Program-made: the position numbers and the translations under genes
Assembly (NCBI RefSeq): GCF_025960875.1
Contig: NZ_JAODLR010000007.1
Coordinates: forward strand, 1 to 64,000
Length of the DNA: 64,000 nt
From: Crystallibacter permensis
GTDB lineage: Bacteria; Actinomycetota; Actinomycetes; Actinomycetales; Micrococcaceae
Direction of reading: 5' to 3'
The notes under the pieces: generated by a model
The model's database searches: none
Told to the model about the DNA's origin: nothing
The model's input: only the letters and a program-made list of their open reading frames with translations
In this document: in pieces, positions 1 through 64,000 of the stretch
How the letters are laid out: each line of letters opens with the position of its first letter
How positions within the stretch are numbered: the first letter of the stretch is position 1

Positions 1-78
1 GAAGTCCTGGAGGGCGGCGTGCACGGAAGCGAGGAAGCCCGCGGGCTCCTGATGCGCTTCGAACGGTGCGATTGCCAT
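1..78 (-). CDS. Partial hypothetical protein (N-terminus only)
   Basis: The reverse strand opens an ATG at 78 and reads 26 codons (MAIAPFEAHQEPAGFL...) without a stop to the window edge. A GAGGT lies directly before the ATG and a TATAGC about 8 nt upstream, so the mRNA may be leaderless. I do not recognise the family from so short a piece; only its reading frame and high-GC codon use support it. Confidence 0.45.
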   Translation of the reverse strand, partial: MAIAPFEAHQEPAGFLASVHAALQDF

Positions 79-363
79 ACCTCAACGCTATAGAAAACGT
101 CTTCGAGTAGCACGGGAAAAGCGGCAATGTGGAGGACTAGTGGTTTGTGTAGGAAGGAAGCGCGGTCCGGCCGCCTGTGGAGGCGGCGTGGAGCGGGCCT
201 TGGCCTATTAAGCCTCTTGGCCGGTCTGTCTGACGGGCGCACGGCTGCGTCAGCAGAATCAGGCTGGAAATGGCCCGAAAGAGAAGGGTCGGGGGAGGAG
301 CCGGCTACCAGGAAGGGGGGAATAGCCCGGAACTCCTCGCTTGAGGAGATAGCGCGTTAAATG
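79..363. other. Intergenic region, no gene seen
   Basis: This stretch lies between the leftmost partial gene and the terminator of the tRNA cluster. The only plus-strand frame (127-360) has poor coding character and no ribosome binding site. A small CTCCTC-GCTT-GAGGAG hairpin occurs near 333-348. I see no other supported feature. Confidence 0.4.
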
Positions 364-393
364 CAAAAACGGCTCCGAGGGGAGCCGTTCTTT
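364..393 (-). terminator. Rho-independent terminator of the minus-strand tRNA cluster
   Basis: A perfect 9-bp stem (AACGGCTCC at 368-376, GGAGCCGTT at 381-389) with a 4-nt loop is followed, in the minus direction, by a TTTTT run. It lies directly downstream of the last tRNA-Val, so it ends the five-tRNA transcript. Confidence 0.85.
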
Positions 394-394
394 G

Positions 395-466
395 TGGGCG
401 ATACTGGGATCGAACCAGTGACCTCTTCCGTGTCAGGGAAGCGCGCTACCGCTGCGCCAATCGCCC
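395..466 (-). tRNA. tRNA-Val(GAC)
   Basis: The reverse complement folds into a 72-nt cloverleaf. The acceptor is GGGCGAT/ATCGCCC with discriminator A, the T loop is TTCGATC, and the anticodon stem CTTCC/GGAAG encloses CTGACAC, giving anticodon GAC. No CCA is encoded. It is identical to the copy at 617-688. Confidence 0.97.
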
Positions 467-509
467 TGGATCCTTCAGCATCGGCGTCAAAGCACAATGA
501 TCGGATTGG

Positions 510-583
510 AGCGGACGACGGGATTCGAACCCGCGACATCCACCTTGGCAAGGTGGTGCTCTAGCCAGCTGAGCTACGTCCGC
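510..583 (-). tRNA. tRNA-Gly(GCC)
   Basis: The reverse complement gives a 74-nt cloverleaf with acceptor GCGGACG/CGTCCGC. The anticodon stem CCACC/GGTGG encloses TTGCCAA, so the anticodon is GCC. The bases just past the discriminator T read CCA (507-509), so this copy encodes its 3' end, unlike the copy at 875-948. Confidence 0.97.
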
Positions 584-616
584 ATGGAGTGGTGCCGATA
601 AACCGGACCATTTCCG

Positions 617-688
617 TGGGCGATACTGGGATCGAACCAGTGACCTCTTCCGTGTCAGGGAAGCGCGCTACCGCTGCGCCAATCGCCC
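617..688 (-). tRNA. tRNA-Val(GAC), second copy
   Basis: This gene is identical over 72 nt to the tRNA-Val at 395-466 (anticodon GAC in loop CTGACAC). No CCA is encoded. It lies between tRNA-Cys and tRNA-Gly in the minus-strand transcript. Confidence 0.97.
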
Positions 689-749
689 ATAAAGGGTTTA
701 TTGCAATGCTAAGCAATACAGCTGCAAGCACTTTGAAGTACCGTAACCG

Positions 750-820
750 AGGTGGGGACGGGATTCGAACCCGCGTATACGGCTTTGCAGGCCGCTGCCT
801 CGCCTCTCGGCCACCCCACC
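750..820 (-). tRNA. tRNA-Cys(GCA)
   Basis: The reverse complement is a 71-nt cloverleaf with acceptor GGTGGGG/CCCCACC and discriminator T. Its anticodon loop CTGCAAA is closed by CGGC/GCCG, giving anticodon GCA. It is the only Cys tRNA in the window and sits in the middle of the cluster. Confidence 0.97.
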
Positions 821-874
821 GTGGCCTGCAGATTCAGGACCGGCCAGTAGAACTGGCACTTACAGTGACTTGCG

Positions 875-948
875 AGCGGACGACGGGATTCGAACCCGCG
901 ACATCCACCTTGGCAAGGTGGTGCTCTAGCCAGCTGAGCTACGTCCGC
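875..948 (-). tRNA. tRNA-Gly(GCC), second copy
   Basis: This gene is identical over 74 nt to the tRNA-Gly at 510-583 (anticodon GCC) but lacks the encoded CCA. It is the promoter-proximal gene of the five-tRNA minus-strand cluster. Confidence 0.97.
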
Positions 949-1248
949 ATGTGGATTTCATCAAGTTTACCTCCGGTCTGACCGGAACGTTTTCTCGATT
1001 TCCAACGAGTAAAGACTCTATAGGACGTTTTCCGCTTCGTCCAATCGAGGGTTCGAGAGCCGGTTTTGCAGCTCATTCCCGCGTCCAGAAGGGGTGCGCA
1101 ACACGGTCTGAAGTGATGTGAATCTGGACTGGTAGGCCGAGGCACTAGCGCGCCAGCACGACAAAATGCGCCGTTTTTGCGTCGGGGCGAACGTCGGCTA
1201 ACATTCATAAACGATGCAGGTCCGGTTCGCCGGTGCGGGCATCCAGAC
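949..1248 (-). promoter_or_regulatory. Intergenic region with candidate tRNA-cluster promoter
   Basis: No gene lies between the divergent tRNA-Gly (minus) and tRNA-Val (plus). On the minus strand a TAAACT box (964-969) lies about 15-20 nt upstream of tRNA-Gly and is the best -10 candidate for the cluster. No clear -35 box is visible. The rest of the stretch holds nothing I can support. Confidence 0.3.
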
Positions 1249-1320
1249 GGGCGATTGGCGCAGTGGTAGCGCGCTTCGTTCACACCGAAGAGGTCACTGG
1301 TTCGAACCCAGTATCGCCCA
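1249..1320 (+). tRNA. tRNA-Val(CAC)
   Basis: This is a 72-nt plus-strand cloverleaf with acceptor GGGCGAT/ATCGCCC and discriminator A. The anticodon stem CTTCG/CGAAG encloses TTCACAC, so the anticodon is CAC. Its body closely resembles the two GAC valine tRNAs and differs mainly in the anticodon arm and D loop. Confidence 0.97.
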
Positions 1321-1331
1321 CCGTCAGAAGC

Positions 1332-1371
1332 CGGCCCCTTGTCTTTCCACAGGCAAGGGGCCGTTTTCTTT
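1332..1371 (+). terminator. Rho-independent terminator of tRNA-Val
   Basis: A 10-bp stem (CGGCCCCTTG at 1332-1341, CAAGGGGCCG at 1354-1363) is followed by TTTTCTTT. It lies 11 nt downstream of tRNA-Val(CAC). Confidence 0.85.
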
Positions 1372-1412
1372 GCGGCAGGAAACCGTCAGCGGTCTCTGAC
1401 ATGATTCTTGGT

Positions 1413-2276
1413 ATGACTGATCCGGCACTGGCCCACAAAACCGATTTCGGGCGGATGTATTCACGCTCAACCACTGAACTGCCCAGTGTGCCGTCCATAA
1501 CCACCGTCATCTCCCAGGCGCCAGTGGATCTGGGTGGCTGGTTCTCCCATATGGCGGCCACCGCCATGGCGCAGGACCACCGGCTGGCAGAGGCGGCGGG
1601 CAATCCGGCGAAACTCCGGGCACTGGCGAAGGAAGCCTCGACGGCGGCGGAACGCTTCCGGGATGCCGCAGCACTGCGCGGCGATCGGGTACATAGCTAT
1701 TGCGAGCAGGTCTCGCTGCGTGCCCTCGGCCGTCCGCACCGCATGGCCGAGGCCCGCGAGGAACTGAGGGCTAACGGTGAAGAAGCCTTCGCCGCGCGTT
1801 TTGACGAGTGGTGGGAGCTGTACCAGGTGGAACCTGTAGCGCCCGAAATCACCGTGTGGAACGCCGAGGTCGGATACGCCGGCACGCTCGATCTCGTAGC
1901 CCGCATCGGTGGCCGGCTGTGCCTGATCGATTTCAAGACCAAAGGCACGGACCGCAACGGTCAGGTCAAGCCCATGGACGAAAAAGTCGTTATGCAGCTG
2001 GTGGCGGGAATGAAGGCCCAGGAAAGCCTGGTCGACGCCCATGCCGGTAAGTGGGAACCATGGGCGCATGGTGACTCGCCATTGCTGCTGGGCGTTGCCA
2101 TCGGTGAGACCGAGGTTCGGCCCATGCGGGCCAATCCGGAAGTGCTCAAGTACCACTGGTACAAGTTCTGCGCCTTGCGCCGGGTCTGGGACCTGCAGCT
2201 GCAGGTGACCGACGCCGGCCGTGCGCTGCTGCCCATCGGTCCGCCCGCTGCTGTGCTGCGGCCGGTTGCCGGATAA
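1413..2276 (+). CDS. PD-(D/E)XK nuclease-like protein
   Basis: The 287-residue protein carries a core typical of RecB/Cas4-like PD-(D/E)XK nucleases: GTLD with D160, then a beta strand ending IDFKT with D173 and K175, and a helix-rich N-terminal half with upstream glutamates. Such proteins cleave or process DNA using Mg2+, but the substrate here is not known. It stands alone between a tRNA terminator and def. The ATG at 1413 (MTDPALAHK) was chosen; an in-frame ATG at 1401 is also possible, and neither has a strong ribosome binding site. The fold call rests on motif pattern only. Confidence 0.75.
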   Translation: MTDPALAHKTDFGRMYSRSTTELPSVPSITTVISQAPVDLGGWFSHMAATAMAQDHRLAEAAGNPAKLRALAKEASTAAERFRDAAALRGDRVHSYCEQVSLRALGRPHRMAEAREELRANGEEAFAARFDEWWELYQVEPVAPEITVWNAEVGYAGTLDLVARIGGRLCLIDFKTKGTDRNGQVKPMDEKVVMQLVAGMKAQESLVDAHAGKWEPWAHGDSPLLLGVAIGETEVRPMRANPEVLKYHWYKFCALRRVWDLQLQVTDAGRALLPIGPPAAVLRPVAG

Positions 2277-2283
2277 GGCCACT

Positions 2284-2289
2284 TAGACT
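2284..2289 (+). promoter_or_regulatory. Candidate -10 box of the def-fmt-rsmB-rpe operon
   Basis: TAGACT fits the actinobacterial TANNNT consensus and lies about 43 nt before the def start, leaving room for a leader with the AAGGAAG Shine-Dalgarno near 2318. No -35 box is obvious. Confidence 0.35.
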
Positions 2290-2331
2290 GGAACGGACAC
2301 CCGGCTGAGCGACAGTAAGGAAGATTCACGC

Positions 2332-2907
2332 ATGACCGTCCTGAGTATTCGGATTATCGGGGACCCGGTGCTGCGCACCAAGGCAGAGCCTGTTCGCGAC
2401 TTCGGCCCGGAGCTGGCCAAGCTGGTGGCCGACATGGACGAGACGATGGAAAGTGTGGAGGGTGCAGGCCTCGCAGCACCGCAGGTGGGGGTAAGCCTGC
2501 GGGTCTTTACTTATCTGATCGACGGACAGCGGGGCCACGTCATCAACCCCGTCCTGGAGAACAGCGATGACTTTCAGGAAGACCGGGTGGAAGGGTGCCT
2601 CTCGATTCCCGGCCTCGGTTACCCGGTGCAGCGGCGGCGCTGGTCCCGGGTCACAGGCGTGGATGTCAACGGCAACCCCGTTTCCTTGGAAGGCGAAGGC
2701 ATGCTTGCGCGCTGCTTCCAGCATGAAACGGACCACCTGGACGGTGTCTTGTACATAGATCACCTCTCCGGCGACGATCGTAAAAATGCTCTTCGCTCCA
2801 TCCGCGATGCCTCCTACAATTCCGTGGCCAAGGAAACAGAGGTTAAGCGCTCCTCCAGCGTTGGCTCCGGATTTACGCGGGGAACGTTCGGGCAGCCCTC
2901 AGCATGA
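2332..2907 (+). CDS. def: Peptide deformylase
   Basis: Def removes the formyl group from the N-terminal methionine of new proteins in the cytoplasm. The 191-residue protein has all three signature motifs: GAGLAAPQVG (44-53), EGCLS with metal ligand C89, and HETDH with H131, E132 and H135. The length suits a type I/III actinobacterial enzyme. The ATG is preceded by AAGGAAG. It overlaps fmt by four bases (ATGA), so the enzymes that add and remove the formyl group are translationally coupled. Confidence 0.97.
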   Translation: MTVLSIRIIGDPVLRTKAEPVRDFGPELAKLVADMDETMESVEGAGLAAPQVGVSLRVFTYLIDGQRGHVINPVLENSDDFQEDRVEGCLSIPGLGYPVQRRRWSRVTGVDVNGNPVSLEGEGMLARCFQHETDHLDGVLYIDHLSGDDRKNALRSIRDASYNSVAKETEVKRSSSVGSGFTRGTFGQPSA

Positions 2908-3854
2908 CGGGAACTCCCAGACCTTTTCGCGTTCTCTTTGCAGGAACGCCGCAGGTGGCGGTTCCATCTTTGGAAAACCTGGTTGAATCAGGTTTCGAGG
3001 TAGCGGCGGTATTGACGCGCGAGGATGCGCCGGTGGGACGTAAGAAGACTCTTACGCCCTCACCGGTAGCCGCCCGTGCACAGGAATTGGGCCTGCCTGT
3101 CATCCGGGCTAACCGGATTGATGACCAGGCCATGGCCGCGATCGCCAAAACCGAGGCGGATGTAGCCGCCATCGTCGCCTACGGAGGCTTGGTTCCGGAG
3201 CTGGCATTGCAGATGCTGCGGCATGGCTGGGTTAACCTGCACTTTTCCTTATTGCCTGCCTGGCGTGGTGCGGCTCCCGTCCAACATGCCGTCATTCATG
3301 GTGACGATGTAACCGGCGCATCGACCTTCCAGCTCGAAAAAGGCCTGGACACCGGCCCCGTGTACGGAACCTTGACGGAAACCATTCGGCCGGAGGACAC
3401 CAGCGGCGAACTGCTGACCCGGCTCTCGAACAGCGGCGCTATCCTGCTCGCCCAAACGCTCTCGGCCATCTCGATGGACAAAGCAGTGGCCGTGCCTCAG
3501 TCAGGGGATGTGACCCTGGCTCCCAAACTAGGTCTTGAAGACGGTCATATCGACTGGAAGCAGCCTGCCTTGGCCCTGCGCCGCAGGATCAACGGCGTGA
3601 CGCCGGAACCCGGCGCATGGACGATGCTGCAGGGGCAACGGTTCAAGTTAGGTCCCGTTGTCCTACGACAGGACAGGCAGGACCTGCGGCCCGGCCAGGT
3701 GGAACTGGCCAGCGGAGGCGCTGCCTCTGCCTTGGTGGGCACCGGATCCTGCGCCGTGCAGTTGCAGCAGGTTCAACCGGCAGGAAAGAAAATGATGGCG
3801 GCGGCCGATTGGGCGCGCGGTCTTGGACAACGTGAGGATGTGCACTTCGAGTGA
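2904..3854 (+). CDS. fmt: Methionyl-tRNA formyltransferase
   Basis: Fmt transfers a formyl group from 10-formyl-tetrahydrofolate to initiator Met-tRNA. The 316-residue protein has the N-terminal transferase fold with the family signature NLHFSLLPAWRGAAPVQ, including N111 and H113, and an aspartate at D149 in the expected catalytic position. The C-terminal 100 residues are the tRNA-binding OB-like domain. It overlaps both def and rsmB by four bases, giving a tightly coupled operon. Confidence 0.97.
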   Translation: MTGTPRPFRVLFAGTPQVAVPSLENLVESGFEVAAVLTREDAPVGRKKTLTPSPVAARAQELGLPVIRANRIDDQAMAAIAKTEADVAAIVAYGGLVPELALQMLRHGWVNLHFSLLPAWRGAAPVQHAVIHGDDVTGASTFQLEKGLDTGPVYGTLTETIRPEDTSGELLTRLSNSGAILLAQTLSAISMDKAVAVPQSGDVTLAPKLGLEDGHIDWKQPALALRRRINGVTPEPGAWTMLQGQRFKLGPVVLRQDRQDLRPGQVELASGGAASALVGTGSCAVQLQQVQPAGKKMMAAADWARGLGQREDVHFE

Positions 3855-5401
3855 GCGGACAGGACAGGCCGCAGGGCAACCGCAGGGGACAGGGCCCCGA
3901 ACGGCGCCGTAATGCCGCCGGACGCGAACGCAACCGCGGGGGAGAGCGTTCCTTCTCCCAGTCCGCGCCGGCGCAGCGCACGCGCAAGGCGGATCCGGCG
4001 CGGCTGGTGGCGTTCGAAGTGCTGCGCGCTGTTGACGCCGACGATGCCTATGCCAACCTGGTGCTGCCTGTAAAGATCAGGCAGCACCGGCTCGACAAGC
4101 GTGACGCAGGGTTCGCCACGGAACTGACGTACGGAGCGCTACGCGGTCTGGGCACCTACGATGCCATTTTGGCCCGCTGCGTTGACCGCCCGCTGGCCGA
4201 ACTCGATCCGGCGGTGCTCGACGCACTTCGCCTCGGTGTCCATCAGTTGCTGGCCATGCGGGTGCCCGCGCACGCCGCCCTGGACCAGACGGTCGGACTG
4301 GCCCGCGCTGTCATTGGAGCCGGTCCGGGCGCGCTGGTCAATGCCGTGCTGCGGAAAGTTTCTGCCAAGGAACTCGCCGGCTGGACCGAGGAACTTACTG
4401 CCGGACAGAAGGACCCGGTCGCCGCTGCAGCTTTAGTGCACAGCCATCCGGAATGGATAGTCAGGGCGCTGCGGCAGTCTCTCGTCGGACACGGCCGCAG
4501 CGTTGGGGAAATCGAGGAACTCCTGGCGGCGGACAATGCTGCACCGGTGGTGAATCTCGTGGCCCTGCCCGGGCTCGGCACACTGGACGAAGCGTTTCAA
4601 GCGGGCGCGGAACCGGGCTCCCTGGTACAGGATTCGGCGCTGTTCTCCGGAGGCGACGTGGGACGCCTGGAATCCGTCCGGACGGGAACAACGAGAGTTC
4701 AGGATGCCGGTTCCCAGCTGGTCGCCCGCGCCCTGGCCGAAGCCCAGACTCTGACCTCGGGTCCCGAGCGCTGGCTGGATCTTTGCGCCGGACCAGGGGG
4801 CAAGGCCGCCCTGCTGGCTGCCCTGGCGGCCAAGAAATCGGCGACCCTGCTGGCGAACGAACCGGCCGAACACCGGGCCGAGCTGGTACGGCAGTCTCTT
4901 CGACCCGTAGACAGTGAGGTCTGGGAAGTACGGACCGGGGACGGCCGCGACCTTGGCCAGTTGCAGCCTGAAGGGTTTGACCGGATCCTCGTAGACGCTC
5001 CCTGCACCGGCCTGGGTGCGCTGCGGCGTCGACCTGAGTCGCGCTGGCGGCGCAAGCCGTCCGACGTTGCCCAACTGGCGCCTTTGCAGCGCGAACTGCT
5101 TGATTCGGCCCTGGCTGCGGTGAAGCCCGGCGGTCTCGTAGCATACGTCACCTGTTCGCCGCACCCAGCGGAGACCACCGCCGTGGTCACCGACGCGTTG
5201 CGCCGCCATCCTGACATTGAACTACTGGATTCGGCGTCGGCGTTGGATGCAGTCAGCCTGTCGGGAAGTCTCCAGGCTGGCCATGCACAGACGGTAGGAT
5301 CCACGGCCCAGCTGTGGCCGCATATCCATGGAACAGACGCAATGTTCCTAGGCTTGCTGCGCAAGAAGACCTCAGACAATTCAGCCGGAAACGCAGAGTA
5401 A
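3851..5401 (+). CDS. rsmB: 16S rRNA (cytosine-967-C5) methyltransferase RsmB
   Basis: RsmB (Fmu/Sun) methylates C967 of 16S rRNA with S-adenosylmethionine. The 516-residue protein has a basic, low-complexity N-terminal tail, a NusB-like helical domain (about 50-190), and a Rossmann methyltransferase domain with the SAM loop LCAGPGGKAALLA. It has both catalytic cysteine motifs, APCTGLGALRRRPE (near 384) and VTCSPHPAET (near 434). The start is GTG, four bases inside fmt. The unusually long basic tail before the NusB domain is common in actinobacteria. Confidence 0.95.
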   Translation: MSGQDRPQGNRRGQGPERRRNAAGRERNRGGERSFSQSAPAQRTRKADPARLVAFEVLRAVDADDAYANLVLPVKIRQHRLDKRDAGFATELTYGALRGLGTYDAILARCVDRPLAELDPAVLDALRLGVHQLLAMRVPAHAALDQTVGLARAVIGAGPGALVNAVLRKVSAKELAGWTEELTAGQKDPVAAAALVHSHPEWIVRALRQSLVGHGRSVGEIEELLAADNAAPVVNLVALPGLGTLDEAFQAGAEPGSLVQDSALFSGGDVGRLESVRTGTTRVQDAGSQLVARALAEAQTLTSGPERWLDLCAGPGGKAALLAALAAKKSATLLANEPAEHRAELVRQSLRPVDSEVWEVRTGDGRDLGQLQPEGFDRILVDAPCTGLGALRRRPESRWRRKPSDVAQLAPLQRELLDSALAAVKPGGLVAYVTCSPHPAETTAVVTDALRRHPDIELLDSASALDAVSLSGSLQAGHAQTVGSTAQLWPHIHGTDAMFLGLLRKKTSDNSAGNAE

Positions 5402-5410
5402 GGGACCCCG

Positions 5411-6070
5411 ATGGCACAGTGCTGCATACATCCAAGTATTTTGTCCGCCGATTTCGTCAATCTGGAGGCCGAGCTGGGGAAAATCAGCTCCGCCGACGCC
5501 GTGCATGTTGACGTCATGGACAATCACTTCGTGCCGAACCTGACCATTGGGTTGCCCGTGGTGGAGCGGATCCAGGAGATCAGCCGGCTTCCGTTGGACG
5601 CGCACCTGATGATCGCGGACCCGGACCGTTGGGCGCCGGCCTATGCGGATGCAGGCCTCAACTCGGTGACCTTCCACGTCGAGGCCGCATCCGCTCCCGT
5701 CCGTCTGGCACGTGAGCTGCGCAAGCGCGGCGCCAAAGCGGGCATGGCGCTGAAGCCGGGCACCGCCGTCGAGCCCTACCTCGATTTGCTCCCCGAAATG
5801 GACATGCTGCTGATCATGACGGTAGAACCCGGGTTCGGCGGCCAAGCCTTCCTCGATGTAACACTTCCCAAGATCCGCCGGGCAGCCTCGGCAATAGCCG
5901 GTTCGGGTCTGCCTGTGGCGATTCAGGTGGACGGCGGCGTGACCGAAGAAACGATCCAGCGGGCAGCGGAAGCGGGAGCTAACGTTTTCGTCGCAGGGTC
6001 GGCCGTATACGGTGCCGAAGATCCGGATGCCGCCATTTCCGCCTTGCGCAAGTCTGCCGAAACAGCTTGA
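5411..6070 (+). CDS. rpe: Ribulose-phosphate 3-epimerase
   Basis: Rpe interconverts ribulose-5-phosphate and xylulose-5-phosphate in the pentose phosphate pathway. The 219-residue TIM barrel shows the family motifs [23 protein letters not shown] (metal-binding aspartate and histidine), [18 protein letters not shown] and QVDGGV. It starts nine bases after rsmB and is the last gene of the operon. Its product feeds ribulose-5-phosphate, a direct riboflavin precursor, and the next locus is the riboflavin cluster. Confidence 0.97.
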
Positions 6071-6072
6071 TG

Positions 6073-6106
6073 TGTCATGTATTACACGACATGACAGGAA
6101 TATGAT
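6073..6106 (+). promoter_or_regulatory. Candidate rib promoter overlapped by an inverted repeat
   Basis: A perfect inverted repeat (TGTCATGT at 6073-6080, ACATGACA at 6089-6096, 8-nt spacer) is followed by TATGAT (6101-6106), a good -10 box. The repeat covers the -35 region, as an operator would. A second small palindrome (CCTGCA-A-TGCAGG, 6108-6120) lies at the predicted transcript start, about 34 nt before the riboswitch. The first repeat could instead help end rpe, although it has no T run. Confidence 0.5.
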
Positions 6107-6146
6107 GCCTGCAATGCAGGTTGTGGCAGAATAACAACCACAAACA

Positions 6147-6288
6147 ACGTGCTCCGGGGTCGGTGTAAGTCCGAACCGGCGGTTATAGTCCGCGACCCGT
6201 CGCCACGGATTCCGCAAGGAATCAGGGCAACGGTTGAGCCGGTGAAATTCCGGTACCGACAGTTAAAGTCTGGATGGGAGAAGCACGT
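6147..6288 (+). ncRNA. FMN riboswitch (RFN element)
   Basis: The closing stem ACGTGCT (6147-6153) pairs with AGCACGT (6282-6288). Between them are the conserved RFN blocks: GGGGTCGGTGTAAGTCC, GGCGGTTATAGTCCGC, CCGGTGAAATTCCGGTACCG and AGTCTGGATGGGAGAAG. FMN binding should shut down the rib genes downstream. The segment to the ribM start has a GGTTCC-GTGC-GGAACC hairpin (6315-6330) and an AGCCG/CGGCT hairpin close to the GGAAAGGA ribosome binding site, so translation control by sequestering is plausible. Confidence 0.96.
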
Positions 6289-6399
6289 ACAGTTGGCAGA
6301 ACAGCCAGCGGTACGGTTCCGTGCGGAACCACGTCCGCTGCCTGAACCTACCGCACTGTCGTTACCCCGGAGCCGCCGCGGCTTTCGGAAAGGAACGAC

Positions 6400-7101
6400 A
6401 TGGATTTTCTGCGGTGGCTCTTTGAAGCTCAGATTCCCGTCGCCGGCAGTTCATTGCTGCTGCGCGAAGTCGTAGGGAACATCTTCGGCCTCCTCAGCGC
6501 CCTCGGTGGCATGCGCCGCAAGGTATGGGCGTGGCCGGTCGGCATCATCGGCAATGCCCTGCTGCTTACGGTTTTTCTCGGTTCGCTGTTCGGCTCGGCC
6601 AATACTGCAAATCTGCTCGGCCAGGCCGGACGCCAAATCATGTTTATCGCTGTGGCGGTCTACGGCTGGCAGCGCTGGCGCCAGAGCAAGCAAGACGGCG
6701 CGGGCCACGCGGTAACCCCCCAGTGGGCATCCGGCAAAGCCCGGATCGGTCTGGTGGCAGGTTTGATCCTTGGCACCATCGCTCTGACTCCGCTCTTCGC
6801 CGCACTCGGTTCGTACGAACCTGTCTGGGCGGACGCCTGGACGTTTATGGGATCGTTGCTGGCCACCTACGGCATGGCACGCGGCTGGGTGGAATTCTGG
6901 CTGATCTGGGTTGCGGTCGACATCGTGGGAGTCCCGCTGCTGTTCAGCGCCGGTTACTACGCGTCGGCCTTTATGTACCTCTTCTACGGTATTTTCACCC
7001 TGATCGGGTTCTTCGTCTGGTGGCGGGCCAAGGAACGGTCCAAGCCCGAGGTTGAAACCCTTCTGCCGGATCCCCTCGTCGGCGCCGGGGGCCGATCATG
7101 A
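6400..7101 (+). CDS. ribM: Riboflavin transporter RibM (PnuC/PnuX family)
   Basis: The 233-residue protein is a PnuC-family transporter with about six or seven membrane helices and the conserved stretch VWAWPVGIIGNALL. PnuC proteins of enterobacteria carry nicotinamide riboside. Actinobacterial members placed behind an FMN riboswitch (PnuX/RibM) have been shown to take up riboflavin, so that substrate is inferred from its position here. The ATG follows GGAAAGGA at good spacing and the stop overlaps the ribD start by four bases. Confidence 0.9.
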   Translation: MDFLRWLFEAQIPVAGSSLLLREVVGNIFGLLSALGGMRRKVWAWPVGIIGNALLLTVFLGSLFGSANTANLLGQAGRQIMFIAVAVYGWQRWRQSKQDGAGHAVTPQWASGKARIGLVAGLILGTIALTPLFAALGSYEPVWADAWTFMGSLLATYGMARGWVEFWLIWVAVDIVGVPLLFSAGYYASAFMYLFYGIFTLIGFFVWWRAKERSKPEVETLLPDPLVGAGGRS

Positions 7102-8183
7102 GCAGCCAGGGATTCTCGCCTGCGGAAAACCGGGCGATGGAGCTGGCACTGGACACCGCGAAGCTTGGATCCCGCGGCGCCAATCCTTTGGTTGGTGCGG
7201 CAGTTCTGGACAATACCGGTGAGGTGCTCAGTATCGGGTATCACAGTGGTGCGGGCTCGCCGCACGCGGAAATCGACGCGCTGGCCAACTTGCGCCACCG
7301 GATTTCCCAGCAGCAGGATCTTTCCGAGTGCACCATGGTGGTCACCCTTGAACCGTGCAATCACCAGGGCCGCACGGGACCGTGCGCGGCAGCCATCGTC
7401 GACGCCGGTATCGGCAACGTCATCTATGCGGCTGCGGACCCTACGCCGGAGGCCACGGGGGGTGGAGACTTCCTCCGCGAGGCCGGCATCGGCGTACGCA
7501 GCGGTCTGCTCCAGCAGCGGGCACTTGAGCTGAACCACAGGTGGGTCAGGGCCAAATCGGAAAACCGTCCGTTCACCACCATGCACATTGCCCAGACGCT
7601 TGATGGGCTGATTGCAGCGCCGGATGGAACAAGCCAATGGATCACCTCCGCGGAGTCGCGGCAGGACAGCCACGGTATCCGCAGCCGCGTGGGCGCGATC
7701 ATCGCCGGTACCGGAACCGTCCTGGCAGACAATCCGCGGCTGACTGCTCGGGACGAATCGGGCGCAGCAACGAAGTCGCAGCCGCTGCGAGTGGTGATGG
7801 GACTGCGCGACGTTCCCGAAGACTCCGCCATCCGCGGGGATGACGGCCGGTTTGTGCAGCTGCGGACGCATGATCCGGCCGAGGTGCTTGGCGACCTGGT
7901 CGGGCGAGGAATCGGACATGCCATGATCGAAGGCGGTGCAGCCGTGGCGGGAGCCTTCCTGCAAGCGGACCTCGTCGACGAACTGGTCCTCTATCTGGCA
8001 CCCATGCTCCTGGGTAATGGGACCCGGTCCACCGGCGATCTAGGCGTCCGGACGTTGGCTGAGGCCTATCAGTGGCGTTGGGACAACAGCGGCGGCGGCC
8101 GCACCTCAAATCTTGGCGCAGATCTGCGCCTTCATCTGGAACCGATGCCGCAAGGCATCCCAAGTGGCAGGAAAGGCCTCTAA
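7098..8183 (+). CDS. ribD: Bifunctional riboflavin deaminase/reductase RibD
   Basis: RibD performs the second and third steps of riboflavin synthesis: deamination of the pyrimidine, then NADPH reduction of the ribosyl side chain. The 361-residue protein has a zinc deaminase domain with HAE (H56, E58) and EPCNHQGRTGPC (C87, C96). The C-terminal reductase domain begins near residue 155 (TMHIAQTLDGLIA) and includes MIEGGAAVAGAFL. It overlaps ribM by four bases and abuts ribE. Confidence 0.96.
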   Translation: MSSQGFSPAENRAMELALDTAKLGSRGANPLVGAAVLDNTGEVLSIGYHSGAGSPHAEIDALANLRHRISQQQDLSECTMVVTLEPCNHQGRTGPCAAAIVDAGIGNVIYAAADPTPEATGGGDFLREAGIGVRSGLLQQRALELNHRWVRAKSENRPFTTMHIAQTLDGLIAAPDGTSQWITSAESRQDSHGIRSRVGAIIAGTGTVLADNPRLTARDESGAATKSQPLRVVMGLRDVPEDSAIRGDDGRFVQLRTHDPAEVLGDLVGRGIGHAMIEGGAAVAGAFLQADLVDELVLYLAPMLLGNGTRSTGDLGVRTLAEAYQWRWDNSGGGRTSNLGADLRLHLEPMPQGIPSGRKGL

Positions 8184-8840
8184 ATGTTTACCGGAATCAT
8201 CACCGAGCAGGGCAGCGTGGAATCGCTCGTCCTGAACCCGGCGAAGGACAGCGCTGTCCTGACCATCAAGGCAGGGGAAGCGATCGCCGACCTTGAACTC
8301 GGCGGGTCCCTGGCCGTCAACGGCGTTTGCCTGACTGCCGTGGAATCAAAGCCGGGCGTTGTCAGCGTCGACGTCATGGGGGAGACGCTGACCCGGACCA
8401 CCACCGGTGAGCTCAACGCCGGCGCCAGCGTAAACCTCGAGCGGTGCGTTCCAGCCGGGGGCCGTATGGATGGCCATGTGGTCCAGGGACACGTGGACGG
8501 TGTCGGTGCACTGCTCGAACGCGAAAATATGGGCGACTGGGAGCGGTTGCGTTTCAGCGTCCCCTTCCAGCTCGCCCGTTACGTCGCCGAAAAGGGTTCC
8601 ATCGCGATCGACGGTGTCTCCCTGACGGTGACCACGGTTAGTCCGGTCGAGACAGAGGACGCCTTTTTCGAGGTGGGACTGATTCCCACCACTCTGGCCG
8701 AAACGAATCTGGGAGCCAAAGCCACCGGCGACAAGGTCAACCTCGAAGTAGATGTGCTTGCAAAGTACGCCGAACGGTTGCTGGCCTTCTCCCAAGCGGA
8801 CAAGGCTGCCGCCCGCCACGTAGCAGGAGCGCACTCATGA
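8184..8840 (+). CDS. ribE: Riboflavin synthase, alpha subunit
   Basis: This enzyme dismutates two molecules of 6,7-dimethyl-8-ribityllumazine to riboflavin. The 218-residue protein starts with the invariant MFTGII and contains two repeated lumazine-binding barrels, each with a V(N/S)GVCLT or (D)GVSLT motif and a GHVDG (about residues 100-108). It starts directly after the ribD stop and overlaps ribB by four bases. Confidence 0.97.
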   Translation: MFTGIITEQGSVESLVLNPAKDSAVLTIKAGEAIADLELGGSLAVNGVCLTAVESKPGVVSVDVMGETLTRTTTGELNAGASVNLERCVPAGGRMDGHVVQGHVDGVGALLERENMGDWERLRFSVPFQLARYVAEKGSIAIDGVSLTVTTVSPVETEDAFFEVGLIPTTLAETNLGAKATGDKVNLEVDVLAKYAERLLAFSQADKAAARHVAGAHS

Positions 8841-9535
8841 GCGCGGCAGTGGAACCCCGGATCCGGCTCGACGCTATCGAGCAAGCCATCAGCGCCATCG
8901 CGGCCGGCCGGCCGGTTGTGGTGGTCGACGACGAAGACCGGGAGAACGAAGGGGACATCATTTTCGCGGCTGATGCCTCCACGCCTGCCCTGATGGGCTG
9001 GACCGTCCGGTACACCTCGGGAGTGATCTGTGTCCCGATGACCGGCAGCCGCGCTGATGAGCTTGGCCTTCCGCCGATGGTTGAAGTCAACCAGGACGCG
9101 AAGGGAACCGCCTACACGGTTTCCTGCGATGCCGCCACCGGGGTTACCACCGGCATCAGCTCCACCGACCGTGCACGGACGGCGCAGGTGCTGGCGTCTG
9201 AACTGAGTACTGCCAGCCAGCTGCACAGGCCGGGCCATATCTTCCCGCTCCGGGCTGTCGACGGTGGCGTCCTGGCGCGCCGGGGGCACACCGAAGCTGC
9301 CGTTGATCTCTGCCGGCTCGGCGGCCGGTCCCCGGTAGGCGTGATCGCAGAGCTCGTGCACGATGACGGGGAAATGATGCGGCTGCCCGCGCTGCGCGAC
9401 TTTGCCAATGAGCACGGCTGCCCGCTGGTATCCATCGAGGACCTCGTCCAGTTCATCGCGGCGGAAGCAACGGGCCCACAAGCTAGGCAGTCCCTCCAGA
9501 CACGTGAACCCGCCGGACAGGAGGCGCACCAATGA
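8837..9535 (+). CDS. ribB: 3,4-dihydroxy-2-butanone-4-phosphate synthase
   Basis: RibB makes the four-carbon precursor of riboflavin from ribulose-5-phosphate. The 232-residue protein shows the metal-binding signature VDDEDRENEGD (about 34-44), the substrate loop RPGHIFPL and the RRGHTEAAVDL segment. In many actinobacteria this domain is fused to GTP cyclohydrolase II; here it ends with its own stop codon and the ribA start overlaps it (ATGA). No frameshift is needed to explain this, because ribA has its own N-terminal extension. Confidence 0.95.
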   Translation: MSAAVEPRIRLDAIEQAISAIAAGRPVVVVDDEDRENEGDIIFAADASTPALMGWTVRYTSGVICVPMTGSRADELGLPPMVEVNQDAKGTAYTVSCDAATGVTTGISSTDRARTAQVLASELSTASQLHRPGHIFPLRAVDGGVLARRGHTEAAVDLCRLGGRSPVGVIAELVHDDGEMMRLPALRDFANEHGCPLVSIEDLVQFIAAEATGPQARQSLQTREPAGQEAHQ

Positions 9536-10203
9536 CCACCAGAAACGACCCGTCGCCGGCCGCGGTGTCGGTTCCGCCGGCCTCCCTCGCGCAGGTGACC
9601 GGCGGTCCGGCCGTGCAGTTGCCCACGGCTTTCGGCTACTTCACGGCACGGGCATGGACCGACAGTGCCACCGGGGTGGAGCATCTGAGCATCACTTCGC
9701 CGGTGCGCCCCGACACCGCTCCGCTGGTTCGGCTGCATTCGGAATGCTTGACAGGGGATGTCTTTGCTTCCTTCCGCTGCGACTGCGGTGAGCAGCTGGA
9801 CCAGGCCCTGGCTTTGATTGCCGAACAGGGCGGCACCGTGCTGTATCTGCGTGGCCAGGAGGGCCGCGGGATCGGACTGGCCAACAAGATCCGTGCGTAC
9901 GCCCTGCAGGAGGACGGCGCAGACACGGTTGAGGCCAATGAACAGCTGGGCCTGCCGGTGGATGCGCGCGACTATTCTGCCGCGGCGTCGATCCTGCACG
10001 CCATGGGGCTGGGCAGCATCCGGCTTCTGAGCAATAACCCGGCCAAGAGCAGTACGCTCTCCGGCTATGGCATCAGCGTCGTGGAAATGATCTCCTCCGA
10101 AGTGCCGTCCCGGGAGCAGAACCTGCGGTATTTGCAGACCAAGCGGGATCGAATGGACCACCGGCTGGCCTTGCTTGAGGACCATCCGGTCCACCAAAGC
10201 TGA
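9532..10203 (+). CDS. ribA: GTP cyclohydrolase II
   Basis: RibA opens the guanine ring of GTP, the first step of the pyrimidine branch. The 223-residue protein carries the zinc cysteines C72, C83 and C85 (HSECLTGDVF, FRCDCGEQLD), the catalytic stretch GQEGRGIGLANKIRAYALQ and the RLLSNNPAK motif. About 30 unconserved residues precede the domain, as in a free-standing enzyme. It is the fifth gene of the rib operon. Confidence 0.95.
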   Translation: MTTRNDPSPAAVSVPPASLAQVTGGPAVQLPTAFGYFTARAWTDSATGVEHLSITSPVRPDTAPLVRLHSECLTGDVFASFRCDCGEQLDQALALIAEQGGTVLYLRGQEGRGIGLANKIRAYALQEDGADTVEANEQLGLPVDARDYSAAASILHAMGLGSIRLLSNNPAKSSTLSGYGISVVEMISSEVPSREQNLRYLQTKRDRMDHRLALLEDHPVHQS

Positions 10204-10235
10204 CAACAGCGGCACCTTCCCAGTACTGAAGATGA

Positions 10236-10258
10236 ACCCGCCGCCAATCCTGGCGGGT
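10236..10258 (+). other. Intercistronic hairpin between ribA and ribH
   Basis: The 87-bp gap between ribA and ribH holds a 7-bp stem (ACCCGCC at 10236-10242, GGCGGGT at 10252-10258) with a 9-nt loop and no T run. It may stabilise or process the mRNA; nothing else is seen in the gap. Confidence 0.3.
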
Positions 10259-10290
10259 ACGAACATGCACAGAAAGCAGAGAGTAGAAAC

Positions 10291-10776
10291 ATGAGCGGAC
10301 ACGGAGCACCGGTTATCGACGTCGCCGAGCTGAACGGCAATGCTGGTGAGCTGAAACTGGCCATCGTTGCAGCCAGTTGGCATACGCAGATCATGGACGG
10401 CCTGATCGACGGCGCCCTGCGGGCCGCCAAGGAAGCCGGCATCGCCGAGCCCGCGCTGGTTAGAGTTCCCGGCAGCTTCGAGTTGCCGGTGGCTGCTGCG
10501 CGGCTGGCACCGCACTATGACGCGGTGGTGGCCCTCGGCGTCGTTATTCGTGGTGGAACACCACACTTCGAGTACGTCTGCCAGGCAGCCACGGAGGGGC
10601 TGACCGATGTCAGCGTGAAAACCGGTACCCCGGTGGGATTCGGGGTCCTGACATGCGATACGGAGCAGCAGGGCCTTGACCGGGCCGGGCTTGAGGGTTC
10701 CAACGAGGACAAGGGCCACGAGGCCGTCACAGCCGCATTGGCGACGGCCGCCACCCTGCGCCGGCTCGGAGTCTAA
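10291..10776 (+). CDS. ribH: 6,7-dimethyl-8-ribityllumazine synthase
   Basis: RibH condenses the pyrimidine and the four-carbon unit to lumazine, and its subunits form hollow 60-mers or pentamers. The 161-residue protein shows the motifs [28 protein letters not shown] (with the catalytic histidine) and [11 protein letters not shown]. It is the last gene of the riboflavin locus and is followed by a strong hairpin. Confidence 0.97.
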
Positions 10777-10800
10777 AGGCCTCTGGACAAGGGCATTCGT

Positions 10801-10837
10801 CACATAGCCCGGGCCGGTTTGCGGCCCGGGCTATGTG
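10801..10837 (+). terminator. Strong stem-loop ending the rib operon
   Basis: A perfect 15-bp stem (10801-10815 with 10823-10837; CACATAGCCCGGGCC and its complement) closes a 7-nt loop. It lacks a T run, which is common for terminators in high-GC actinobacteria. Its right arm reaches to within 7 nt of the candidate hisE -10 box. Confidence 0.7.
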
Positions 10838-10843
10838 CTGGCG

Positions 10844-10849
10844 TAATCT
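10844..10849 (+). promoter_or_regulatory. Candidate -10 box of a leaderless hisE transcript
   Basis: TAATCT fits TANNNT and lies 7 nt before the GTG of hisE, so transcription would begin at or next to the start codon. The -35 area falls in the terminator hairpin of ribH and shows no TTGACA. Confidence 0.45.
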
Positions 10850-10856
10850 TGGGAGC

Positions 10857-11120
10857 GTGAAATCCTTCGAATCCCTTTTTGCCGAGCTGAGCGAGAAAGC
10901 GCAGACGCGCCCGGAGGGCTCGGGTACCGTAGCCGAACTGGACTCAGGTATCCATGGCATCGGGAAGAAGGTTGTGGAAGAGGCGGCCGAAGTATGGATG
11001 GCTGCGGAGTACGAGTCGGATGAAGCGGCGGCGGAAGAAATTTCCCAGTTGCTCTACCACCTGCAGGTCCTGATGATCGCCAAAGGCCTGACCCTGGCAG
11101 ACGTATACAAGCATCTGTAG
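10857..11120 (+). CDS. hisE: Phosphoribosyl-ATP pyrophosphatase
   Basis: HisE hydrolyses phosphoribosyl-ATP to phosphoribosyl-AMP, the second step of histidine synthesis. Starting from GTG at 10857 gives 87 residues, the usual length, beginning MKSFESLF. The all-alpha MazG-like fold shows the metal-binding [13 protein letters not shown] and [18 protein letters not shown]. An earlier ATG at 10833 lies inside the upstream hairpin and is unlikely. hisG follows after a 100-bp gap. Confidence 0.95.
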
Positions 11121-11221
11121 CGGGACACCGCGCCAGAGGTGTTCCGCCCAGCCTGCCCGGGGCAGTTTCCCCAAAACCGGCCGTAGTACGGCCAACCGAT
11201 CCTCTGCAGAAAGTCATCTTC

Positions 11222-12064
11222 ATGCTACGCGTAGCCGTCCCCAACAAGGGTTCCCTGTCCGAATCCGCGTCCGAAATGCTCACCGAGGCCGGATACCGGC
11301 AGCGTCGTGACAGCCGTGAGCTGGTCATGATGGATCCGGACAACGACGTCGAATTCTTCTTCCTCCGCCCGCGCGATATTGCCGTCTACGTTGGCAAGGG
11401 CACGCTGGACGTCGGTATCACCGGCCGCGACCTTTTCCTCGATGCACAGGTGGAAGCCGAAGAGCTCCTGAGCCTTGGCTTCGCCATCTCAACGTTCCGG
11501 TTTGCCGGCCCCGCTGGCGAATTCTCCGACGTGCAGCAGTTGCAAGGCAGGCGTCTTGCCACCAGCTACGACGGACTGCTGCAAAGCTATCTGACCGAGC
11601 GCGGCGTGGATGCCAAGGTTGTCCGGCTGGACGGCGCCGTGGAATCCTCCGTGCGCTTGGGGGTCGCCGACGCGATCGCGGATGTCGTGGAAACCGGAAG
11701 CACACTCAAGGCCGCCGGCATGGAGATCTTCGGCGAACCCATCCTCCGGTCCGAGGCCGTCCTCATCGGCCGCCGGGGCGAGGTGCCCGCGGGCCTGGAG
11801 GTCCTGATCCGTCGGCTCCGCGGCGTCATTGTCGCCCGCGAGTTCGTGATGATGGACTACGACATCCGCAAGGAACTGGTGGAGCAGGCTGCAGCCCTGA
11901 CGCCGGGCCTGGAGTCGCCCACCGTCTCCCCGCTGCGCGACTCAGAGTGGGTAGCGGTGCGCTCCATGGTCAGCCGCACGCAGACCAACCGGATCATGGA
12001 TGAGCTGTATGACCTGGGCGCCCGCGCCATCCTGGTCAGCACTATCCACGCCTGCCGCATCTGA
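11222..12064 (+). CDS. hisG: ATP phosphoribosyltransferase, long form
   Basis: HisG joins ATP and PRPP in the committed step of histidine synthesis. The 280-residue length identifies the long form, which has a C-terminal regulatory domain for histidine feedback and needs no HisZ. Motifs include the start [12 protein letters not shown], the PRPP loop [17 protein letters not shown] and the C-terminal region ending ALLVSTIH-like ([12 protein letters not shown]). No clear ribosome binding site precedes the ATG. Confidence 0.96.
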
Positions 12065-12078
12065 TCGGGAAGTACAAA

Positions 12079-12849
12079 GTGTCTGTAGCAATCCGCGTCA
12101 TTCCTTGCCTTGACGTCGACGCCGGCAGGGTAGTCAAGGGTGTCAACTTCGAAGGCCTGCGCGACGCCGGAGATCCGGTGGAACTGGCACACCGCTACGA
12201 CCGTGCGGGGGCCGACGAACTGACCTTTCTGGACGTGACAGCCTCCTCCGGGAACCGCGAGACGACGTTCGACGTCGTTGCGCGCACCGCGGAGGAAGTC
12301 TTCATCCCGCTGACGGTCGGCGGGGGTGTCCGCAGCGTCGCCGACGTCGACAGGCTGTTACGCTTCGGTGCCGACAAGGCTTCGATCAACACGGCAGCGG
12401 TGGTCCGTCCGGAAGTCATCGATGAGATTACCAACCACTTCGGCTCGCAGGTTTTGGTGTTGTCGCTGGATGCCCGGCGGACAGCTGATTCCTCGGTGCC
12501 TTCCGGCTTCGAGGTCACGACGCACGGCGGCAGGCAAGGCACGGGCATTGATGCAGTGCAGTGGGCCAAGGAAGCCGCCGACCGTGGGGTAGGGGAGATC
12601 CTGCTGAACTCCATCGACGCCGACGGCACTAAAGAAGGTTTCGATCTGGAGATGATCCGTACCGTGCGTGCCGCGGTGCAGGTGCCGCTGATCGCCTCAG
12701 GCGGCGCAGGCAAACCCGAGCATTTCCCCCCGGCCGTGGCGGCCGGTGCCGATGCCGTCTTGGCCGCGTCCGTGTTCCATTTCGGACCCGACGATGCCAT
12801 CGCCCAGGTGAAGGACGCAATCCGCGCTGCAGGGTACCCCGTCCGCTGA
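12079..12849 (+). CDS. hisF: Imidazole glycerol phosphate synthase, cyclase subunit
   Basis: HisF, with the glutaminase HisH, makes imidazole glycerol phosphate and AICAR. The 256-residue TIM barrel has the catalytic residues in [14 protein letters not shown] (first aspartate) and [14 protein letters not shown] (second aspartate), plus [14 protein letters not shown] is the start, after GGGAAG. hisH, hisA and hisB are not next to it, so the histidine genes are dispersed in this genome. Confidence 0.96.
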
Positions 12850-12867
12850 GACCGGACACGTCCGGAG

Positions 12868-13512
12868 TCAGGGACCGATTTCGGCGCTCTGCAGCAATGC
12901 GACAGCATCGGGCTGGCCTTCGAAGGTTACGAGGGCGTGCTGGGTACGGCCATGGGCGTGCATGAGCAGTTCCCCCGGCTCTCCGACGATCGCTACCGAC
13001 ACCGAGGCACGCTTCGCAACGTGCCGGGGGCCATCGGGGCGCACCAGGACAATGCCCAGATCAACTCCGCGATACAGGAGAGCGGCCCGTTTGATTAGGT
13101 CGTCCCACAAGGCGTTGGAGTATTCCTCATCCAAGGCGCGCGGTGCCCATCGCGTGGTGGCACGCCTGACGTCTTCGGTGTGCACGAAGTACTCGATAAG
13201 GTTTGCGGCAGCATCGACCGATTTGAGCTTCAGCGGCGAGAGCCGGGGCGGGCCGGCGCGGAAGGCCTTCACCAATTTGCTGTAGCCCGCTGTTCCGCGC
13301 GATTTGTCCGCCAGCTTCCGGGTGGCTTCGTCTGAAACCTTGGACAAGGGCTTGAATGCCATGCCCAGTTGGGCCGTCAACCGGTGCTCGCGCAGATACA
13401 GATGTGCTGCCAGGTCGGCAGTCCGCCAGCCTTCACAGAGCGTGGCGGAGTCCGGGCCGGCTGCTAGCAGAGTCTCGGCCAGAACTTCACGGGACGGGTC
13501 AACGAAATGCAT
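12868..13512 (-). CDS. TIGR03085 family metal-binding protein
   Basis: The 214-residue protein begins MHFVDPSREVLAETLLAAG, the usual opening of the actinobacterial TIGR03085 family, and belongs to the mycothiol-dependent maleylpyruvate isomerase/DinB helical-bundle superfamily. Likely metal histidines lie in DLAAHLYLREHRL and IEYFVHTEDVRR. Its substrate is unknown; by family it may be a mycothiol-dependent transferase. It is transcribed against the his genes and shares a divergent promoter region with hisI. The ATG at 13512 was chosen because a TAGGTT box lies 8 nt upstream; an in-frame ATG at 13530 would overlap that box. Confidence 0.85.
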   Translation of the reverse strand: MHFVDPSREVLAETLLAAGPDSATLCEGWRTADLAAHLYLREHRLTAQLGMAFKPLSKVSDEATRKLADKSRGTAGYSKLVKAFRAGPPRLSPLKLKSVDAAANLIEYFVHTEDVRRATTRWAPRALDEEYSNALWDDLIKRAALLYRGVDLGIVLVRPDGPRHVAKRASVSVAIVGEPGELLMHAHGRTQHALVTFEGQPDAVALLQSAEIGP

Positions 13513-13520
13513 CAATCCTG

Positions 13521-13526
13521 AACCTA
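13521..13526 (-). promoter_or_regulatory. Candidate -10 box, leaderless TIGR03085 gene
   Basis: On the minus strand TAGGTT lies 8 nt before the ATG at 13512, matching a leaderless TANNNT arrangement. It forms a divergent pair with the hisI box about 85 bp away. Confidence 0.4.
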
Positions 13527-13607
13527 GCATGAAGCGGCCATTTTTGGGCCGCTCATAACGTTGTGTGGCCTCGTTGCCGGGCGGCAAACGGCCCACTGCC
13601 GAAGCAC

Positions 13608-13613
13608 TAGACT
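13608..13613 (+). promoter_or_regulatory. Candidate -10 box, leaderless hisI-trp transcript
   Basis: TAGACT is followed by exactly 7 nt and the hisI ATG at 13621. The transcript would begin at the start codon and run through hisI into the trp operon. A GAAGGG also precedes the ATG, but at only 1-2 nt, too close to act as a Shine-Dalgarno. Confidence 0.45.
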
Positions 13614-13620
13614 TGAAGGG

Positions 13621-14058
13621 ATGTCCTCCCAGCCTGAATCCCCGAATGTATCCTTGGCCGGCGCCGGCAGCGAAGTCCTGCCCTCCGCCGTTGCAGACCT
13701 GCTTAAGCGCGACGCAGCCGGCCTCGTCGCCGCCATCATCCAGCAGCACGACACCGCCGAAGTGCTCATGCTGGGCTGGATGGATGACGAGGCGCTGCGC
13801 CGTACGCTCTCCTCCGGGAGGGTGACCTTCTATTCGCGGTCACGCCAGGAGTATTGGCGCAAGGGCGATACATCCGGGCACGTGCAGTGGGTGAAATCCG
13901 TGGCGCTGGACTGCGACGGCGATGCCCTCCTGATCCAGGTCGATCAGGTCGGCGCAGCCTGCCATACAGGCACCAGGACCTGCTTCGATGGCCGCAGTGT
14001 CGACGTCGTTGTTGGAAACCGTGCCGAAGAAGAACCGCTAGCGAAAGAAAACAAGTAA
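13621..14058 (+). CDS. hisI: Phosphoribosyl-AMP cyclohydrolase
   Basis: HisI opens the purine ring of phosphoribosyl-AMP, the third histidine step. From the ATG at 13621 it has 145 residues, with the family core [33 protein letters not shown], the metal-binding [11 protein letters not shown] and the zinc cysteines in [12 protein letters not shown]. Its stop TAA overlaps the trpE start (TAATG), joining histidine and tryptophan synthesis in one transcript, as is usual in actinobacteria. Confidence 0.96.
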
Positions 14059-15629
14059 TGCAGGACCTTGGTGTCATCAGCCCCACGCTGGAGGAGTTCC
14101 GCTCCCTTGCCCGTGACCGGCGGGTTATCCCGGTCTCCCTCAAGGTGCTCGCTGATGACCAGACACCCATCTCCCTTTACCGCAAGCTCGGCGGCGGGCA
14201 GTCAGGAACATTCCTGCTCGAGTCCGCTGCAGTGGGCGGAGTCTGGTCCCGCTACTCGTTCATCGGCACCCATTCCAAGGCCACGCTGACCAGCAAGGAC
14301 GGCCAGGCACACTGGCTGGGGGAGCCGCCGGCCGGCGTGCCGCTGGACGGCAATCCGGTCGAGGCGCTGCGGCAGACGGTGGAGGCGCTGCGGACGGAAC
14401 GATTTGACGGGCTTCCGCCGTTAACGTCCGGACTCGTGGGCTTTGTGGGCTGGGAAGCAGTGCGCCGTTGGGAAAAGCTGACAAGCCCGCCCGAAGAGGA
14501 CCTGCCGCTGCCGGAGCTGGCCATGTGCCTGGTTACGGATATGGCCGTCCACGACAACGCCGAAGGCACCGTTACCCTGATCGCCAACGCCATCAACTTC
14601 GATGGCAGCGACGAGCGGGCGGACGACGCCTGGCGCGACGCGGTGGAACGGGTCCGCCGGATGCTGGGCCAGCTCAATGAGCCGCTGGCCCAGCAGATCT
14701 CAGTACTGGAAAACAGCGCGCTGTCGACCGATGAACTGATGGATTCCGTCACGCACAGCTGGGCCGAGGAGCAGTACCTGGCGGCGGTCGACCGGGGCAA
14801 GGAAGCGATTGTCGACGGCGAAGTCTTCCAGGTGGTGATTTCACGCCGGTTCGAAACGGAGTGTTCGGCCTCGGCGCTCGACGTCTACCGGGTGCTGCGC
14901 AACCTCAACCCGAGCCCCTATATGTACCTGTTCAGCCTGGAGGATGCCGACGGCAACGCGTACTCCATCGTCGGGTCTTCGCCCGAGGCGCTGGTCACGG
15001 TGACCGGGGACGAAGTCATTACGCACCCGATCGCCGGATCACGCCCCCGCGGCAAAACGGTGGAACAGGACAGGGAGCTCGCTGAAGAGCTGCTCGCGGA
15101 CCTCAAGGAGCGCGCCGAACACCTGATGCTCGTGGACCTGGCCAGGAACGACATCTCGAAGGTCTGCGATCCGGGAACCGTGGATGTCAGCCAGTTCATG
15201 GAGGTGGAGAAGTTCAGCCACATCATGCATCTCGTTTCCACCGTGGTCGGCAGGCTCTCCGATGATAAGTCTGCCTACGACGTGCTGGCCGCGACGTTTC
15301 CGGCAGGCACGCTCTCCGGTGCGCCGAAACCGCGGGCCCTGCGCCTGCTTGATGAACTCGAACCACACCGACGCGGCATCTACGGCGGCGTAGTGGGCTA
15401 TCTGGACTTTGCCGGCGACATGGACATGGCTATTGCCATCCGTTCCGCCCTGCTGCGTGATGGCCGCGCGTATGTTCAGTCGGGCGGCGGAATCGTGGCG
15501 GACTCGGATCCCGCCACCGAAGCCATCGAATCCGTAAACAAGGCCGCCGCTCCGCTGCGCGCGGTGACCTTGGCCACTCGGCTGCATGCCGCCGATCCGG
15601 CAGCAATCGTCACCGGTGAAGGCAACTGA
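14058..15629 (+). CDS. trpE: Anthranilate synthase component I
   Basis: TrpE turns chorismate into anthranilate with TrpG, the first step of tryptophan synthesis. The 523-residue protein has the feedback-site motif LLESAAVGG near residue 54, the chorismate-binding domain with PIAGSRPRGKTVEQD, DLARNDISKVC, VEKFSHIMHLVS and FPAGTLSGAPKPRA, and the C-terminal QSGGGIVADSDP. The start overlaps the hisI stop. An upstream extension of the frame would lie inside hisI and is rejected. Confidence 0.97.
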   Translation: MQDLGVISPTLEEFRSLARDRRVIPVSLKVLADDQTPISLYRKLGGGQSGTFLLESAAVGGVWSRYSFIGTHSKATLTSKDGQAHWLGEPPAGVPLDGNPVEALRQTVEALRTERFDGLPPLTSGLVGFVGWEAVRRWEKLTSPPEEDLPLPELAMCLVTDMAVHDNAEGTVTLIANAINFDGSDERADDAWRDAVERVRRMLGQLNEPLAQQISVLENSALSTDELMDSVTHSWAEEQYLAAVDRGKEAIVDGEVFQVVISRRFETECSASALDVYRVLRNLNPSPYMYLFSLEDADGNAYSIVGSSPEALVTVTGDEVITHPIAGSRPRGKTVEQDRELAEELLADLKERAEHLMLVDLARNDISKVCDPGTVDVSQFMEVEKFSHIMHLVSTVVGRLSDDKSAYDVLAATFPAGTLSGAPKPRALRLLDELEPHRRGIYGGVVGYLDFAGDMDMAIAIRSALLRDGRAYVQSGGGIVADSDPATEAIESVNKAAAPLRAVTLATRLHAADPAAIVTGEGN

Positions 15630-16243
15630 TGGCTGACCGGACCGAAGTGAAGCCGCCGTCGAGATGGCAGCGCAAGAGCACCGTAGTGATGGCCTCCATC
15701 CTGGCCTCGCTGGCTGCCTTTGGCGCGACTACCCAGACCTGGCTCAACGTGAGGCTGCCGCAGAGCACGGTGCAGACGCCGGACTTGAGCGTGGCCGGCA
15801 GCGAGGCTGCCATCGCGGTCACGGCGCTGGCTCTGGTAGGACTGGCCGCGGCGCTGGCGGCCTCCATCGCCGGGCGGATTGCCAGAATTGTCATTGCGGT
15901 GCTGCTGGCGTTGGCCGGAACCGGGATCGCACTCTCCAGCTACCAGGTGATAGCGGATCCGACCGCTGCAGCCTCAACCGCCATTGGTGAGGCCACCGGA
16001 CAGGTCGGGCAGGCCGCGGAAATCACATCCACTGTATTTCCCGTACTGGCGCTGTTGGCGGGTCTCCTGATGGCCGCTTGCGCGGTATGGCTGGTCCTTG
16101 CCGGCCGCCGCTGGCAGGCCAGCAGGAAGTACACCAGTGCAACCGCTCGGCGGGCGGACGGTTCGCCCTCCGACCGCGGCGGTCCGGTGGACGAGAGCGA
16201 CAGCTGGGACCAGCTCAGCCGGGGCACGGATCCCACAGACTAG
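15629..16243 (+). CDS. Trp biosynthesis-associated membrane protein
   Basis: The 204-residue protein matches the actinobacterial Trp_oprn_chp family (TIGR02234/PF09534), always found in trp operons. It has about four membrane helices (near 20-38, 58-80, 84-104 and 134-156), including the family phrase TTQTWLNV, and a charged cytoplasmic tail. The function is unknown; its location suggests a role in tryptophan or precursor transport. ATG overlaps the trpE stop by one base (TGATG). Confidence 0.88.
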   Translation: MADRTEVKPPSRWQRKSTVVMASILASLAAFGATTQTWLNVRLPQSTVQTPDLSVAGSEAAIAVTALALVGLAAALAASIAGRIARIVIAVLLALAGTGIALSSYQVIADPTAAASTAIGEATGQVGQAAEITSTVFPVLALLAGLLMAACAVWLVLAGRRWQASRKYTSATARRADGSPSDRGGPVDESDSWDQLSRGTDPTD

Positions 16244-16333
16244 GGGACCGGGCAGGCCTAAAGTCATAGTGGCCGGTCCGCTGAAAATCAATGGCAGAAT
16301 ATAGGCAGTACCGTTTCTTCAGGGAGTTAGATA

Positions 16334-16615
16334 ATGGGCAATCACGCCACCGTCACCGAGAAATCATCCAACGAGCAGGCCGTTTCCAGCATTCACGACG
16401 AAGTCATCGGCCATGGAAACAGCCCGGCTGCCTGGACCTGTGTCCTGATCATGATCGTCGGCAGCATTGTCTCCGGTATCGGTTTCGTCATGGCTTCGCA
16501 ACTGGTTTTCTGGGCCGGCGTTGTTGTCATGTTCATTGGCCTGATCGTTGGCTGGATCATGAAGAAGGCTGGCTACGGAGTGGACGGCGACAAGCTTATG
16601 AACAGCGGTCACTGA
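16334..16615 (+). CDS. HGxxPAAW family membrane protein
   Basis: The 93-residue protein carries the family signature HGNSPAAW (27-34), followed by two membrane helices (about 35-55 and 60-77) and a short charged tail. The family is actinobacterial, sits between the Trp-operon membrane protein and trpC, and has no known function. A good Shine-Dalgarno (AGGGAG) precedes the ATG. The 90-bp gap before it may hold a weak internal promoter, but I cannot assign one. Confidence 0.88.
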
Positions 16616-16617
16616 GA

Positions 16618-17445
16618 GTGACTGTTCTCGACGACATCATCGTTGGGGTCAGGGAAGATCTTGAAACCCGTCGGGCGGAACTTCCGCTGGAGGAGCTAAC
16701 AAAACGCGTTGCTGCCGCGGCGGCGCCGCGTGATGCCTATGCCGCCCTCGGCGGCCCGGCCAGCCCGCGAACCGAGCTCAAGGTGATTTCCGAGGTCAAG
16801 CGCAAGAGCCCTTCCAAGGGCGACCTGGCGCAGATCACAGACCCGGCCGAACTGGCACGACGCTACGAAAAAGGCGGAGCGGCAGTTATCAGCGTGTTGA
16901 CCGAGCAGCGCCGCTTCGGCGGGTCGCTCGCCGATCTGGATGCCGTGCGCGAGGCCGTCGACATTCCGGTCCTGCGCAAGGACTTCACGGTCGACGAATA
17001 CCAGATCTGGGAAGCGCGGGCACATGGTGCGGACCTCGTCCTGCTCATCGTTGCCGCGCTGGAAGATTCCCAGCTGCGCGCATTCCTGGACCTGACGCAC
17101 CGTTTGGGCATGAACGCTCTGGTGGAAACGCATACGGCCGAGGAAATTGAACGTGCCGTCGCCGTCGGTGCCCGGATCATCGGGGTCAACGTCCGCAACC
17201 TCAAGACGCTGGACGTGGACCGTTCCATCTTCGCCTCGCTGGCCGAAAAGATTCCGTCGGATGCGGTCATCGTGGCCGAATCCGGCGTACGAAACGCCGA
17301 CGACGTTGCCGACTACGCGGCGAACGGCGCCAACGCGGTGCTGGTTGGTGAAGCACTGGTGATCGGTAATGCACCGGAGCAAGCCGTAGCCGACTTCGGC
17401 GCAGCCGGTACCCGGGCAATCGCGGACCGCGGCCAGGGCAGCTAA
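16618..17445 (+). CDS. trpC: Indole-3-glycerol phosphate synthase
   Basis: TrpC closes the indole ring from carboxyphenylamino-deoxyribulose phosphate. Starting from GTG at 16618, two bases after the preceding stop, the protein has 275 residues, the family length. TIM-barrel motifs include [54 protein letters not shown] and [11 protein letters not shown]. The frame is open far upstream but that part overlaps the HGxxPAAW gene and is not coding. Confidence 0.96.
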
Positions 17446-17460
17446 CACAAGCAATACCGT

Positions 17461-17507
17461 CTCGGCGGCAGGCCCGGTTCTCCAGGTTCCGGGCCTGCCC
17501 GGCCGAG
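17461..17507 (+). other. Intercistronic hairpin between trpC and trpB
   Basis: An 11-bp perfect stem (GGCAGGCCCGG at 17467-17477, CCGGGCCTGCC at 17489-17499) is extended across a small internal loop by CTCGG/CCGAG (17461-17465, 17503-17507). It fills most of the 91-bp gap and ends about 10 nt before the trpB ribosome binding site. It could be a partial terminator, attenuator or mRNA-processing site. Confidence 0.5.
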
Positions 17508-17536
17508 AGGTTCGAAACAGACAGGACGGCCAAGCC

Positions 17537-18862
17537 ATGACGCAGAGCCCCGAGACGCCCGACGCCGGCGAAAAGCCGGACACGGCGGATGCATTCCTTT
17601 CCAGCGGGAGTCTCCGCCATGCCCCCGGCCCCTACTTCGGCAACTACGGCGGGCGCTGGATGCCCGAATCCCTGATTGCCGCACTTGACGAACTACAGGA
17701 CACGTTCGACAAGGCCAAGGCCGACCCGGAGTTCATCGCCCAGGTGGCGGAACTGAACCGGAACTATTCAGGCAGGCCGTCGCTGCTGACGGAGGCCAAG
17801 CGGTTTTCGGCCCACGCCGGCGGCGCCCGGATCTTCCTCAAGCGCGAAGACCTGAACCATACAGGCTCACACAAGATCAACAACGTGCTGGGTCAGGCCC
17901 TGCTGGCCAAGCGGATGGGCAAGACCCGCATCATCGCCGAAACAGGCGCCGGACAGCACGGCGTGGCAAGCGCGACGGCGGCGGCACTCCTCGGGCTCGA
18001 ATGCGTTGTTTACATGGGTGCCGAAGACACCCGGCGCCAGGCTCTGAACGTCGCCCGGATGGAGTTGCTCGGCGCCACGGTTATCCCTGTCACTGCCGGA
18101 TCCCAGACCCTGAAGGACGCCATCAACGAGGCGCTGCGCGACTGGGTTGCCAACGTGCATACCACGCACTATCTACTGGGCACTGCCGCCGGAGCCCACC
18201 CGTTCCCCGCGTTGGTGCGCTATTTCCATGAAGTGATCGGCGACGAGGCACGCGAGCAGATCCTCGCCCAGACCGGCCGGCTTCCGGATGCAGTCTGCGC
18301 TTGTATCGGCGGCGGATCGAACGCCATCGGCATTTTCCATGGCTTCCTCGACGATCCTTCGGTGGAACTTTACGGCTTTGAAGCAGGCGGCGAGGGCGTC
18401 GACACCGACCGCCACGCAGCCACCATTACCCTCGGCCGCCCCGGGGTACTGCACGGCGCACGCTCCTACCTGATGCAGGATGACGACGGGCAAACCATCG
18501 AGTCCCACTCCATCTCGGCGGGCCTGGACTACCCCGGCGTCGGCCCGGAACACTCCTACCTTTCGGACATCGGCCGCGCCAAGTACGAACCGGTGACCGA
18601 CAGCGAGGCCATGGACGCCTTCCGGCTGCTTTGCCGCACGGAAGGCATCATTCCGGCCATCGAGTCCTCGCACGCGCTGGCCGGTGCCCTCCGCGTCGGC
18701 AAGAAGCTCACCTCCGGCAAACAGAACCCGCAGGACGTCATCATCGTCGTCAACCTGTCCGGCCGCGGAGACAAAGACGTGGCCACCGCAGCAGAGTGGT
18801 TCGACCTGCTCGACGGTAACTCGCCGGAAGCCGAAATCGGCGCTGAAGGAGAACAACTGTGA
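17537..18862 (+). CDS. trpB: Tryptophan synthase, beta chain
   Basis: TrpB joins indole and serine using pyridoxal phosphate. The 441-residue protein has the PLP lysine in [11 protein letters not shown] (K in HK), the loop [10 protein letters not shown], and the phosphate-binding [10 protein letters not shown]. An N-terminal extension of about 30 residues precedes the conserved [11 protein letters not shown]. It overlaps trpA by four bases (GTGA), coupling the two subunits of the complex. Confidence 0.97.
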
Positions 18863-19662
18863 ATTCTGCCGCCATCGCCAGCAAATCAGCTGCAGCCATC
18901 GAGAAGGCACGGTCCGAGGGCCGTACCGCACTGATCGGCTACCTGCCCGCCGGCTACCCCGATGTGCAGGGCACCATCGACGCCGCCGTCGCACTGGCCG
19001 AAAACGGTGCCGATGTGATCGAGATCGGTATCCCGTACTCAGATCCGGTCATGGACGGCCAGGTCATCCAGACCGCCACCGTGCAGGCCCTCGAAAACGG
19101 ATTCCGTGTCCACCAGGTATTCGACATCGTGGCCGGCATTACCTCCCGCTGTGAGGCTGCCGTCCTCGTCATGACCTATTGGAACCCGGTCATGCGCATG
19201 GGCGTCGACGACTTTTCCCGGCGCCTGGCCGAAGCCGGGGGAGCAGGCCTGATTACCCCTGATCTGATCCCGGACGAAGCAGCCGAATGGTTCGAAGCGT
19301 CGGATAAGTACGGACTGGACCGGGTCTTCCTGGTGGCCCCATCGTCGACGCCGGAACGCATGGCGATGACCGTCAAGGCCAGCCGCGGATTCGTCTACGC
19401 CGTGTCCATCATGGGCGTGACCGGTGCGCGCACCAGCGTCAGCAGCGCAGCGCAGCAGGTCGTCGAGGCGGCCCACGCGGCCGGCGCCGAGCGCGTCTGC
19501 GTCGGCCTGGGCGTTTCGAAGGCCGAACACGTCCGCGAAATCGGGGCTTACGCCGAGGGTGCCATCGTCGGAACCGCGCTGGTCGCCACGCTGGGCGCCG
19601 AGGGCGTGGAAGCCGTGGGCAAACTCGCGGCGGAACTGCACAGCGGTACCACCAAAAACTGA
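18859..19662 (+). CDS. trpA: Tryptophan synthase, alpha chain
   Basis: TrpA releases indole from indole-3-glycerol phosphate and passes it to TrpB through a tunnel. The 267-residue barrel has the catalytic acids in [17 protein letters not shown] (glutamate) and GYLPAGYPD (aspartate), plus the loop [13 protein letters not shown]. It starts with GTG inside the trpB stop region. trpD and trpF are not present in the window. Confidence 0.97.
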
Positions 19663-19702
19663 TCCTCCGCCGCCACCAAAGCCGAACAAAGGACCGCTAC
19701 CG

Positions 19703-20803
19703 GTGCAGACGACTACTTCCCTTGTGATCCCGGCGTCGATTCCGAGTCCGGACTGGTCCGGGTTCAGCATCGGCCCGCTGACCATCCACGCGTATGCCCT
19801 GTGCATCCTCGCCGGCATTATCGCCGCTTTGTGGCTGACGGACCGCCGGTGGCAGGCCAGGAAGGGACCCGAAGGGGTGGTCTGGGACATTGCCATTTGG
19901 GCAATTCCCTTCGGCATCATCGGCGGGCGGCTCTACCACGTCTTCTCGTCGCCGGACGCTTACTTCGGTCCGAACGGTGACCTGAGCCTGATCCCGCAGA
20001 TCTGGCTCGGTGGTCTGGGAATCTGGGGAGCCGTGGCACTGGGCCTGCTGGGCGCATGGATCGGTTGCCGCCGGGCAGGCGTCAAACTGACTGCATTCAT
20101 GGACGCAGCGGCGCCCGGCGTGCTGCTGGCGCAGGCCATAGGCCGCTGGGGAAACTGGTTCAACCAGGAACTGTTCGGCAGCCCCACGGACCTGCCCTGG
20201 GGTCTGGAAATCGATGCCGACCACGCCAATTTCCCGCCCGGCGCCGAACCGGGCACGCTGTTCCATCCGACGTTCCTTTACGAATCGCTCTGGAACCTGG
20301 CCGGCGTTGCCCTGCTGCTGCTGATCGATAAGCGCTTCAAGCTCCGCCGCGGGATGCTCTTCTGGCTCTACGTCGCGTACTACACGCTGGGCCGCGTCTG
20401 GATCGAAATGATGCGCATCGACGATGCCGAAATGATCACTCTCTTCGGCGTGACGCAGCGTTTGAATGTCTGGACCTCGCTGTTGCTGTTGGTGGCCGCG
20501 CTCGTCATATTCGTGCTGCTGTCCCGGAAACCGCGGACTCCCGAGATGGACTCCGTCTACCTGTCCGGCCGCGAGCCACAGGCGGAAATAGACCCCAAGA
20601 TCGACGGCGGTGCTCCCGCCGCCGCCCGTAACGCCGGCGCCGACGGCGTTAACACAACAGAAACCGGAAAGAAAAAAACGGACAAAAACGTGTCCGGGGC
20701 CACCGGGCGTGTTAGTGTCGCTGATAATTCTTCGGAGACAGGAAAAACCTCCGCGTCCGGCACCAGCGGCACGACTGGGCCCGTGGACTCCGAAGACAAA
20801 TAG
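19703..20803 (+). CDS. lgt: Prolipoprotein diacylglyceryl transferase
   Basis: Lgt attaches diacylglycerol to the lipobox cysteine of prelipoproteins in the membrane. From GTG at 19703, preceded by AAAGGA at good spacing, the protein has 366 residues. It has seven membrane helices, the signature AIGRWGNWFNQELFGSPT and HPTFLYESLWNL. The last 90 residues are a hydrophilic Thr/Ser/Lys/Gly-rich tail, common in actinobacterial Lgt. The frame upstream of 19703 overlaps trpA and is not coding. lgt closing the trp operon is typical of this group. Confidence 0.96.
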   Translation: MQTTTSLVIPASIPSPDWSGFSIGPLTIHAYALCILAGIIAALWLTDRRWQARKGPEGVVWDIAIWAIPFGIIGGRLYHVFSSPDAYFGPNGDLSLIPQIWLGGLGIWGAVALGLLGAWIGCRRAGVKLTAFMDAAAPGVLLAQAIGRWGNWFNQELFGSPTDLPWGLEIDADHANFPPGAEPGTLFHPTFLYESLWNLAGVALLLLIDKRFKLRRGMLFWLYVAYYTLGRVWIEMMRIDDAEMITLFGVTQRLNVWTSLLLLVAALVIFVLLSRKPRTPEMDSVYLSGREPQAEIDPKIDGGAPAAARNAGADGVNTTETGKKKTDKNVSGATGRVSVADNSSETGKTSASGTSGTTGPVDSEDK

Positions 20804-20809
20804 CGCCTC

Positions 20810-20825
20810 CCGGGCCACCGCCCGG
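20810..20825 (+). terminator. Possible terminator hairpin after lgt
   Basis: CCGGGC (20810-20815) and GCCCGG (20820-20825) form a short GC-only stem with a 4-nt loop, seven bases after the lgt stop. There is no T run, so this call is weak. Confidence 0.35.
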
Positions 20826-20945
20826 TGAGCTGCAGCATCTGTGCCGACCACACTGATGTGGAATCTCCGTTAGATATCCGTCAACCAGTGCGGGTGCAGC
20901 GGATATGACTGCGCTTCTGTCCGGTTTTCCGGAATCAGCAAAATT

Positions 20946-20990
20946 GTTATGCACCAACCGTGCTGCATAACGTGGGCGAGGTCATACAAT
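20946..20990 (+). promoter_or_regulatory. gltB promoter region with operator-like palindrome
   Basis: The 283-bp gap before gltB holds a perfect inverted repeat GTTATGCA (20946-20953) / TGCATAAC (20964-20971) with a 10-nt spacer. TACAAT (20985-20990) is a good -10 box, giving a leader of about 90 nt. The right arm of the palindrome falls in the -35 zone, so a bound regulator would affect transcription. The regulator is unknown; glutamate synthase is usually nitrogen controlled. Confidence 0.5.
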
Positions 20991-21003
20991 TTCCAGTACT
21001 AAA

Positions 21004-21029
21004 GTACGGCCTCGTGCAAGGTGCCGTAC
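21004..21029 (+). other. Leader hairpin upstream of gltB
   Basis: GTACGGC (21004-21010) pairs with GCCGTAC (21023-21029) around a 12-nt loop, inside the predicted gltB leader and about 57 nt before the start codon. It could affect mRNA stability or translation. Confidence 0.35.
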
Positions 21030-21086
21030 TGCGGGGCCAACGGCGTCCCCTTCTCGAGTTCCACTTACGGGAGAAGGAAAACCGTT

Positions 21087-25707
<4,621 letters not shown>

Positions 25708-25715
<8 letters not shown>

Positions 25716-27174
25716 TCCACGCGGATTCATGAAGGTACGCGAACGCCAGACTCAGCCGAGGCGTCCGGTCCCGGTCCGCATCATGGACTGGAAGGAAGTG
25801 TACGAGGCACAGGAAAAGGGCGTGCTGAAGGCCCAGGCCGGACGCTGCATGGACTGCGGCATCCCGTTCTGCCATCAGGGCTGCCCGCTGGGGAACCTGA
25901 TTCCGGAATGGAATGACCTCACCTGGCGCGGCAAGGGACAGGAAGCGATTGAGCGCCTGCACGCCACCAACAACTTCCCCGAATTCACGGGACGGCTGTG
26001 CCCGGCCCCGTGCGAGTCGTCCTGCGTGCTGGGGATCAACCAGCCCGCCGTGACCATCAAGCAGGTCGAGGTATCCATCATCGACGAGGCCTTCGACAAC
26101 GGGTGGGTCACGCCGCTGGCGCCGGAGCGCCTGACCGGGCAGACTATCGCCGTCGTCGGTTCCGGCCCCGCCGGCCTGGCCACCGCCCAGCAGCTGACGC
26201 GGGCGGGACACACCGTCGCAGTGTACGAGCGTGACGACAAGGTCGGCGGCCTGCTGCGCTACGGTATTCCGGACTTCAAGATGGAGAAAGACCATCTGGA
26301 GCGGCGTCTGGAGCAGATGCGTGCCGAGGGCACCCGGTTCCGCACCGGCATCGAGATCGGCAAGGATGTCAGCTGGGAGCAGCTGCGCCGCCGGTACGAC
26401 GCCGTAGTGATCGCTACCGGCGCCACCGTGCCGCGCGACCTGGCCATACCTGGCCGCGAGCTGGACGGCGTCCACTTCGCCATGGAGTACTTGGTCCAGG
26501 CCAACCGCGTTGTGGCGGGGGAGAAGGTGGAGAACCAGATCGATGCCCGTGGCAAGCACGTAGTGATCCTCGGCGGCGGCGACACCGGAGCTGACTGCCT
26601 CGGCACGGCGCACCGCCAGCAAGCGGCGTCGGTCACCACGCTGGCAATTGGAAAGCAGCCGCCGGCGGAGCGTGCCGCGCACCAGCCCTGGCCGACGTTC
26701 CCCACATTGTTCGAAGTGGCTAGTGCCCATGAGGAAGGCGGCGAGCGAACCTACCTTGCCTCCACCGTTGAATACCTGGGCGACAGCGAAGGCAAGCTGC
26801 GCGCGCTGAAGGTCGCGGAGACCGAATTCGTGGACGGCAAACGTGTGCCCAAGGCGGGCACCGAACACCAAATCCCGGCGGATCTGGTCTTGCTCTCCCT
26901 CGGCTTCACCGGTCCGGAACCTGCAGGTATCGCCGAACAGGTGAAGGCAGAGTTCGACAACCGTGGCAACGTGGTCCGGGACGGTTACTACATGACCAAC
27001 ACGGACGGCATCTTCGTGGCCGGTGACGCGGGGCGTGGACAGTCGCTGATTGTCTGGGCCATCGCCGAAGGCCGCGCCTGCGCTGCGGCCGTCGACAAGT
27101 GGCTGACCGGGCAGACGCGCCTGCCCGCTCCGGTGGCTCCGACCGACAGGCCGATAGCCGCCCTGCCGATGTAA
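25708..27174 (+). CDS. gltD: Glutamate synthase (NADPH), small subunit
   Basis: GltD supplies electrons from NADPH to GltB. The 488-residue protein has the N-terminal cysteine clusters [14 protein letters not shown] and [13 protein letters not shown] for 4Fe-4S centres. These are followed by an FAD-binding [17 protein letters not shown] and an NADPH-binding [13 protein letters not shown], and it ends with the flavin motif [17 protein letters not shown]. It starts with GTG after GGAGGT, eight bases inside gltB. A 908-codon open frame on the opposite strand across gltD and pyk is a composition artefact. Confidence 0.97.
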
Positions 27175-27222
27175 TGAACCCGGCTGTACGCCGTGGATAC
27201 GCCCATAACTGCATGAGAGAAC

Positions 27223-27228
27223 TAGGCT
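27223..27228 (+). promoter_or_regulatory. Candidate -10 box of a leaderless pyk transcript
   Basis: TAGGCT lies 6 nt before the ATG of pyk, which has no usable Shine-Dalgarno, so the mRNA probably starts at the ATG. Confidence 0.45.
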
Positions 27229-27234
27229 AGGTTT

Positions 27235-28713
27235 ATGAGACGAGCGAAAATAGTTGCAACTTTTGGTCCTGCTATTTCCAGCTACGAAAGCACCTTGGAA
27301 GTCCTCAAAGCCGGCGTTGATGTTGCCCGCATGAACATGAGCCATGGCGACTACAGCGTGCATCAGGAAACCTACGAGAATGTGCGCCGCGCCGCGGCCG
27401 AGCTGGGCAAACCTGTTGGCATCTTCGCCGACCTCCAGGGACCCAAAATCCGGCTCGGCCGCTTCGCGGACGGCCCGCATGACCTGAAGGTGGGGGACAC
27501 CTTCACTATCACCACCGAAGACATCGAAGGCACGGCCGAGCGGTGTTCGACCACCTTTAAGGGCCTGCCGCAGGACGTCAACGCGGGAGATCCGCTGCTG
27601 ATCGACGACGGCAAAGTTGCCCTGCGTGCCGTGAAGGTCACCGACACCGAAGTTGTCACCGAAGTGACCGTGGCAGGCACCGTCTCCAACAACAAGGGCA
27701 TCAACCTGCCCGGTGTCGCGGTCAACGTGCCGGCACTGAGCGAGAAGGACGAAGCGGACCTGCGCTGGGCCATCCGCACCGGCGTAGACATGGTGGCGCT
27801 TTCCTTCGTACGCAATGCGGGCGACGTGCGCCGCGTGCACGAGATCATGGACGAGGAAGGCCGGCGCACGCCCGTCATCGCCAAGATCGAAAAGCCCCAG
27901 GCCGTGGATGCGCTGGAAGAGATCATTGACGCCTTCGACGCCATCATGGTGGCCCGCGGCGATCTCGGCGTCGAACTGCCGCTCGAGGATGTCCCCGTGG
28001 TGCAGAAGCGGGCCATCGAACTCGCCCGCCGCTGGGCGAAGCCCGTGATCGTGGCCACCCAGGTGCTGGAGTCCATGATCGAGAATCCTCGGCCTACCCG
28101 TGCCGAGGCATCCGACTGTGCCAATGCTGTGCTGGACGGTGCGGATGCGGTCATGCTCTCCGGCGAGACCAGCGTGGGCGCGTACCCGCTGGAGACGGTC
28201 AACACGATGGCCCGGATCATCGAGTCCACGGAGCAGCATGGACTGGACCGTGTCCCGCCGCTGGGCAGCAAGCCCAAGACCCGTGGCGGTGCCATTACCC
28301 GTGCCGCCGTCGAAATTGCGAACCAGTTGGACGCGAAGTACCTCTGCACCTTCACCCAGTCCGGGGACTCGGCACGCCGGCTTTCACGTTTGCGTCCAGG
28401 CCGGCCGATCTTCGCCTTCACCCCGCTGCAGTCGACCCTAAACGTCATGTCACTGATCTGGGGCATTCAGCCGCTGCTGGTGGAGTTCGTCGAGCATACG
28501 GACAAGATGACAGCCCAGGTTGACCGTGTGCTTTACGAGAAGGGACTGGTGGACATTGACGACCTGGTTGTCATCGCCGCCGGTTCCCCTCCCGGAAAGG
28601 CCGGATCGACCAACTCGCTGAAGGTCCACCGTGTCGGTGACCTCGCGGACGCCGGTGAGTTGTTGAACGGCTCGAACCCCCGGCACGAGAAGGTGGGTCC
28701 CTGGCCCACGTAG
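27235..28713 (+). CDS. pyk: Pyruvate kinase
   Basis: Pyk makes pyruvate and ATP from phosphoenolpyruvate at the end of glycolysis. The 492-residue protein starts directly with the catalytic barrel (MRRAKIVATFGPA). It has RMNMSHGD, the active-site signature IAKIEKPQA, MVARGDLGVELP, and the C-terminal allosteric domain from about residue 360. It stands alone, facing pdtaR across a shared terminator. Confidence 0.97.
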   Translation: MRRAKIVATFGPAISSYESTLEVLKAGVDVARMNMSHGDYSVHQETYENVRRAAAELGKPVGIFADLQGPKIRLGRFADGPHDLKVGDTFTITTEDIEGTAERCSTTFKGLPQDVNAGDPLLIDDGKVALRAVKVTDTEVVTEVTVAGTVSNNKGINLPGVAVNVPALSEKDEADLRWAIRTGVDMVALSFVRNAGDVRRVHEIMDEEGRRTPVIAKIEKPQAVDALEEIIDAFDAIMVARGDLGVELPLEDVPVVQKRAIELARRWAKPVIVATQVLESMIENPRPTRAEASDCANAVLDGADAVMLSGETSVGAYPLETVNTMARIIESTEQHGLDRVPPLGSKPKTRGGAITRAAVEIANQLDAKYLCTFTQSGDSARRLSRLRPGRPIFAFTPLQSTLNVMSLIWGIQPLLVEFVEHTDKMTAQVDRVLYEKGLVDIDDLVVIAAGSPPGKAGSTNSLKVHRVGDLADAGELLNGSNPRHEKVGPWPT

Positions 28714-28732
28714 GGCAGGTGCAGCATCGCTA

Positions 28733-28774
28733 AACGCCAGTGGCCGGTCCCGTTCAGGACCGGCCACTGGCGTT
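28733..28774. terminator. Bidirectional terminator between pyk and pdtaR
   Basis: A perfect 18-bp stem (28733-28750 with 28757-28774) closes a 6-nt loop between the two convergent genes. Its symmetry allows it to work for both strands. Confidence 0.85.
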
Positions 28775-28781
28775 CGCGGGG

Positions 28782-29375
28782 CTAGTTGACCTGGTTGATG
28801 ATGGTTTCGGCGACTTCGCGCATGCTCAGACGGCGGTCCATGGAGGTCTTCTGGATCCAGCGGAAGGCCTCGGGCTCGGTCAGCCCCATCTTGGTGATGA
28901 GCAGGCTCTTGGCCCGCTCCACCAGCTTGCGCGTGGCGAACTGCTCCTGCAGGTCGGACACCTCGGACTCCAGTGCCTTGATCTCTTGGTGGCGGGAGAG
29001 CGCAATCTCGATGGCTGGCACCAGATCGGCGGGGGTGAACGGCTTGACCACATAAGCCATCGCACCGGCGTCGCGTGCCCGTTCGACCAGTTCCTTCTGG
29101 CTGAAGGCGGTCAGCAGCACCACGGGGGCGATGCGCGCTTTCACAATCTGCTCGGCCGCGGTGATCCCGTCCATGACCGGCATCTTGACGTCCATTAGGA
29201 CCAGATCCGGCTTGAGCTCGGTGGCCAGTTCGACGGCCTTCTCCCCGTTGTCGGCTTCGCCAACGACGTCGAATCCTTCGCCCCGGAGGATCTCGACAAT
29301 GTCCAGGCGGATCAAAGTTTCGTCTTCGGCGACGACAACGCGGCGCGTGGGGGTGGACTCGTTTTGCTCAGACAC
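28782..29375 (-). CDS. pdtaR: ANTAR-domain response regulator PdtaR
   Basis: PdtaR is the response regulator of the PdtaS kinase and binds paired-loop RNA through its ANTAR domain to control anti-termination. The 197-residue protein has a receiver domain with acidic VAEDETL, the phosphorylated aspartate in LVLMDVKMP, a conserved threonine in VLLTAF and the lysine in VVKPF. A helical linker is followed by the ANTAR domain (about 125-190). The GTG start at 29375 is preceded by GAGGAG at six bases. The longer open frame upstream crosses tRNA-Leu and is not coding. Confidence 0.93.
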   Translation of the reverse strand: MSEQNESTPTRRVVVAEDETLIRLDIVEILRGEGFDVVGEADNGEKAVELATELKPDLVLMDVKMPVMDGITAAEQIVKARIAPVVLLTAFSQKELVERARDAGAMAYVVKPFTPADLVPAIEIALSRHQEIKALESEVSDLQEQFATRKLVERAKSLLITKMGLTEPEAFRWIQKTSMDRRLSMREVAETIINQVN

Positions 29376-29425
29376 TGGTACTCCTCGATGAGTTTTGTAA
29401 CCCTTTTGCTGCGGTTCTCGGAAAT

Positions 29426-29431
29426 AGCCTA
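29426..29431 (-). promoter_or_regulatory. Candidate pdtaR -10 box
   Basis: On the minus strand TAGGCT lies about 50 nt upstream of the pdtaR start, leaving a leader that contains the GAGGAG ribosome binding site. The remainder of the 150-bp gap to tRNA-Leu holds no gene. Confidence 0.35.
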
Positions 29432-29525
29432 TCGGCATGTAGAGTAGATTCGCGCACTCAAGGAGCATGACAGTCTTCACAAAGGCCTGTTGGTCGCCGG
29501 AGATTTTACGGTGAATGTGTTCCTG

Positions 29526-29606
29526 GCCCGAGTGGCGGAATGGCAGACGCGCTGCACTCAAAATGCAGTATCGAAAGGTGTGTGGGTTCGAGTCCCACCT
29601 CGGGCA
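29526..29606 (+). tRNA. tRNA-Leu(CAA), prophage integration site
   Basis: This is an 81-nt class II tRNA with acceptor GCCCGAG/CTCGGGC and discriminator A. The anticodon stem CTGCA/TGCAG encloses CTCAAAA (anticodon CAA), and it has a long variable arm and T loop TTCGAGT. A phage integrase begins 76 bases downstream and reads away from it, so its 3' half is almost surely the attachment core, restored by the phage after integration. Confidence 0.97.
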
Positions 29607-29608
29607 CC
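29580..29608 (+). other. Presumed attL core in the 3' half of tRNA-Leu
   Basis: Phage tyrosine integrases commonly recombine within the T arm and acceptor end of a tRNA. The T-arm-to-acceptor part of tRNA-Leu is therefore the expected core, and a second copy should lie at the right prophage end, outside this window. The exact borders cannot be read from one end alone. Confidence 0.5.
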
Positions 29609-29632
29609 GAAATCTAGGGGCAAAACAGGGGT

Positions 29633-29675
29633 TCGTGTACAGTGGTAGCGAATCGGTGTACACGAGGGGTAGCAT
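29633..29675 (+). promoter_or_regulatory. Integrase promoter with operator-like inverted repeat
   Basis: TCGTGTACA (29633-29641) and TGTACACGA (29657-29665) form a perfect 9-bp inverted repeat. The palindromic TGTACA cores start 21 bases apart, two helical turns. TAGCAT (29670-29675) lies 6 nt before the int ATG, giving a leaderless promoter. The repeat covers the -35 to -15 zone, so the protein that binds it could shut off integrase. Confidence 0.6.
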
Positions 29676-29681
29676 TCACGC

Positions 29682-30797
29682 ATGGCAAGCGTGGGGGAAC
29701 GTAAACGAAAAGACGGCAGCACCGCCTACTGGGTGAGGTGGCGCAACGCCGACGACGGCAAGCAAACCAGCTACACCACGGACGACAAGCAGGCAGCCGA
29801 GCTGGTCCAGAGAATACTGAATGCCAACGGGCAATCATTGACAGCCCTCGAGAACATTCTCGAAGAGATCACACCTACCGGCCCCACAGTGGCCGAAGTC
29901 ATCGAAGAGCATATCGACCTGCTGATGCGTGCCACACCGCAGACGGTGCACAACTACCGGAAAATGCTGGACCTCCACCTATCGGATCTTGGCCGGCTGA
30001 ACGTTGAAGAGCTCGGCTACCGGGACGTTGCGTTATGGGTGCAGGACATGCAACGGAAGCCCCGCTCAGCGAAGACCATTAGGAACGTGCACGGGCTCCT
30101 ATCCTCAGCCATGAACACGGCGGTGAAACTGCGCTACCGGGCGGATAATCCGTGCGATGGGATCGCGTTACCGTCCACAGAGTCCAAAGGGGATAAGATG
30201 CAGGCGCTCACCTCGGATGAGTACAAGCTGGTTCGGGAGTGCATCACCCCGGAGCATCGCATATTGGCCGATTTTCTGGTGTACACGGGTGCCAGGTTCG
30301 GTGAAGCCACCGCCGTAGGCGTCTCGGACATTGATCTTGGGTCCGCGCCGGCGCTGGTGCGGATCAACAAGGCGTGGAAGCGGTCAGGGTCCAGCGGGCA
30401 TTACATTGCGGAGCCGAAGACTGCGACGTCGAAGCGCACCGTGTCCATCCCGTCCCGGCTCGCGGACGAGCTCCGGGAACATGTCGAGGGTGTTGGCCGT
30501 AGCGAGCTCGTGTTCCAGTCGCCGAAGGGCGGGAGGCTGCCGCACGTCCTGTTCTGGCGTGACGCATGGACACCCGCCATACGGGACGCTCAGCGCCTCG
30601 GACTGGAAAAGGACCCGACACCCCACGATCTGCGCCACACGTCCGCCAGCTGGCTGCTGGCCGCCGGCCTGCCCCTGTTCGAGGTATCGCGCAGGCTCGG
30701 GCACGCATCCGTGGCGATGACAGACAAGGTGTACGGGCATTTCATGCCCGGCTCACAGGGGAACGCGGCCGACATCATGGAAGGCTTGGGCGGGTAG
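29682..30797 (+). CDS. int: Phage tyrosine integrase
   Basis: The integrase recombines the phage and tRNA-Leu attachment sites. The 371-residue protein has an N-terminal arm-binding domain (about 1-50), a SAM-like core-binding domain (70-165) and a catalytic domain with R205 (TGARFGEA), a lysine in the PKTATSK hairpin, H315 and R318 (HDLRHT), H341 (LGHAS) and the nucleophile Y351 (DKVYGHF). It is read away from the tRNA toward the lysis genes and stops at a shared terminator. No excisionase gene is adjacent. Confidence 0.96.
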   Translation: MASVGERKRKDGSTAYWVRWRNADDGKQTSYTTDDKQAAELVQRILNANGQSLTALENILEEITPTGPTVAEVIEEHIDLLMRATPQTVHNYRKMLDLHLSDLGRLNVEELGYRDVALWVQDMQRKPRSAKTIRNVHGLLSSAMNTAVKLRYRADNPCDGIALPSTESKGDKMQALTSDEYKLVRECITPEHRILADFLVYTGARFGEATAVGVSDIDLGSAPALVRINKAWKRSGSSGHYIAEPKTATSKRTVSIPSRLADELREHVEGVGRSELVFQSPKGGRLPHVLFWRDAWTPAIRDAQRLGLEKDPTPHDLRHTSASWLLAAGLPLFEVSRRLGHASVAMTDKVYGHFMPGSQGNAADIMEGLGG

Positions 30798-30806
30798 ACG
30801 ACAAAA

Positions 30807-30849
30807 AGCCCCGCGAACCTGTAAGGATTGCTTACAAGTTCGCGGGGCT
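30807..30849. terminator. Bidirectional terminator between int and the lysis genes
   Basis: A long stem (AGCCCCGCGAAC and TGTAAG paired with their complements, one C/A mismatch) spans 30807-30825 and 30831-30849. In the minus direction it is followed by TTTTTGT, so it ends the late transcript; it should also stop int. Confidence 0.85.
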
Positions 30850-30868
30850 GTCGTTTGCTCTACAAGGG

Positions 30869-31159
30869 TTACTTTGGTTCGGCGCCGAGCCCGATGCGGG
30901 TGAGTAGCGCGTTGACTCCGGGGATGGCGGCGATGCGTGCGAGGGCGCCGGCCACGAGCGTCACGGTGGCGGCAGCTGCGAGCAGCCATGCTGTCACGGA
31001 TTCAGGTAGGACCGCGCCGAGTTCTTCGGCGAGGATGTTGAGCACCTGCGGGATGACGATGAGCACGAGCGCGAAGGCTGGGATGCCCACCTCAAGCACC
31101 GTGCGCAAGGTGGCCTTCCACGGGTAGGCGGTCTGGGTTGTTGCGCGGTGGTCAGCCAT
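30869..31159 (-). CDS. Holin
   Basis: The 96-residue protein has two membrane helices (about 23-45 and 57-80) separated by a short turn with acidic residues, and a short charged N-terminus. This is the layout of a class II phage holin, which opens the membrane for the endolysin at lysis. It is the last late gene and its ATG overlaps the endolysin stop. Sequence family is not certain; the call rests on topology and position. Confidence 0.8.
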   Translation of the reverse strand: MADHRATTQTAYPWKATLRTVLEVGIPAFALVLIVIPQVLNILAEELGAVLPESVTAWLLAAAATVTLVAGALARIAAIPGVNALLTRIGLGAEPK

Positions 31160-32250
31160 TATTCGTTCTCCTGTGTGGTGTCGAGTTCTGCTTTTTCGTT
31201 GGTGGCAAGGTTGACGGTCACGTTCGCGTCGATGGAACCGATGGCGTTCGAGACACCGCGTTCGGCGGCGGCCTCAGCAGCCTTGGCCACACCCTCGATG
31301 AGCTTGGCCTCATCGAACTTCTCCCCACCGGACACAGCCTTGATGGCGCCGATCAAACCAGCGATCTGGCCTTCCAGTGCGGCCTGGCCCTGTTTGAGTG
31401 CGGCGACGCCCATGTTGGCTTGGAACGAGTTCAGGCCGGCGTCGATGAACAGGGCGTACAGGCTGCGGTCGCTGCGGCTGGTGTTGTCGTAGTTCAGCAG
31501 CAGTGACACGGTGCGGTTCGGGATCTTGTTGATCTTGGCGAACACGTCCTCCGTATCGTTTTTGCCGACGTAGGAGTTGGGGAGGTACGCCATGCGCGCC
31601 TCGAAGTCTTCTTTGCTGTCGTACCATGACATGATTTGCTCCATGAGTTGATCGAAACCGGTTTTGATGGGGGTGATGGGTGTCGCGGCCTGCGCCGTGA
31701 CTTTGGTGTTTGCCTTGGCGGTGCGTAACCAGTTCATTCCGCCGGGGAGTCCTGCGGGGTCGATCTTGCCCTGCGTGGACCACTCAAAGTGTGCGATGTC
31801 GAGCTTGTGCCCGTACCCGTCACGGAGTGCGTCACGTAGGACCGGGATGGCGGCCAGCTGTGCCGGCGTCCAGTCGTACGGTGGTAGCCCACTGGATTCC
31901 ATTTCTACGCCGATGAGACGCTGGTTTCCTTCGTCGCGTGGAATGCCCGGGTAGGATCCTGGGCCGGCGTGGTTGCCCCACCCTGCGGCAATGACGTGGG
32001 CGGTGCCGTCCCTGCCCAGTACGATCTGACAAAGCGGTCCTGCTAGGCCAGGCCGCCCGTACATGCATATGTCAAGGGTGGGTGCCCCGTCTGAGTATCG
32101 GGCGGAAGGTGTGGCCGTGTGATGCCAGAGGGTGCCTTGGACGGCAACGAAGGACCACCCGTTATAGCCGCGGGTCTTCCACCCTGGATGCGTTTTGACC
32201 TTTACCCCGCGGCTGCGGAGGACTTCGTCTAAGTCGGTTAGGAATGCCAT
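31159..32250 (-). CDS. Endolysin, N-acetylmuramoyl-L-alanine amidase
   Basis: The 363-residue enzyme cuts the amide bond between muramic acid and the peptide stem. Its Amidase_2 domain (about 1-180) has the zinc ligand motif LWHHTATP (H43, H44), IGVEMES and the later HFEWSTQGKIDP with the third ligand and catalytic lysine. The C-terminal half is an unusual helical region ending in an acidic tail rather than a clear LysM or PG-binding domain. Shine-Dalgarno TAGGAG precedes the ATG. It lacks a signal peptide, so it needs the holin. Confidence 0.92.
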   Translation of the reverse strand: MAFLTDLDEVLRSRGVKVKTHPGWKTRGYNGWSFVAVQGTLWHHTATPSARYSDGAPTLDICMYGRPGLAGPLCQIVLGRDGTAHVIAAGWGNHAGPGSYPGIPRDEGNQRLIGVEMESSGLPPYDWTPAQLAAIPVLRDALRDGYGHKLDIAHFEWSTQGKIDPAGLPGGMNWLRTAKANTKVTAQAATPITPIKTGFDQLMEQIMSWYDSKEDFEARMAYLPNSYVGKNDTEDVFAKINKIPNRTVSLLLNYDNTSRSDRSLYALFIDAGLNSFQANMGVAALKQGQAALEGQIAGLIGAIKAVSGGEKFDEAKLIEGVAKAAEAAAERGVSNAIGSIDANVTVNLATNEKAELDTTQENE

Positions 32251-32259
32251 GTCTGTCTC

Positions 32260-32730
32260 CTAGGGCTTGGGTTTGGGGTCTTCGTCGCCCAGAAGATCGT
32301 TCAGGATGGGCAGATACTTGGCGAAGATTCGGGCCGTGTCGTCGGTTTCCGCTTTTGAGGCGACAAGGTGTTGTTCCAGTAGTTCCTTGACCTCGGATGA
32401 TGTTTCGGATGCTTGCTGGGATGATCCGATGGCTTTGTCCAAGTCTTCGCGCATGTTCGTTACATGGGAGTTTTGGACTTGCTTTTTGACTTCGGCGACT
32501 TCGCGGGTGTTCTCATCGAGTTTGTGGTTCATGGTGGACAGTGTTTCGCCTTGGGCTGTCATTCGGTCCACGACGCCCGGGTTGTCCTCGTTGCCGACGA
32601 GCGCGTCAACGAGTCTCACGAATTTGGAGACGGGTTTCCAGATGCGGGATGCCACCCACAGGACGAAACAGGCGGTGATGATCCAGCCGATGACGTGGTC
32701 TTGGAAGAGTGCTTGAATCCATGTGGGCAT
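32260..32730 (-). CDS. Membrane-anchored coiled-coil protein of the lysis cassette
   Basis: The 156-residue protein has one membrane helix near the N-terminus (about 12-30), followed by a long charged helical region with heptad-like spacing (about 50-150) and a Pro/Lys-rich end. The layout resembles DUF2746-type proteins next to actinophage endolysins. It may act as a second holin or lysis regulator. A good ribosome binding site (AAGGA) precedes the ATG. Function is inferred from location only. Confidence 0.7.
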   Translation of the reverse strand: MPTWIQALFQDHVIGWIITACFVLWVASRIWKPVSKFVRLVDALVGNEDNPGVVDRMTAQGETLSTMNHKLDENTREVAEVKKQVQNSHVTNMREDLDKAIGSSQQASETSSEVKELLEQHLVASKAETDDTARIFAKYLPILNDLLGDEDPKPKP

Positions 32731-32775
32731 GGGCGGTCCTTATTCAGTTATGGGGGTTGTTTTGGGGCATGGAAA

Positions 32776-32801
32776 AGCCCCGGTGTGCCAGCACCGGGGC
32801 T
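32776..32801 (-). terminator. Terminator or attenuator upstream of the lysis genes
   Basis: A perfect 10-bp stem (AGCCCCGGTG at 32776-32785, CACCGGGGCT at 32792-32801) is followed in the minus direction by TTTTCC. It is the second of two terminators between the EpsG-like gene and the lysis cassette. Confidence 0.75.
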
Positions 32802-32910
32802 CCCTGTTTCCATGTGTCTTTAGCGGGTCATGGTGTGTCCAGCGTAACCTTTACGGCTGGATGATTCACTGCAGTAAGCCGGTTTTATTGCTGGTGTTCG
32901 GGCAAAAGAA

Positions 32911-32933
32911 AAGCACCCCACATGGAGGTGCTT
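32911..32933 (-). terminator. Terminator of the EpsG-like gene
   Basis: AAGCACC (32911-32917) pairs with GGTGCTT (32927-32933), with a T-rich tail (TTTTCTTTT) in the minus direction. It lies about 20 bases past the stop of the EpsG-like gene. Confidence 0.75.
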
Positions 32934-32954
32934 CCCGTCTGGCTTGCTGTGCGG

Positions 32955-34046
32955 TTATAGGTAGGTTTGGTATGGGGTGAGGTGGCCCCAGTTGGACAGG
33001 TACATGGCGAGGTAGATGCCGCCCGCGATGCATAGCCCAACCTTGTGGAGCCCGGCGTCCCTGCGTCCTGCTAGCTGGTTGGGTATGAGCAGGATGAGGA
33101 AGATGCCGAAGTAGAGTTCCATCCGGTTCACGGCCTCTGACTGGGTGCCGGCAATGAGGAACATGATGCCGATGAGCACGTACATCCCGTACCGCTGGTA
33201 GTGCTGGGACCGGCCCAGCCGCATGGCGTATGCGAGTAGGGCTACCCGTGTGACGATGACAAGGTAGGATCCGAGGCCGACAGCGGCAGCGCCGAGGTAG
33301 GTGTCGTAGCGTTCGTTGAGGCTGTTCAGGAACGTGGACAGGAACGACCATTGCGATATGCCGCCAGCCGCGACCAGTGCGACCACGCCGAGGATGAGTG
33401 CTTTCTTCTTCGTCGGTTTCGCGTTGCGGGCCAGTAGTTGGATCACGGCTACGAGGATCGCGGACGTGTGGAATGTTGCGGCGATGGCGTTGATGATGAC
33501 GAACGCGGTTTTGTTGCGGTCCAGGAATGTTGACGCATAGAAGCTGAGGGATATGGCGATGCCCTGCCGAATAATGTTGAACGGTGCCACGAAGAACGCC
33601 AGCAGCACGTACAGCAGCAGGGACATGGTCGGGTTCAGCGACTGTTTCTTGATGGCCGCGTAGACGGGGATAACGGTGAGCGCGGAGGTCACCCAGAAGA
33701 TGATGCTGGGGTTGTCGGTGAAGCCGCGCAGGAACAGGGACAGCGCCGTGTACCCGATTTCCTGCGGGGACGCCGCTAACTGTCCGGACCAGTCCACAGT
33801 GGAGAGTTCCTGAAACCGTCTGGCGTACATACCGTAGTCCGTGCCCACCTCGTACCGGACAGCGGAGAACGTGACCATGACCGCAATAATGAAGAAGTCA
33901 ATCGGCGTCCACCGCAACACCCTCACCCTGCGCAGTCCGGGGCGCTCAGTGGCCCGCTGGGTTTGTGACCTCGGGGTGTTGCGGATGAACTCGGACAGCC
34001 AGGACAGGAAGCCTGTCGCGGCGGTGACGGCGAAGTATGGGAGCAC
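32955..34046 (-). CDS. EpsG/Wzy-like membrane polysaccharide polymerase
   Basis: The protein of about 363 residues has roughly ten membrane helices and the EpsG family core VRYEVGTDYGMYARRF, followed by IIRQGIAISLSFYA and a late NRMELYFGIFLI. EpsG-like proteins polymerise exopolysaccharide or O-antigen units. In a prophage, next to tail-fibre genes, it is likely a lysogenic-conversion gene that alters the host surface. The GTG at 34046 was chosen because GAAAGGG lies nine bases upstream; a TTG at 34064 is also in frame. It is bracketed by hairpins on both sides. Confidence 0.8.
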   Translation of the reverse strand: MLPYFAVTAATGFLSWLSEFIRNTPRSQTQRATERPGLRRVRVLRWTPIDFFIIAVMVTFSAVRYEVGTDYGMYARRFQELSTVDWSGQLAASPQEIGYTALSLFLRGFTDNPSIIFWVTSALTVIPVYAAIKKQSLNPTMSLLLYVLLAFFVAPFNIIRQGIAISLSFYASTFLDRNKTAFVIINAIAATFHTSAILVAVIQLLARNAKPTKKKALILGVVALVAAGGISQWSFLSTFLNSLNERYDTYLGAAAVGLGSYLVIVTRVALLAYAMRLGRSQHYQRYGMYVLIGIMFLIAGTQSEAVNRMELYFGIFLILLIPNQLAGRRDAGLHKVGLCIAGGIYLAMYLSNWGHLTPYQTYL

Positions 34047-34087
34047 CCCGGATAACCCTTTCAACGGTGTGGTTGCCGGGGGACCAT

Positions 34088-34130
34088 GCCTTCCCCCGCC
34101 TGCCAGTGTATCGGCAAGGCGGGGGAAGGC
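34088..34130 (-). terminator. Hairpin ending the tail-protein transcript
   Basis: A 13-bp stem plus 4 bp across a single bulged A (34088-34104 with 34113-34130) lies just past the stop of the tail propeller gene. It lacks a T run but is the strongest hairpin in the area. Confidence 0.6.
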
Positions 34131-34135
34131 TCCTC

Positions 34136-36154
34136 CTACATGACCAGCAGGGGCCGCCAGAACCCGTAAACGAAGACGCGGCCGCGGTCATTGCTTACAT
34201 ACACGCGGGCATCGGGGTAGGCGGGAAGGAAGTCCAGCAGGATCACCGACCCGTCAGGCAGGACCGCAAACAGGCCGTTAACGTTGCCGCCGCTGGAACC
34301 GTTGAACGCCACGAAGTAGTAGACGCCGTTGACGGGGTCGATGGCCCCGTAGTAGGGCATGACACCCCAGTGTTCCCCGCCGATCACGGCGCGCCCGGTG
34401 GTGGTGGTCAGGGTTGCCGCCTTGGAACTGTAAACAAATGCCGTGGTCGCGTCTTGCACCGACTGAATGTAGGTGTCGATGGGAACAATGTCCTGACCTT
34501 CGGTGCGGATGCGCGTGCCAACATCCAACGCCGTGAAATTCGCCGTTGCCGACGTGATCTTGTTGGAGCCTTGGGTGGTGGTCAGGTCGGTGATGCGGCG
34601 CGACGGCAGCCCGCCCGGTACGGGCATGTAACGGTGCGAATTTTTGCCGTGCCAGCGCGGCGTATGCGTCTCCCGGTCGATCTTGTATACGACAAGGTGA
34701 ACGGTCGAGTCGGACGCGAAGTAAATCCAGTCCTCATCAAAACTGATCTGCACCGCCTGCCACGCCTGATTCGCGCCGAACGCGGGTTTCTGCCATGTCA
34801 GCCCGTAGTCGGTGGAGTAGTAGACGTACCCGGCACTGTTAGCGTCGCCGGTGGTCATCCAGACGTGGCCGGGGTTGTACGGGTCAACCTCGATGGCGTG
34901 GACGTGCCGCCCGGTGAAACCACCCGGACCTAGCACCCTATCCCAATGCGCGCCGTTGATCGAACGGTACACGGATGGTCCGGCTACGGTGTCGCCGTAA
35001 TCGCCCCAGTAAATGTACTGGTCATCGCAAGCCAGCGCGGTGCTGATGATGTTGGAACCGGCTTCACCGATCAGCAGCGGCGCGGACCACTCAAACTGGG
35101 CGGTACCCGCCTTCGGTGATGCCCGCACGATCATCGGCAGACCGTCCGTGCGCATGATCTGCATGTAGTAGATGCCTTGAAACTTCACCATGGAGACATG
35201 GCCCATGCTGGCAATGTCCGTTTGCGCGTCCGCGGGCAGGTTCTTCGCCACCCAGTTCAACGGGTTCAACTGGGTGTTTTCGTTCTGGCTGAGACCGTAC
35301 TGGTTGACGGCAATCACGGCCTCGGGGAAGACACCGATGATCATTTTGCCGGTGTTCGCCTGCTGCGTCTGCCCCATCGCCTGAGCGGAGGACACGCGCT
35401 TATCCGCCGCCTTGATGGCACTGGCTGTGGTGGCACTTAGTGCAGTGTTGACGGGGTTGCCGGGCGTCTCAATGTAGCCGGCCACAGCGTCTTGTGTTGG
35501 CACGGTGTTCGGGCCGGGTTCGCCCTGCTGCCCGCGCACGTTCCCGGCGACAACTGTTTCACCGTTGTACTTGGTGAGGACCAGGTCATCGCCCACCACG
35601 GCGCCCGTGGTCACGGTCTGCACTGCGGCGGCCTCAGCGTCAGCCGCGGACTGTGCGGCATCCACTGCCGCTGTCTTGGCGACACCCGCTGCAGCTTCAG
35701 CCTGCGGGAGGCCGTAACCCTTGTTCGTGGGGATGGACACAACCGTCGTCAAATCCACGGTGGCATCGGCGGGCAGGTGGAATGATGCGGCGGGGATCCG
35801 GTTCTTGCCAACCGACAGGTCGAATGTGGCGGTCCACGTCCAATCCGTGGTCAGCATGTCCACATCATCCGTGGCAATCAGACGCACACCCCGTTCGCCG
35901 GCGCGGCCCGGGCGGCGCGGCATGGGCGTGCACAAGTAGCCGTCCTTATCCAACAGTCCGATGACGGGTTCGGGGAGGACCGTGACCGGGCCATCCGCTG
36001 CGTCGGGGTTCTGCAAGTACGGGACAGCCGGGGTGAACAGGACGCGCCCTGACGCGGGGCCGCCGTCCGGGTCCAAACCATCATCAACACCGTCACCGGA
36101 TGCGATCAGGAACCGCCCGGCAACAGTGCCGGTAGAAACATTCGTGGGAAGCAT
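34136..36154 (-). CDS. Phage tail protein with Asp-box (sialidase-like) propeller
   Basis: The 672-residue protein has an N-terminal beta domain (1-150), an alanine-rich helical stretch (152-182), a short collagen-like GQQGEPGPNTVPT (208-220), and then a beta-propeller region. Two Asp-boxes are visible, SINGAHW (398-404) and STDYGLTW (447-453). Its first 230 residues are a paralogue of the next gene's. Such propellers bind or cut surface glycans, so it is probably a receptor-binding or depolymerase protein; no catalytic residues can be assigned. Confidence 0.8.
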   Translation of the reverse strand: MLPTNVSTGTVAGRFLIASGDGVDDGLDPDGGPASGRVLFTPAVPYLQNPDAADGPVTVLPEPVIGLLDKDGYLCTPMPRRPGRAGERGVRLIATDDVDMLTTDWTWTATFDLSVGKNRIPAASFHLPADATVDLTTVVSIPTNKGYGLPQAEAAAGVAKTAAVDAAQSAADAEAAAVQTVTTGAVVGDDLVLTKYNGETVVAGNVRGQQGEPGPNTVPTQDAVAGYIETPGNPVNTALSATTASAIKAADKRVSSAQAMGQTQQANTGKMIIGVFPEAVIAVNQYGLSQNENTQLNPLNWVAKNLPADAQTDIASMGHVSMVKFQGIYYMQIMRTDGLPMIVRASPKAGTAQFEWSAPLLIGEAGSNIISTALACDDQYIYWGDYGDTVAGPSVYRSINGAHWDRVLGPGGFTGRHVHAIEVDPYNPGHVWMTTGDANSAGYVYYSTDYGLTWQKPAFGANQAWQAVQISFDEDWIYFASDSTVHLVVYKIDRETHTPRWHGKNSHRYMPVPGGLPSRRITDLTTTQGSNKITSATANFTALDVGTRIRTEGQDIVPIDTYIQSVQDATTAFVYSSKAATLTTTTGRAVIGGEHWGVMPYYGAIDPVNGVYYFVAFNGSSGGNVNGLFAVLPDGSVILLDFLPAYPDARVYVSNDRGRVFVYGFWRPLLVM

Positions 36155-36200
36155 GATGCGCCTTTCAGGCTAAGAAGAAATGATGCCGGGTACGGGCCGG

Positions 36201-38120
36201 TTAGTTCGTCCACTCCACAGGGTCGAGCGCCGTCCAAATGGAACCCGTGGAGCTGTGGTTCAGTTCGATCCCGCCCGTGCCGGATCGGGCAACCACCTGC
36301 GCTGTGACCGCCATGCTCGATGACGCGGTGCGCCGGTACACCCAGTAGGCGGGGGCGAACCCTGGCGGGAAGTCAGCAACCTTCACAGTGGTGGTGGGGA
36401 AGTCCCCGGACGTGGGTTTCACCAGTCCGCGGATCATAGTTTTCCCGTCCTGCTTGCGGACGGCGGGCGCCGGCGAACCCTCAGCAGCGAACCCCGCAGC
36501 CAGAACCAGTGGCACCCAGCCCGTATCCAGGTACGGTCCGGACGATGGTGCGTAGATGGCCAGTGCGTCCGGGGTGGGGCGTGGCGCACCGTCGGAGGAC
36601 GCGACAAGGTACTGGCCGCCCACCATGGTTTGCGCGGACCCGCCGCCATCGAGGATGTACAGGTTGCGGACACCGAGCCGTTCACCGATGGCAACCATGT
36701 GATCGCCCACCGCGCCGGACACGTCAGTGACACCGGGGACGGTGACAATCAGCAGGTTCCCGGCGGTGTCGTCGCCGATCAGCTGCCGGCCGGAGATAAC
36801 CGCATACCGTGCGTACTGGCGGAACCCTGTGACGGCGCCTTCCCGGTACACTGCGGCGCCCCATGAGAACGAGTTCCACCCGCCCTCGGCAACAACTTGT
36901 TCCGGTGTCACCGTTTCGTCGTAAATGCGGAGGGAACCGTCGCGCATAAACACGACGGCTTCCCGGCCGCGGTCCTCATCCGGTTCGTTGTCCCACCCCT
37001 TGATGATGGTCCCGTCTTTGATTTGCAGGCCGATCAACTGGTTTTCCCACCAGCCGCCCAACCGGTATCCGGTGGCGTTGATCAGGATCTGCGCCTTGTG
37101 CTTCGCGTACCGCTGGTCGAGTGTCGAGCGTGGGGGTGTGGGGCTCAGCGAATCATCGGTCGTGAATTTGCGGACAATGCTGCCGCCCTTGGTGCCGCCG
37201 GCAACCTTGGTCACGTAGTGGGCGGGGTAGCCTGCGGCGGCGGGCACGTACTCGGTGGAGTAGGAGACTTTGTTCGCGTTAGCGAGCCGTGTGTTGAACT
37301 GGCCGTTCAGTACACCGTCGAGTGCTTGCTTGGACTGGGTGTCCCCGGTAATGAACCCGGCAACAGCCTGATCGGCTGCTGTGTGCGTGTCTGTGCCGGG
37401 GGTGGTGAGGTTGGTGGCGATGGCCTGATCCGTGGGAACAGTGTTGGGGCCTGGTTCGCCTTGCCGTCCGCGGACGTTGCCGGCGTTCAAGGTTTGCCCG
37501 TTGTGCCGGGTGAGTATCAGGTTGTCGCCGGTGACCGTGCCGGCAGTGACGGACCCCGCCGCATAGGTTTCCGCCCTGCCGGCTGCGTCTTCTGCGTCCT
37601 GCGCGGACCCGGCGGAGGCGACGGCGGCGGAGGATGCGGCGGCAACCGCCGCCTCAGCCTGCGGCAGCCCGTAACCCTCGCTGGACGGGACGGGTGCCGT
37701 CAACGTCAGGTCGAGTGTCACAGCGTCCTGCGGGACGGCGATAGGGTACGAATCCAGTACCCGCCCATCGGCTTTCACGGTGACACGCCACGTCCAGTCC
37801 ATGACCGCCAGCGACTCATCATCCGTGGCGATAAGGTACACGCCGCGCTGTGACGGGTAGTCCGGGTTTTCCGGGTCCGGGGTGCACAGGTAGCCCTCAT
37901 AGTCGAGGACGCCGCGCACCGGGCCGGGCAGCCCGCCACCATAAAACGTGACGGGTGCCGGGGCGGCGGCGGGTGCCGGGATTTTCGACACTTCGGGCAC
38001 AAAATCCACGGTCACCCGCGCAGGCACAGCAGTGGAACCAGTCACTGTGGGGGCGCCGACGCGTCCCGCCAGGAACCGGCCAACCACTTTGACCGTGGAA
38101 ATGTTCTCAGGGAACGTCAT
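36201..38120 (-). CDS. Phage tail protein with phosphodiester glycosidase domain
   Basis: The 639-residue protein shares its N-terminal stalk (GYLCTPxP, LIATDD, GYGLPQAEAA, then GNVRGRQGEPGPNTVPT) with the gene at 34136. It then carries a domain of the phosphodiester glycosidase family (NAGPA/DUF2233): INATGYRLGG (N348), IGLQIKDGTIIKGW and the hallmark LDGGGSAQ (490-497). The last 130 residues look like a beta-sandwich binding domain. Known members remove GlcNAc linked by phosphodiester bonds. Here the likely target is a glycosyl-phosphate cell-wall polymer, which is inference. Confidence 0.85.
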   Translation of the reverse strand: MTFPENISTVKVVGRFLAGRVGAPTVTGSTAVPARVTVDFVPEVSKIPAPAAAPAPVTFYGGGLPGPVRGVLDYEGYLCTPDPENPDYPSQRGVYLIATDDESLAVMDWTWRVTVKADGRVLDSYPIAVPQDAVTLDLTLTAPVPSSEGYGLPQAEAAVAAASSAAVASAGSAQDAEDAAGRAETYAAGSVTAGTVTGDNLILTRHNGQTLNAGNVRGRQGEPGPNTVPTDQAIATNLTTPGTDTHTAADQAVAGFITGDTQSKQALDGVLNGQFNTRLANANKVSYSTEYVPAAAGYPAHYVTKVAGGTKGGSIVRKFTTDDSLSPTPPRSTLDQRYAKHKAQILINATGYRLGGWWENQLIGLQIKDGTIIKGWDNEPDEDRGREAVVFMRDGSLRIYDETVTPEQVVAEGGWNSFSWGAAVYREGAVTGFRQYARYAVISGRQLIGDDTAGNLLIVTVPGVTDVSGAVGDHMVAIGERLGVRNLYILDGGGSAQTMVGGQYLVASSDGAPRPTPDALAIYAPSSGPYLDTGWVPLVLAAGFAAEGSPAPAVRKQDGKTMIRGLVKPTSGDFPTTTVKVADFPPGFAPAYWVYRRTASSSMAVTAQVVARSGTGGIELNHSSTGSIWTALDPVEWTN

Positions 38121-38129
38121 GGGTGCCTC

Positions 38130-39947
38130 CTAGAAAGCGGCGTAAGTGATGCTGGAAATGTCCACCGAAGAGGCGGATGTGGGGAGGCTGATGCTCATCT
38201 GCCCGTAAGCGCGGATCTGCACTTTCGCCCAGCCGTCCACACCGCCGAGCGGGACGGTGAAGAACGAGCCGGCGCCGACAGGGATTTTGGGGCGCGCCTT
38301 ATCGGGGACGTCGCCGACGATGATCCACTGGCCGGCAGGCCAGTTCCCGCCGCCCGCGGGCACGAGCGCCCCGGACAGGGATACGATGCCCGCCCTGACC
38401 ACGCAGCCCGGGGTGTACACGCCGTTGTCTTTCAACGCCACGGATGTGTTGAGTTTCAGCGGTTCAACACCCTGGATGATGGATGAGTCGGGCGCCTGTG
38501 TGACCCGGGCGTAGATGACGCCGACGTCGCCGGCGGTTCGGACCCCGGATGAGTCTGAGGATGGGTGTGTGGTCATGCCGTTGACCATTGTTTGGACGGA
38601 TCCGCCGCCGTCGAGCATGATGGCCTGGTGGCAGCCCTCAGCAGCAGCGAGCGCGGAGAGCCTGTTTCCGCCGGTGCCGGTGTTCGCGGAGGACACGCCG
38701 GTAACACTGATGATGAGGATGTCGTGGTCGGCTGTGACACCTATGACCTGCCGGCCGGAGTACACGCCCGGCGTGGTGAGCGACGTGAAGTCGGTGAGCG
38801 CTTCAATGTCTTGGGCGATGCCGTCGTGCACGAGCAAAGGCCCGAACCCGAACGTGGTTACCACGCCGTCGGCAAGGACTTCTTGCCCGGTCCACCCGTC
38901 TTCCACCTTGTACCCTGCTGCGGTGCCATCTGCCCGGAAGCCGAGTGCGTGCATGCCGCGCTGGTAGGTTTCAAAGTCCCGGTACATGATGCCGTTCTTG
39001 ATTTGGAGGCCGCGGAGCATGTACTGGGTGGGCCGCTCGAGTGTGTCCCAGCCGGTGGCGTTGAACACGATGTCGGCGCCGGAGCGCCCGGCGAACGACT
39101 GCAACGACTCGGCAATCTCCGGGCCGGCTTTGAATGAGTCGCCGCCGGGTGAGGTTAAATGGAAGTCGTTGGCGTACATTTTGTCTATGAGCCCGGGGCG
39201 GGGGCGGCCGCCGCATCGGACCCGGACTACCTCGTACGTGTACCCGTGAACGTGTTTCTTGTACACAATGTTCGCGGTGGGAAGGAACGTTTCGGAGTCC
39301 ACTGGGACGGTGGAGAACGCCTCTGACATGGCTTCACGTACCGGGTTGTCCCCGGCGTCACCGCGCAGGTACGCGGCAAGGGTTTCCTGGTCTTGGACTG
39401 CGCCGGTGGCGTTGTAGCCGGGTGCCCCGCGCAGGGTGCCGATATGTTTGAACTGGCCTTTACCGGTGGATGGTGACCATGCGCCGGCCCGGTATTCGTA
39501 GAGCCGGGACGGGTTGGACGGGTCGTTCGGGTTGAGCGGGTCCTGCTGCAACCACTTCATGAACGGGCGCGGCGACTGCGGGGGGTCCATGGACACCCAC
39601 ACCATGTCCGGGTTCTCACCCTTATGGGAGAGCAGGGTGCCCAACGTGCCGCCTTCACGGGGGACGGTGATACGCCAGTTGGGGAAGTCCAGGTACGTGG
39701 CACCATCGGAGGACGGGCCGAGCATCCTGATTTTCAGCGTGTACCAGCCGCGGTCCACCATGTCCTGCGTGGCTGCGAGCGCGGCTTGGAAGAACCCGTT
39801 AGCGTCGGGTGTAACCACGACAGGGTAGGAGGTGTAGAGGGTTCCGCCTGAGGTGTTGGCCCCGTTGAGGGTGAATATCAGTTCGGGTTCTTTGTGGGCC
39901 AACGGGACGGATGTAATGTCCGTTAGGCGTCCGGTAACAAGCGGCAT
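38130..39947 (-). CDS. Phage tail protein with phosphodiester glycosidase domain (second)
   Basis: The 605-residue protein has a different N-terminal domain (1-110, a beta-sandwich beginning MPLVTGRLTDITSVPLAHKE). It ends in the same enzyme family as its neighbour: FNATGWD (N296), LRGLQIKNGIMYRD and LDGGGSVQTMVNG (445-457). A C-terminal beta domain follows. It is read just before the stalk-glycosidase gene, with only nine bases between them. The two enzyme domains are clearly diverged, so this is not a recent duplication. Confidence 0.85.
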   Translation of the reverse strand: MPLVTGRLTDITSVPLAHKEPELIFTLNGANTSGGTLYTSYPVVVTPDANGFFQAALAATQDMVDRGWYTLKIRMLGPSSDGATYLDFPNWRITVPREGGTLGTLLSHKGENPDMVWVSMDPPQSPRPFMKWLQQDPLNPNDPSNPSRLYEYRAGAWSPSTGKGQFKHIGTLRGAPGYNATGAVQDQETLAAYLRGDAGDNPVREAMSEAFSTVPVDSETFLPTANIVYKKHVHGYTYEVVRVRCGGRPRPGLIDKMYANDFHLTSPGGDSFKAGPEIAESLQSFAGRSGADIVFNATGWDTLERPTQYMLRGLQIKNGIMYRDFETYQRGMHALGFRADGTAAGYKVEDGWTGQEVLADGVVTTFGFGPLLVHDGIAQDIEALTDFTSLTTPGVYSGRQVIGVTADHDILIISVTGVSSANTGTGGNRLSALAAAEGCHQAIMLDGGGSVQTMVNGMTTHPSSDSSGVRTAGDVGVIYARVTQAPDSSIIQGVEPLKLNTSVALKDNGVYTPGCVVRAGIVSLSGALVPAGGGNWPAGQWIIVGDVPDKARPKIPVGAGSFFTVPLGGVDGWAKVQIRAYGQMSISLPTSASSVDISSITYAAF

Positions 39948-39995
39948 GGGGAGCCCCTTTCGGGCGAGGGTCTATGTTTTTGGGCGCGCTATTGG

Positions 39996-40001
39996 TAGCA
40001 T
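39996..40001 (+). promoter_or_regulatory. Candidate -10 box of a leaderless plus-strand phage gene
   Basis: TAGCAT lies 7 nt before the ATG at 40009. The larger context GGTAGCATT...GC-ATG is the same as at the integrase start (29668-29684), suggesting that both genes are read by the same host polymerase form in the lysogen. Confidence 0.5.
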
Positions 40002-40008
40002 TTGGCGC

Positions 40009-40353
40009 ATGAGGAAATTCGGGGGACTCGCTCTTATCGCAGTCGCAGCACTAATCACTAGTAGCGCCACACCACACCAACAGTTGGAACCGGTGGCAGC
40101 AGAACGCGTCGTCGTTCAGGCTCCGGCCTCCGTGCACGGCGACATGCTGGACGACGCCAGGCAGCACTTGACCACGATGGGGGATGCCAGCGACGCCGAG
40201 CTCATCGCCAAGGCTTACGCGGCGTGCGCGTCACTGCTCATCCAAGGCAAGGACGCCTACCGTGAGGCAACGCTTGAGAAGTATGCCGACGTTGAGGAAG
40301 CCCTCGACCATCTGGTGATCGCTGCCGCCGGCAAGCAGTACATCTGCCGCTAG
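40009..40353 (+). CDS. Secreted DUF732-like protein (probable moron)
   Basis: The 114-residue protein begins MRKFGG, followed by a hydrophobic helix (6-20) and an Ala/Ser-rich stretch typical of a signal peptide. The mature part resembles DUF732: small helices with two cysteines (AYAACASLL and a C-terminal YIC) likely to form a disulfide. DUF732 proteins are secreted actinobacterial proteins of unknown role. It is the only plus-strand gene in the tail module, has its own promoter, and its stop overlaps the convergent gene's stop. Expression in the lysogen is inferred. Confidence 0.8.
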   Translation: MRKFGGLALIAVAALITSSATPHQQLEPVAAERVVVQAPASVHGDMLDDARQHLTTMGDASDAELIAKAYAACASLLIQGKDAYREATLEKYADVEEALDHLVIAAAGKQYICR

Positions 40354-41111
40354 GCGGTTGACCTGTACAGTTTCCCGCTGCTGTCCGCGTAGAGGTTCGG
40401 CGCACTCCCCGTGGTGGGGAGGTTGGTTACCCGGACGCCATCACTGGCAACGTCCACGCTGTATGCTCCGGCGAACATGCTGGCCACAGCCCCGGCGAGC
40501 ACGCCGGCGTTTGAGGATCCGCGCAGGGCCACGGTGCCGCCGTTGCCGCCGACACCGCCACCCGAGTTGAAGGTGACGCCACCGTTCGAGGATGACGGGT
40601 CTATGACCGTGTTGCCTGCGGTGATCTTGCCGCCGCTGGTGACGTTCAGGTCGTTCTTGAGTGTGGTCACGCCTTCGACAGAGAGTGTGCCTTTGGTGGC
40701 CATTGGCCCTGTCACATCAAGCTTGCCGGAGATGGTTGCCGGGCCTTTCACCGCGAGGTCGCCGGTAATGGTGGTGTTGCCACCAATTTCCGTAACACCG
40801 TTCAGTTTCGTTGGCCCGGTGACATCGAAGTTCCCGGTTATCTTCGTGTTACCGGAGACTGTCATTGGTCCGGTGATGGTGGTTGTGCCGGTGAAGTTGA
40901 TTGTGCCGTCAGCCTGCAACGTGCCCGTAATCGTGGCCGTGCCTGTAACCTGTAGCGCCCCGTTTTCGATGAGCAGAACGGACCCGTCATAGAACCGCAT
41001 TTGCCCGCGGCCAACAGAGGACGACGACAACGGGGAAGCGTTTTCAAGTCTGCGCAGCCGGCGCAGGATTTCTGCTAGCGTGCCCGCGGTCAGGTCGTTG
41101 AACCTACCCAT
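40350..41111 (-). CDS. Phage tail protein with beta-solenoid-like repeats
   Basis: The 253-residue protein has a short helical start (MGRFNDLTAGTLAEILRRLR) and then about ten imperfect 12-residue repeats of the form (V/I)TGx(T/L)xxxGxTxI (about 50-165). It ends in a Gly/Ser-rich stretch and a small C-terminal domain. Such repeats fold into a rigid triple-beta fibre or solenoid. By position it is a minor tail or fibre protein next to the tail tip. Confidence 0.75.
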   Translation of the reverse strand: MGRFNDLTAGTLAEILRRLRRLENASPLSSSSVGRGQMRFYDGSVLLIENGALQVTGTATITGTLQADGTINFTGTTTITGPMTVSGNTKITGNFDVTGPTKLNGVTEIGGNTTITGDLAVKGPATISGKLDVTGPMATKGTLSVEGVTTLKNDLNVTSGGKITAGNTVIDPSSSNGGVTFNSGGGVGGNGGTVALRGSSNAGVLAGAVASMFAGAYSVDVASDGVRVTNLPTTGSAPNLYADSSGKLYRSTA

Positions 41112-41112
41112 A

Positions 41113-42183
41113 TCATCCGCCCTTCTGCTGGAATTCGATGGTCACCCATTCACCTAGGCTGCCCTTGATTTTCACAATCTCCCACTCCCGGTAACCCTCC
41201 GTGATATAAGGGTCCTTCCGCATGTTCCACCGCACAGTCGTGCCCGGTTGGAGTGAACTGATGGGATGGGCGCCGCCGGCAAGAACATCGAAACCCGCCT
41301 GCCGGGTAGCCGAGTTATTCGCCCGCAACGATTCACGGGCCAGGCTTTGCAGTTCCCCGGACTTCTTCACGTTCTTGAACGACTCCACCCGTTCGAGACC
41401 CGGGTAGAACAGGGTTTCCGTGGTGGAGGACCGGATGAGCGTGTCCACTTCGGTGCCTTCACCAACCGCGTAAACTTTGGTGGCCACTTCGGAGGCATCG
41501 GTTTTGATCCACAAACCGCGGGCCTGCGGGTCGTCGGCGGCGAAATCGTATTCCGCCCGCCCGTGCGTGAGGTCGCCGACACGCATAACCCATTCGAGGG
41601 TGCCGTTGCCAGCCCACCGTGGCAGGAAGTCCACGTCCGGGCCGCCGTCGGCTTCCATGATGTCGCCGAGCCCTTCGGTGACGGTCATCATGTCGTACCC
41701 GTAGTACACGCGGTCCTCAGTGCCGGACTTATCTGAGGGCAGCACCAAGGGGAGGGCGAACCTGCCGGCGCCCCACTGGGCAACAAGCGTTTTCACTGCC
41801 TGCGTTTCGAGGGACAGGTTGTTGAACGTCATTTTGGTGTCGGCCAGATCGCCGGACCAGTCGCGTATCATCAGCCGGCGTTCCAGCATGGACCACAGGT
41901 CACCGTGGCTGAGCTGTAGTGTTTGATCGTCCATGGTGTAGGTGGCGTCCCAGATGATGCCAGCGTAAACGACGGTGCCGTCCCAGTCGGCGACGATGGC
42001 ACGTTCCCCGGGGTAGAGGTCGGTTAGCCCGGCCGTTTCGGCTACCATGGGGTCGCCTAGTTTGAAGCTGGCGTTACCGGATTCGCCGTGGTTTTTGGCT
42101 CGGCCCCAGGTCATGGATTCTGGTTCCACTTTCACACGGTCGCCCCATGTGATGGTGGAGAGCGTGTAGACGTTCCATGCCAT
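41113..42183 (-). CDS. Minor tail protein, Gp37/Tal-like hub
   Basis: The 356-residue protein starts MAWNVYTLSTITWGDRV and has the fold pattern of ReqiPepy6 Gp37-like tail hub proteins. An N-terminal beta barrel is followed by a segment with YYGYDMMTVTEGLGDIMEADGGPDVDFLPRW, and a C-terminal domain is rich in beta strands. It lies right after the distal tail gene, the standard place of the tail-associated hub. No lysozyme or peptidase motif is visible. Confidence 0.75.
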   Translation of the reverse strand: MAWNVYTLSTITWGDRVKVEPESMTWGRAKNHGESGNASFKLGDPMVAETAGLTDLYPGERAIVADWDGTVVYAGIIWDATYTMDDQTLQLSHGDLWSMLERRLMIRDWSGDLADTKMTFNNLSLETQAVKTLVAQWGAGRFALPLVLPSDKSGTEDRVYYGYDMMTVTEGLGDIMEADGGPDVDFLPRWAGNGTLEWVMRVGDLTHGRAEYDFAADDPQARGLWIKTDASEVATKVYAVGEGTEVDTLIRSSTTETLFYPGLERVESFKNVKKSGELQSLARESLRANNSATRQAGFDVLAGGAHPISSLQPGTTVRWNMRKDPYITEGYREWEIVKIKGSLGEWVTIEFQQKGG

Positions 42184-42192
42184 GGGGTCTCC

Positions 42193-42933
42193 TTAGATGT
42201 AGGTGTCGATGAGTTCGCAGGTGACGGTGGCGGTGCCACTGGTCACCGAGATTTCGAGGGTGTCGCGTTGGCCGGGGTCAACGAGCATGATCCTTGAGGA
42301 TGAGACGCCGCCGGTGACGAGCGCACCGTTGACGCGGAGTCTGCCGTCCCGGTAGTTGATGGTGTGGGGTTGGCTCGATGTGAGTGCCCGTGTGACGGTG
42401 AACGCTTGCCCAGCAATTTTGATGGTGTACCCCGGCGCCGAACCTGTGACCGTGAGGAACGGTGTGGCCTGGTAGTTGCCTTTATGGTGGATCGCCGTAT
42501 TCGCCAACGGGGCGGCGGTAAACGTGCGTTTCTCCCCGAATTTGCGGGGGTCGCGGGCCTTCACCCTGACCTGCCATTGCGCGTACGTGTCCGTGATTGG
42601 CGTGAACTTCACCCCGGTGGACCGGACAGCCTGGCACCACAGTTCAGGTCCATGTCCGGCCACTTGGAAGCGGCCGGACATGGCACCGGTCAGCCAGGTC
42701 ATGGCCTCATGAGTTTCATCGTGGGACTGGGTGTGCAGTCCACCGGTGACGCTGATGAGGCGGGCTTGGTTATAGACAGGGAGTTCGTATTCGCCGTCGG
42801 CGTTCGGGCGGTCCGCGTCCTCGCCCTTGGGTTCGGGGGAGTCCCACCAGCCTTCAAGACTGGTGGTCACCCATGTTCCGTACCTGTCGGTGCCGGAGAG
42901 TGTGCGTCCAGCCCACATGATCTGGTCAGCCAA
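42193..42933 (-). CDS. Distal tail (Dit-like) protein
   Basis: The 246-residue protein follows the tape measure gene and overlaps it by eight bases. It contains a conserved Dit/minor tail pattern: an early VTGGLHTQSHDETHEAMTWL and WQVRVKARDPRKFGEKR, then a C-terminal beta-sandwich (galectin-like). It caps the tail tube and anchors the tip proteins. Confidence 0.8.
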   Translation of the reverse strand: MADQIMWAGRTLSGTDRYGTWVTTSLEGWWDSPEPKGEDADRPNADGEYELPVYNQARLISVTGGLHTQSHDETHEAMTWLTGAMSGRFQVAGHGPELWCQAVRSTGVKFTPITDTYAQWQVRVKARDPRKFGEKRTFTAAPLANTAIHHKGNYQATPFLTVTGSAPGYTIKIAGQAFTVTRALTSSQPHTINYRDGRLRVNGALVTGGVSSSRIMLVDPGQRDTLEISVTSGTATVTCELIDTYI

Positions 42934-45889
42934 GGCGCACCCCGTTCTGTTGGAACTTCCACTGGATTTCGTCTACTACGGCGCGGCGGACCGCGTCGGC
43001 GTCGGTGGCGCCTTGAATTACGATGCCGCCGAGGTCGATGCGGGTCCCACCGCCGCCGGCTGCAGCGATCTGCTGTGCTGGGGCGTACATGGAGCCAATC
43101 TCCCCGCCGTTCGCGTGAGCGGTCACCCGCCCGGTGCGCAGCTGGTTGCGGAACTGGTAGACAGCCTGCTGGCCGCCCATCAAATCCACTTCCTGCGCGG
43201 TGAGCACATGCTCACCCTTGGCACCGATGAACAGTTGGGAGTCAACACCCTTCGGCCCCGGCGCAATATCCAAGTCACCGCCGCCTGCACGTCCCGGCAG
43301 TTTCAGTCCGAGCCGTTCAGACACGGAAGCGCCCTCAGGTAATGGTGCGGAGGGGAAGGGGATGCCGTGGGTTTCGAAAGTGCGGATGAACTTGGTGTGC
43401 ACTTCCTTGTATCCGGGGATGTTCTCAACCGACTCTTTCGTTTCGTCGGCTGTGCGTTTGGCTTGTTCGTCCATCCACGTGTCAATGTCCACACCGTCCG
43501 GCACACCAAGGATTTTGCGTGCCAGCGTTTCTGCCGCCTCACCTGTGATGCCGAATTCGCCGGCGGTTGCGATCAGATCGTCATACGTGCCGGACAGTTT
43601 CTCCTGCAACACGTCCTGGCCCATGCCTTCCTCAGCCAGTGCTTTGACCTCGGCCATGCCGTCCTGTGCGAGGCCTTGGAACGTGTCGTTAGCCAGCCTG
43701 CCGGCCTCGGTGGTCAGGTCGAAGTCCGACTTGTTCTTGTTGAGGGTATTGCCCATTTCGCCGCCGGACTCGTTGATCGTCTTGATCGTCTCAGACACCG
43801 AATCAAGTGTCTCTTGGTACTGGGCGTGGGCGTCCCTCGAGTTCATGGTCAGGATTCCGGCAGCGAACAGCTGCTCCAAGAACTTATCCATGTCCTCGAT
43901 CACGCCACCGAGGGCGACACCCGTTTCCTCGATCGCGCCAGCCATTACCTCTTGAGCGGCGGCAGCAGTCACAGCTTTAGGATCAGCGTCACCCATGGCG
44001 GCGTTCAGGATTTCCTGATCCGTTGCCGTCCCGCCAGCGGCGATCGCGGTGGCAATCAGCTGGTCCTTGTACTGCGGGAACAGATCGAGGACATCCTCGA
44101 GCTCCATGCCCTGCGCGGTGGCTTCGGTGGCGATCTGCTTGAACGCTTCCGCAGCCTGATCCGTGTTCCCGCCGGTGACCATCTGGCCGAGTGACGAGTC
44201 CACGGCGTCAACCGAGTCGACAATGTCCTGCATGTGGGACGGCAAACCGAACGTTTTTGAGAGCGACAACTGGAATTGATTGAACCCATCAAGGGAACCA
44301 ACATAGTTGACCGCGTCGCCCACACCGTTTATCTCGGTGGACAGGAACCCTGTCCGGGACACCATCTCATCCAAGCTCGCGGTGCTACCGGCGTCACCCA
44401 TTTTCAGGAGCTCGTTGGTCATCTCCTGAATGGTGGGCACACCACTATCGCGGAGCGCGTTGATGCTCGCACCCGCGATGCCCAGGGCAGCGATCGCGCC
44501 CGCGGCTACGCCAGCAGCTTTACCTACCTTGCCGAGCGTCCCGGGGATCTTGGACCCGGAAGCGTTCAACGTGCGGAACGCTTCCCGCGTTTCAGCGATC
44601 TTCGGGATCAAAGTGAGCGCGGCACCGCCAAGCAACGCGGCGCCACCGGTGAGCCCGGCGAACACGGTCACCGCGTCCTGCACAGGGTTAGGGAGCGAAC
44701 CGAACCCGGCCGCCAGTCCAGACACAGCCTCAGCCACACCCTGGACTACCGGCAGCATCACAGCGCCAGCGTCGATCGCGGCGTCCTTGATGCCGTTCCA
44801 CGCCACCTGGATTTTCGCTTCGGTCGTCTCGTACCGCTTCTGGGCTTCCTCAGCGAGAGCAGAGTTCTCTTCCCATGCCTTAGCGCCGAGGTCCAAGGAT
44901 TCGGTGAGCAGGTCGCCTGCGCCGGCCAGCCGGAGGATGACCGAGGTTTCTTCCGTGCCCTTGATGCCGAGGTCGGACATGGTTTCGATGACGTTGCCAC
45001 CGGATTCCTTGATCCCGTTTAGGCCCTTGATCATGGTGTCGGTGGCGCGGACAGGGTCGTTCTCGAACGCGGTGGCGAACTCGGATGCAGACATCCCGGC
45101 GACGTCGGCCAGATTATGGAGTCCTTCGCCGCCTTCCATGACGTCCGCGTACATGCGCTGCATGACCCGGGACATGACACCGCCGCCAAGCTGGGCCTCG
45201 ATGCCTACGGATGCCATGGCGTTAGCCATTGCGAGCAGATCGGATTCGCTGGCGCCCACCAGTTTCATGGCGCCGGAGAGCCGGGAAGCCATGCCCACGA
45301 TTTCAGCTTCCGTGGAAGCACCGTCGTTACCGAGCGCGACCAGCGCTGCGCCGAAACGCTGCACCCCGCCGGACCCTTCGCGTGCCATGGTACCCATGAC
45401 GTTGCTGATCTGGGCGATGCTCGTGGCGGCTTCGTCCGCGGTCAGGTTCGTGGTTTCGGACAGGTCGATCATGGTTTTCGTGAAACCGACGACGTCCTCG
45501 CGTGCCACGCCTAGCTGGCCGGCGGCCTCAGCCACGCCAGCGATTTCCTCGTGAGTGGCGGGAAGTGTTTTCGCCAGGTCCCGCAGTGATCCTTCGATGG
45601 CGGCCATCTGCTCGGGGGTGCCGTCAACTGTTTTCGTGACACCGGCCCATGCGGTTTCCCAGTCCATGGCGGCCTTGGTGGCGGCGCCTAGCCCGGCAAC
45701 AGCGACGGCACCGAAACCAAGCATCACACCGCCGGCCTGCTCCATGGCCTGATGGTTGTCTTTGACGGACTTCCTGGCTTGCGCGGCTTTCTTGGCTAGA
45801 TTGTCGGTTTCGGTGGCGGCTTTCCCTAGCCCGGCAACATATCCGCCGACTTGGGCTTCGAGCCTGACGATTACCGAGCGTGCCGCCAT
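42926..45889 (-). CDS. Tail tape measure protein
   Basis: At 987 residues this is the longest phage gene. It starts with a coiled-coil (LEAQVGGYVAGLGKAATETDN), then the TP901-type core with AMDWETAWAGVTKTV and AEAAGQLGVAREDVVGFTKTM. Hydrophobic helices lie in the middle (about 380-480), and a long helical C-terminus follows. It fixes tail length and is ejected with the DNA. By the usual 0.15 nm per residue the tail should be near 150 nm. No lytic transglycosylase motif is seen. Confidence 0.95.
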   Translation of the reverse strand: MAARSVIVRLEAQVGGYVAGLGKAATETDNLAKKAAQARKSVKDNHQAMEQAGGVMLGFGAVAVAGLGAATKAAMDWETAWAGVTKTVDGTPEQMAAIEGSLRDLAKTLPATHEEIAGVAEAAGQLGVAREDVVGFTKTMIDLSETTNLTADEAATSIAQISNVMGTMAREGSGGVQRFGAALVALGNDGASTEAEIVGMASRLSGAMKLVGASESDLLAMANAMASVGIEAQLGGGVMSRVMQRMYADVMEGGEGLHNLADVAGMSASEFATAFENDPVRATDTMIKGLNGIKESGGNVIETMSDLGIKGTEETSVILRLAGAGDLLTESLDLGAKAWEENSALAEEAQKRYETTEAKIQVAWNGIKDAAIDAGAVMLPVVQGVAEAVSGLAAGFGSLPNPVQDAVTVFAGLTGGAALLGGAALTLIPKIAETREAFRTLNASGSKIPGTLGKVGKAAGVAAGAIAALGIAGASINALRDSGVPTIQEMTNELLKMGDAGSTASLDEMVSRTGFLSTEINGVGDAVNYVGSLDGFNQFQLSLSKTFGLPSHMQDIVDSVDAVDSSLGQMVTGGNTDQAAEAFKQIATEATAQGMELEDVLDLFPQYKDQLIATAIAAGGTATDQEILNAAMGDADPKAVTAAAAQEVMAGAIEETGVALGGVIEDMDKFLEQLFAAGILTMNSRDAHAQYQETLDSVSETIKTINESGGEMGNTLNKNKSDFDLTTEAGRLANDTFQGLAQDGMAEVKALAEEGMGQDVLQEKLSGTYDDLIATAGEFGITGEAAETLARKILGVPDGVDIDTWMDEQAKRTADETKESVENIPGYKEVHTKFIRTFETHGIPFPSAPLPEGASVSERLGLKLPGRAGGGDLDIAPGPKGVDSQLFIGAKGEHVLTAQEVDLMGGQQAVYQFRNQLRTGRVTAHANGGEIGSMYAPAQQIAAAGGGGTRIDLGGIVIQGATDADAVRRAVVDEIQWKFQQNGVRLG

Positions 45890-45898
45890 GGTGGCCTC

Positions 45899-46270
45899 CT
45901 ATGAAGTTTTCAGTGGTTTATCCGGGGGCCGCTCATACGTGGTGTACAGTTTTTCGCCGGGTTCCGGCTTGTACTGCTGCTTGCCGTCCGACTGTGTGGC
46001 ACGCTCCCGCGCCGCACACGAATGGCACTGGGTTTTATGCGCGTCGTACCAGCCGTCGTTGTCCGGGTGGTGGGCGATGGCGATCGGTTGCCCGCAGGAG
46101 CAGAGCCCGTCCTCATACGCGGTGAGGGCGAGGGACAGGACATAGTCTTTGTCCGTCCAGTCGCCGCGGTGGCCGGTGAACCAGTGCATGGGCGGTTTCC
46201 CGGTGGCCCGGGCGGTTTTGAGTACGCGGGTTACTCCGGCGAACCTTCGCTGGTGCCAGAGCGCCTGAGC
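45899..46270 (-). CDS. Tail assembly chaperone, T-like part made by -1 frameshift
   Basis: This frame has no stop from 46270 to 45899 and continues directly from the preceding chaperone if the ribosome slips back one base at T_TTT_TTG (46276-46270). The fused product would have 304 residues. The C-terminal part has a zinc-ribbon pattern, CSCGQP followed by CHSCAAR, as found in the second tail chaperone of many actinophages. A separate start at 46189 (MHWFTGH) exists, but it has no convincing ribosome binding site. The fused form parallels gpGT of lambda. Confidence 0.85.
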   Translation of the reverse strand, partial: AQALWHQRRFAGVTRVLKTARATGKPPMHWFTGHRGDWTDKDYVLSLALTAYEDGLCSCGQPIAIAHHPDNDGWYDAHKTQCHSCAARERATQSDGKQQYKPEPGEKLYTTYERPPDKPLKTS

Positions 46271-46812
46271 AAAAAATCTGCGTCCACCACCGGCACACTG
46301 TTCTGCGCCCGTTGCCGTGCCACCATGATCAACTGCAGCTGCGGTTCGCCGATCGAGTGTTCAAGTTTGCGCACATCGTCCGGAGTGAAGTCCACGCGGG
46401 CGCGCTTCCCGCCTGCGGGCTTGACACCGATGATGGCGGCGGCCAGCAGGTCGTACCCGAATTCGGTGTTCGCTTCCACGGGGGTCATGCCCTGGGCGCG
46501 TTCCTCATGCTTGGTGCGCATGTCCCGGATTTCCTCACCGGTGAGAGCCCGCACGTACACGGTGAGCATCGAGTTGGCGAACGCTTTGAGTAGCCGCTCG
46601 TATTCGCGTTCGAGCTTGCCGAGTTTGGCTTTGTCGCCGGCGGTGCGCTCGACGTCTTCGACGGCTTCTTCGTTCTCGATCCGCCGTTTCAGTGCGGAGA
46701 GTTCGGCAACAATGTGGCCGCCCTTGTAAACGTCCGCTGATTCTTCGGGGAGGTGCGCGTCAACGAGCCATGCTTCGACATCGAATGTGGTGGGATCAAG
46801 TTCTGTGGTCAT
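46231..46812 (-). CDS. Tail assembly chaperone, G-like
   Basis: The 193-residue helical protein has the usual properties of the first tail chaperone. It is acidic, with a charged coiled-coil (about 35-80), and contains VYVRALTGEEIRDM, a phrase common in this family. It lies between the major tail and tape measure genes, as in other siphoviruses. Its last 13 codons include the slippery site, so most ribosomes would end at 46231 and a minority make the longer product. Confidence 0.88.
   Translation of the reverse strand: MTTELDPTTFDVEAWLVDAHLPEESADVYKGGHIVAELSALKRRIENEEAVEDVERTAGDKAKLGKLEREYERLLKAFANSMLTVYVRALTGEEIRDMRTKHEERAQGMTPVEANTEFGYDLLAAAIIGVKPAGGKRARVDFTPDDVRKLEHSIGEPQLQLIMVARQRAQNSVPVVDADFLLRRSGTSEGSPE
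46270..46276 (-). promoter_or_regulatory. Programmed -1 frameshift site T_TTT_TTG
   Basis: On the minus strand the codons GAT TTT TTG contain the heptamer T TTT TTG, a known -1 slippery sequence. After slipping, reading goes on as TTT GCT CAG and stays open for 122 codons to 45899. Confidence 0.85.
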
Positions 46813-46863
46813 GAGAGTTTCAGGCTCCTAAAGAATGGGTTCAGGCCCGGCATAAGGGAAGTG

Positions 46864-46902
46864 GGCCACCCTGCCCGGAGCCTGAATACAGGCAGGGTGG
46901 CC
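46864..46902 (-). terminator. Stem-loop downstream of the major tail protein gene
   Basis: A perfect 12-bp stem (GGCCACCCTGCC at 46864-46875, its complement at 46891-46902) with a 15-nt loop lies 14 bases past the stop of the major tail gene. It would cut down readthrough into the chaperone and tape measure genes, which are needed in smaller amounts. Confidence 0.65.
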
Positions 46903-46915
46903 AGTCATTTGGGGG

Positions 46916-47431
46916 TTAGACGCCGGCTGCGGCGACTTCAACCTCGGTGATCATGTTCTGCGGCAGGAACTCGATGCGGCGCTTGATGTTGCCGTCGTTG
47001 TTCACCCGCATCGGGGCATCGGATACGACTTCGCCGCCGAGGTGGATTTCGTCGCCGGCTTCCCAGTCCTCGGTGGAGTCCTTGTCGGTTTCCCGCAGGT
47101 AGATCCACACGGTGGTGCCGCGGGTCTTGACCGCCTGGTAGCCGCCGTCTTCGCCCGCGATGTCGGCGCCGCCCGGTGCGTCCAAGTATTCGCGGAGGAA
47201 CGTGAGCGCCGTGTCATAGTTCGACGCGCCGAGTGCCTGGGAGTTGCCCTTCTGGCATGCGGCTTTCTCGTTGAACCGGTCGGATGCGGTGTTGGTCCAG
47301 GTGGCGTCGGAGTCGAGGACGGCGCAGGAAATGTCCTGCCCGGCGTTCAACTCGGTGACGGTGGGGATCCGGTCGGCGGGTGCGGTGGTCAGTAGTGTGA
47401 ACTTCTTTTTTCCGTCAGCGGAAACCTTCAC
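46916..47431 (-). CDS. Major tail protein
   Basis: The 171-residue protein starts MKVSADGKKKFTLLTT and is rich in beta strands, as expected of a tail tube subunit (for example TRGTTVWIYLRETDKDS). It sits between the tail terminator group and the chaperones and is followed by a strong stem-loop, both typical of the major tail gene. Confidence 0.85.
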   Translation of the reverse strand: MKVSADGKKKFTLLTTAPADRIPTVTELNAGQDISCAVLDSDATWTNTASDRFNEKAACQKGNSQALGASNYDTALTFLREYLDAPGGADIAGEDGGYQAVKTRGTTVWIYLRETDKDSTEDWEAGDEIHLGGEVVSDAPMRVNNDGNIKRRIEFLPQNMITEVEVAAAGV

Positions 47432-47628
47432 GGCTTCTCCTCCTGTGGGTTCTCCGGCTGTGCCGGTTCGGTTACTCGGATGGTGGCCGGAGTGGCCCTG
47501 ACCCGCCGGTGGGAGGGCGGGAGTTTGAAGTCCTTGGAGAACTTGGGGTTCTCTAGGTAATGCTTGGGGACGCGGCGTTTCTTGCCGTCCGGTCCCACGG
47601 CGGTGACGAATCCGTCGTCTGCTGGCAT
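47428..47628 (-). CDS. Small hypothetical phage protein
   Basis: From the ATG at 47628 (preceded by AGGAG) the protein has 66 residues: a basic N-terminal part (GPDGKKRRVPKHYLENPKFSKD) and a Pro/Glu-rich tail. A longer start at 47661 would overlap the tail terminator gene and lacks a ribosome binding site. It overlaps the major tail gene by four bases. Similar small genes occur here in actinophages; the role is unknown. Confidence 0.75.
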   Translation of the reverse strand: MPADDGFVTAVGPDGKKRRVPKHYLENPKFSKDFKLPPSHRRVRATPATIRVTEPAQPENPQEEKP

Positions 47629-47639
47629 GGGTTTGTCTC

Positions 47640-48059
47640 CTAGTTGGTGGTTAGCCGCCATTGGAGGGGCAGCATGAAACGGGCGGGGGTGACGGTGGTG
47701 TCCAAGATGGGGGCCTGTTGGTTGAATCCGTCGGGGTTTGGTTTGACCCTGCCGGTTCCGACACGCAGGTTTGTGAGCGCCGATCTGACGGGGCCGGTGA
47801 CTGCCCTGCAGATGGCCGGGTTGGCGCCCACGATGGTGGTTTGAAAGTCGAGGATCAGCGTGTCCGTGTCATGGATGCCGCACGCGCTGGGCTCGTCGGG
47901 GTTGTTGCCGACGCCGAACCAGTTCACGATGTACGGGAGGATGTAACCGGACGGATCCACAGGAACCTTCGTGGGGACGTACCCGTCGTACACGGTCACC
48001 CCGGGAACAGTCTTGAGCGCCGCTTCCACAGCCTGATAGAGGGGGACCGGGTCAACCAT
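47640..48059 (-). CDS. Tail terminator protein
   Basis: The 139-residue protein (MVDPVPLYQAVEAALKTVPG) has an alpha-beta pattern with LDFQTTIVGANPAICRAVTGPVR, like tail terminators of siphoviruses. It lies just before the major tail genes, the expected place for the protein that caps the tube and joins it to the head. The family is assigned by order and pattern. Confidence 0.75.
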   Translation of the reverse strand: MVDPVPLYQAVEAALKTVPGVTVYDGYVPTKVPVDPSGYILPYIVNWFGVGNNPDEPSACGIHDTDTLILDFQTTIVGANPAICRAVTGPVRSALTNLRVGTGRVKPNPDGFNQQAPILDTTVTPARFMLPLQWRLTTN

Positions 48060-48420
48060 TCAAACCTTCCTCCCCGAGCTGCGCCATGGCCTGCTCAAAG
48101 GCTGGTGCGCGCCGGTCAGCGGCAGGGCCCATGAACGGTTGCGCCGCCATCTTGCTCGTGCCCAGTTCCACGAAAACTGCATACGATGCGGTCGGTCCGA
48201 TTTCCACCGTGAGGGTGCCGGAGCGGCCAACCGTGCGCAGGTCGGTGTGGCTGATCGAGCCCTTCAAATTGCCGGTGTCCACTGGTGCCAGGTTCTTCGC
48301 GTCCGCCGTAATATCCCTAGCGGTTTTGCGGATGACCAGTTGGGCGCGTGGCCCGGTGCTCTTGGCCGCTTTCTTGATGTCGCCGGCCAGCTTCACGAGT
48401 TCCCCGGTGTCAAAGTCCAC
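48052..48420 (-). CDS. HK97 gp10-like head-tail protein
   Basis: From the GTG at 48420, with AGGAGG six bases upstream, the protein has 122 residues. It shows the HK97 gp10-like features: an N-terminal amphipathic helix, then NLAPVDTGNLKGSISH and YAVFVELGTSKMAAQPFMGPA, which is very typical of the family. It helps to join tail and head. Eight bases overlap the tail terminator gene. Confidence 0.88.
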   Translation of the reverse strand: MDFDTGELVKLAGDIKKAAKSTGPRAQLVIRKTARDITADAKNLAPVDTGNLKGSISHTDLRTVGRSGTLTVEIGPTASYAVFVELGTSKMAAQPFMGPAADRRAPAFEQAMAQLGEEGLNG

Positions 48421-48430
48421 GGCGGGCCTC

Positions 48431-48844
48431 CTAAACGGGGTTCTGCTGGGTTTGGTTGTCCACGCACACAAGATGGCGTTCGAACTCGTAGGACCCGAAC
48501 ATGATGTTCAGGATCCGCAGTTCCCGGCCGATCACGTGCACGATGTCACCTTGTTCGCCGGCGCGTAAGTCCGGGCCGCCGACAGGGCAGGCGACAAGGT
48601 ATTCGCGCAGTGTGGTGGGTTGTTCGGCTGCGGTGGCGCCGCCTTCACGGTTGAGCTCCTGCACCCGCACATCAGCAGTCCACACGGTGACGGACGGATC
48701 CCAGTCCGGCGGGAGCGGGTATGGTGCCGGTCCCTCTGAGATGCGTTTGAAGATCGCGGGGGACTGGCGTGTGCCTGCCATGGTTGGGCGGTGATGCTCA
48801 GCCCAATTCGCGGGGATCACCTGATAGATGGGGAGGGGTGTCAT
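48431..48844 (-). CDS. Head closure (head-tail stopper) protein
   Basis: The 137-residue protein is mostly beta strands with the pattern of DUF6093/head-stopper proteins (EYLVACPVGGPDLRAGEQGD and VIGRELRILNIMFGSYEFER). Its position between the connector and gp10-like genes fits the stopper that seals the portal after packaging. The call is by order and fold pattern. Confidence 0.72.
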   Translation of the reverse strand: MTPLPIYQVIPANWAEHHRPTMAGTRQSPAIFKRISEGPAPYPLPPDWDPSVTVWTADVRVQELNREGGATAAEQPTTLREYLVACPVGGPDLRAGEQGDIVHVIGRELRILNIMFGSYEFERHLVCVDNQTQQNPV

Positions 48845-49209
48845 GGGTACCGCATTTCAGCGCCCTCCGGCCCGGGCACGAACCCGAACGGGATAATGTC
48901 AAAGAACCCTGTCTCAGCGGCTGCGTCATCCGCGTCAGCCTTGGCGCGCAGGCTGGCAGCCTTGGCACGTAGCTCCTTGGCCACCGCGGGGCCGTCCGTG
49001 GACAGATCCTGCGAGGTGATCTTCTTCGACAGCAGGGTTTCCGTGGTCGCCACCGCGTCGAGCGCGTCGGCGGCGGCACGGTAAATGTTCCCGTCGTTCA
49101 GCGACAGGTAGCCGTCAATAATGTCATCCGAGAGGACCGGGGTGGCCTCATCGAGGTCCGCGGTGAGTAGACGAACTTTCCCCAACGGGTAATCAAAGTC
49201 AATTGCCAT
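48841..49209 (-). CDS. Head-tail connector (adaptor) protein
   Basis: From the ATG at 49209 (after GGAGGAACC) the protein has 122 residues and is all-helical: MAIDFDYPLGKVRLLTADLDEA, LSDDIIDGYLSL and LLSKKITSQDLSTDGP. These match gp6/gp15-like adaptors that sit under the portal. It is the first gene after the major capsid gene and overlaps the head-stopper gene by four bases. Confidence 0.85.
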   Translation of the reverse strand: MAIDFDYPLGKVRLLTADLDEATPVLSDDIIDGYLSLNDGNIYRAAADALDAVATTETLLSKKITSQDLSTDGPAVAKELRAKAASLRAKADADDAAAETGFFDIIPFGFVPGPEGAEMRYP

Positions 49210-49234
49210 GGTTCCTCCATTGGGGGTAAGTGTT

Positions 49235-49302
49235 GTGACGGTGCGGGATTCCCAAGGCCACACGGGGCTGATCGAGGGAAAGGTTGCACCCCGCACCGTC
49301 AC
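49235..49302 (-). other. Large stem-loop downstream of the major capsid gene
   Basis: A perfect 13-bp inverted repeat (GTGACGGTGCGGG at 49235-49247, complement at 49290-49302) encloses 42 nt that can form an inner TTCCC/GGGAA stem. It starts 16 bases past the capsid stop and fills most of the gap to the connector gene. It may reduce readthrough or protect capsid mRNA. Confidence 0.65.
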
Positions 49303-49317
49303 GGTCTAGCGGACTGG

Positions 49318-50391
49318 TTACGCGGTACCGTCCGAGCCGTACACGGCGGCGGTGAAACCCTGAGCAGCGCCAGTAACGTGGCGGCCGCGGTACCAGATGG
49401 TGTCGTCGTTGAACGAACCCTCGTTGACCGGTACGTCGCCGCCGCCCGGGCGTGCACCCTGGTCGCGCTTGACGCGGATGTCCACGTTCTCGTGACCGAT
49501 CAGGCCCGTCTTCACGACGGCCGGGTTGTCGGTGGACTTCGCCGGGAGCAGCGCCCACGACGTCGCGGCGGAACCTGCGCCGTTCAGGCGGGCGAATTCG
49601 CGGGACACCTGCAGGGTGATCAGGCCCTTGAACGGGTTCGGCTGGCGGGTCTTCGTGGTCTTAGACCCGGCGCTGACCGTGGTTTCGATTTCCTGCGCGT
49701 TCAGGATCTGCTGAGCACGGAACTGCAAGGCCGGACCAACAACCAGCACGAGCGCGCTGATATCCACGAGCTCGTCGCGGTGGTTGGTCTTGACGGCCTG
49801 CGCCTCGATGGCTGCCTGCAGGTTGTCCGCAGTGAGGGCCTTGGTGTCCACGGTTCCGAAGAAGTCGGTGCTGAGGCCGGAGTCGCCGACGATCAGTTCG
49901 TAAACCTTGCGGTTCTCCGTGTTGACTGCGGCGTTGCCGAGGACCCGCGGGAAGTCGGCGAGATCGGTGAAGTCACGGGACAGCTGCAGTTCCCACGTGA
50001 GGCCGAAGCTCTTACCGGTCTTGCCGGTCTTGATTTCGACGTCCGTTTCGGCGAGGGTGCCGCCCTTGTACTCTTCGCCCTGCGCCACGTCCTCAAAGTA
50101 TTCGTTGCCGAACAGGTCAACGAGCTTCTTCGGGCGGAAGTCGGACAGTTTCCTGTCCAGGGAGAACGGTTCGTACTCCTTGACGGCCGCCTTCTGCGCC
50201 TGCATGGCCTCACGTTCGAGTGCGGCACCGAGCAGCACCGGGAAGTCGGACGTGGTGAACGCTTCCTGCAGTGTGGCCTGGCGGGCGTAGTTGGCCGGGT
50301 TCTGGCCGTCGGAGAACAGCTTGGCTGCCTCGAATACGCGCTCAGCCTGCGTGGGGGCGGCCCGGAAGCCTTCCTTAGCGAGAATAGTCAT
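49318..50391 (-). CDS. Major capsid protein
   Basis: From the ATG at 50391 (AAGGAAGG upstream) the protein has 357 residues and an HK97-like layout: a helical N-terminal arm, an extended loop with a Glu/Lys-rich patch (EYKGGTLAETDVEIKTGK) and a C-terminal beta-rich domain. It follows the decoration and protease genes and is followed by a strong stem-loop. Related phage capsids of this type have phrases such as LVDLFGNEYFEDV. The frame open upstream of 50391 is not coding. Confidence 0.9.
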   Translation of the reverse strand: MTILAKEGFRAAPTQAERVFEAAKLFSDGQNPANYARQATLQEAFTTSDFPVLLGAALEREAMQAQKAAVKEYEPFSLDRKLSDFRPKKLVDLFGNEYFEDVAQGEEYKGGTLAETDVEIKTGKTGKSFGLTWELQLSRDFTDLADFPRVLGNAAVNTENRKVYELIVGDSGLSTDFFGTVDTKALTADNLQAAIEAQAVKTNHRDELVDISALVLVVGPALQFRAQQILNAQEIETTVSAGSKTTKTRQPNPFKGLITLQVSREFARLNGAGSAATSWALLPAKSTDNPAVVKTGLIGHENVDIRVKRDQGARPGGGDVPVNEGSFNDDTIWYRGRHVTGAAQGFTAAVYGSDGTA

Positions 50392-50405
50392 TGGGTGTGC
50401 CTTCC

Positions 50406-50756
50406 TTAGACGCCGGCGGCGGTCTGTGTGGTGTAGCCGATGGGTGCGACTTCGACGGGGCCAGCAGCGGCGGCCTTGGTGCCGAGTGCGACACCGAACA
50501 GGAAGTTGCCTGCGGCGGTGGTGTTCAGGGCGCCCGCGGACGTGATGTAGACGGGCATGCCCTCGGATGCGATGGCGCCGGTGACGGTGAGGTCGTATGA
50601 CCCGTCGAGCCACACGGTGACCTTTTCGCCGGACTTAGCGTCGATCTGGGCGACACCGCAGATGGAGCCGACGCGCACCGGGTCGCCGGACTTGATGTCC
50701 CGGGGTGCGGTGACGCTGATGTGCAGTGCGTTGGTGTAACGCTGGTTCTTGGCCAT
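50406..50756 (-). CDS. Capsid decoration protein (DUF2190)
   Basis: The 116-residue protein is a beta-barrel of the DUF2190 cement type: SGDPVRVGSICGVAQ, VTVWLDGSYDLTV, EGMPVYITSAGAL and FLFGVALGTKAAAAGPVEV. It stabilises the shell and lies between the scaffold and capsid genes, the usual position. Confidence 0.88.
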   Translation of the reverse strand: MAKNQRYTNALHISVTAPRDIKSGDPVRVGSICGVAQIDAKSGEKVTVWLDGSYDLTVTGAIASEGMPVYITSAGALNTTAAGNFLFGVALGTKAAAAGPVEVAPIGYTTQTAAGV

Positions 50757-50759
50757 GGG

Positions 50760-51152
50760 TTACTTACCTCCGTGCAGGGCGGCGACAATGTCGTCGTCGC
50801 TGATGGTCTTCTTGGACTCGGTGACGATCGGGGCCGGTTCGCCTACGCCGTGGACGTTGCCTTCACCGTGTGCGGCCTTGTACTCGGCAGCTGCTTCGAT
50901 GGCGTCGGCCTTGAGGGCTTCGGCGTCGAATGATTCTGCGGCGAGTGCGGCGTTGATGAGCGCCTTGCGTGTGGCCTTCGCTTCGACGTCGCCGAAAGCC
51001 TCAGCGACAATCGACTCTGCGGTGGCGCGGGTTTCGTTGCGTGCGGCTTCGGCCAACTTGGTGCGGGCCTCTGCGAGTTCAGCCTCGGCCGTGGTGGCCC
51101 GGCTGGCGGACTCGCGCAGGTCGGCGAGTTCCTTATCATCAATGGTTGCCAT
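50760..51152 (-). CDS. Nested scaffold protein, in-frame internal start
   Basis: Inside the protease gene an ATG at 51152 is preceded by AGGAGG with an eight-base spacer, as good as any start in this prophage. It opens 130 residues (MATIDDKELADLRE...) with strong coiled-coil character, an Ala/Glu-rich middle and a basic or mixed end. This parallels the C/Nu3 pair in lambda, where the scaffold is made in excess from an internal start. Confidence 0.8.
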   Translation of the reverse strand: MATIDDKELADLRESASRATTAEAELAEARTKLAEAARNETRATAESIVAEAFGDVEAKATRKALINAALAAESFDAEALKADAIEAAAEYKAAHGEGNVHGVGEPAPIVTESKKTISDDDIVAALHGGK

Positions 51153-51983
51153 GTTGGCTTCCTCCTGATTTTCGGTTACCGTCGCCGGGTTCGGGACGGG
51201 GGTCTTGGACTCAGCTGCCTGAGTGATGGGGACGTACCGGGTTTCGATACGCACTTCGACGGGGTCGCCGGTGAGCGCGGCAGTGTTCCCGTTGAGGGTG
51301 TATCCCTGCTGGTAGAAGCGTTCGACGTCGTCCTCGTAGCTGTTGAACCAGACGTTCGAGTCGTCGAAGTCGATGACGTAGCTGTAACCGTCGGTGCTGG
51401 TGCGCAGGGCCACGCGCAACCACTCGCGCAGGTCGTTCGCGGTCGCCTCGGATACCCCATGCTGTTCGACGGCGCGGGTTGCTGCGCGGGCGGATTCGAG
51501 GACTTCGGCGATCTTCCCGCCACGCCCTGCTTTGGTCACGAAGTCCACAGACATGACTTCGACGAGCCTCGTGATGACCCGCTTCCCGCTCGAGTCGTCA
51601 ACCTCGGCGGATGCCCGGATGGACACGCCGATGTCGTCGGCCATCTCTGTGATCACTTCCCGCCAGTTCGGGAACACCTTCGCGTCCGCGTAGGCTGCCT
51701 TCTCTTCGGCGACGTACACGGCGTCGGTTTCGAGGACGGCGGCCAGGTCCTTGATGGTGCGTTCGGGCCGGTCGAAGTTCTCAGTGGCAGACGGGTGATC
51801 GGCGTACATGTGAACCCCGGCGCTGAACAGCTTGTCTTTGACAGCCTGCTCGATCGTCTTAGCCGGGTAATCGCCGGAGGATCCTTCGCCGGCGTCAATG
51901 ATTTTGATGCGGATACGCCCGGGCCCTTTGGCGGGGGTGGCGGTGGCCGACAGGTTGACGGCCTCAGTGATGAGTGTCGGCAT
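50760..51983 (-). CDS. Capsid maturation protease with C-terminal scaffold
   Basis: From the ATG at 51983 (AGGAGG eight bases upstream) the protein has 407 residues. The first 160 form a herpes-like prohead protease domain with a candidate catalytic histidine in HMYADHP (H63), serine in GVSIRASAE (S121), and the conserved strand EVMSVDFVTKAGRGGK (S145). A linker is followed by an acidic coiled-coil scaffold domain (278-407). The protease trims the capsid arm and scaffold. An internal start makes the scaffold alone. Confidence 0.88.
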   Translation of the reverse strand: MPTLITEAVNLSATATPAKGPGRIRIKIIDAGEGSSGDYPAKTIEQAVKDKLFSAGVHMYADHPSATENFDRPERTIKDLAAVLETDAVYVAEEKAAYADAKVFPNWREVITEMADDIGVSIRASAEVDDSSGKRVITRLVEVMSVDFVTKAGRGGKIAEVLESARAATRAVEQHGVSEATANDLREWLRVALRTSTDGYSYVIDFDDSNVWFNSYEDDVERFYQQGYTLNGNTAALTGDPVEVRIETRYVPITQAAESKTPVPNPATVTENQEEANMATIDDKELADLRESASRATTAEAELAEARTKLAEAARNETRATAESIVAEAFGDVEAKATRKALINAALAAESFDAEALKADAIEAAAEYKAAHGEGNVHGVGEPAPIVTESKKTISDDDIVAALHGGK

Positions 51984-52015
51984 GGGCCGGCCTCCTATGT
52001 TGGGGGTTCGGGGTG

Positions 52016-52021
52016 TACACT
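52016..52021 (+). promoter_or_regulatory. Candidate -10 box of the plus-strand zinc-finger gene
   Basis: TACACT lies 8 nt before the ATG at 52030, fitting TANNNT and the leaderless spacing. It is overlapped by the palindrome GTGTACAC, also found in the integrase operator, but GTGTACAC also occurs in coding parts of the prophage, so that link is weak. Confidence 0.35.
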
Positions 52022-52029
52022 TCGCGGGC

Positions 52030-52182
52030 ATGGGGATGGACAACGCGAATGATGGGCCGGAGGAGTGTCCGGGGCACGCGTGGGTGCTCGGCTCGATCCA
52101 GTTGCGCGGCACTGGCGCGGCAATGGTGATGCACTGCCGATACTGCGGGGCGGTCAGCTACCGGGGATCACAACAGGACTAA
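52030..52182 (+). CDS. Small zinc-finger protein on the opposite strand
   Basis: The 50-residue protein has the pattern ECPGHAWVLGS followed by MHCRYCGAVSY, that is, C-x2-H and C-x2-C zinc ligands. Small proteins with this pattern are common in actinophages and usually unassigned. It lies between the protease and MuF genes but is read the other way, has its own likely promoter, and its TAA overlaps the TAG of the MuF gene. An ATG at 52036 would give 48 residues. Confidence 0.75.
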   Translation: MGMDNANDGPEECPGHAWVLGSIQLRGTGAAMVMHCRYCGAVSYRGSQQD

Positions 52183-53234
52183 GCGGCGAGCCGGTGCAGG
52201 TCCTGCACGCTGACGGGGACGATGGAGTCGCGCCACCCTTCGGTGTGCCGAGTCTTCGCCAGGTCGTCCCATGTGATCGAACCGTCGTTGAGCATGCGTA
52301 ACCGTTCGGGGCCCATGATGGTGAGCTGTGAGTCTGGGGTGAGCCCGTCGAACCATTCCCGGGAGTCGCGGATGATGGGTTCGGGTTCGTCGATGTCGAA
52401 TCCGAGTTCCCGCCACGTCTTGGTTTTGGGGATCCGGTCGCACCTGCAGTTCTGGTGTCCTTCTGGTCCGGCTTGTTCGACCGGGAATTCTTGGCCGTGC
52501 ATGGCCAAACAGGCGGGACATGTGCGGGCGGATAACGTGGCGCCCCACAACCATCCGGCGGTGACGTCCTTGTTGGCTTCGTCCGCGGCCTTCGTAGCGG
52601 CTCTATGTGCGTCTAAAGTCTCTGTTCTGGCGATGGTCATGGCCCGTTGGAGTCCGCCGTTGAAGTCGTTCTCTGTTTGCCTCATGATGCGGCGGGCGGT
52701 GGTGCGCGGGTTGTCGCCTACTGCGATGCCGCGGACGAGGTTGCGCCGCATGACCATGATGGAGTCGTCGGAGAGTGGCCGGGTGAGCGAGTGAATGCGC
52801 TCAGTGGTCCTGAGCACCATGGCGTCCATGGTCGCATCCGACACCCGGGAGAACGTGGGCAGGGTGGCCACCTGATGCGCGGCAGGCAGCTGGGATTGGA
52901 TGACCTGTATTTGGCTGGCGGCGGCGTCCAGCATAGTTCGCTGGACGTCCGCCTGCACAGTCACGGATGTCATGTCGGCGAGCTCGTCCAACCGGTCCAC
53001 GGCGAGCGCGAGGGCCGCCCGTAGGCGTTGGTTCCGTGACACTTGGTGCCCGGTGACGGTGCCGTCTTTTGCGTCCGCTAGGAGGTCGGTGAGAGCGTCA
53101 CTGAACTCGGGTGCGAGGGTGTCCCAGGCGTCGATCCACGCAGTTATCAAGGCGAGGGTTTGCCCGTCGATGACCCTGCCGAGTTCGATGCGGCGGGCGT
53201 CGATGAGTGCCAGCGTTTTCTCTGTCACAGCCAT
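52179..53234 (-). CDS. MuF-like minor head protein
   Basis: The 351-residue protein has a helical N-terminal half and a Phage_Mu_F domain (about 190-290): TIARTETLDAHRAA, RTCPACLAMHGQEF and GHQNCRC, with cysteines and histidine that likely bind zinc. Minor head proteins of this type sit inside the capsid and are ejected with DNA. It lies between portal and protease, the usual place. No toxin domain is attached. Confidence 0.92.
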   Translation of the reverse strand: MAVTEKTLALIDARRIELGRVIDGQTLALITAWIDAWDTLAPEFSDALTDLLADAKDGTVTGHQVSRNQRLRAALALAVDRLDELADMTSVTVQADVQRTMLDAAASQIQVIQSQLPAAHQVATLPTFSRVSDATMDAMVLRTTERIHSLTRPLSDDSIMVMRRNLVRGIAVGDNPRTTARRIMRQTENDFNGGLQRAMTIARTETLDAHRAATKAADEANKDVTAGWLWGATLSARTCPACLAMHGQEFPVEQAGPEGHQNCRCDRIPKTKTWRELGFDIDEPEPIIRDSREWFDGLTPDSQLTIMGPERLRMLNDGSITWDDLAKTRHTEGWRDSIVPVSVQDLHRLAA

Positions 53235-53245
53235 GACGCACCGCC

Positions 53246-54778
53246 CTAGACGAATGATTCTGTTTGCTGCCCGTCACGGAACCTGTCCGTGGCGGCTGTG
53301 CCCGCGTTCACTGTCGGGTCGATGAAGTTGCCGTCATCGTCCGTCAGTTTTTCAATGATTTCGTCCGCGTCCTTCACATCAAGTGCGTGGAGGATCAACC
53401 GGAGCGTTTCAACCTTGGGCAGCACCTGGGTTCCGTCGGCCTTGACTATGGCTTCCATGAGAATGTCGAGCGGGGTTTCATCGAGCGCCGGCCACACGAA
53501 CTCAACCGTGGTTTCCGCTTTGCCGTGCAGGACGGCGATGAGCCTGTCGCCGTCGCGCTCCACCTTGCCCTTGAGCGGTCCACGCGGAGCGATGATGGCT
53601 TGTTCGATGACGTAGCCGAGGATGGCTGCCATGGTTTCCTCGTGCACTTCTTGGCGTGCCCGCATTTCGAGGCGTTTCACGAGGTCCATGGTTTGCGCGG
53701 TGGCCCTAGATCCAACCTGGCCGGGGTCTGCCAGCAGGTCAATGACGCTGACACCGAGGGCGGCGGCGATCATGGCTGCCAGCGGGCGGCCGGACTCAGA
53801 ATCGAGTGTGGCGCCGGACTTGGGCATGGCCTCCAACGTGTGGCCCTCAGACATGTTCGCGGTGGAACCGGCGGGCACGTTCGCCAGGTTGGCGATGGCC
53901 CGCGCTTTCTGCGAGTCCGGGACACCCTTCTTGGATGCTGTGTAGGCGATCTTGGCGAGCGCCTTCATGAGCAGCGCCCAGTCTTCCAAGAACTCCTTGT
54001 AGGCACGGGCCCAAGGGAGTGCGGCGTAGGCGTCGCCGATGCCCCACTTCCAATCCTCGAGCCCGTTCACTTTCTCGTGGTAAACCGGGGCGTCCCAGTA
54101 CACTGGGACGTCGCCCAGTTTCTTGGGCTTCGTCAACGGCTGGTATTTGAGTGCCGGGTAGTAGGCTTTCTTCTCCACATCGGTGGTGCCGAACGTCTGG
54201 GTGGCAACGGTTTCCGTCCACACGCGCAAATAGTAGTGCGGGGTCGCCTTATCGCCCGGGGCGGTGATTATCTCGGTTATCTCATCGAATGGCAGGGTGC
54301 GGATCCGGACCCGTCCATCCAATGGGTTGGTGAAGTGGACGAAGAACCGGTTGCCGTCCGTGCCCGTCGCCTTGGACCAACGCTCCCGCGCCTGGGAACC
54401 GGAGAACACTTCTTTGGTGCCCTCATCGTCCAGGAATCCTTGCAACACTTCGTTCACGTCTTTGTCGCGGGCGGCGATCTGCACACCCTGCCCCCACACG
54501 TACGCGTGCCGGATGGCGAGCCCGCGTTTGATGAGCGGGTTGGCGATAGCCATCAGCCTGCCATTCGAGGCGATGTTCTTGAGCCCTTCACGGGTGAACT
54601 CCCGGGCGTAATCAGCGCCGAGCCGCTGCCAGCCAGCATCTTCTGCCGCCAACTGCAGTTGCGCGATGGACTCGGTGGCCACCTCTAACCGGTGGGTGAT
54701 GGTTTCGTACACGCCTTCGCTGAGGGTGACGGTGCCGGTTTCCTGCACGGGCTTGGTGAACCATTCCCTGATGCCCAT
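53246..54778 (-). CDS. Portal protein
   Basis: From the ATG at 54778 (GGAG six bases upstream) the protein has 510 residues. The portal forms the ring through which DNA enters. The order of a DUF/Gp6-like portal is seen: helical wing at the start (MGIREWFTKPVQ), a core with RIRTLPFDEITEIITAPGDK, the stem helix region DVPVYWDAPVYHEKVN to ALAKIAYTASKKG, and the crown with ALGVSVIDLLADPGQVGSRATAQ, typical of portals. A TTG start at 54790 was rejected. Confidence 0.92.
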   Translation of the reverse strand: MGIREWFTKPVQETGTVTLSEGVYETITHRLEVATESIAQLQLAAEDAGWQRLGADYAREFTREGLKNIASNGRLMAIANPLIKRGLAIRHAYVWGQGVQIAARDKDVNEVLQGFLDDEGTKEVFSGSQARERWSKATGTDGNRFFVHFTNPLDGRVRIRTLPFDEITEIITAPGDKATPHYYLRVWTETVATQTFGTTDVEKKAYYPALKYQPLTKPKKLGDVPVYWDAPVYHEKVNGLEDWKWGIGDAYAALPWARAYKEFLEDWALLMKALAKIAYTASKKGVPDSQKARAIANLANVPAGSTANMSEGHTLEAMPKSGATLDSESGRPLAAMIAAALGVSVIDLLADPGQVGSRATAQTMDLVKRLEMRARQEVHEETMAAILGYVIEQAIIAPRGPLKGKVERDGDRLIAVLHGKAETTVEFVWPALDETPLDILMEAIVKADGTQVLPKVETLRLILHALDVKDADEIIEKLTDDDGNFIDPTVNAGTAATDRFRDGQQTESFV

Positions 54779-54790
54779 GCGGGACTCCAA

Positions 54791-56287
54791 TCAGTAGGGG
54801 CTGATGCTCCAGCCGTTAGCGTTTTGCATGTCGTACACGTCGGGTTCCACCACGTCGCCGATACCGGCGGTGAGCGGCATGAGCAGCAGCCGGTTGACGG
54901 CTTGTGACATGGCGTCGATGGTGTCGTCGTGGGATCCGTTGGGGAAGTTCTTCGCTTCCTCCACCAGTTCCTCGACGTTGGGCAGCAGGTCCGCGGTGGG
55001 GAGGACCACGTTGCCGGAGAACACGAGCGGGGAGACAGCGTTGGCGCGAGCCGTTTTGCTGCCCTCGGGTTCGATGGGGATGAGCCCCACGAGCGTGGAT
55101 TGCAGGGCGTTGATGATGGCCGGGCCGTTCGCCTTGTCCTCGATGAACTTGGCGACGGCTTGCGGCCACTTCGCGGACATCGTCTTGACTGCTTCGACTG
55201 AGGCGTTGAAGTTGAGCCGTTCGCGGACCATGTCCAGCAGGTAGCCTTTGGTGCCCACTCGGAGCCACACTTGCCCGACAACATAGTCGGATGACTGTTT
55301 GTCTTTGAACGTGAAGTCCCATGATTGGACGAGCTCTTGGTCGGGGCGTTCCATGCCGGGCACGGTGTGGCGCCCGTCCGCGTGGTCGATCCAGATGGGT
55401 TGTGTGTAGCGTGCCCATTCTGCGGGGAACACGCCGCCTTCGTCCGGGCTGGGTCGGCCTTGGTAGAGGGATGCCCAGGTGCGGGGCCCGGCGGTGGCTT
55501 TACGGTTCTCCCACTGCATCTGGGTCCTACCGCGGGCGCTGACCATGAATTCGCCGGGCTGGCGTCCGAGCGGGTCGGTTTCGCCTTTGTCTGGGCGGTG
55601 GTCGGCTTGGGCGGGGATGTTGAGGAACTTCCAGCCTGCAGCCTTGTCGCGGTCTAGGAGCCGGCCGGCGAGGTCGTCTTGGTGCCAGCGGGTGAGGATG
55701 ACGACGACGGGCGCGCCGGGTGCGAGGCGGGCGGATGCCGCGTCGGTCCACCAGTCCCACACATTGTCGCGGTAGACCTCGGAGTCGGCTTCTTTGCGGT
55801 CTTTGATGGGGTCGTCGATGATCATCATGTCGGAGGGTCGGCCGGTGACGCCGGCGCCGATACCAACACTGAGGACGCCGCCTTCGTGCCCTGCGACCTG
55901 CCACTCTGAGACGCTGCCGTTGTCGTTGGCGATGGTGAGGCCGATGTCGGGGTTTGAGGTGATCCTGTTGCGGATGGCGCGGCCGTTGCGGTTGGCGAGG
56001 CCTTGCGCGTAGGAGGCGGTGACGATGCGCAGGTCAGGGTTTTGGGTGAGCGCCCAGATGGGGAAGTCGTTGGCCACCCGCACGGACTTGCCCTCCTGGG
56101 GTGCCATGGAGATGATGAGCCGCGAATCGGGGGTGTTGAACGCTTCCACGAGCGCCGCGTCGATCAGGTCGAGGGCGGGGGTTTGAATGGTTTTGGGGTT
56201 CGTGGCTTTGGCGAGGTCGCCGGGGGTAGCCCATTTTGGTTCTACCGGTTCGAACATGCGGGCTACGCTCTCCCACATGTCGGTCAC
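54791..56287 (-). CDS. Terminase, large subunit
   Basis: TerL packages and cuts phage DNA. The 498-residue protein has an ATPase domain with Walker A APQEGKS (62-68) and Walker B MMIIDDP with acidic DD (158-159), the coupling motif (LTRWHQDD), and an RNase H-like nuclease with SWDFTFKD, EDKANGPAI and SHDDTIDA as metal-binding acids. It starts ten bases after a small zinc-ribbon gene. The putative small subunit is about 4.6 kb away, which is unusual. Confidence 0.96.
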   Translation of the reverse strand: MTDMWESVARMFEPVEPKWATPGDLAKATNPKTIQTPALDLIDAALVEAFNTPDSRLIISMAPQEGKSVRVANDFPIWALTQNPDLRIVTASYAQGLANRNGRAIRNRITSNPDIGLTIANDNGSVSEWQVAGHEGGVLSVGIGAGVTGRPSDMMIIDDPIKDRKEADSEVYRDNVWDWWTDAASARLAPGAPVVVILTRWHQDDLAGRLLDRDKAAGWKFLNIPAQADHRPDKGETDPLGRQPGEFMVSARGRTQMQWENRKATAGPRTWASLYQGRPSPDEGGVFPAEWARYTQPIWIDHADGRHTVPGMERPDQELVQSWDFTFKDKQSSDYVVGQVWLRVGTKGYLLDMVRERLNFNASVEAVKTMSAKWPQAVAKFIEDKANGPAIINALQSTLVGLIPIEPEGSKTARANAVSPLVFSGNVVLPTADLLPNVEELVEEAKNFPNGSHDDTIDAMSQAVNRLLLMPLTAGIGDVVEPDVYDMQNANGWSISPY

Positions 56288-56296
56288 GGGTGGCTC

Positions 56297-56497
56297 CTAG
56301 GCTGCGCGGTTGAGGCGTTTGATGGCTGCGTCGAGCATGCGGCAGGACATGCAGTTTTGGGCGCCGTGGCCTGCCGCGTGTGGGGCGTCGCAGTGCGGAC
56401 ATGACAGCCATTCGCCGGACGGGGATGTGAGCATGATGCGCCCGCATTTGCAGGTGACGGGGCGCATGTCCGCCGGTTCGGGGTCTTTGGTTGCCAT
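56297..56497 (-). CDS. Small zinc-ribbon protein
   Basis: The 66-residue protein carries CKCG...CPHC and a later CMSC, a zinc-ribbon or treble-clef pattern, followed by a short helix. A good ribosome binding site (GAGG) precedes the ATG. Placed just upstream of TerL, it might bind DNA or help packaging, but that is inference. Confidence 0.75.
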   Translation of the reverse strand: MATKDPEPADMRPVTCKCGRIMLTSPSGEWLSCPHCDAPHAAGHGAQNCMSCRMLDAAIKRLNRAA

Positions 56498-56710
56498 TGG
56501 GTGCCTCGCTTGACGTGGGAGGGGTGATTACCACATAGGGCCTGCCATACGTGGGTTTGTGGTAAGTGTTTGCCCGTTTCTTTGTGCTTCCGGTGAAGGC
56601 TGGGCGATAATCTCCGGTGAGTATGAAGCGCGGTAACGGGCGCTAACCGGTCGGCGTCGGTGCCGACTGACCTCACTAGCGGATCTTCATGAAAGACAGC
56701 CAAGAGTGAG
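56498..56710. other. Intergenic region, likely late promoter area
   Basis: No gene is seen between tRNA-Lys and the packaging genes. A GTCGGC/GCCGAC hairpin (56650-56667) is present. The start of the long minus-strand structural transcript may lie here, but no convincing -10 box was identified. Confidence 0.3.
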
Positions 56711-56782
56711 TGCCGCAGCAAGGGATCGAACCTTGGACCCGCGGATTAAAAGTCCGCTGCTCTACCACTGAGCTACTGGGGC
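56711..56782 (-). tRNA. Phage-borne tRNA-Lys(TTT)
   Basis: The reverse complement gives a 72-nt cloverleaf: D arm GCTCAGTGGTAGAGC, anticodon stem GCGGA/TCCGC with loop CTTTTAA (anticodon TTT), and T arm CAAGG-TTCGATC-CCTTG. The acceptor GCCCCAG/CTGCGGC pairs at six of seven positions, with a C4-C69 mismatch. No CCA is encoded. It sits between early and late phage genes. Confidence 0.93.
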
Positions 56783-57008
56783 TGGTGGGACGGTACTTTG
56801 CGCCTTTGCGACGTCGATGCCACCCTGCATGGGGCCTACGGGTGGGACTGTGGCATACAAAGCTTGACCGGCCCTTCGACCGTCCCGGCCGGCGTCTCAC
56901 GACGTGCGGCGTTGCGCTTGACCCTGCGCGGGAGATAGGGCCACCTAGCCTTTCAACTCGGCTGTACCTTATCCGTAACCATCCTGCGCGGTAGCGGTGC
57001 GCGTGAGG
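56783..57008. other. Intergenic region, no gene seen
   Basis: The stretch upstream of tRNA-Lys has no open frame with a ribosome binding site. A promoter for tRNA-Lys and the late genes could lie here, but I see no clear box. An A/T-poor GACCGGCC palindrome-like area (near 56870-56895) is the only structure noted. Confidence 0.3.
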
Positions 57009-57239
57009 TTAGGTCTTCGGGGTCCAACGCAACGAGATGGGGCGCGAGCGATACACGCCGCCTTCGTCCTCGTCGTAGTCCAGGCTGATGCCACGATGGC
57101 CGGAATGCATTTCCGGTTGACTCGTGTACGCGTGTGCGTGCTCGGCTTGGCTGAACACATCACCCTGCGGTGCGTCCCCGGTCTGGTTGTTGGCTGCGTA
57201 CGCTTCCAGTGCGGCGCAGAGTGCCCGATAGAGGCGCAT
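57009..57239 (-). CDS. Small hypothetical phage protein
   Basis: The 76-residue protein (MRLYRALCAALEAYAANNQ) has an N-terminal helix, an acidic LDYDEDEGG patch and a basic C-terminus. It begins nine bases after the metallophosphoesterase stop with a good AGGAG ribosome binding site, so it is co-transcribed. I do not recognise the family. Confidence 0.7.
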   Translation of the reverse strand: MRLYRALCAALEAYAANNQTGDAPQGDVFSQAEHAHAYTSQPEMHSGHRGISLDYDEDEGGVYRSRPISLRWTPKT

Positions 57240-57248
57240 ACGAGACTC

Positions 57249-58583
57249 CTAGAAGATGCGGTAGTGTTCCCAACCGCCGGGCAACTGTGAGCCAGCGACG
57301 AACGTGGTAACACCGGGACGCGAGTACATGCCCGACTGGTCCAAGAAATACTTGGAACCAGGATCCACGGTGGTGGCCTGGATGCGCGTGTATGGTCCGT
57401 AGTCTTTTACGTCCGCGTGGTGTTTGTGGGCGGTGAACCACAGTTCGGGGATGAACCGGCGGGCTTGGGTGAGGTACTGGGATTGTTTGGCGAGCCAGTT
57501 CTCTTCGTTGCCGCTGATCTTGTGCCCGTGCGCGGAAGCAATGTTGAGGCCGGACGCGGTGAATGTGGTGATCATTTCGTCGCGGGGGATCACCCATTCG
57601 ATGCGGGACAGATCGGGGTGGAGGTTGCACACGACTTTGAGGGTGTCGCCGATGAGCCCGGTGGCGTTGTCGGCGTCGTCGGTGACGTTGGTCTTCCCGG
57701 CGCCCCGGGCCAGTTGCCCGTGGTTGCACATGCAGGCGGCGTAGGTGGCCGTGTGGAACATGGGGACCAGTGTGCGGATCCATTGCATGTTGACTTCGAG
57801 GGCGAGGCTGATTTGGTCGCGGGTGTTGAGGTCAACTGTGTGTGTTTGGGATGCGTAGGATCCTTGGACGCCTTCGGTGTGGTCGCCGAGGTTGACCAGT
57901 GCGAGGTGTTGGAGGTTGACGCCCTGCCCGCGCAACTGTTCGATGTGCCCGGTGACGCCTTCAAGCGCCTTGTTGAGCCGGCGGAGTGTGCCGGGGGTGC
58001 CGTCGCCTTCACCTTTACCCAACTGTAGGTCTGCGAGGCCCACCACGTAGGAGAGCCCGGGCCCGGCGTGCGTTGCCGGGCGTGTAGTGGGGGTCCATGC
58101 GCGCAAATGGTTGATGATGTCCTGCGTGTCGGGTCCGGCCTGCGTGATGCGGCGGAAGGACGCCCGGTAGGAGAACAGGTTGACGATGTCGCGGGTGCCG
58201 TCTTCGAGTGCCTTGGACTGTTGCCAGGTGGAGACGCGCACGGTGTCGCCGACTACCTCGAATGCTTGGGGGTCGAGGTTGAAGCGTTGGAAGATGTGCG
58301 TCCAGTCGGTGACTGGTTCGGTGGTTTGGACGTCAATGAATTCGCCGCCGTCTTTGGTGACGTCTGCTTTGCCGGTGAGTGTCGGCTCGGCTGTCACTGG
58401 GGCGGTTGGCTTGGCTTCGCGGTGGCACATGCAGACGCCGGCGCGGTGGTCTTTGATGGATGTGAGGCCAACAACGATGCCGTTGCCGCGGAGGTGTTCG
58501 CGGATCCTATGGGCGCCGTACCCGTCAGGGATGGGGATGTTGGTGGTGGCTTTCGCGTATTTGCACTTCATCGTGCCGCTCAC
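57249..58583 (-). CDS. Calcineurin-like metallophosphoesterase
   Basis: The 444-residue protein has an N-terminal DNA-binding-like segment (IPIPDGYGAHRIREHLRGNG) and a metallophosphoesterase domain. Its metal motifs appear in order: LADLQLGK (D185), LGDHTEG (D234), NHGQ (N287, H288), SAHGHK (H352, H354) and AHKHH (H386, H388). Actinophages often carry this family beside the packaging genes; it may act as a nuclease or DNA-end enzyme, which is not proven. GTG at 58583 is used; an ATG at 58571 is also possible. Two operator-like repeats lie just upstream. Confidence 0.85.
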   Translation of the reverse strand: MSGTMKCKYAKATTNIPIPDGYGAHRIREHLRGNGIVVGLTSIKDHRAGVCMCHREAKPTAPVTAEPTLTGKADVTKDGGEFIDVQTTEPVTDWTHIFQRFNLDPQAFEVVGDTVRVSTWQQSKALEDGTRDIVNLFSYRASFRRITQAGPDTQDIINHLRAWTPTTRPATHAGPGLSYVVGLADLQLGKGEGDGTPGTLRRLNKALEGVTGHIEQLRGQGVNLQHLALVNLGDHTEGVQGSYASQTHTVDLNTRDQISLALEVNMQWIRTLVPMFHTATYAACMCNHGQLARGAGKTNVTDDADNATGLIGDTLKVVCNLHPDLSRIEWVIPRDEMITTFTASGLNIASAHGHKISGNEENWLAKQSQYLTQARRFIPELWFTAHKHHADVKDYGPYTRIQATTVDPGSKYFLDQSGMYSRPGVTTFVAGSQLPGGWEHYRIF

Positions 58584-58603
58584 CCCTCGTTCCCCGGAAG
58601 TCT

Positions 58604-58632
58604 CAGGGCGCCCCGGTTGATCAGGGCGCCCC
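58604..58632. repeat. Pair of direct repeats containing palindromic GGGCGCCC
   Basis: TCAGGGCGCCCC occurs twice with a period of 18 bases. Since GGGCGCCC is a palindrome, the two copies can also pair into a 7-bp stem, and on the plus strand TATATTTTGTT follows. It is either a pair of operator sites upstream of the metallophosphoesterase or a terminator. The rest of 58584-58835 holds no gene. Confidence 0.5.
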
Positions 58633-58835
58633 TATATTTTGTTGTTGCCTGCCCTAGTTATCAGCCGTGGGCATGGCTGAGGCCCCGGAGCGCTTGTGGG
58701 GGGACACATTGTGCGCTTCTACGGGGCCTCGTGTGCGGGGGAGTGGGGGTTTCCCAGCCACTTTTCGCACTATGAACAGACTACGGGGACAAACGATTCA
58801 TTGTCAACTACTGATTGTGAGAACCGCTATTGCTG

Positions 58836-59045
58836 TTAGGGATCGGCCAGCATCTCCAGTTCGCGTGAAAGCTGCGCCGCGAGCAGCGGCGCAGCTGCTC
58901 TGAGAGCAGTCCGAGCTTGGCTGCGCCAGTACGCCACCGAGATTTGCGGTAGCCCTTCCCATGCTTTCTGCACGTCTCCGCCGAACACTTGACGGCCGAA
59001 CATGGCAACAGCGGCTGCCTCGATAGCTTCGTCTGTGATACTCAT
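58836..59045 (-). CDS. Small hypothetical phage protein
   Basis: The 69-residue protein (MSITDEAIEAAAVAMFG) is all-helical, with the phrase AWEGLPQISVAYWRSQARTAL that recurs in small actinophage and actinobacterial proteins. It overlaps the gene before it by four bases. The function is unknown. Confidence 0.7.
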   Translation of the reverse strand: MSITDEAIEAAAVAMFGRQVFGGDVQKAWEGLPQISVAYWRSQARTALRAAAPLLAAQLSRELEMLADP

Positions 59046-59296
59046 TTCTTGATTATCCCTTCATCCAGTAAATCGGCTTCGTAGCGGTACATGGCGGTGA
59101 GTAGCATTTGGCGGGGGTTGATGGCGCCGGTGGCTTTGGTGAGTTTCATGAGGGTGCGGAGGTGTGGGCCTTTGAAGCTGATGTTGAAGTGGGCTTTCTT
59201 CTCCCGCGGCAGCATGTTGCCGTTCCCGGGGTTTTCTGGTGTCCCGCGAGAGTGTTGGCCTTGTTTCGGCGCGTTATTGCCGGTCGCGCCGCTCAT
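59042..59296 (-). CDS. Small hypothetical protein, possible ribbon-helix-helix
   Basis: The 84-residue protein has a disordered Gly/Asn/Pro-rich start and a C-terminal half, AHFNISFKGPHLRTLMKLTK then RQMLLTAMYRYEADLL, that reads as one strand followed by two helices. That is a ribbon-helix-helix layout, so it may bind DNA. It overlaps both neighbours by four bases. Confidence 0.65.
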   Translation of the reverse strand: MSGATGNNAPKQGQHSRGTPENPGNGNMLPREKKAHFNISFKGPHLRTLMKLTKATGAINPRQMLLTAMYRYEADLLDEGIIKK

Positions 59297-59676
59297 GTCA
59301 GCGGCTCCCAGATGACAGTGACGGGCAGTGCAATGTCGTCGTCTGCTAGGTCTGGTGCTCCGGCGCAGCGCCAGTCATTGTTCCTTGATAGGAGTGACCA
59401 GCGCTCCCACACATACTCGTCGGCGTCACGAATAACCGTGTCCATCGGCAGTGCGTCGAGTTCTTCCGCCGTGGTGATGGTTCGCGGCTTGCGGTAGCCG
59501 GCTGCAAGGGTGGCTTCGGCGAGGTCAGCGCCCATCACGTCGTCGCCCGGGCTGTACGTTTCCTCGATTGTTGTGTCTATGAGTTGCGCTAGTTGCTGGG
59601 CGGGCGTAGGGACTGCTTCGCTCACTGGCCCGCCAAAGCCAAGTGCGGAAATTGCGGCCTCGATTGGCTTGCTCAT
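59293..59676 (-). CDS. Hypothetical phage protein
   Basis: From the ATG at 59676 (AGAGGA upstream) the protein has 127 residues. Its C-terminal half (TAEELDALPMDTVIRDADEYVWERW, then a short beta-rich end VTVIWEPLT) resembles a small domain common in Arthrobacter and Mycobacterium phage proteins of unknown role. The longer frame overlaps the HTH gene. Confidence 0.7.
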   Translation of the reverse strand: MSKPIEAAISALGFGGPVSEAVPTPAQQLAQLIDTTIEETYSPGDDVMGADLAEATLAAGYRKPRTITTAEELDALPMDTVIRDADEYVWERWSLLSRNNDWRCAGAPDLADDDIALPVTVIWEPLT

Positions 59677-60452
59677 GCTATCCTCTTTCCTGCTGCTGTC
59701 TCGGTGTAGTAGTCGTACACGGCGGCCGGGGTGACGCCGAGTGTTCGCGTGGCGATGTGGCACATGGTCGGAACCTTGCCGCGTTGCACCCACTTCTTAG
59801 CCCGTTCCAACGGGATCCTGGCATGCCCGGACTCTTTGAGCGCCCGGAGGACCAGTGGGAGCGGGGCGACGACGTGCCACGATTCTTTGATCATCCACAC
59901 TTGCTGGCCCTTGACATCGAACTCTTGGCCGCAGGTGTCGCACCGGCCGATGGTGGCGTGTTCGAATGCTTTCAGGATGCCGGGGCATTCTTCGTCCCAG
60001 CAGTCGCCGAGCGTGATTTTGTGTGCAGCGCGGTCTGTTGCGGACCGGAGTTTGTTGAGCCATGCGGTCAAATCGTCGAGCAGTTGGCCGGCGTCGGTCC
60101 ACCCGGTGATCTGTTGTAGTTGGGTGGGGAGCATGATCCAGGCTGCGAGGACGTGGGGTTCGCCGATGGGTGCGATCCCGTTGAGCCGGCGCGCCCATGA
60201 GCGGAGAAACAGGCGGAAGGCTTGCGCTTTGTCCAACGCATCGAGGTTCAACGGTTCGCGTGATCCGGCGTGGTTGCCGCCGCCACCGGGGGATGATGCG
60301 GCCCGGTCCCGCCGTTCGAGCGTGGTGACGAGGTCGGCCCACACGCCGGTGACCTCAGCGAGACGGTACTCGAGGGTGAGGGTGTCGCCGGGACAGAGGT
60401 GGATGCCGTCGGGGGTTGCCGCCCCGCAACCATTGGCCGTGCACTCACTCAC
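59673..60452 (-). CDS. Helix-turn-helix zinc-binding phage protein
   Basis: The 259-residue protein starts MSECTANGCGAATPDGIHLC, with a short Cys cluster. It has a long helical middle, a zinc-ribbon CWDEECPG...CDTCGQEF (about 160-190), and a C-terminal helix-turn-helix with LERAKKWVQRGKVPTMCHIA. Such proteins are widespread in actinophages and probably regulate transcription. It overlaps its neighbours at both ends. Confidence 0.8.
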   Translation of the reverse strand: MSECTANGCGAATPDGIHLCPGDTLTLEYRLAEVTGVWADLVTTLERRDRAASSPGGGGNHAGSREPLNLDALDKAQAFRLFLRSWARRLNGIAPIGEPHVLAAWIMLPTQLQQITGWTDAGQLLDDLTAWLNKLRSATDRAAHKITLGDCWDEECPGILKAFEHATIGRCDTCGQEFDVKGQQVWMIKESWHVVAPLPLVLRALKESGHARIPLERAKKWVQRGKVPTMCHIATRTLGVTPAAVYDYYTETAAGKRIA

Positions 60453-60849
60453 TGGCAGGCTCCTGTGATGGGATCAACGGCGCCCACATCTTCCGCATGT
60501 ACTCGGCATGTGGCAGCAACCATGCGCGCACGGCGTCCTCCTCGTTCGGCGTTACGGCTATGACGGACCGGGCCATGATGCCCTTGCGTGGCATCATCCA
60601 GAACAGTTCCAGCTCGTGGCCTTCTTTACCGTCGGGGTAGTCCTCCGGGTAGTCGATGTGCCATGCGTGCCAGTCCCAGCGGTAGAGGAAGTTGAGCCCC
60701 ATGATTGCGCCATGCATGCTGTCGCCGTCGACGAAGCCGGCCCATGAATCGAACCGGTTGATGTACGGGCTTTGCTGCATGCCGTTGCCCCAGAATGAAC
60801 CTTCCGGGCCGTAGAAGTCATGCTCGTGTTCCCATAGGCGATTGCTCAT
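60445..60849 (-). CDS. Hypothetical phage protein
   Basis: From the ATG at 60849 (AAAGGGG upstream) the protein has 134 residues: MSNRLWEHEHDFYGPEGSFW, DSWAGFVDGDS and WHIDYPEDYPDGKEGHELELFWM. It is rich in Trp, Asp and His with a PRKG..ARSVI segment. The family is common in Arthrobacter phages but has no known role. Confidence 0.7.
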   Translation of the reverse strand: MSNRLWEHEHDFYGPEGSFWGNGMQQSPYINRFDSWAGFVDGDSMHGAIMGLNFLYRWDWHAWHIDYPEDYPDGKEGHELELFWMMPRKGIMARSVIAVTPNEEDAVRAWLLPHAEYMRKMWAPLIPSQEPASE

Positions 60850-60921
60850 GGTTTTCCCCTTTGGCTGATAACTGCTGATATGTTCCATTCTATACCAGTA
60901 GTAGCGGTGGCGGGCATGGTC

Positions 60922-61539
60922 TCACCCGCTGATGGACCTCAGTATGGGTGGCACAACCTGGGGGATGAGCGCACGCTGATCCGGTGTGAGTTGCATGGCG
61001 GACAGGATCCGGTTGATCACATCAGCGACCTGCGCCGCCTGCCGCTCCTGCAAAGCGAGAGTACGTTCCTCAATCCCCGCCTTCAACGCCATCGAGGACC
61101 ACTTCACGATCTGATCCTCAACCTCGTTCAACAGTTTATACCATGCGTTCAGGTCGGCTTTGAACGTCTGCTTATCAATCGGACCCTCAGGGCCTACACC
61201 TGTTTCGTGCTGGGCTAAACCCCACACGAGTTCTTCCTCTTTGAGCTCCCGGACCTTGGACCGCAACCATTCGCGTTCCGCGTACTTGGCTTGGATGATG
61301 TTCAGGATCATCTCAATGGGGTGTTCACGGGGGGCGTCGGGGTCTATTTGACCGAGGATCACGCGTGCATCCGCCAATCGTTTGGTTTGTGGTGCTTTGC
61401 CGCCGTGCCGCCAGCACCTGTCGCCGCCTTTGATGGGCGGGGATTTGTCTGGTTCGCCGTTCTTTTTCTTGGCGCCGCAGATGACTTTCCCGTTGACAAC
61501 CTGGCCGGGCGCGTACTTCGGGTCACCCTTGTATGCCAT
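60922..61539 (-). CDS. Putative small terminase subunit
   Basis: The 205-residue protein has an N-terminal zinc motif (VICGAKKKNG...GGDRCWRHGGKAPQ) and a helical body, EREWLRSKVRELKEEELVWG and VKWSSMALKAGIEERTLAL, then LTPDQRALIPQVV. This layout is found in small terminases and related proteins of many actinophages. It is far from TerL (about 4.6 kb), so a role as another HNH/HGG-type protein cannot be excluded. Confidence 0.65.
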   Translation of the reverse strand: MAYKGDPKYAPGQVVNGKVICGAKKKNGEPDKSPPIKGGDRCWRHGGKAPQTKRLADARVILGQIDPDAPREHPIEMILNIIQAKYAEREWLRSKVRELKEEELVWGLAQHETGVGPEGPIDKQTFKADLNAWYKLLNEVEDQIVKWSSMALKAGIEERTLALQERQAAQVADVINRILSAMQLTPDQRALIPQVVPPILRSISG

Positions 61540-61774
61540 TGGGTTCCTCCTGGTAGGCGTGGATGATGTTCCCGCCGGGGCTTATGCGTGTGGCGAGCTC
61601 GAACCTTATCCAATCGACGTCTCCCATGTGGCGGGGGCGGTCCATGAGTTCGGCCCGGTCGTAGGGTACGCCGGTTAGCTTCACGCCGTAGGCCCAATGG
61701 CGGGTGCCGTCACTGTCGAGGCAGCCTTGTGGGTTGGCGGTGCGGTGGTAGATGCGTGCGATGCTTTCAGCCAT
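61523..61774 (-). CDS. Small hypothetical phage protein
   Basis: The 83-residue protein (MAESIARIYHRTANPQGCL) has a beta-rich middle, HWAYGVKLTGVPYDRAELM, and overlaps the terminase-like gene by 17 bases. It belongs to the tight early operon, where ATG and stop codons overlap. The function is unknown. Confidence 0.65.
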   Translation of the reverse strand: MAESIARIYHRTANPQGCLDSDGTRHWAYGVKLTGVPYDRAELMDRPRHMGDVDWIRFELATRISPGGNIIHAYQEEPNGIQG

Positions 61775-62006
61775 GCCGTGCCCTCCTATCCGCGTATGCC
61801 AGAGCGCGCTTGTGGTCTTTGAGTGGGAAGTTCCGGTCGGGGCGTGGCACGGTGTCGCCCGAATGGAACCACGCAGTGTAGGTGGAGGCTGGCGCCGCTA
61901 CATGCCACATGTGGTGCCGCCGGTAGACGCGCCATTTCTCGGATTCGGGGCGGTGCCGGATGCGGGCGAGCGGGTTACCGCCGGGCAGGTACTTGAGGTC
62001 AGGCAA
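61767..62006 (-). CDS. Small hypothetical phage protein
   Basis: The 79-residue protein (MPDLKYLPGGNPLARIRHR) is basic with many aromatic residues: WRVYRRHHMWHVAAPASTYTAWFHSGDTV. The pattern resembles small phage proteins with a WHV...FxxxxxA motif in actinophages. It overlaps both neighbours by eight bases. Confidence 0.65.
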   Translation of the reverse strand: MPDLKYLPGGNPLARIRHRPESEKWRVYRRHHMWHVAAPASTYTAWFHSGDTVPRPDRNFPLKDHKRALAYADRRARHG

Positions 62007-62454
62007 GGTATCCGCCTTTCGCCGGGAAGAACGAGTCCCCGGCGTGGTTGGGATTGCCGCCGTGCAGGATCGTGCGCATCCGCTGCGTGAACGCGCTCAT
62101 GTCCGGTGCGATGTCCACCTCGACTGTCTGCGTGTACCTGTCGTCGAAGTCCCGTTGTTCTTCCATGAACGTGAGCAGGGTGAGGGCGTGGAAAGCAACA
62201 GCGGCCATATGCGGGGACTGGGTTTCTTCGTCAATGTCCTCGCCGCCCCAGAACGCGTTCAGGTGGCGTTGCAAAGCTGCGTAGGACTTGGACCATTCGT
62301 AGCCGCGCCGCCAGTTGTGGGCAGCGTATTTCCTTGCCCCGATGCCGTAGTGGCGTGCAACGGCGGCGAGCGCTCCGGTGGGGATGAGGTCGTAGCGTTC
62401 GTCTTTGGTGCCTTTCTCACCGCCGGTGGATGAGGTGGTGCGCACCTCGCTCAT
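61999..62454 (-). CDS. dATP/dGTP diphosphohydrolase N-terminal-domain protein (DUF5664)
   Basis: The 151-residue protein has the domain signature of PF18909: RYDLIPTGALAAVARHYGIG, then KYAAHNWRRG and RHLNAFWGGEDID, with H-x-A-A-V-A-F-H-A-L-T-L. The metal-binding acids lie in GEDIDEE and the following histidine. In phages such proteins hydrolyse dNTPs, biasing pools toward the phage. The C-terminal 60 residues are not conserved. Confidence 0.85.
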   Translation of the reverse strand: MSEVRTTSSTGGEKGTKDERYDLIPTGALAAVARHYGIGARKYAAHNWRRGYEWSKSYAALQRHLNAFWGGEDIDEETQSPHMAAVAFHALTLLTFMEEQRDFDDRYTQTVEVDIAPDMSAFTQRMRTILHGGNPNHAGDSFFPAKGGYLA

Positions 62455-62813
62455 ACTGTCACCTCGGCACGATCGAACAGCCGGTAGCCATGCGCCGGTA
62501 TGCCTAGCGCGTTCGCCAGTGCCACCTCAGCGTTGGCGCCCTTTGACCTGGTCCAGCCGGGCAGGAGCGCGACGGCTTCGGCATGATCGCAAATCCAAGA
62601 CAGATCATCTTTGAGTGCTGCCCGCAGGTCGAACCCGTGTTCTGCTGCATCGTGCCCGTTGGATCCTTCCGGGTTGTATCCGTTGTCGCGGTCGTTTTCG
62701 GCGGGGGAGAACACTTCGTGGCCGAGTTCGCGGAGGTGTGCGGCGGCGGCGTCGAAGGCGGGGAAGTTGTAGTTGGGGAGCCCTGTCATGGGGCCGGCAA
62801 GGTAGATTTTCAA
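62451..62813 (-). CDS. DUF4406-type nucleoside deoxyribosyltransferase-like protein
   Basis: Starting at TTG 62813, with AAGGAAG about ten bases upstream, the protein has 120 residues: MKIYLAGPMTGLPNYNFPAF, DAAAAHLRELGHEVFSPAE, SNGHDAAEHGFDLRAALKDD and ALLPGWTRSKGANAEVALANA. This is DUF4406, related to nucleoside 2-deoxyribosyltransferases. It may act with the neighbouring diphosphohydrolase on nucleotides. Overlaps of four bases occur at both ends. Confidence 0.85.
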   Translation of the reverse strand: MKIYLAGPMTGLPNYNFPAFDAAAAHLRELGHEVFSPAENDRDNGYNPEGSNGHDAAEHGFDLRAALKDDLSWICDHAEAVALLPGWTRSKGANAEVALANALGIPAHGYRLFDRAEVTV

Positions 62814-62956
62814 GGGGCGTCTTCTTCCTTTTTGGGTGTGCCGTAGGGGCCAACGTAGGGTTGGTTGCCGCGGTAGACGTAGGGTTTCCACCATTCGGGG
62901 AGTACGGGGCCGGACACTAACCGGAGGGCGCGAATGATGGGTGGTTCAACGCTCAT
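62810..62956 (-). CDS. 48-residue hypothetical protein
   Basis: An ATG at 62956 with AGGAG about ten bases upstream opens 48 codons (MSVEPPIIRALRLVSGPVL, then EWWKPYVYRGNQPYVGPYG). It ends in a TGA overlapping the TTG start of the next gene. The coupling on both sides supports it as a real gene. It has a Trp/Tyr/Pro-rich motif and an acidic end. The function is unknown. Confidence 0.65.
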   Translation of the reverse strand: MSVEPPIIRALRLVSGPVLPEWWKPYVYRGNQPYVGPYGTPKKEEDAP

Positions 62957-63129
62957 TGGTCGGCGCTCCTGCTGTAGGTGTTGTGTTCGGGGATGACCAG
63001 TGTGGCTTGCATGCGCTCACGGATGGCGGGGGCGGCGTGGCCGGGGATGATCACACTGACCAGTAGGGCGCCGCACAGTGTGGGGTGGGGTGTGGTGGCG
63101 TACACCCTTCCGCGTATCTCCCGGCTCAC
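62953..63129 (-). CDS. 58-residue hypothetical protein
   Basis: A GTG at 63129 with AAGGA in the preceding gene opens 58 codons (MSREIRGRVYATTPHPTLCGALLVSVIIPG, given here in part) and ends in TGA overlapping the next ATG. The overlap at both ends and a hydrophobic ALLVSVIIPG segment support a real gene. The function is unknown. Confidence 0.6.
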   Translation of the reverse strand: MSREIRGRVYATTPHPTLCGALLVSVIIPGHAAPAIRERMQATLVIPEHNTYSRSADQ

Positions 63130-63398
63130 GCTGCTGCGTCCTTCACAGTGGCGAATGCCGGGCCGGGGAGTTCCCGCAACTGTGCGACGGCAATGTCTCG
63201 TTCGGCAGTAACCAGTGCTAGGGCGGCCAGCAGGTCGCGGATGGCGTCGGCACCGTGGATGAGGATGCTGTCGTCTTGTTCGCCGTGCATCCTGAATCGG
63301 CGTAGCCGTTCTTCCGTGTTTTCGGGTGTGCCGGCGATGCTGCGTGCGGGCATGGGCCGGTTGTAAATGGTGTCGGTGTACAGCGGGTAGGTGCTCAT
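63126..63398 (-). CDS. Small hypothetical phage protein
   Basis: The 90-residue protein (MSTYPLYTDTIYNRPMPARS) has a C-terminal helical half, HGADAIRDLLAALALVTAERD, typical of coiled-coil helical bundles. It overlaps both neighbours by four bases. The function is unknown. Confidence 0.7.
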   Translation of the reverse strand: MSTYPLYTDTIYNRPMPARSIAGTPENTEERLRRFRMHGEQDDSILIHGADAIRDLLAALALVTAERDIAVAQLRELPGPAFATVKDAAA

Positions 63399-63643
63399 TG
63401 TTCCCCCTCGGTTCGGTACGGGTTTGGGCTAGGCGGGCCGGGAAATGCGGGGCGGCCTATCTTGTGGGCTGCGATAGCGCGGGATGCGTAACGCATGCCG
63501 GACTTCTGTCCTTCGTCCCATGCTTGTGCTTTGGCTGCCCGGATCAGCTGGTCCACCCACGGTTGAGCCCGTGACGTGATGCTGATGGTTCGGTCGGTGA
63601 GCGGGTACTCCACCGCGTCAATCATCCTGGCGGTGATGCTCAT
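63395..63643 (-). CDS. Small hypothetical phage protein
   Basis: The 82-residue protein (MSITARMIDAVEYPLTDRT) has helix-rich IRAAKAQAWDEGQKSGMRYA and a basic Pro-rich end. The short AKAQAWDEGQxxG phrase occurs in many small actinophage proteins, and it resembles the gene at 58836 in its opening. It is two bases from the previous gene. Confidence 0.7.
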   Translation of the reverse strand: MSITARMIDAVEYPLTDRTISITSRAQPWVDQLIRAAKAQAWDEGQKSGMRYASRAIAAHKIGRPAFPGPPSPNPYRTEGEQ

Positions 63644-63645
63644 AG

Positions 63646-63909
63646 TTAGAACGCTTTCGCTGAGTAGTAGGCGTCACGTGCTGCAGCTTGTTCGGGGCCG
63701 TTCATGTCGAGCCAGTCCAGGTAGCTGATGTTCTGGTGCATGATGACCTGCAGTTCCTCAGCTGTGGGTGCCGGGATGTTCACGGGGCGGCTGTCGGGTT
63801 CCACCCCGTCGTGGCGGGTGGTTCCCCAGTAGATGAGGGTGGCGCCGGCCAATACGATGCCCACACCGATGATGATGAGCGCGGCGGTGAGAAACGTTTC
63901 CCCGCTCAT
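63646..63909 (-). CDS. Small membrane-anchored phage protein
   Basis: The 87-residue protein has a single N-terminal membrane helix (about 6-28, FLTAALIIIGVGIVLAGATL) and a soluble tail with AEELQVIMHQNISYLDWLDM. It may be an inner-membrane protein of the early region. It overlaps the partial gene at the window edge by four bases (ATGA). Confidence 0.7.
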   Translation of the reverse strand: MSGETFLTAALIIIGVGIVLAGATLIYWGTTRHDGVEPDSRPVNIPAPTAEELQVIMHQNISYLDWLDMNGPEQAAARDAYYSAKAF

Positions 63910-64000
63910 GACGCGGCCTGTTCGAGTTCAATGATGCGGTCAATGAGCTTCTGCGTGTAGGGCAGCTGGCCGCTGTACCCCGGGACAGAGGTGAACTCAT
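63906..64000 (-). CDS. Partial hypothetical phage protein (C-terminus only)
   Basis: The last frame on the minus strand is open to the window edge and ends in LPYTQKLIDRIIELEQAAS. It shows an amphipathic C-terminal helix and its TGA overlaps the next ATG. The start lies outside the window. Confidence 0.55.
   Translation of the reverse strand, partial: EFTSVPGYSGQLPYTQKLIDRIIELEQAAS

What the first reader, a model, noticed from the sequence alone, without database searches (positions are those of the whole stretch)
36201..39947. Phage depolymerases likely aimed at glycosyl-phosphate wall polymers
The NAGPA/DUF2233 domain cleaves sugar-phosphodiester bonds. Arthrobacter-type walls are known to hold poly(glycosyl 1-phosphate) and teichoic polymers, so these virion enzymes would fit that target. 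Two diverged copies suggest two bond types. Such a use in tail fibres is not well described to my knowledge.
Basis: partly seen in the sequence, partly recalled or inferred. Interest (0 to 1): 0.75.

Follow-up and report, generated by a model that had tools for sequence, protein, structure and literature searches.

The report
Twin sugar-phosphate-cutting phage tail fibres
A dormant virus in a soil-type bacterium carries two tail-fibre-like proteins, each with an intact-looking enzyme domain of a kind that cuts sugar-phosphate bonds, probably to grip or chew through the host's wall polymers; the domain is already annotated in other viruses, but what it cuts there was not found in the papers searched.

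Summary

Novelty is limited: phage genes with this domain are annotated (SPbeta yomE, Staphylococcus phage EW), and the Ayka paper names a spike with predicted acetylglucosaminidase activity. Less usual are two strongly diverged copies on two anchors in one tail. The boldest open reading is that such enzymes cut the sugar-1-phosphate bond tying wall polymers to peptidoglycan.

The parts
38130..39947 (-). gpB, tail-fibre-like protein with NAGPA domain (605 aa)
   Evidence: gene order
39393..39947 (-). gpB residues 1-185: anchor module shared with Glutamicibacter phage BIM BV-113 and prophages of the host's family
38499..39293 (-). gpB NAGPA catalytic domain, residues 219-483
38598..38612 (-). 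gpB DGGGS motif, residues 446-450
38133..38498 (-). gpB C-terminal part, residues 484-605; no relative among the loci held
   Evidence: low model confidence
36201..38120 (-). gpA, tail-fibre-like protein with NAGPA domain (639 aa)
37311..38120 (-). gpA residues 1-270: anchor module, 46% identical over 258 columns to the start of the next fibre (34136-36154)
36546..37274 (-). gpA NAGPA catalytic domain, residues 283-525
36636..36650 (-). gpA DGGGS motif, residues 491-495
36204..36545 (-). gpA C-terminal tip, residues 526-639, weakly like part of the Ayka spike
   Evidence: E 2.7e-8 for the whole sequence in a small local set, 31.4 bits
34136..36154 (-). Third fibre gene (672 aa): same anchor type as gpA; core 47% identical to Gordonia phage Thing3 gp25 'glycoside hydrolase'; BNR match below Pfam's cut-off
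40350..41111 (-). Tail-associated protein upstream of gpB (253 aa), weak matches to structural and tail families
41113..42183 (-). Minor tail protein
   Evidence: phrog_1885 E 2.5e-37
42193..42933 (-). Dit-like minor tail protein
   Evidence: phrog_5577 E 5.2e-34; SPP1_Dit E 0.022, below cut-off
42926..45889 (-). Tape measure protein
   Evidence: phrog_13339 E 1.7e-210
31159..32250 (-). Endolysin (Amidase_2)
29582..29607 (+). Left attachment repeat in the tRNA-Leu 3' end; second copy at contig position 78106-78131, outside the window

Best explanation
gpB and gpA are two tail-fibre or baseplate-appendage proteins of a temperate tailed phage (prophage). Each is built as an N-terminal anchor, a NAGPA-fold glycosyl-phosphodiesterase domain and a C-terminal part. 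On the virion they would meet the host's surface glycopolymers and hydrolyse the sugar-1-phosphate bond inside or at the base of those polymers, as a receptor-reading and receptor-clearing step before peptidoglycan degradation and DNA entry. Shown here: the domain, its fold match to NAGPA, the kept residues, tail gene context, exchange of cores on the same anchors, and host genes for phosphate-linked wall polymers. Inferred: presence in the virion, catalytic activity, the polymer cut, and any division of labour between the two enzymes.
Against: No activity data for any phage member of the family was found in the searches made. No virion proteomics. Stealth genes are common in the family (170 of 295 genomes). 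Phages of Escherichia and Erwinia also carry the domain, so it is not tied to Gram-positive wall polymers. Some positions conserved elsewhere differ: gpB has N318 where guinea-pig NAGPA and four phage enzymes have D; of 21 positions invariant in 15 other phage rows gpA and gpB keep 17 each, and one Q is V in gpB and D in gpA. N- and C-terminal parts of both models are of low confidence. The published catalytic residues could not be read.
Confidence: 0.6

Rival explanations
1. One or both domains are lectin-like binders that keep the fold but cleave little; the fibres only recognise a sugar-phosphate polymer.
For: gpA and gpB are strongly diverged with long branches and differ at some positions conserved in other phage rows. 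Tail fibres often bind without cutting (general knowledge).
Against: Most positions shared by guinea-pig NAGPA and four other phage enzymes are kept, with N, two R, DGGGS and a later D in both. Cores found with the same anchors elsewhere are enzyme-like.
Confidence: 0.2
2. The enzymes act on a capsule or exopolysaccharide with sugar phosphates rather than on a wall-anchored polymer.
For: Stealth proteins are recalled as capsule and exopolymer hexose-1-phosphate transferases and the host has three matches. NAGPA domains occur in Escherichia phage proteins, one annotated as a tail spike. The prophage also carries an EpsG-family gene, the only one in the assembly.
Against: The host cluster also holds TarF/TarL/TarS-like wall-polymer genes. 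The structure of the host's polymers is not known to me.
Confidence: 0.3
3. The genes are not virion parts but cargo secreted by the lysogen to remodel its own surface.
For: The prophage carries other possible cargo (EpsG-family gene at 32955-34064). NAGPA proteins of six other places in genomes of the family look like exported proteins without tail genes nearby.
Against: gpA and gpB lie inside the tail gene block on the same strand; gpB's anchor is shared with a Glutamicibacter phage and gpA's anchor type, through the third fibre, with Arthrobacter phage minor tail proteins.
Confidence: 0.06

Closest known systems
SPbeta YomE (Bacillus phage SPBc2)
   Same: Phosphodiester glycosidase family protein, encoded downstream of the tape measure and of yomH/yomG/yomF; 32.9% identical to gpA over residues 301-525; groups with gpA, gpB and the Ayka spike in the tree
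   Different: One place per record, different N- and C-terminal parts
Curtobacterium phage Ayka gp10 tail spike
   Same: NAGPA domain in an annotated tail spike of a phage of an actinobacterium; 31.7% identical to gpB over residues 254-550; its paper states predicted acetylglucosaminidase activity (passage)
   Different: phi29-related phage, one place, no match to the gpA or gpB anchor at E 1e-3
SPO1 gp2.43 and Staphylococcus phage EW ORF005
   Same: NAGPA domain proteins of phages of Gram-positive bacteria
   Different: On another branch of the tree
Vertebrate NAGPA (uncovering enzyme) and Bacteroides DUF2233 protein 3ohg
   Same: Fold of the catalytic domain; for guinea-pig NAGPA also most of the shared positions
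   Different: Not phage proteins; the vertebrate enzyme removes a GlcNAc from GlcNAc-phosphate-mannose (passages)
phi29 p12 appendage
   Same: Tail appendage that takes part in recognising wall teichoic acid (passage in PMC11476376)
   Different: Described there as structurally like other tail spikes; NAGPA is not mentioned in that paper's main text

Membership tests
NAGPA / DUF2233 phosphodiester glycosidase (PF09992) | Profile match over the curated cut-off | tested here: met
   49.3 and 65.5 bits against 25
NAGPA / DUF2233 phosphodiester glycosidase (PF09992) | Catalytic-domain fold | tested here: met
NAGPA / DUF2233 phosphodiester glycosidase (PF09992) | Conserved active-site residues | tested here: inconclusive
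   Of 21 positions identical in guinea-pig NAGPA and four other phage enzymes gpA keeps 19 and gpB 18; which are catalytic was not read, as the paper is not held
NAGPA / DUF2233 phosphodiester glycosidase (PF09992) | Hydrolysis of a sugar-1-phosphodiester | not testable with these tools
   needs enzyme assay
Phage tail-fibre / tail-spike depolymerase | Encoded in the tail module with a phage anchor | tested here: met
   gene order, shared anchors
Phage tail-fibre / tail-spike depolymerase | Present in the virion | not testable with these tools
   needs proteomics of induced particles
Phage tail-fibre / tail-spike depolymerase | Degrades a host surface polymer | not testable with these tools
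   needs assay on host polymer
Glycerophosphodiesterase-type teichoic acid depolymerase (GDPD) | GDPD domain | tested here: not met
   only NAGPA matched in gpA and gpB at E up to 0.1 in Pfam

The most novel reading that the evidence does not exclude
Tail NAGPA enzymes cut the sugar-1-phosphate bond that anchors wall glycopolymers to C6 of muramic acid, so that the virion detaches whole polymer chains at the base. The vertebrate substrate, GlcNAc-phosphate on C6 of mannose, is chemically close to that linkage unit (recalled), and phages of Staphylococcus aureus carry the domain although the teichoic acid main chain there is recalled to have no sugar-1-phosphate bond. In this prophage the two enzymes could split the work: one on the main chain, one on the anchor.
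Probability: 0.15. Interest if true: 0.72.

Novelty: new member of a known kind. Interest (0 to 1): 0.4.

Why it matters
Phosphate-linked wall polymers are main phage receptors in Gram-positive bacteria (general knowledge), and enzymes that cut sugar-1-phosphate bonds in them would be useful for mapping those polymers. If active, gpA and gpB give a direct test of whether phage NAGPA domains, present in dozens of phage records but without a known substrate in the papers searched here, act on the main chain or on the anchor of wall polymers.

Tried and rejected
Rejected: a chance motif (profile E-values and fold match); recent capture of the domain from the host's own family (16 NAGPA proteins from genomes of the family form one separate branch; their surroundings were not checked, and long branches mean that only the separation is used); a GDPD-type enzyme (no GDPD match).

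Correction made on checking: my first comparison counted positions identical in guinea-pig NAGPA and six phage enzymes, gpA and gpB among them, which made 'both keep all 17' true by construction. One search repeats it with gpA and gpB left out of the choice of positions; the figures used here are those.

Checked late: six further NAGPA places that had given no locus (two in G085, one each in G135, G176, G136, G034) were fetched; in 6 of 6 the ORF has no match to the window's tape measure, Dit, minor tail protein or anchors within 16-18 kb, and the starts look like exported proteins by eye. The remaining unfetched places were not examined, so other NAGPA fibres in the family are not excluded.

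Led nowhere: a single-protein scan of viral contigs with gpB found only the window's own prophage. NCBIfam gave nothing for gpA or gpB. PF03808 (WecG/TagA) has no match in the assembly, so the usual ManNAc-GlcNAc linkage-unit enzyme was not found; this counts somewhat against the novel case. Paper searches for Arthrobacter poly(glycosyl 1-phosphate) listed nothing of use (listings only). [quoted passage not shown] No fold match was sought for the N- and C-terminal parts alone.

Rows dropped before counts: from alignments A5 and A6, of 31 loci I used 15; left out were the window's own two (L034, L059), eight near-identical SPbeta-type loci (L037-L044) and the fragmentary, interrupted or weak L053, L058, L060, L061, L063, L064. 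From the tree, the window's own extra copies (L001-L003, L059), L033, the same six weak loci and L035-L045. Sister regions: 14 chosen of the 35 other genomes with a tape-measure match, plus G237; L093 is only 3.7 kb and L101 6.5 kb; G074, G075, G106, G230 and G237 were already known to have the gpB anchor, so the anchor counts are not a random sample; ORFs under 150 aa and heavily overlapping ORFs were dropped by the script.
Full report
What is there. The span holds two complete minus-strand ORFs, gpB (605 aa, 38130-39947) and gpA (639 aa, 36201-38120), followed by a third fibre gene (34136-36154). Upstream lie a tape measure, a Dit-like protein and a minor tail protein, downstream an endolysin. 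An integrase-like gene (29682-30797; named from its sequence by eye, not scanned) sits next to a tRNA-Leu, and a 26-bp copy of the tRNA 3' end recurs about 48.5 kb away on the same contig, so this is most likely a tRNA-integrated prophage. A 48,850-base viral contig in IMG/VR carries both genes at 100% identity.

Residues. Of 21 positions identical in guinea-pig NAGPA and four phage enzymes other than the window's (Ayka, YomE, SPO1 gp2.43, EW9), gpA keeps 19, gpB 18 and both 17. Kept in both are N348/296, R445/399, D491/446 and S495/450 of DGGGS, D510/465 and R514/470 (gpA/gpB). The departures are A to L487 and V to T516 in gpA, and D to N318, M to L430 and V to A472 in gpB. Against 15 other phage rows, three of them near-identical SPbeta-type, 21 positions are invariant and gpA and gpB keep 17 each; among the lost ones a Q is V404 in gpB and D in gpA, and two C-terminal ones in gpB (R, D) depend on the alignment, since gpB R470 aligns in the other one. 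Which residues are catalytic in the literature could not be read. So no clear sign of a dead enzyme was seen, but activity is not shown, and the pocket may differ from that of relatives.

Modules. gpB residues 1-185 are related to a separate ORF of Glutamicibacter phage BIM BV-113. gpA residues 3-257 are 46% identical to the start of the third fibre, whose core resembles Gordonia phage Thing3 gp25, annotated as a glycoside hydrolase (47% over query residues 268-672). I fetched 15 regions from genomes of the same bacterial family: 14 of the 35 other genomes with a tape-measure match and one from the anchor hits. The gpB anchor was found in 5 of 15 and the gpA anchor in 3 of 15, both in the same order in those 3; no region of the 15 had a NAGPA match. 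Five of these regions were already known to have the gpB anchor, so the counts are not a random sample. Fused to or next to these anchors stand a GDSL-type domain over cut-off (L099), a SASA esterase over cut-off (L099), a polysaccharide deacetylase over cut-off (L101), and GDSL-like matches under cut-off (L095, L098, L100). The slot thus takes different surface-glycan enzymes, and this phage has NAGPA there, twice.

Relation of the copies. The domains are 31% identical. In a tree of 35 rows, gpA, gpB, the Ayka spike and SPbeta YomE are split off together (98/93) from SPO1-type enzymes and from 16 NAGPA proteins of genomes of the host's family. gpB pairs with Ayka rather than gpA at 98/69, but these are long branches and the program warns of false joins, so whether the copies came by duplication or separately is open. 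Six more NAGPA places of the family looked like non-phage exported proteins (6 of 6); others listed were not examined.

Host polymers. The assembly has three Stealth_CR2 matches, four Glyphos_transf matches on one contig, among them a 909-aa protein with GT2 and Glyphos_transf domains and a 1149-aa TarF/TarL-like protein with TarS_C1, plus a glycosyltransferase with a TarS linker domain, and three LCP-family matches. The 909-aa layout recalls GgaB of Bacillus subtilis, which takes part in making a sugar-1-phosphate teichoic acid (recalled, not tested). PF03808 had no match. Stealth occurs in 170 of 295 genomes of the family, so this is consistent with the idea and no more.

Who else has it. 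tblastn of gpA and gpB (E up to 1e-5) and of SPO1 gp2.43 and a NAGPA domain from a genome of the family (E up to 1e-4) matches 42, 46, 69 and 70 of 50,697 phage records. In one search, 64 of 69 are named for Gram-positive hosts, 4 are unnamed and 1 is an Erwinia phage; one search has 3 Escherichia and 2 Erwinia phages among 70. No base rate of hosts in the collection was computed. Searches give one place per record; one search gives 73 places in 70 records, so two copies in one phage look unusual but not unique. Among 26 matches at E up to 0.001 in a library of predicted viral structures, several phage proteins are named phosphodiester glycosidase, and some giant-virus and insect-virus proteins appear too (the query model is of low confidence outside the domain).

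Literature. Searches for 'phosphodiester glycosidase' with phage and DUF2233 with phage listed no functional study of a phage member; in the search with YomE none of the 10 papers listed of 281 was on its function by title. on the enzyme's catalytic residues gave no paper that names them in the passages seen. [quoted passage not shown] Passages of the SPbeta review, PMC8270828, describe adsorption to teichoic acid with doubts; its main text does not hold 'YomE'. Passages of PMC12419801 state that NAGPA releases phosphodiester-linked sugars. Passages of PMC12024695 describe the vertebrate enzyme and cite its structure. Passages of PMC11476376 give phi29 p12 as taking part in teichoic acid recognition. 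Das 2013 and Gorelik 2020 were seen only as citations. The library lacks most subscription papers, so absence there is weak.

Verdict. It is a new member of a known kind, with the unusual feature of two diverged enzymes on two anchors. The most interesting open question is whether such enzymes cut the polymer chain or the bond that ties the chain to peptidoglycan. On checking, confidence in the best explanation was lowered from 0.62 to 0.60 because the residue count, made without the window's own rows, shows some departures.

Noticed in passing
window 32955-34064, minus strand: An EpsG-family gene (PF14897, E 2.5e-47) lies between the fibre genes and the lysis genes and is the only EpsG match in the host assembly. 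It may change the lysogen's surface polysaccharide and so block superinfection (inference). Only 1 of 50,697 phage records matches it at E up to 1e-3, weakly.
   Followed up: partly
window 39853-40353, plus strand: A plus-strand ORF runs against the tail genes between gpB and the upstream tail gene; read from an internal ATG (counted as 40009) it starts like a signal peptide by eye. No Pfam match for 40003-40350 at E up to 0.01. Possibly a small exported prophage protein, or no gene at all.
   Followed up: partly
window 34136-36154, minus strand: Third fibre gene with the gpA-type anchor and a core related to Gordonia phage Thing3 gp25 'glycoside hydrolase'; BNR match below cut-off: a third possible sugar-active fibre.
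   Followed up: partly
L099, L100, L101 (related prophages): Same pair of anchors in the same order with different cores, some of them enzyme-like: an exchangeable two-fibre system in prophages of this bacterial family.
   Followed up: partly
L074 and L075 (host contig C3, 164000-200000): Wall-polymer gene cluster with Stealth, two-domain GT2/Glyphos_transf, TarF/TarL-like and TarS-like proteins, a GDPD protein with CBM_6 and a GH25 protein with FG-GAP repeats.
   Followed up: partly
window 394-1322: Cluster of six tRNA genes at the left end of the window, with two Val(gac) and two Gly(gcc) copies.
   Followed up: no
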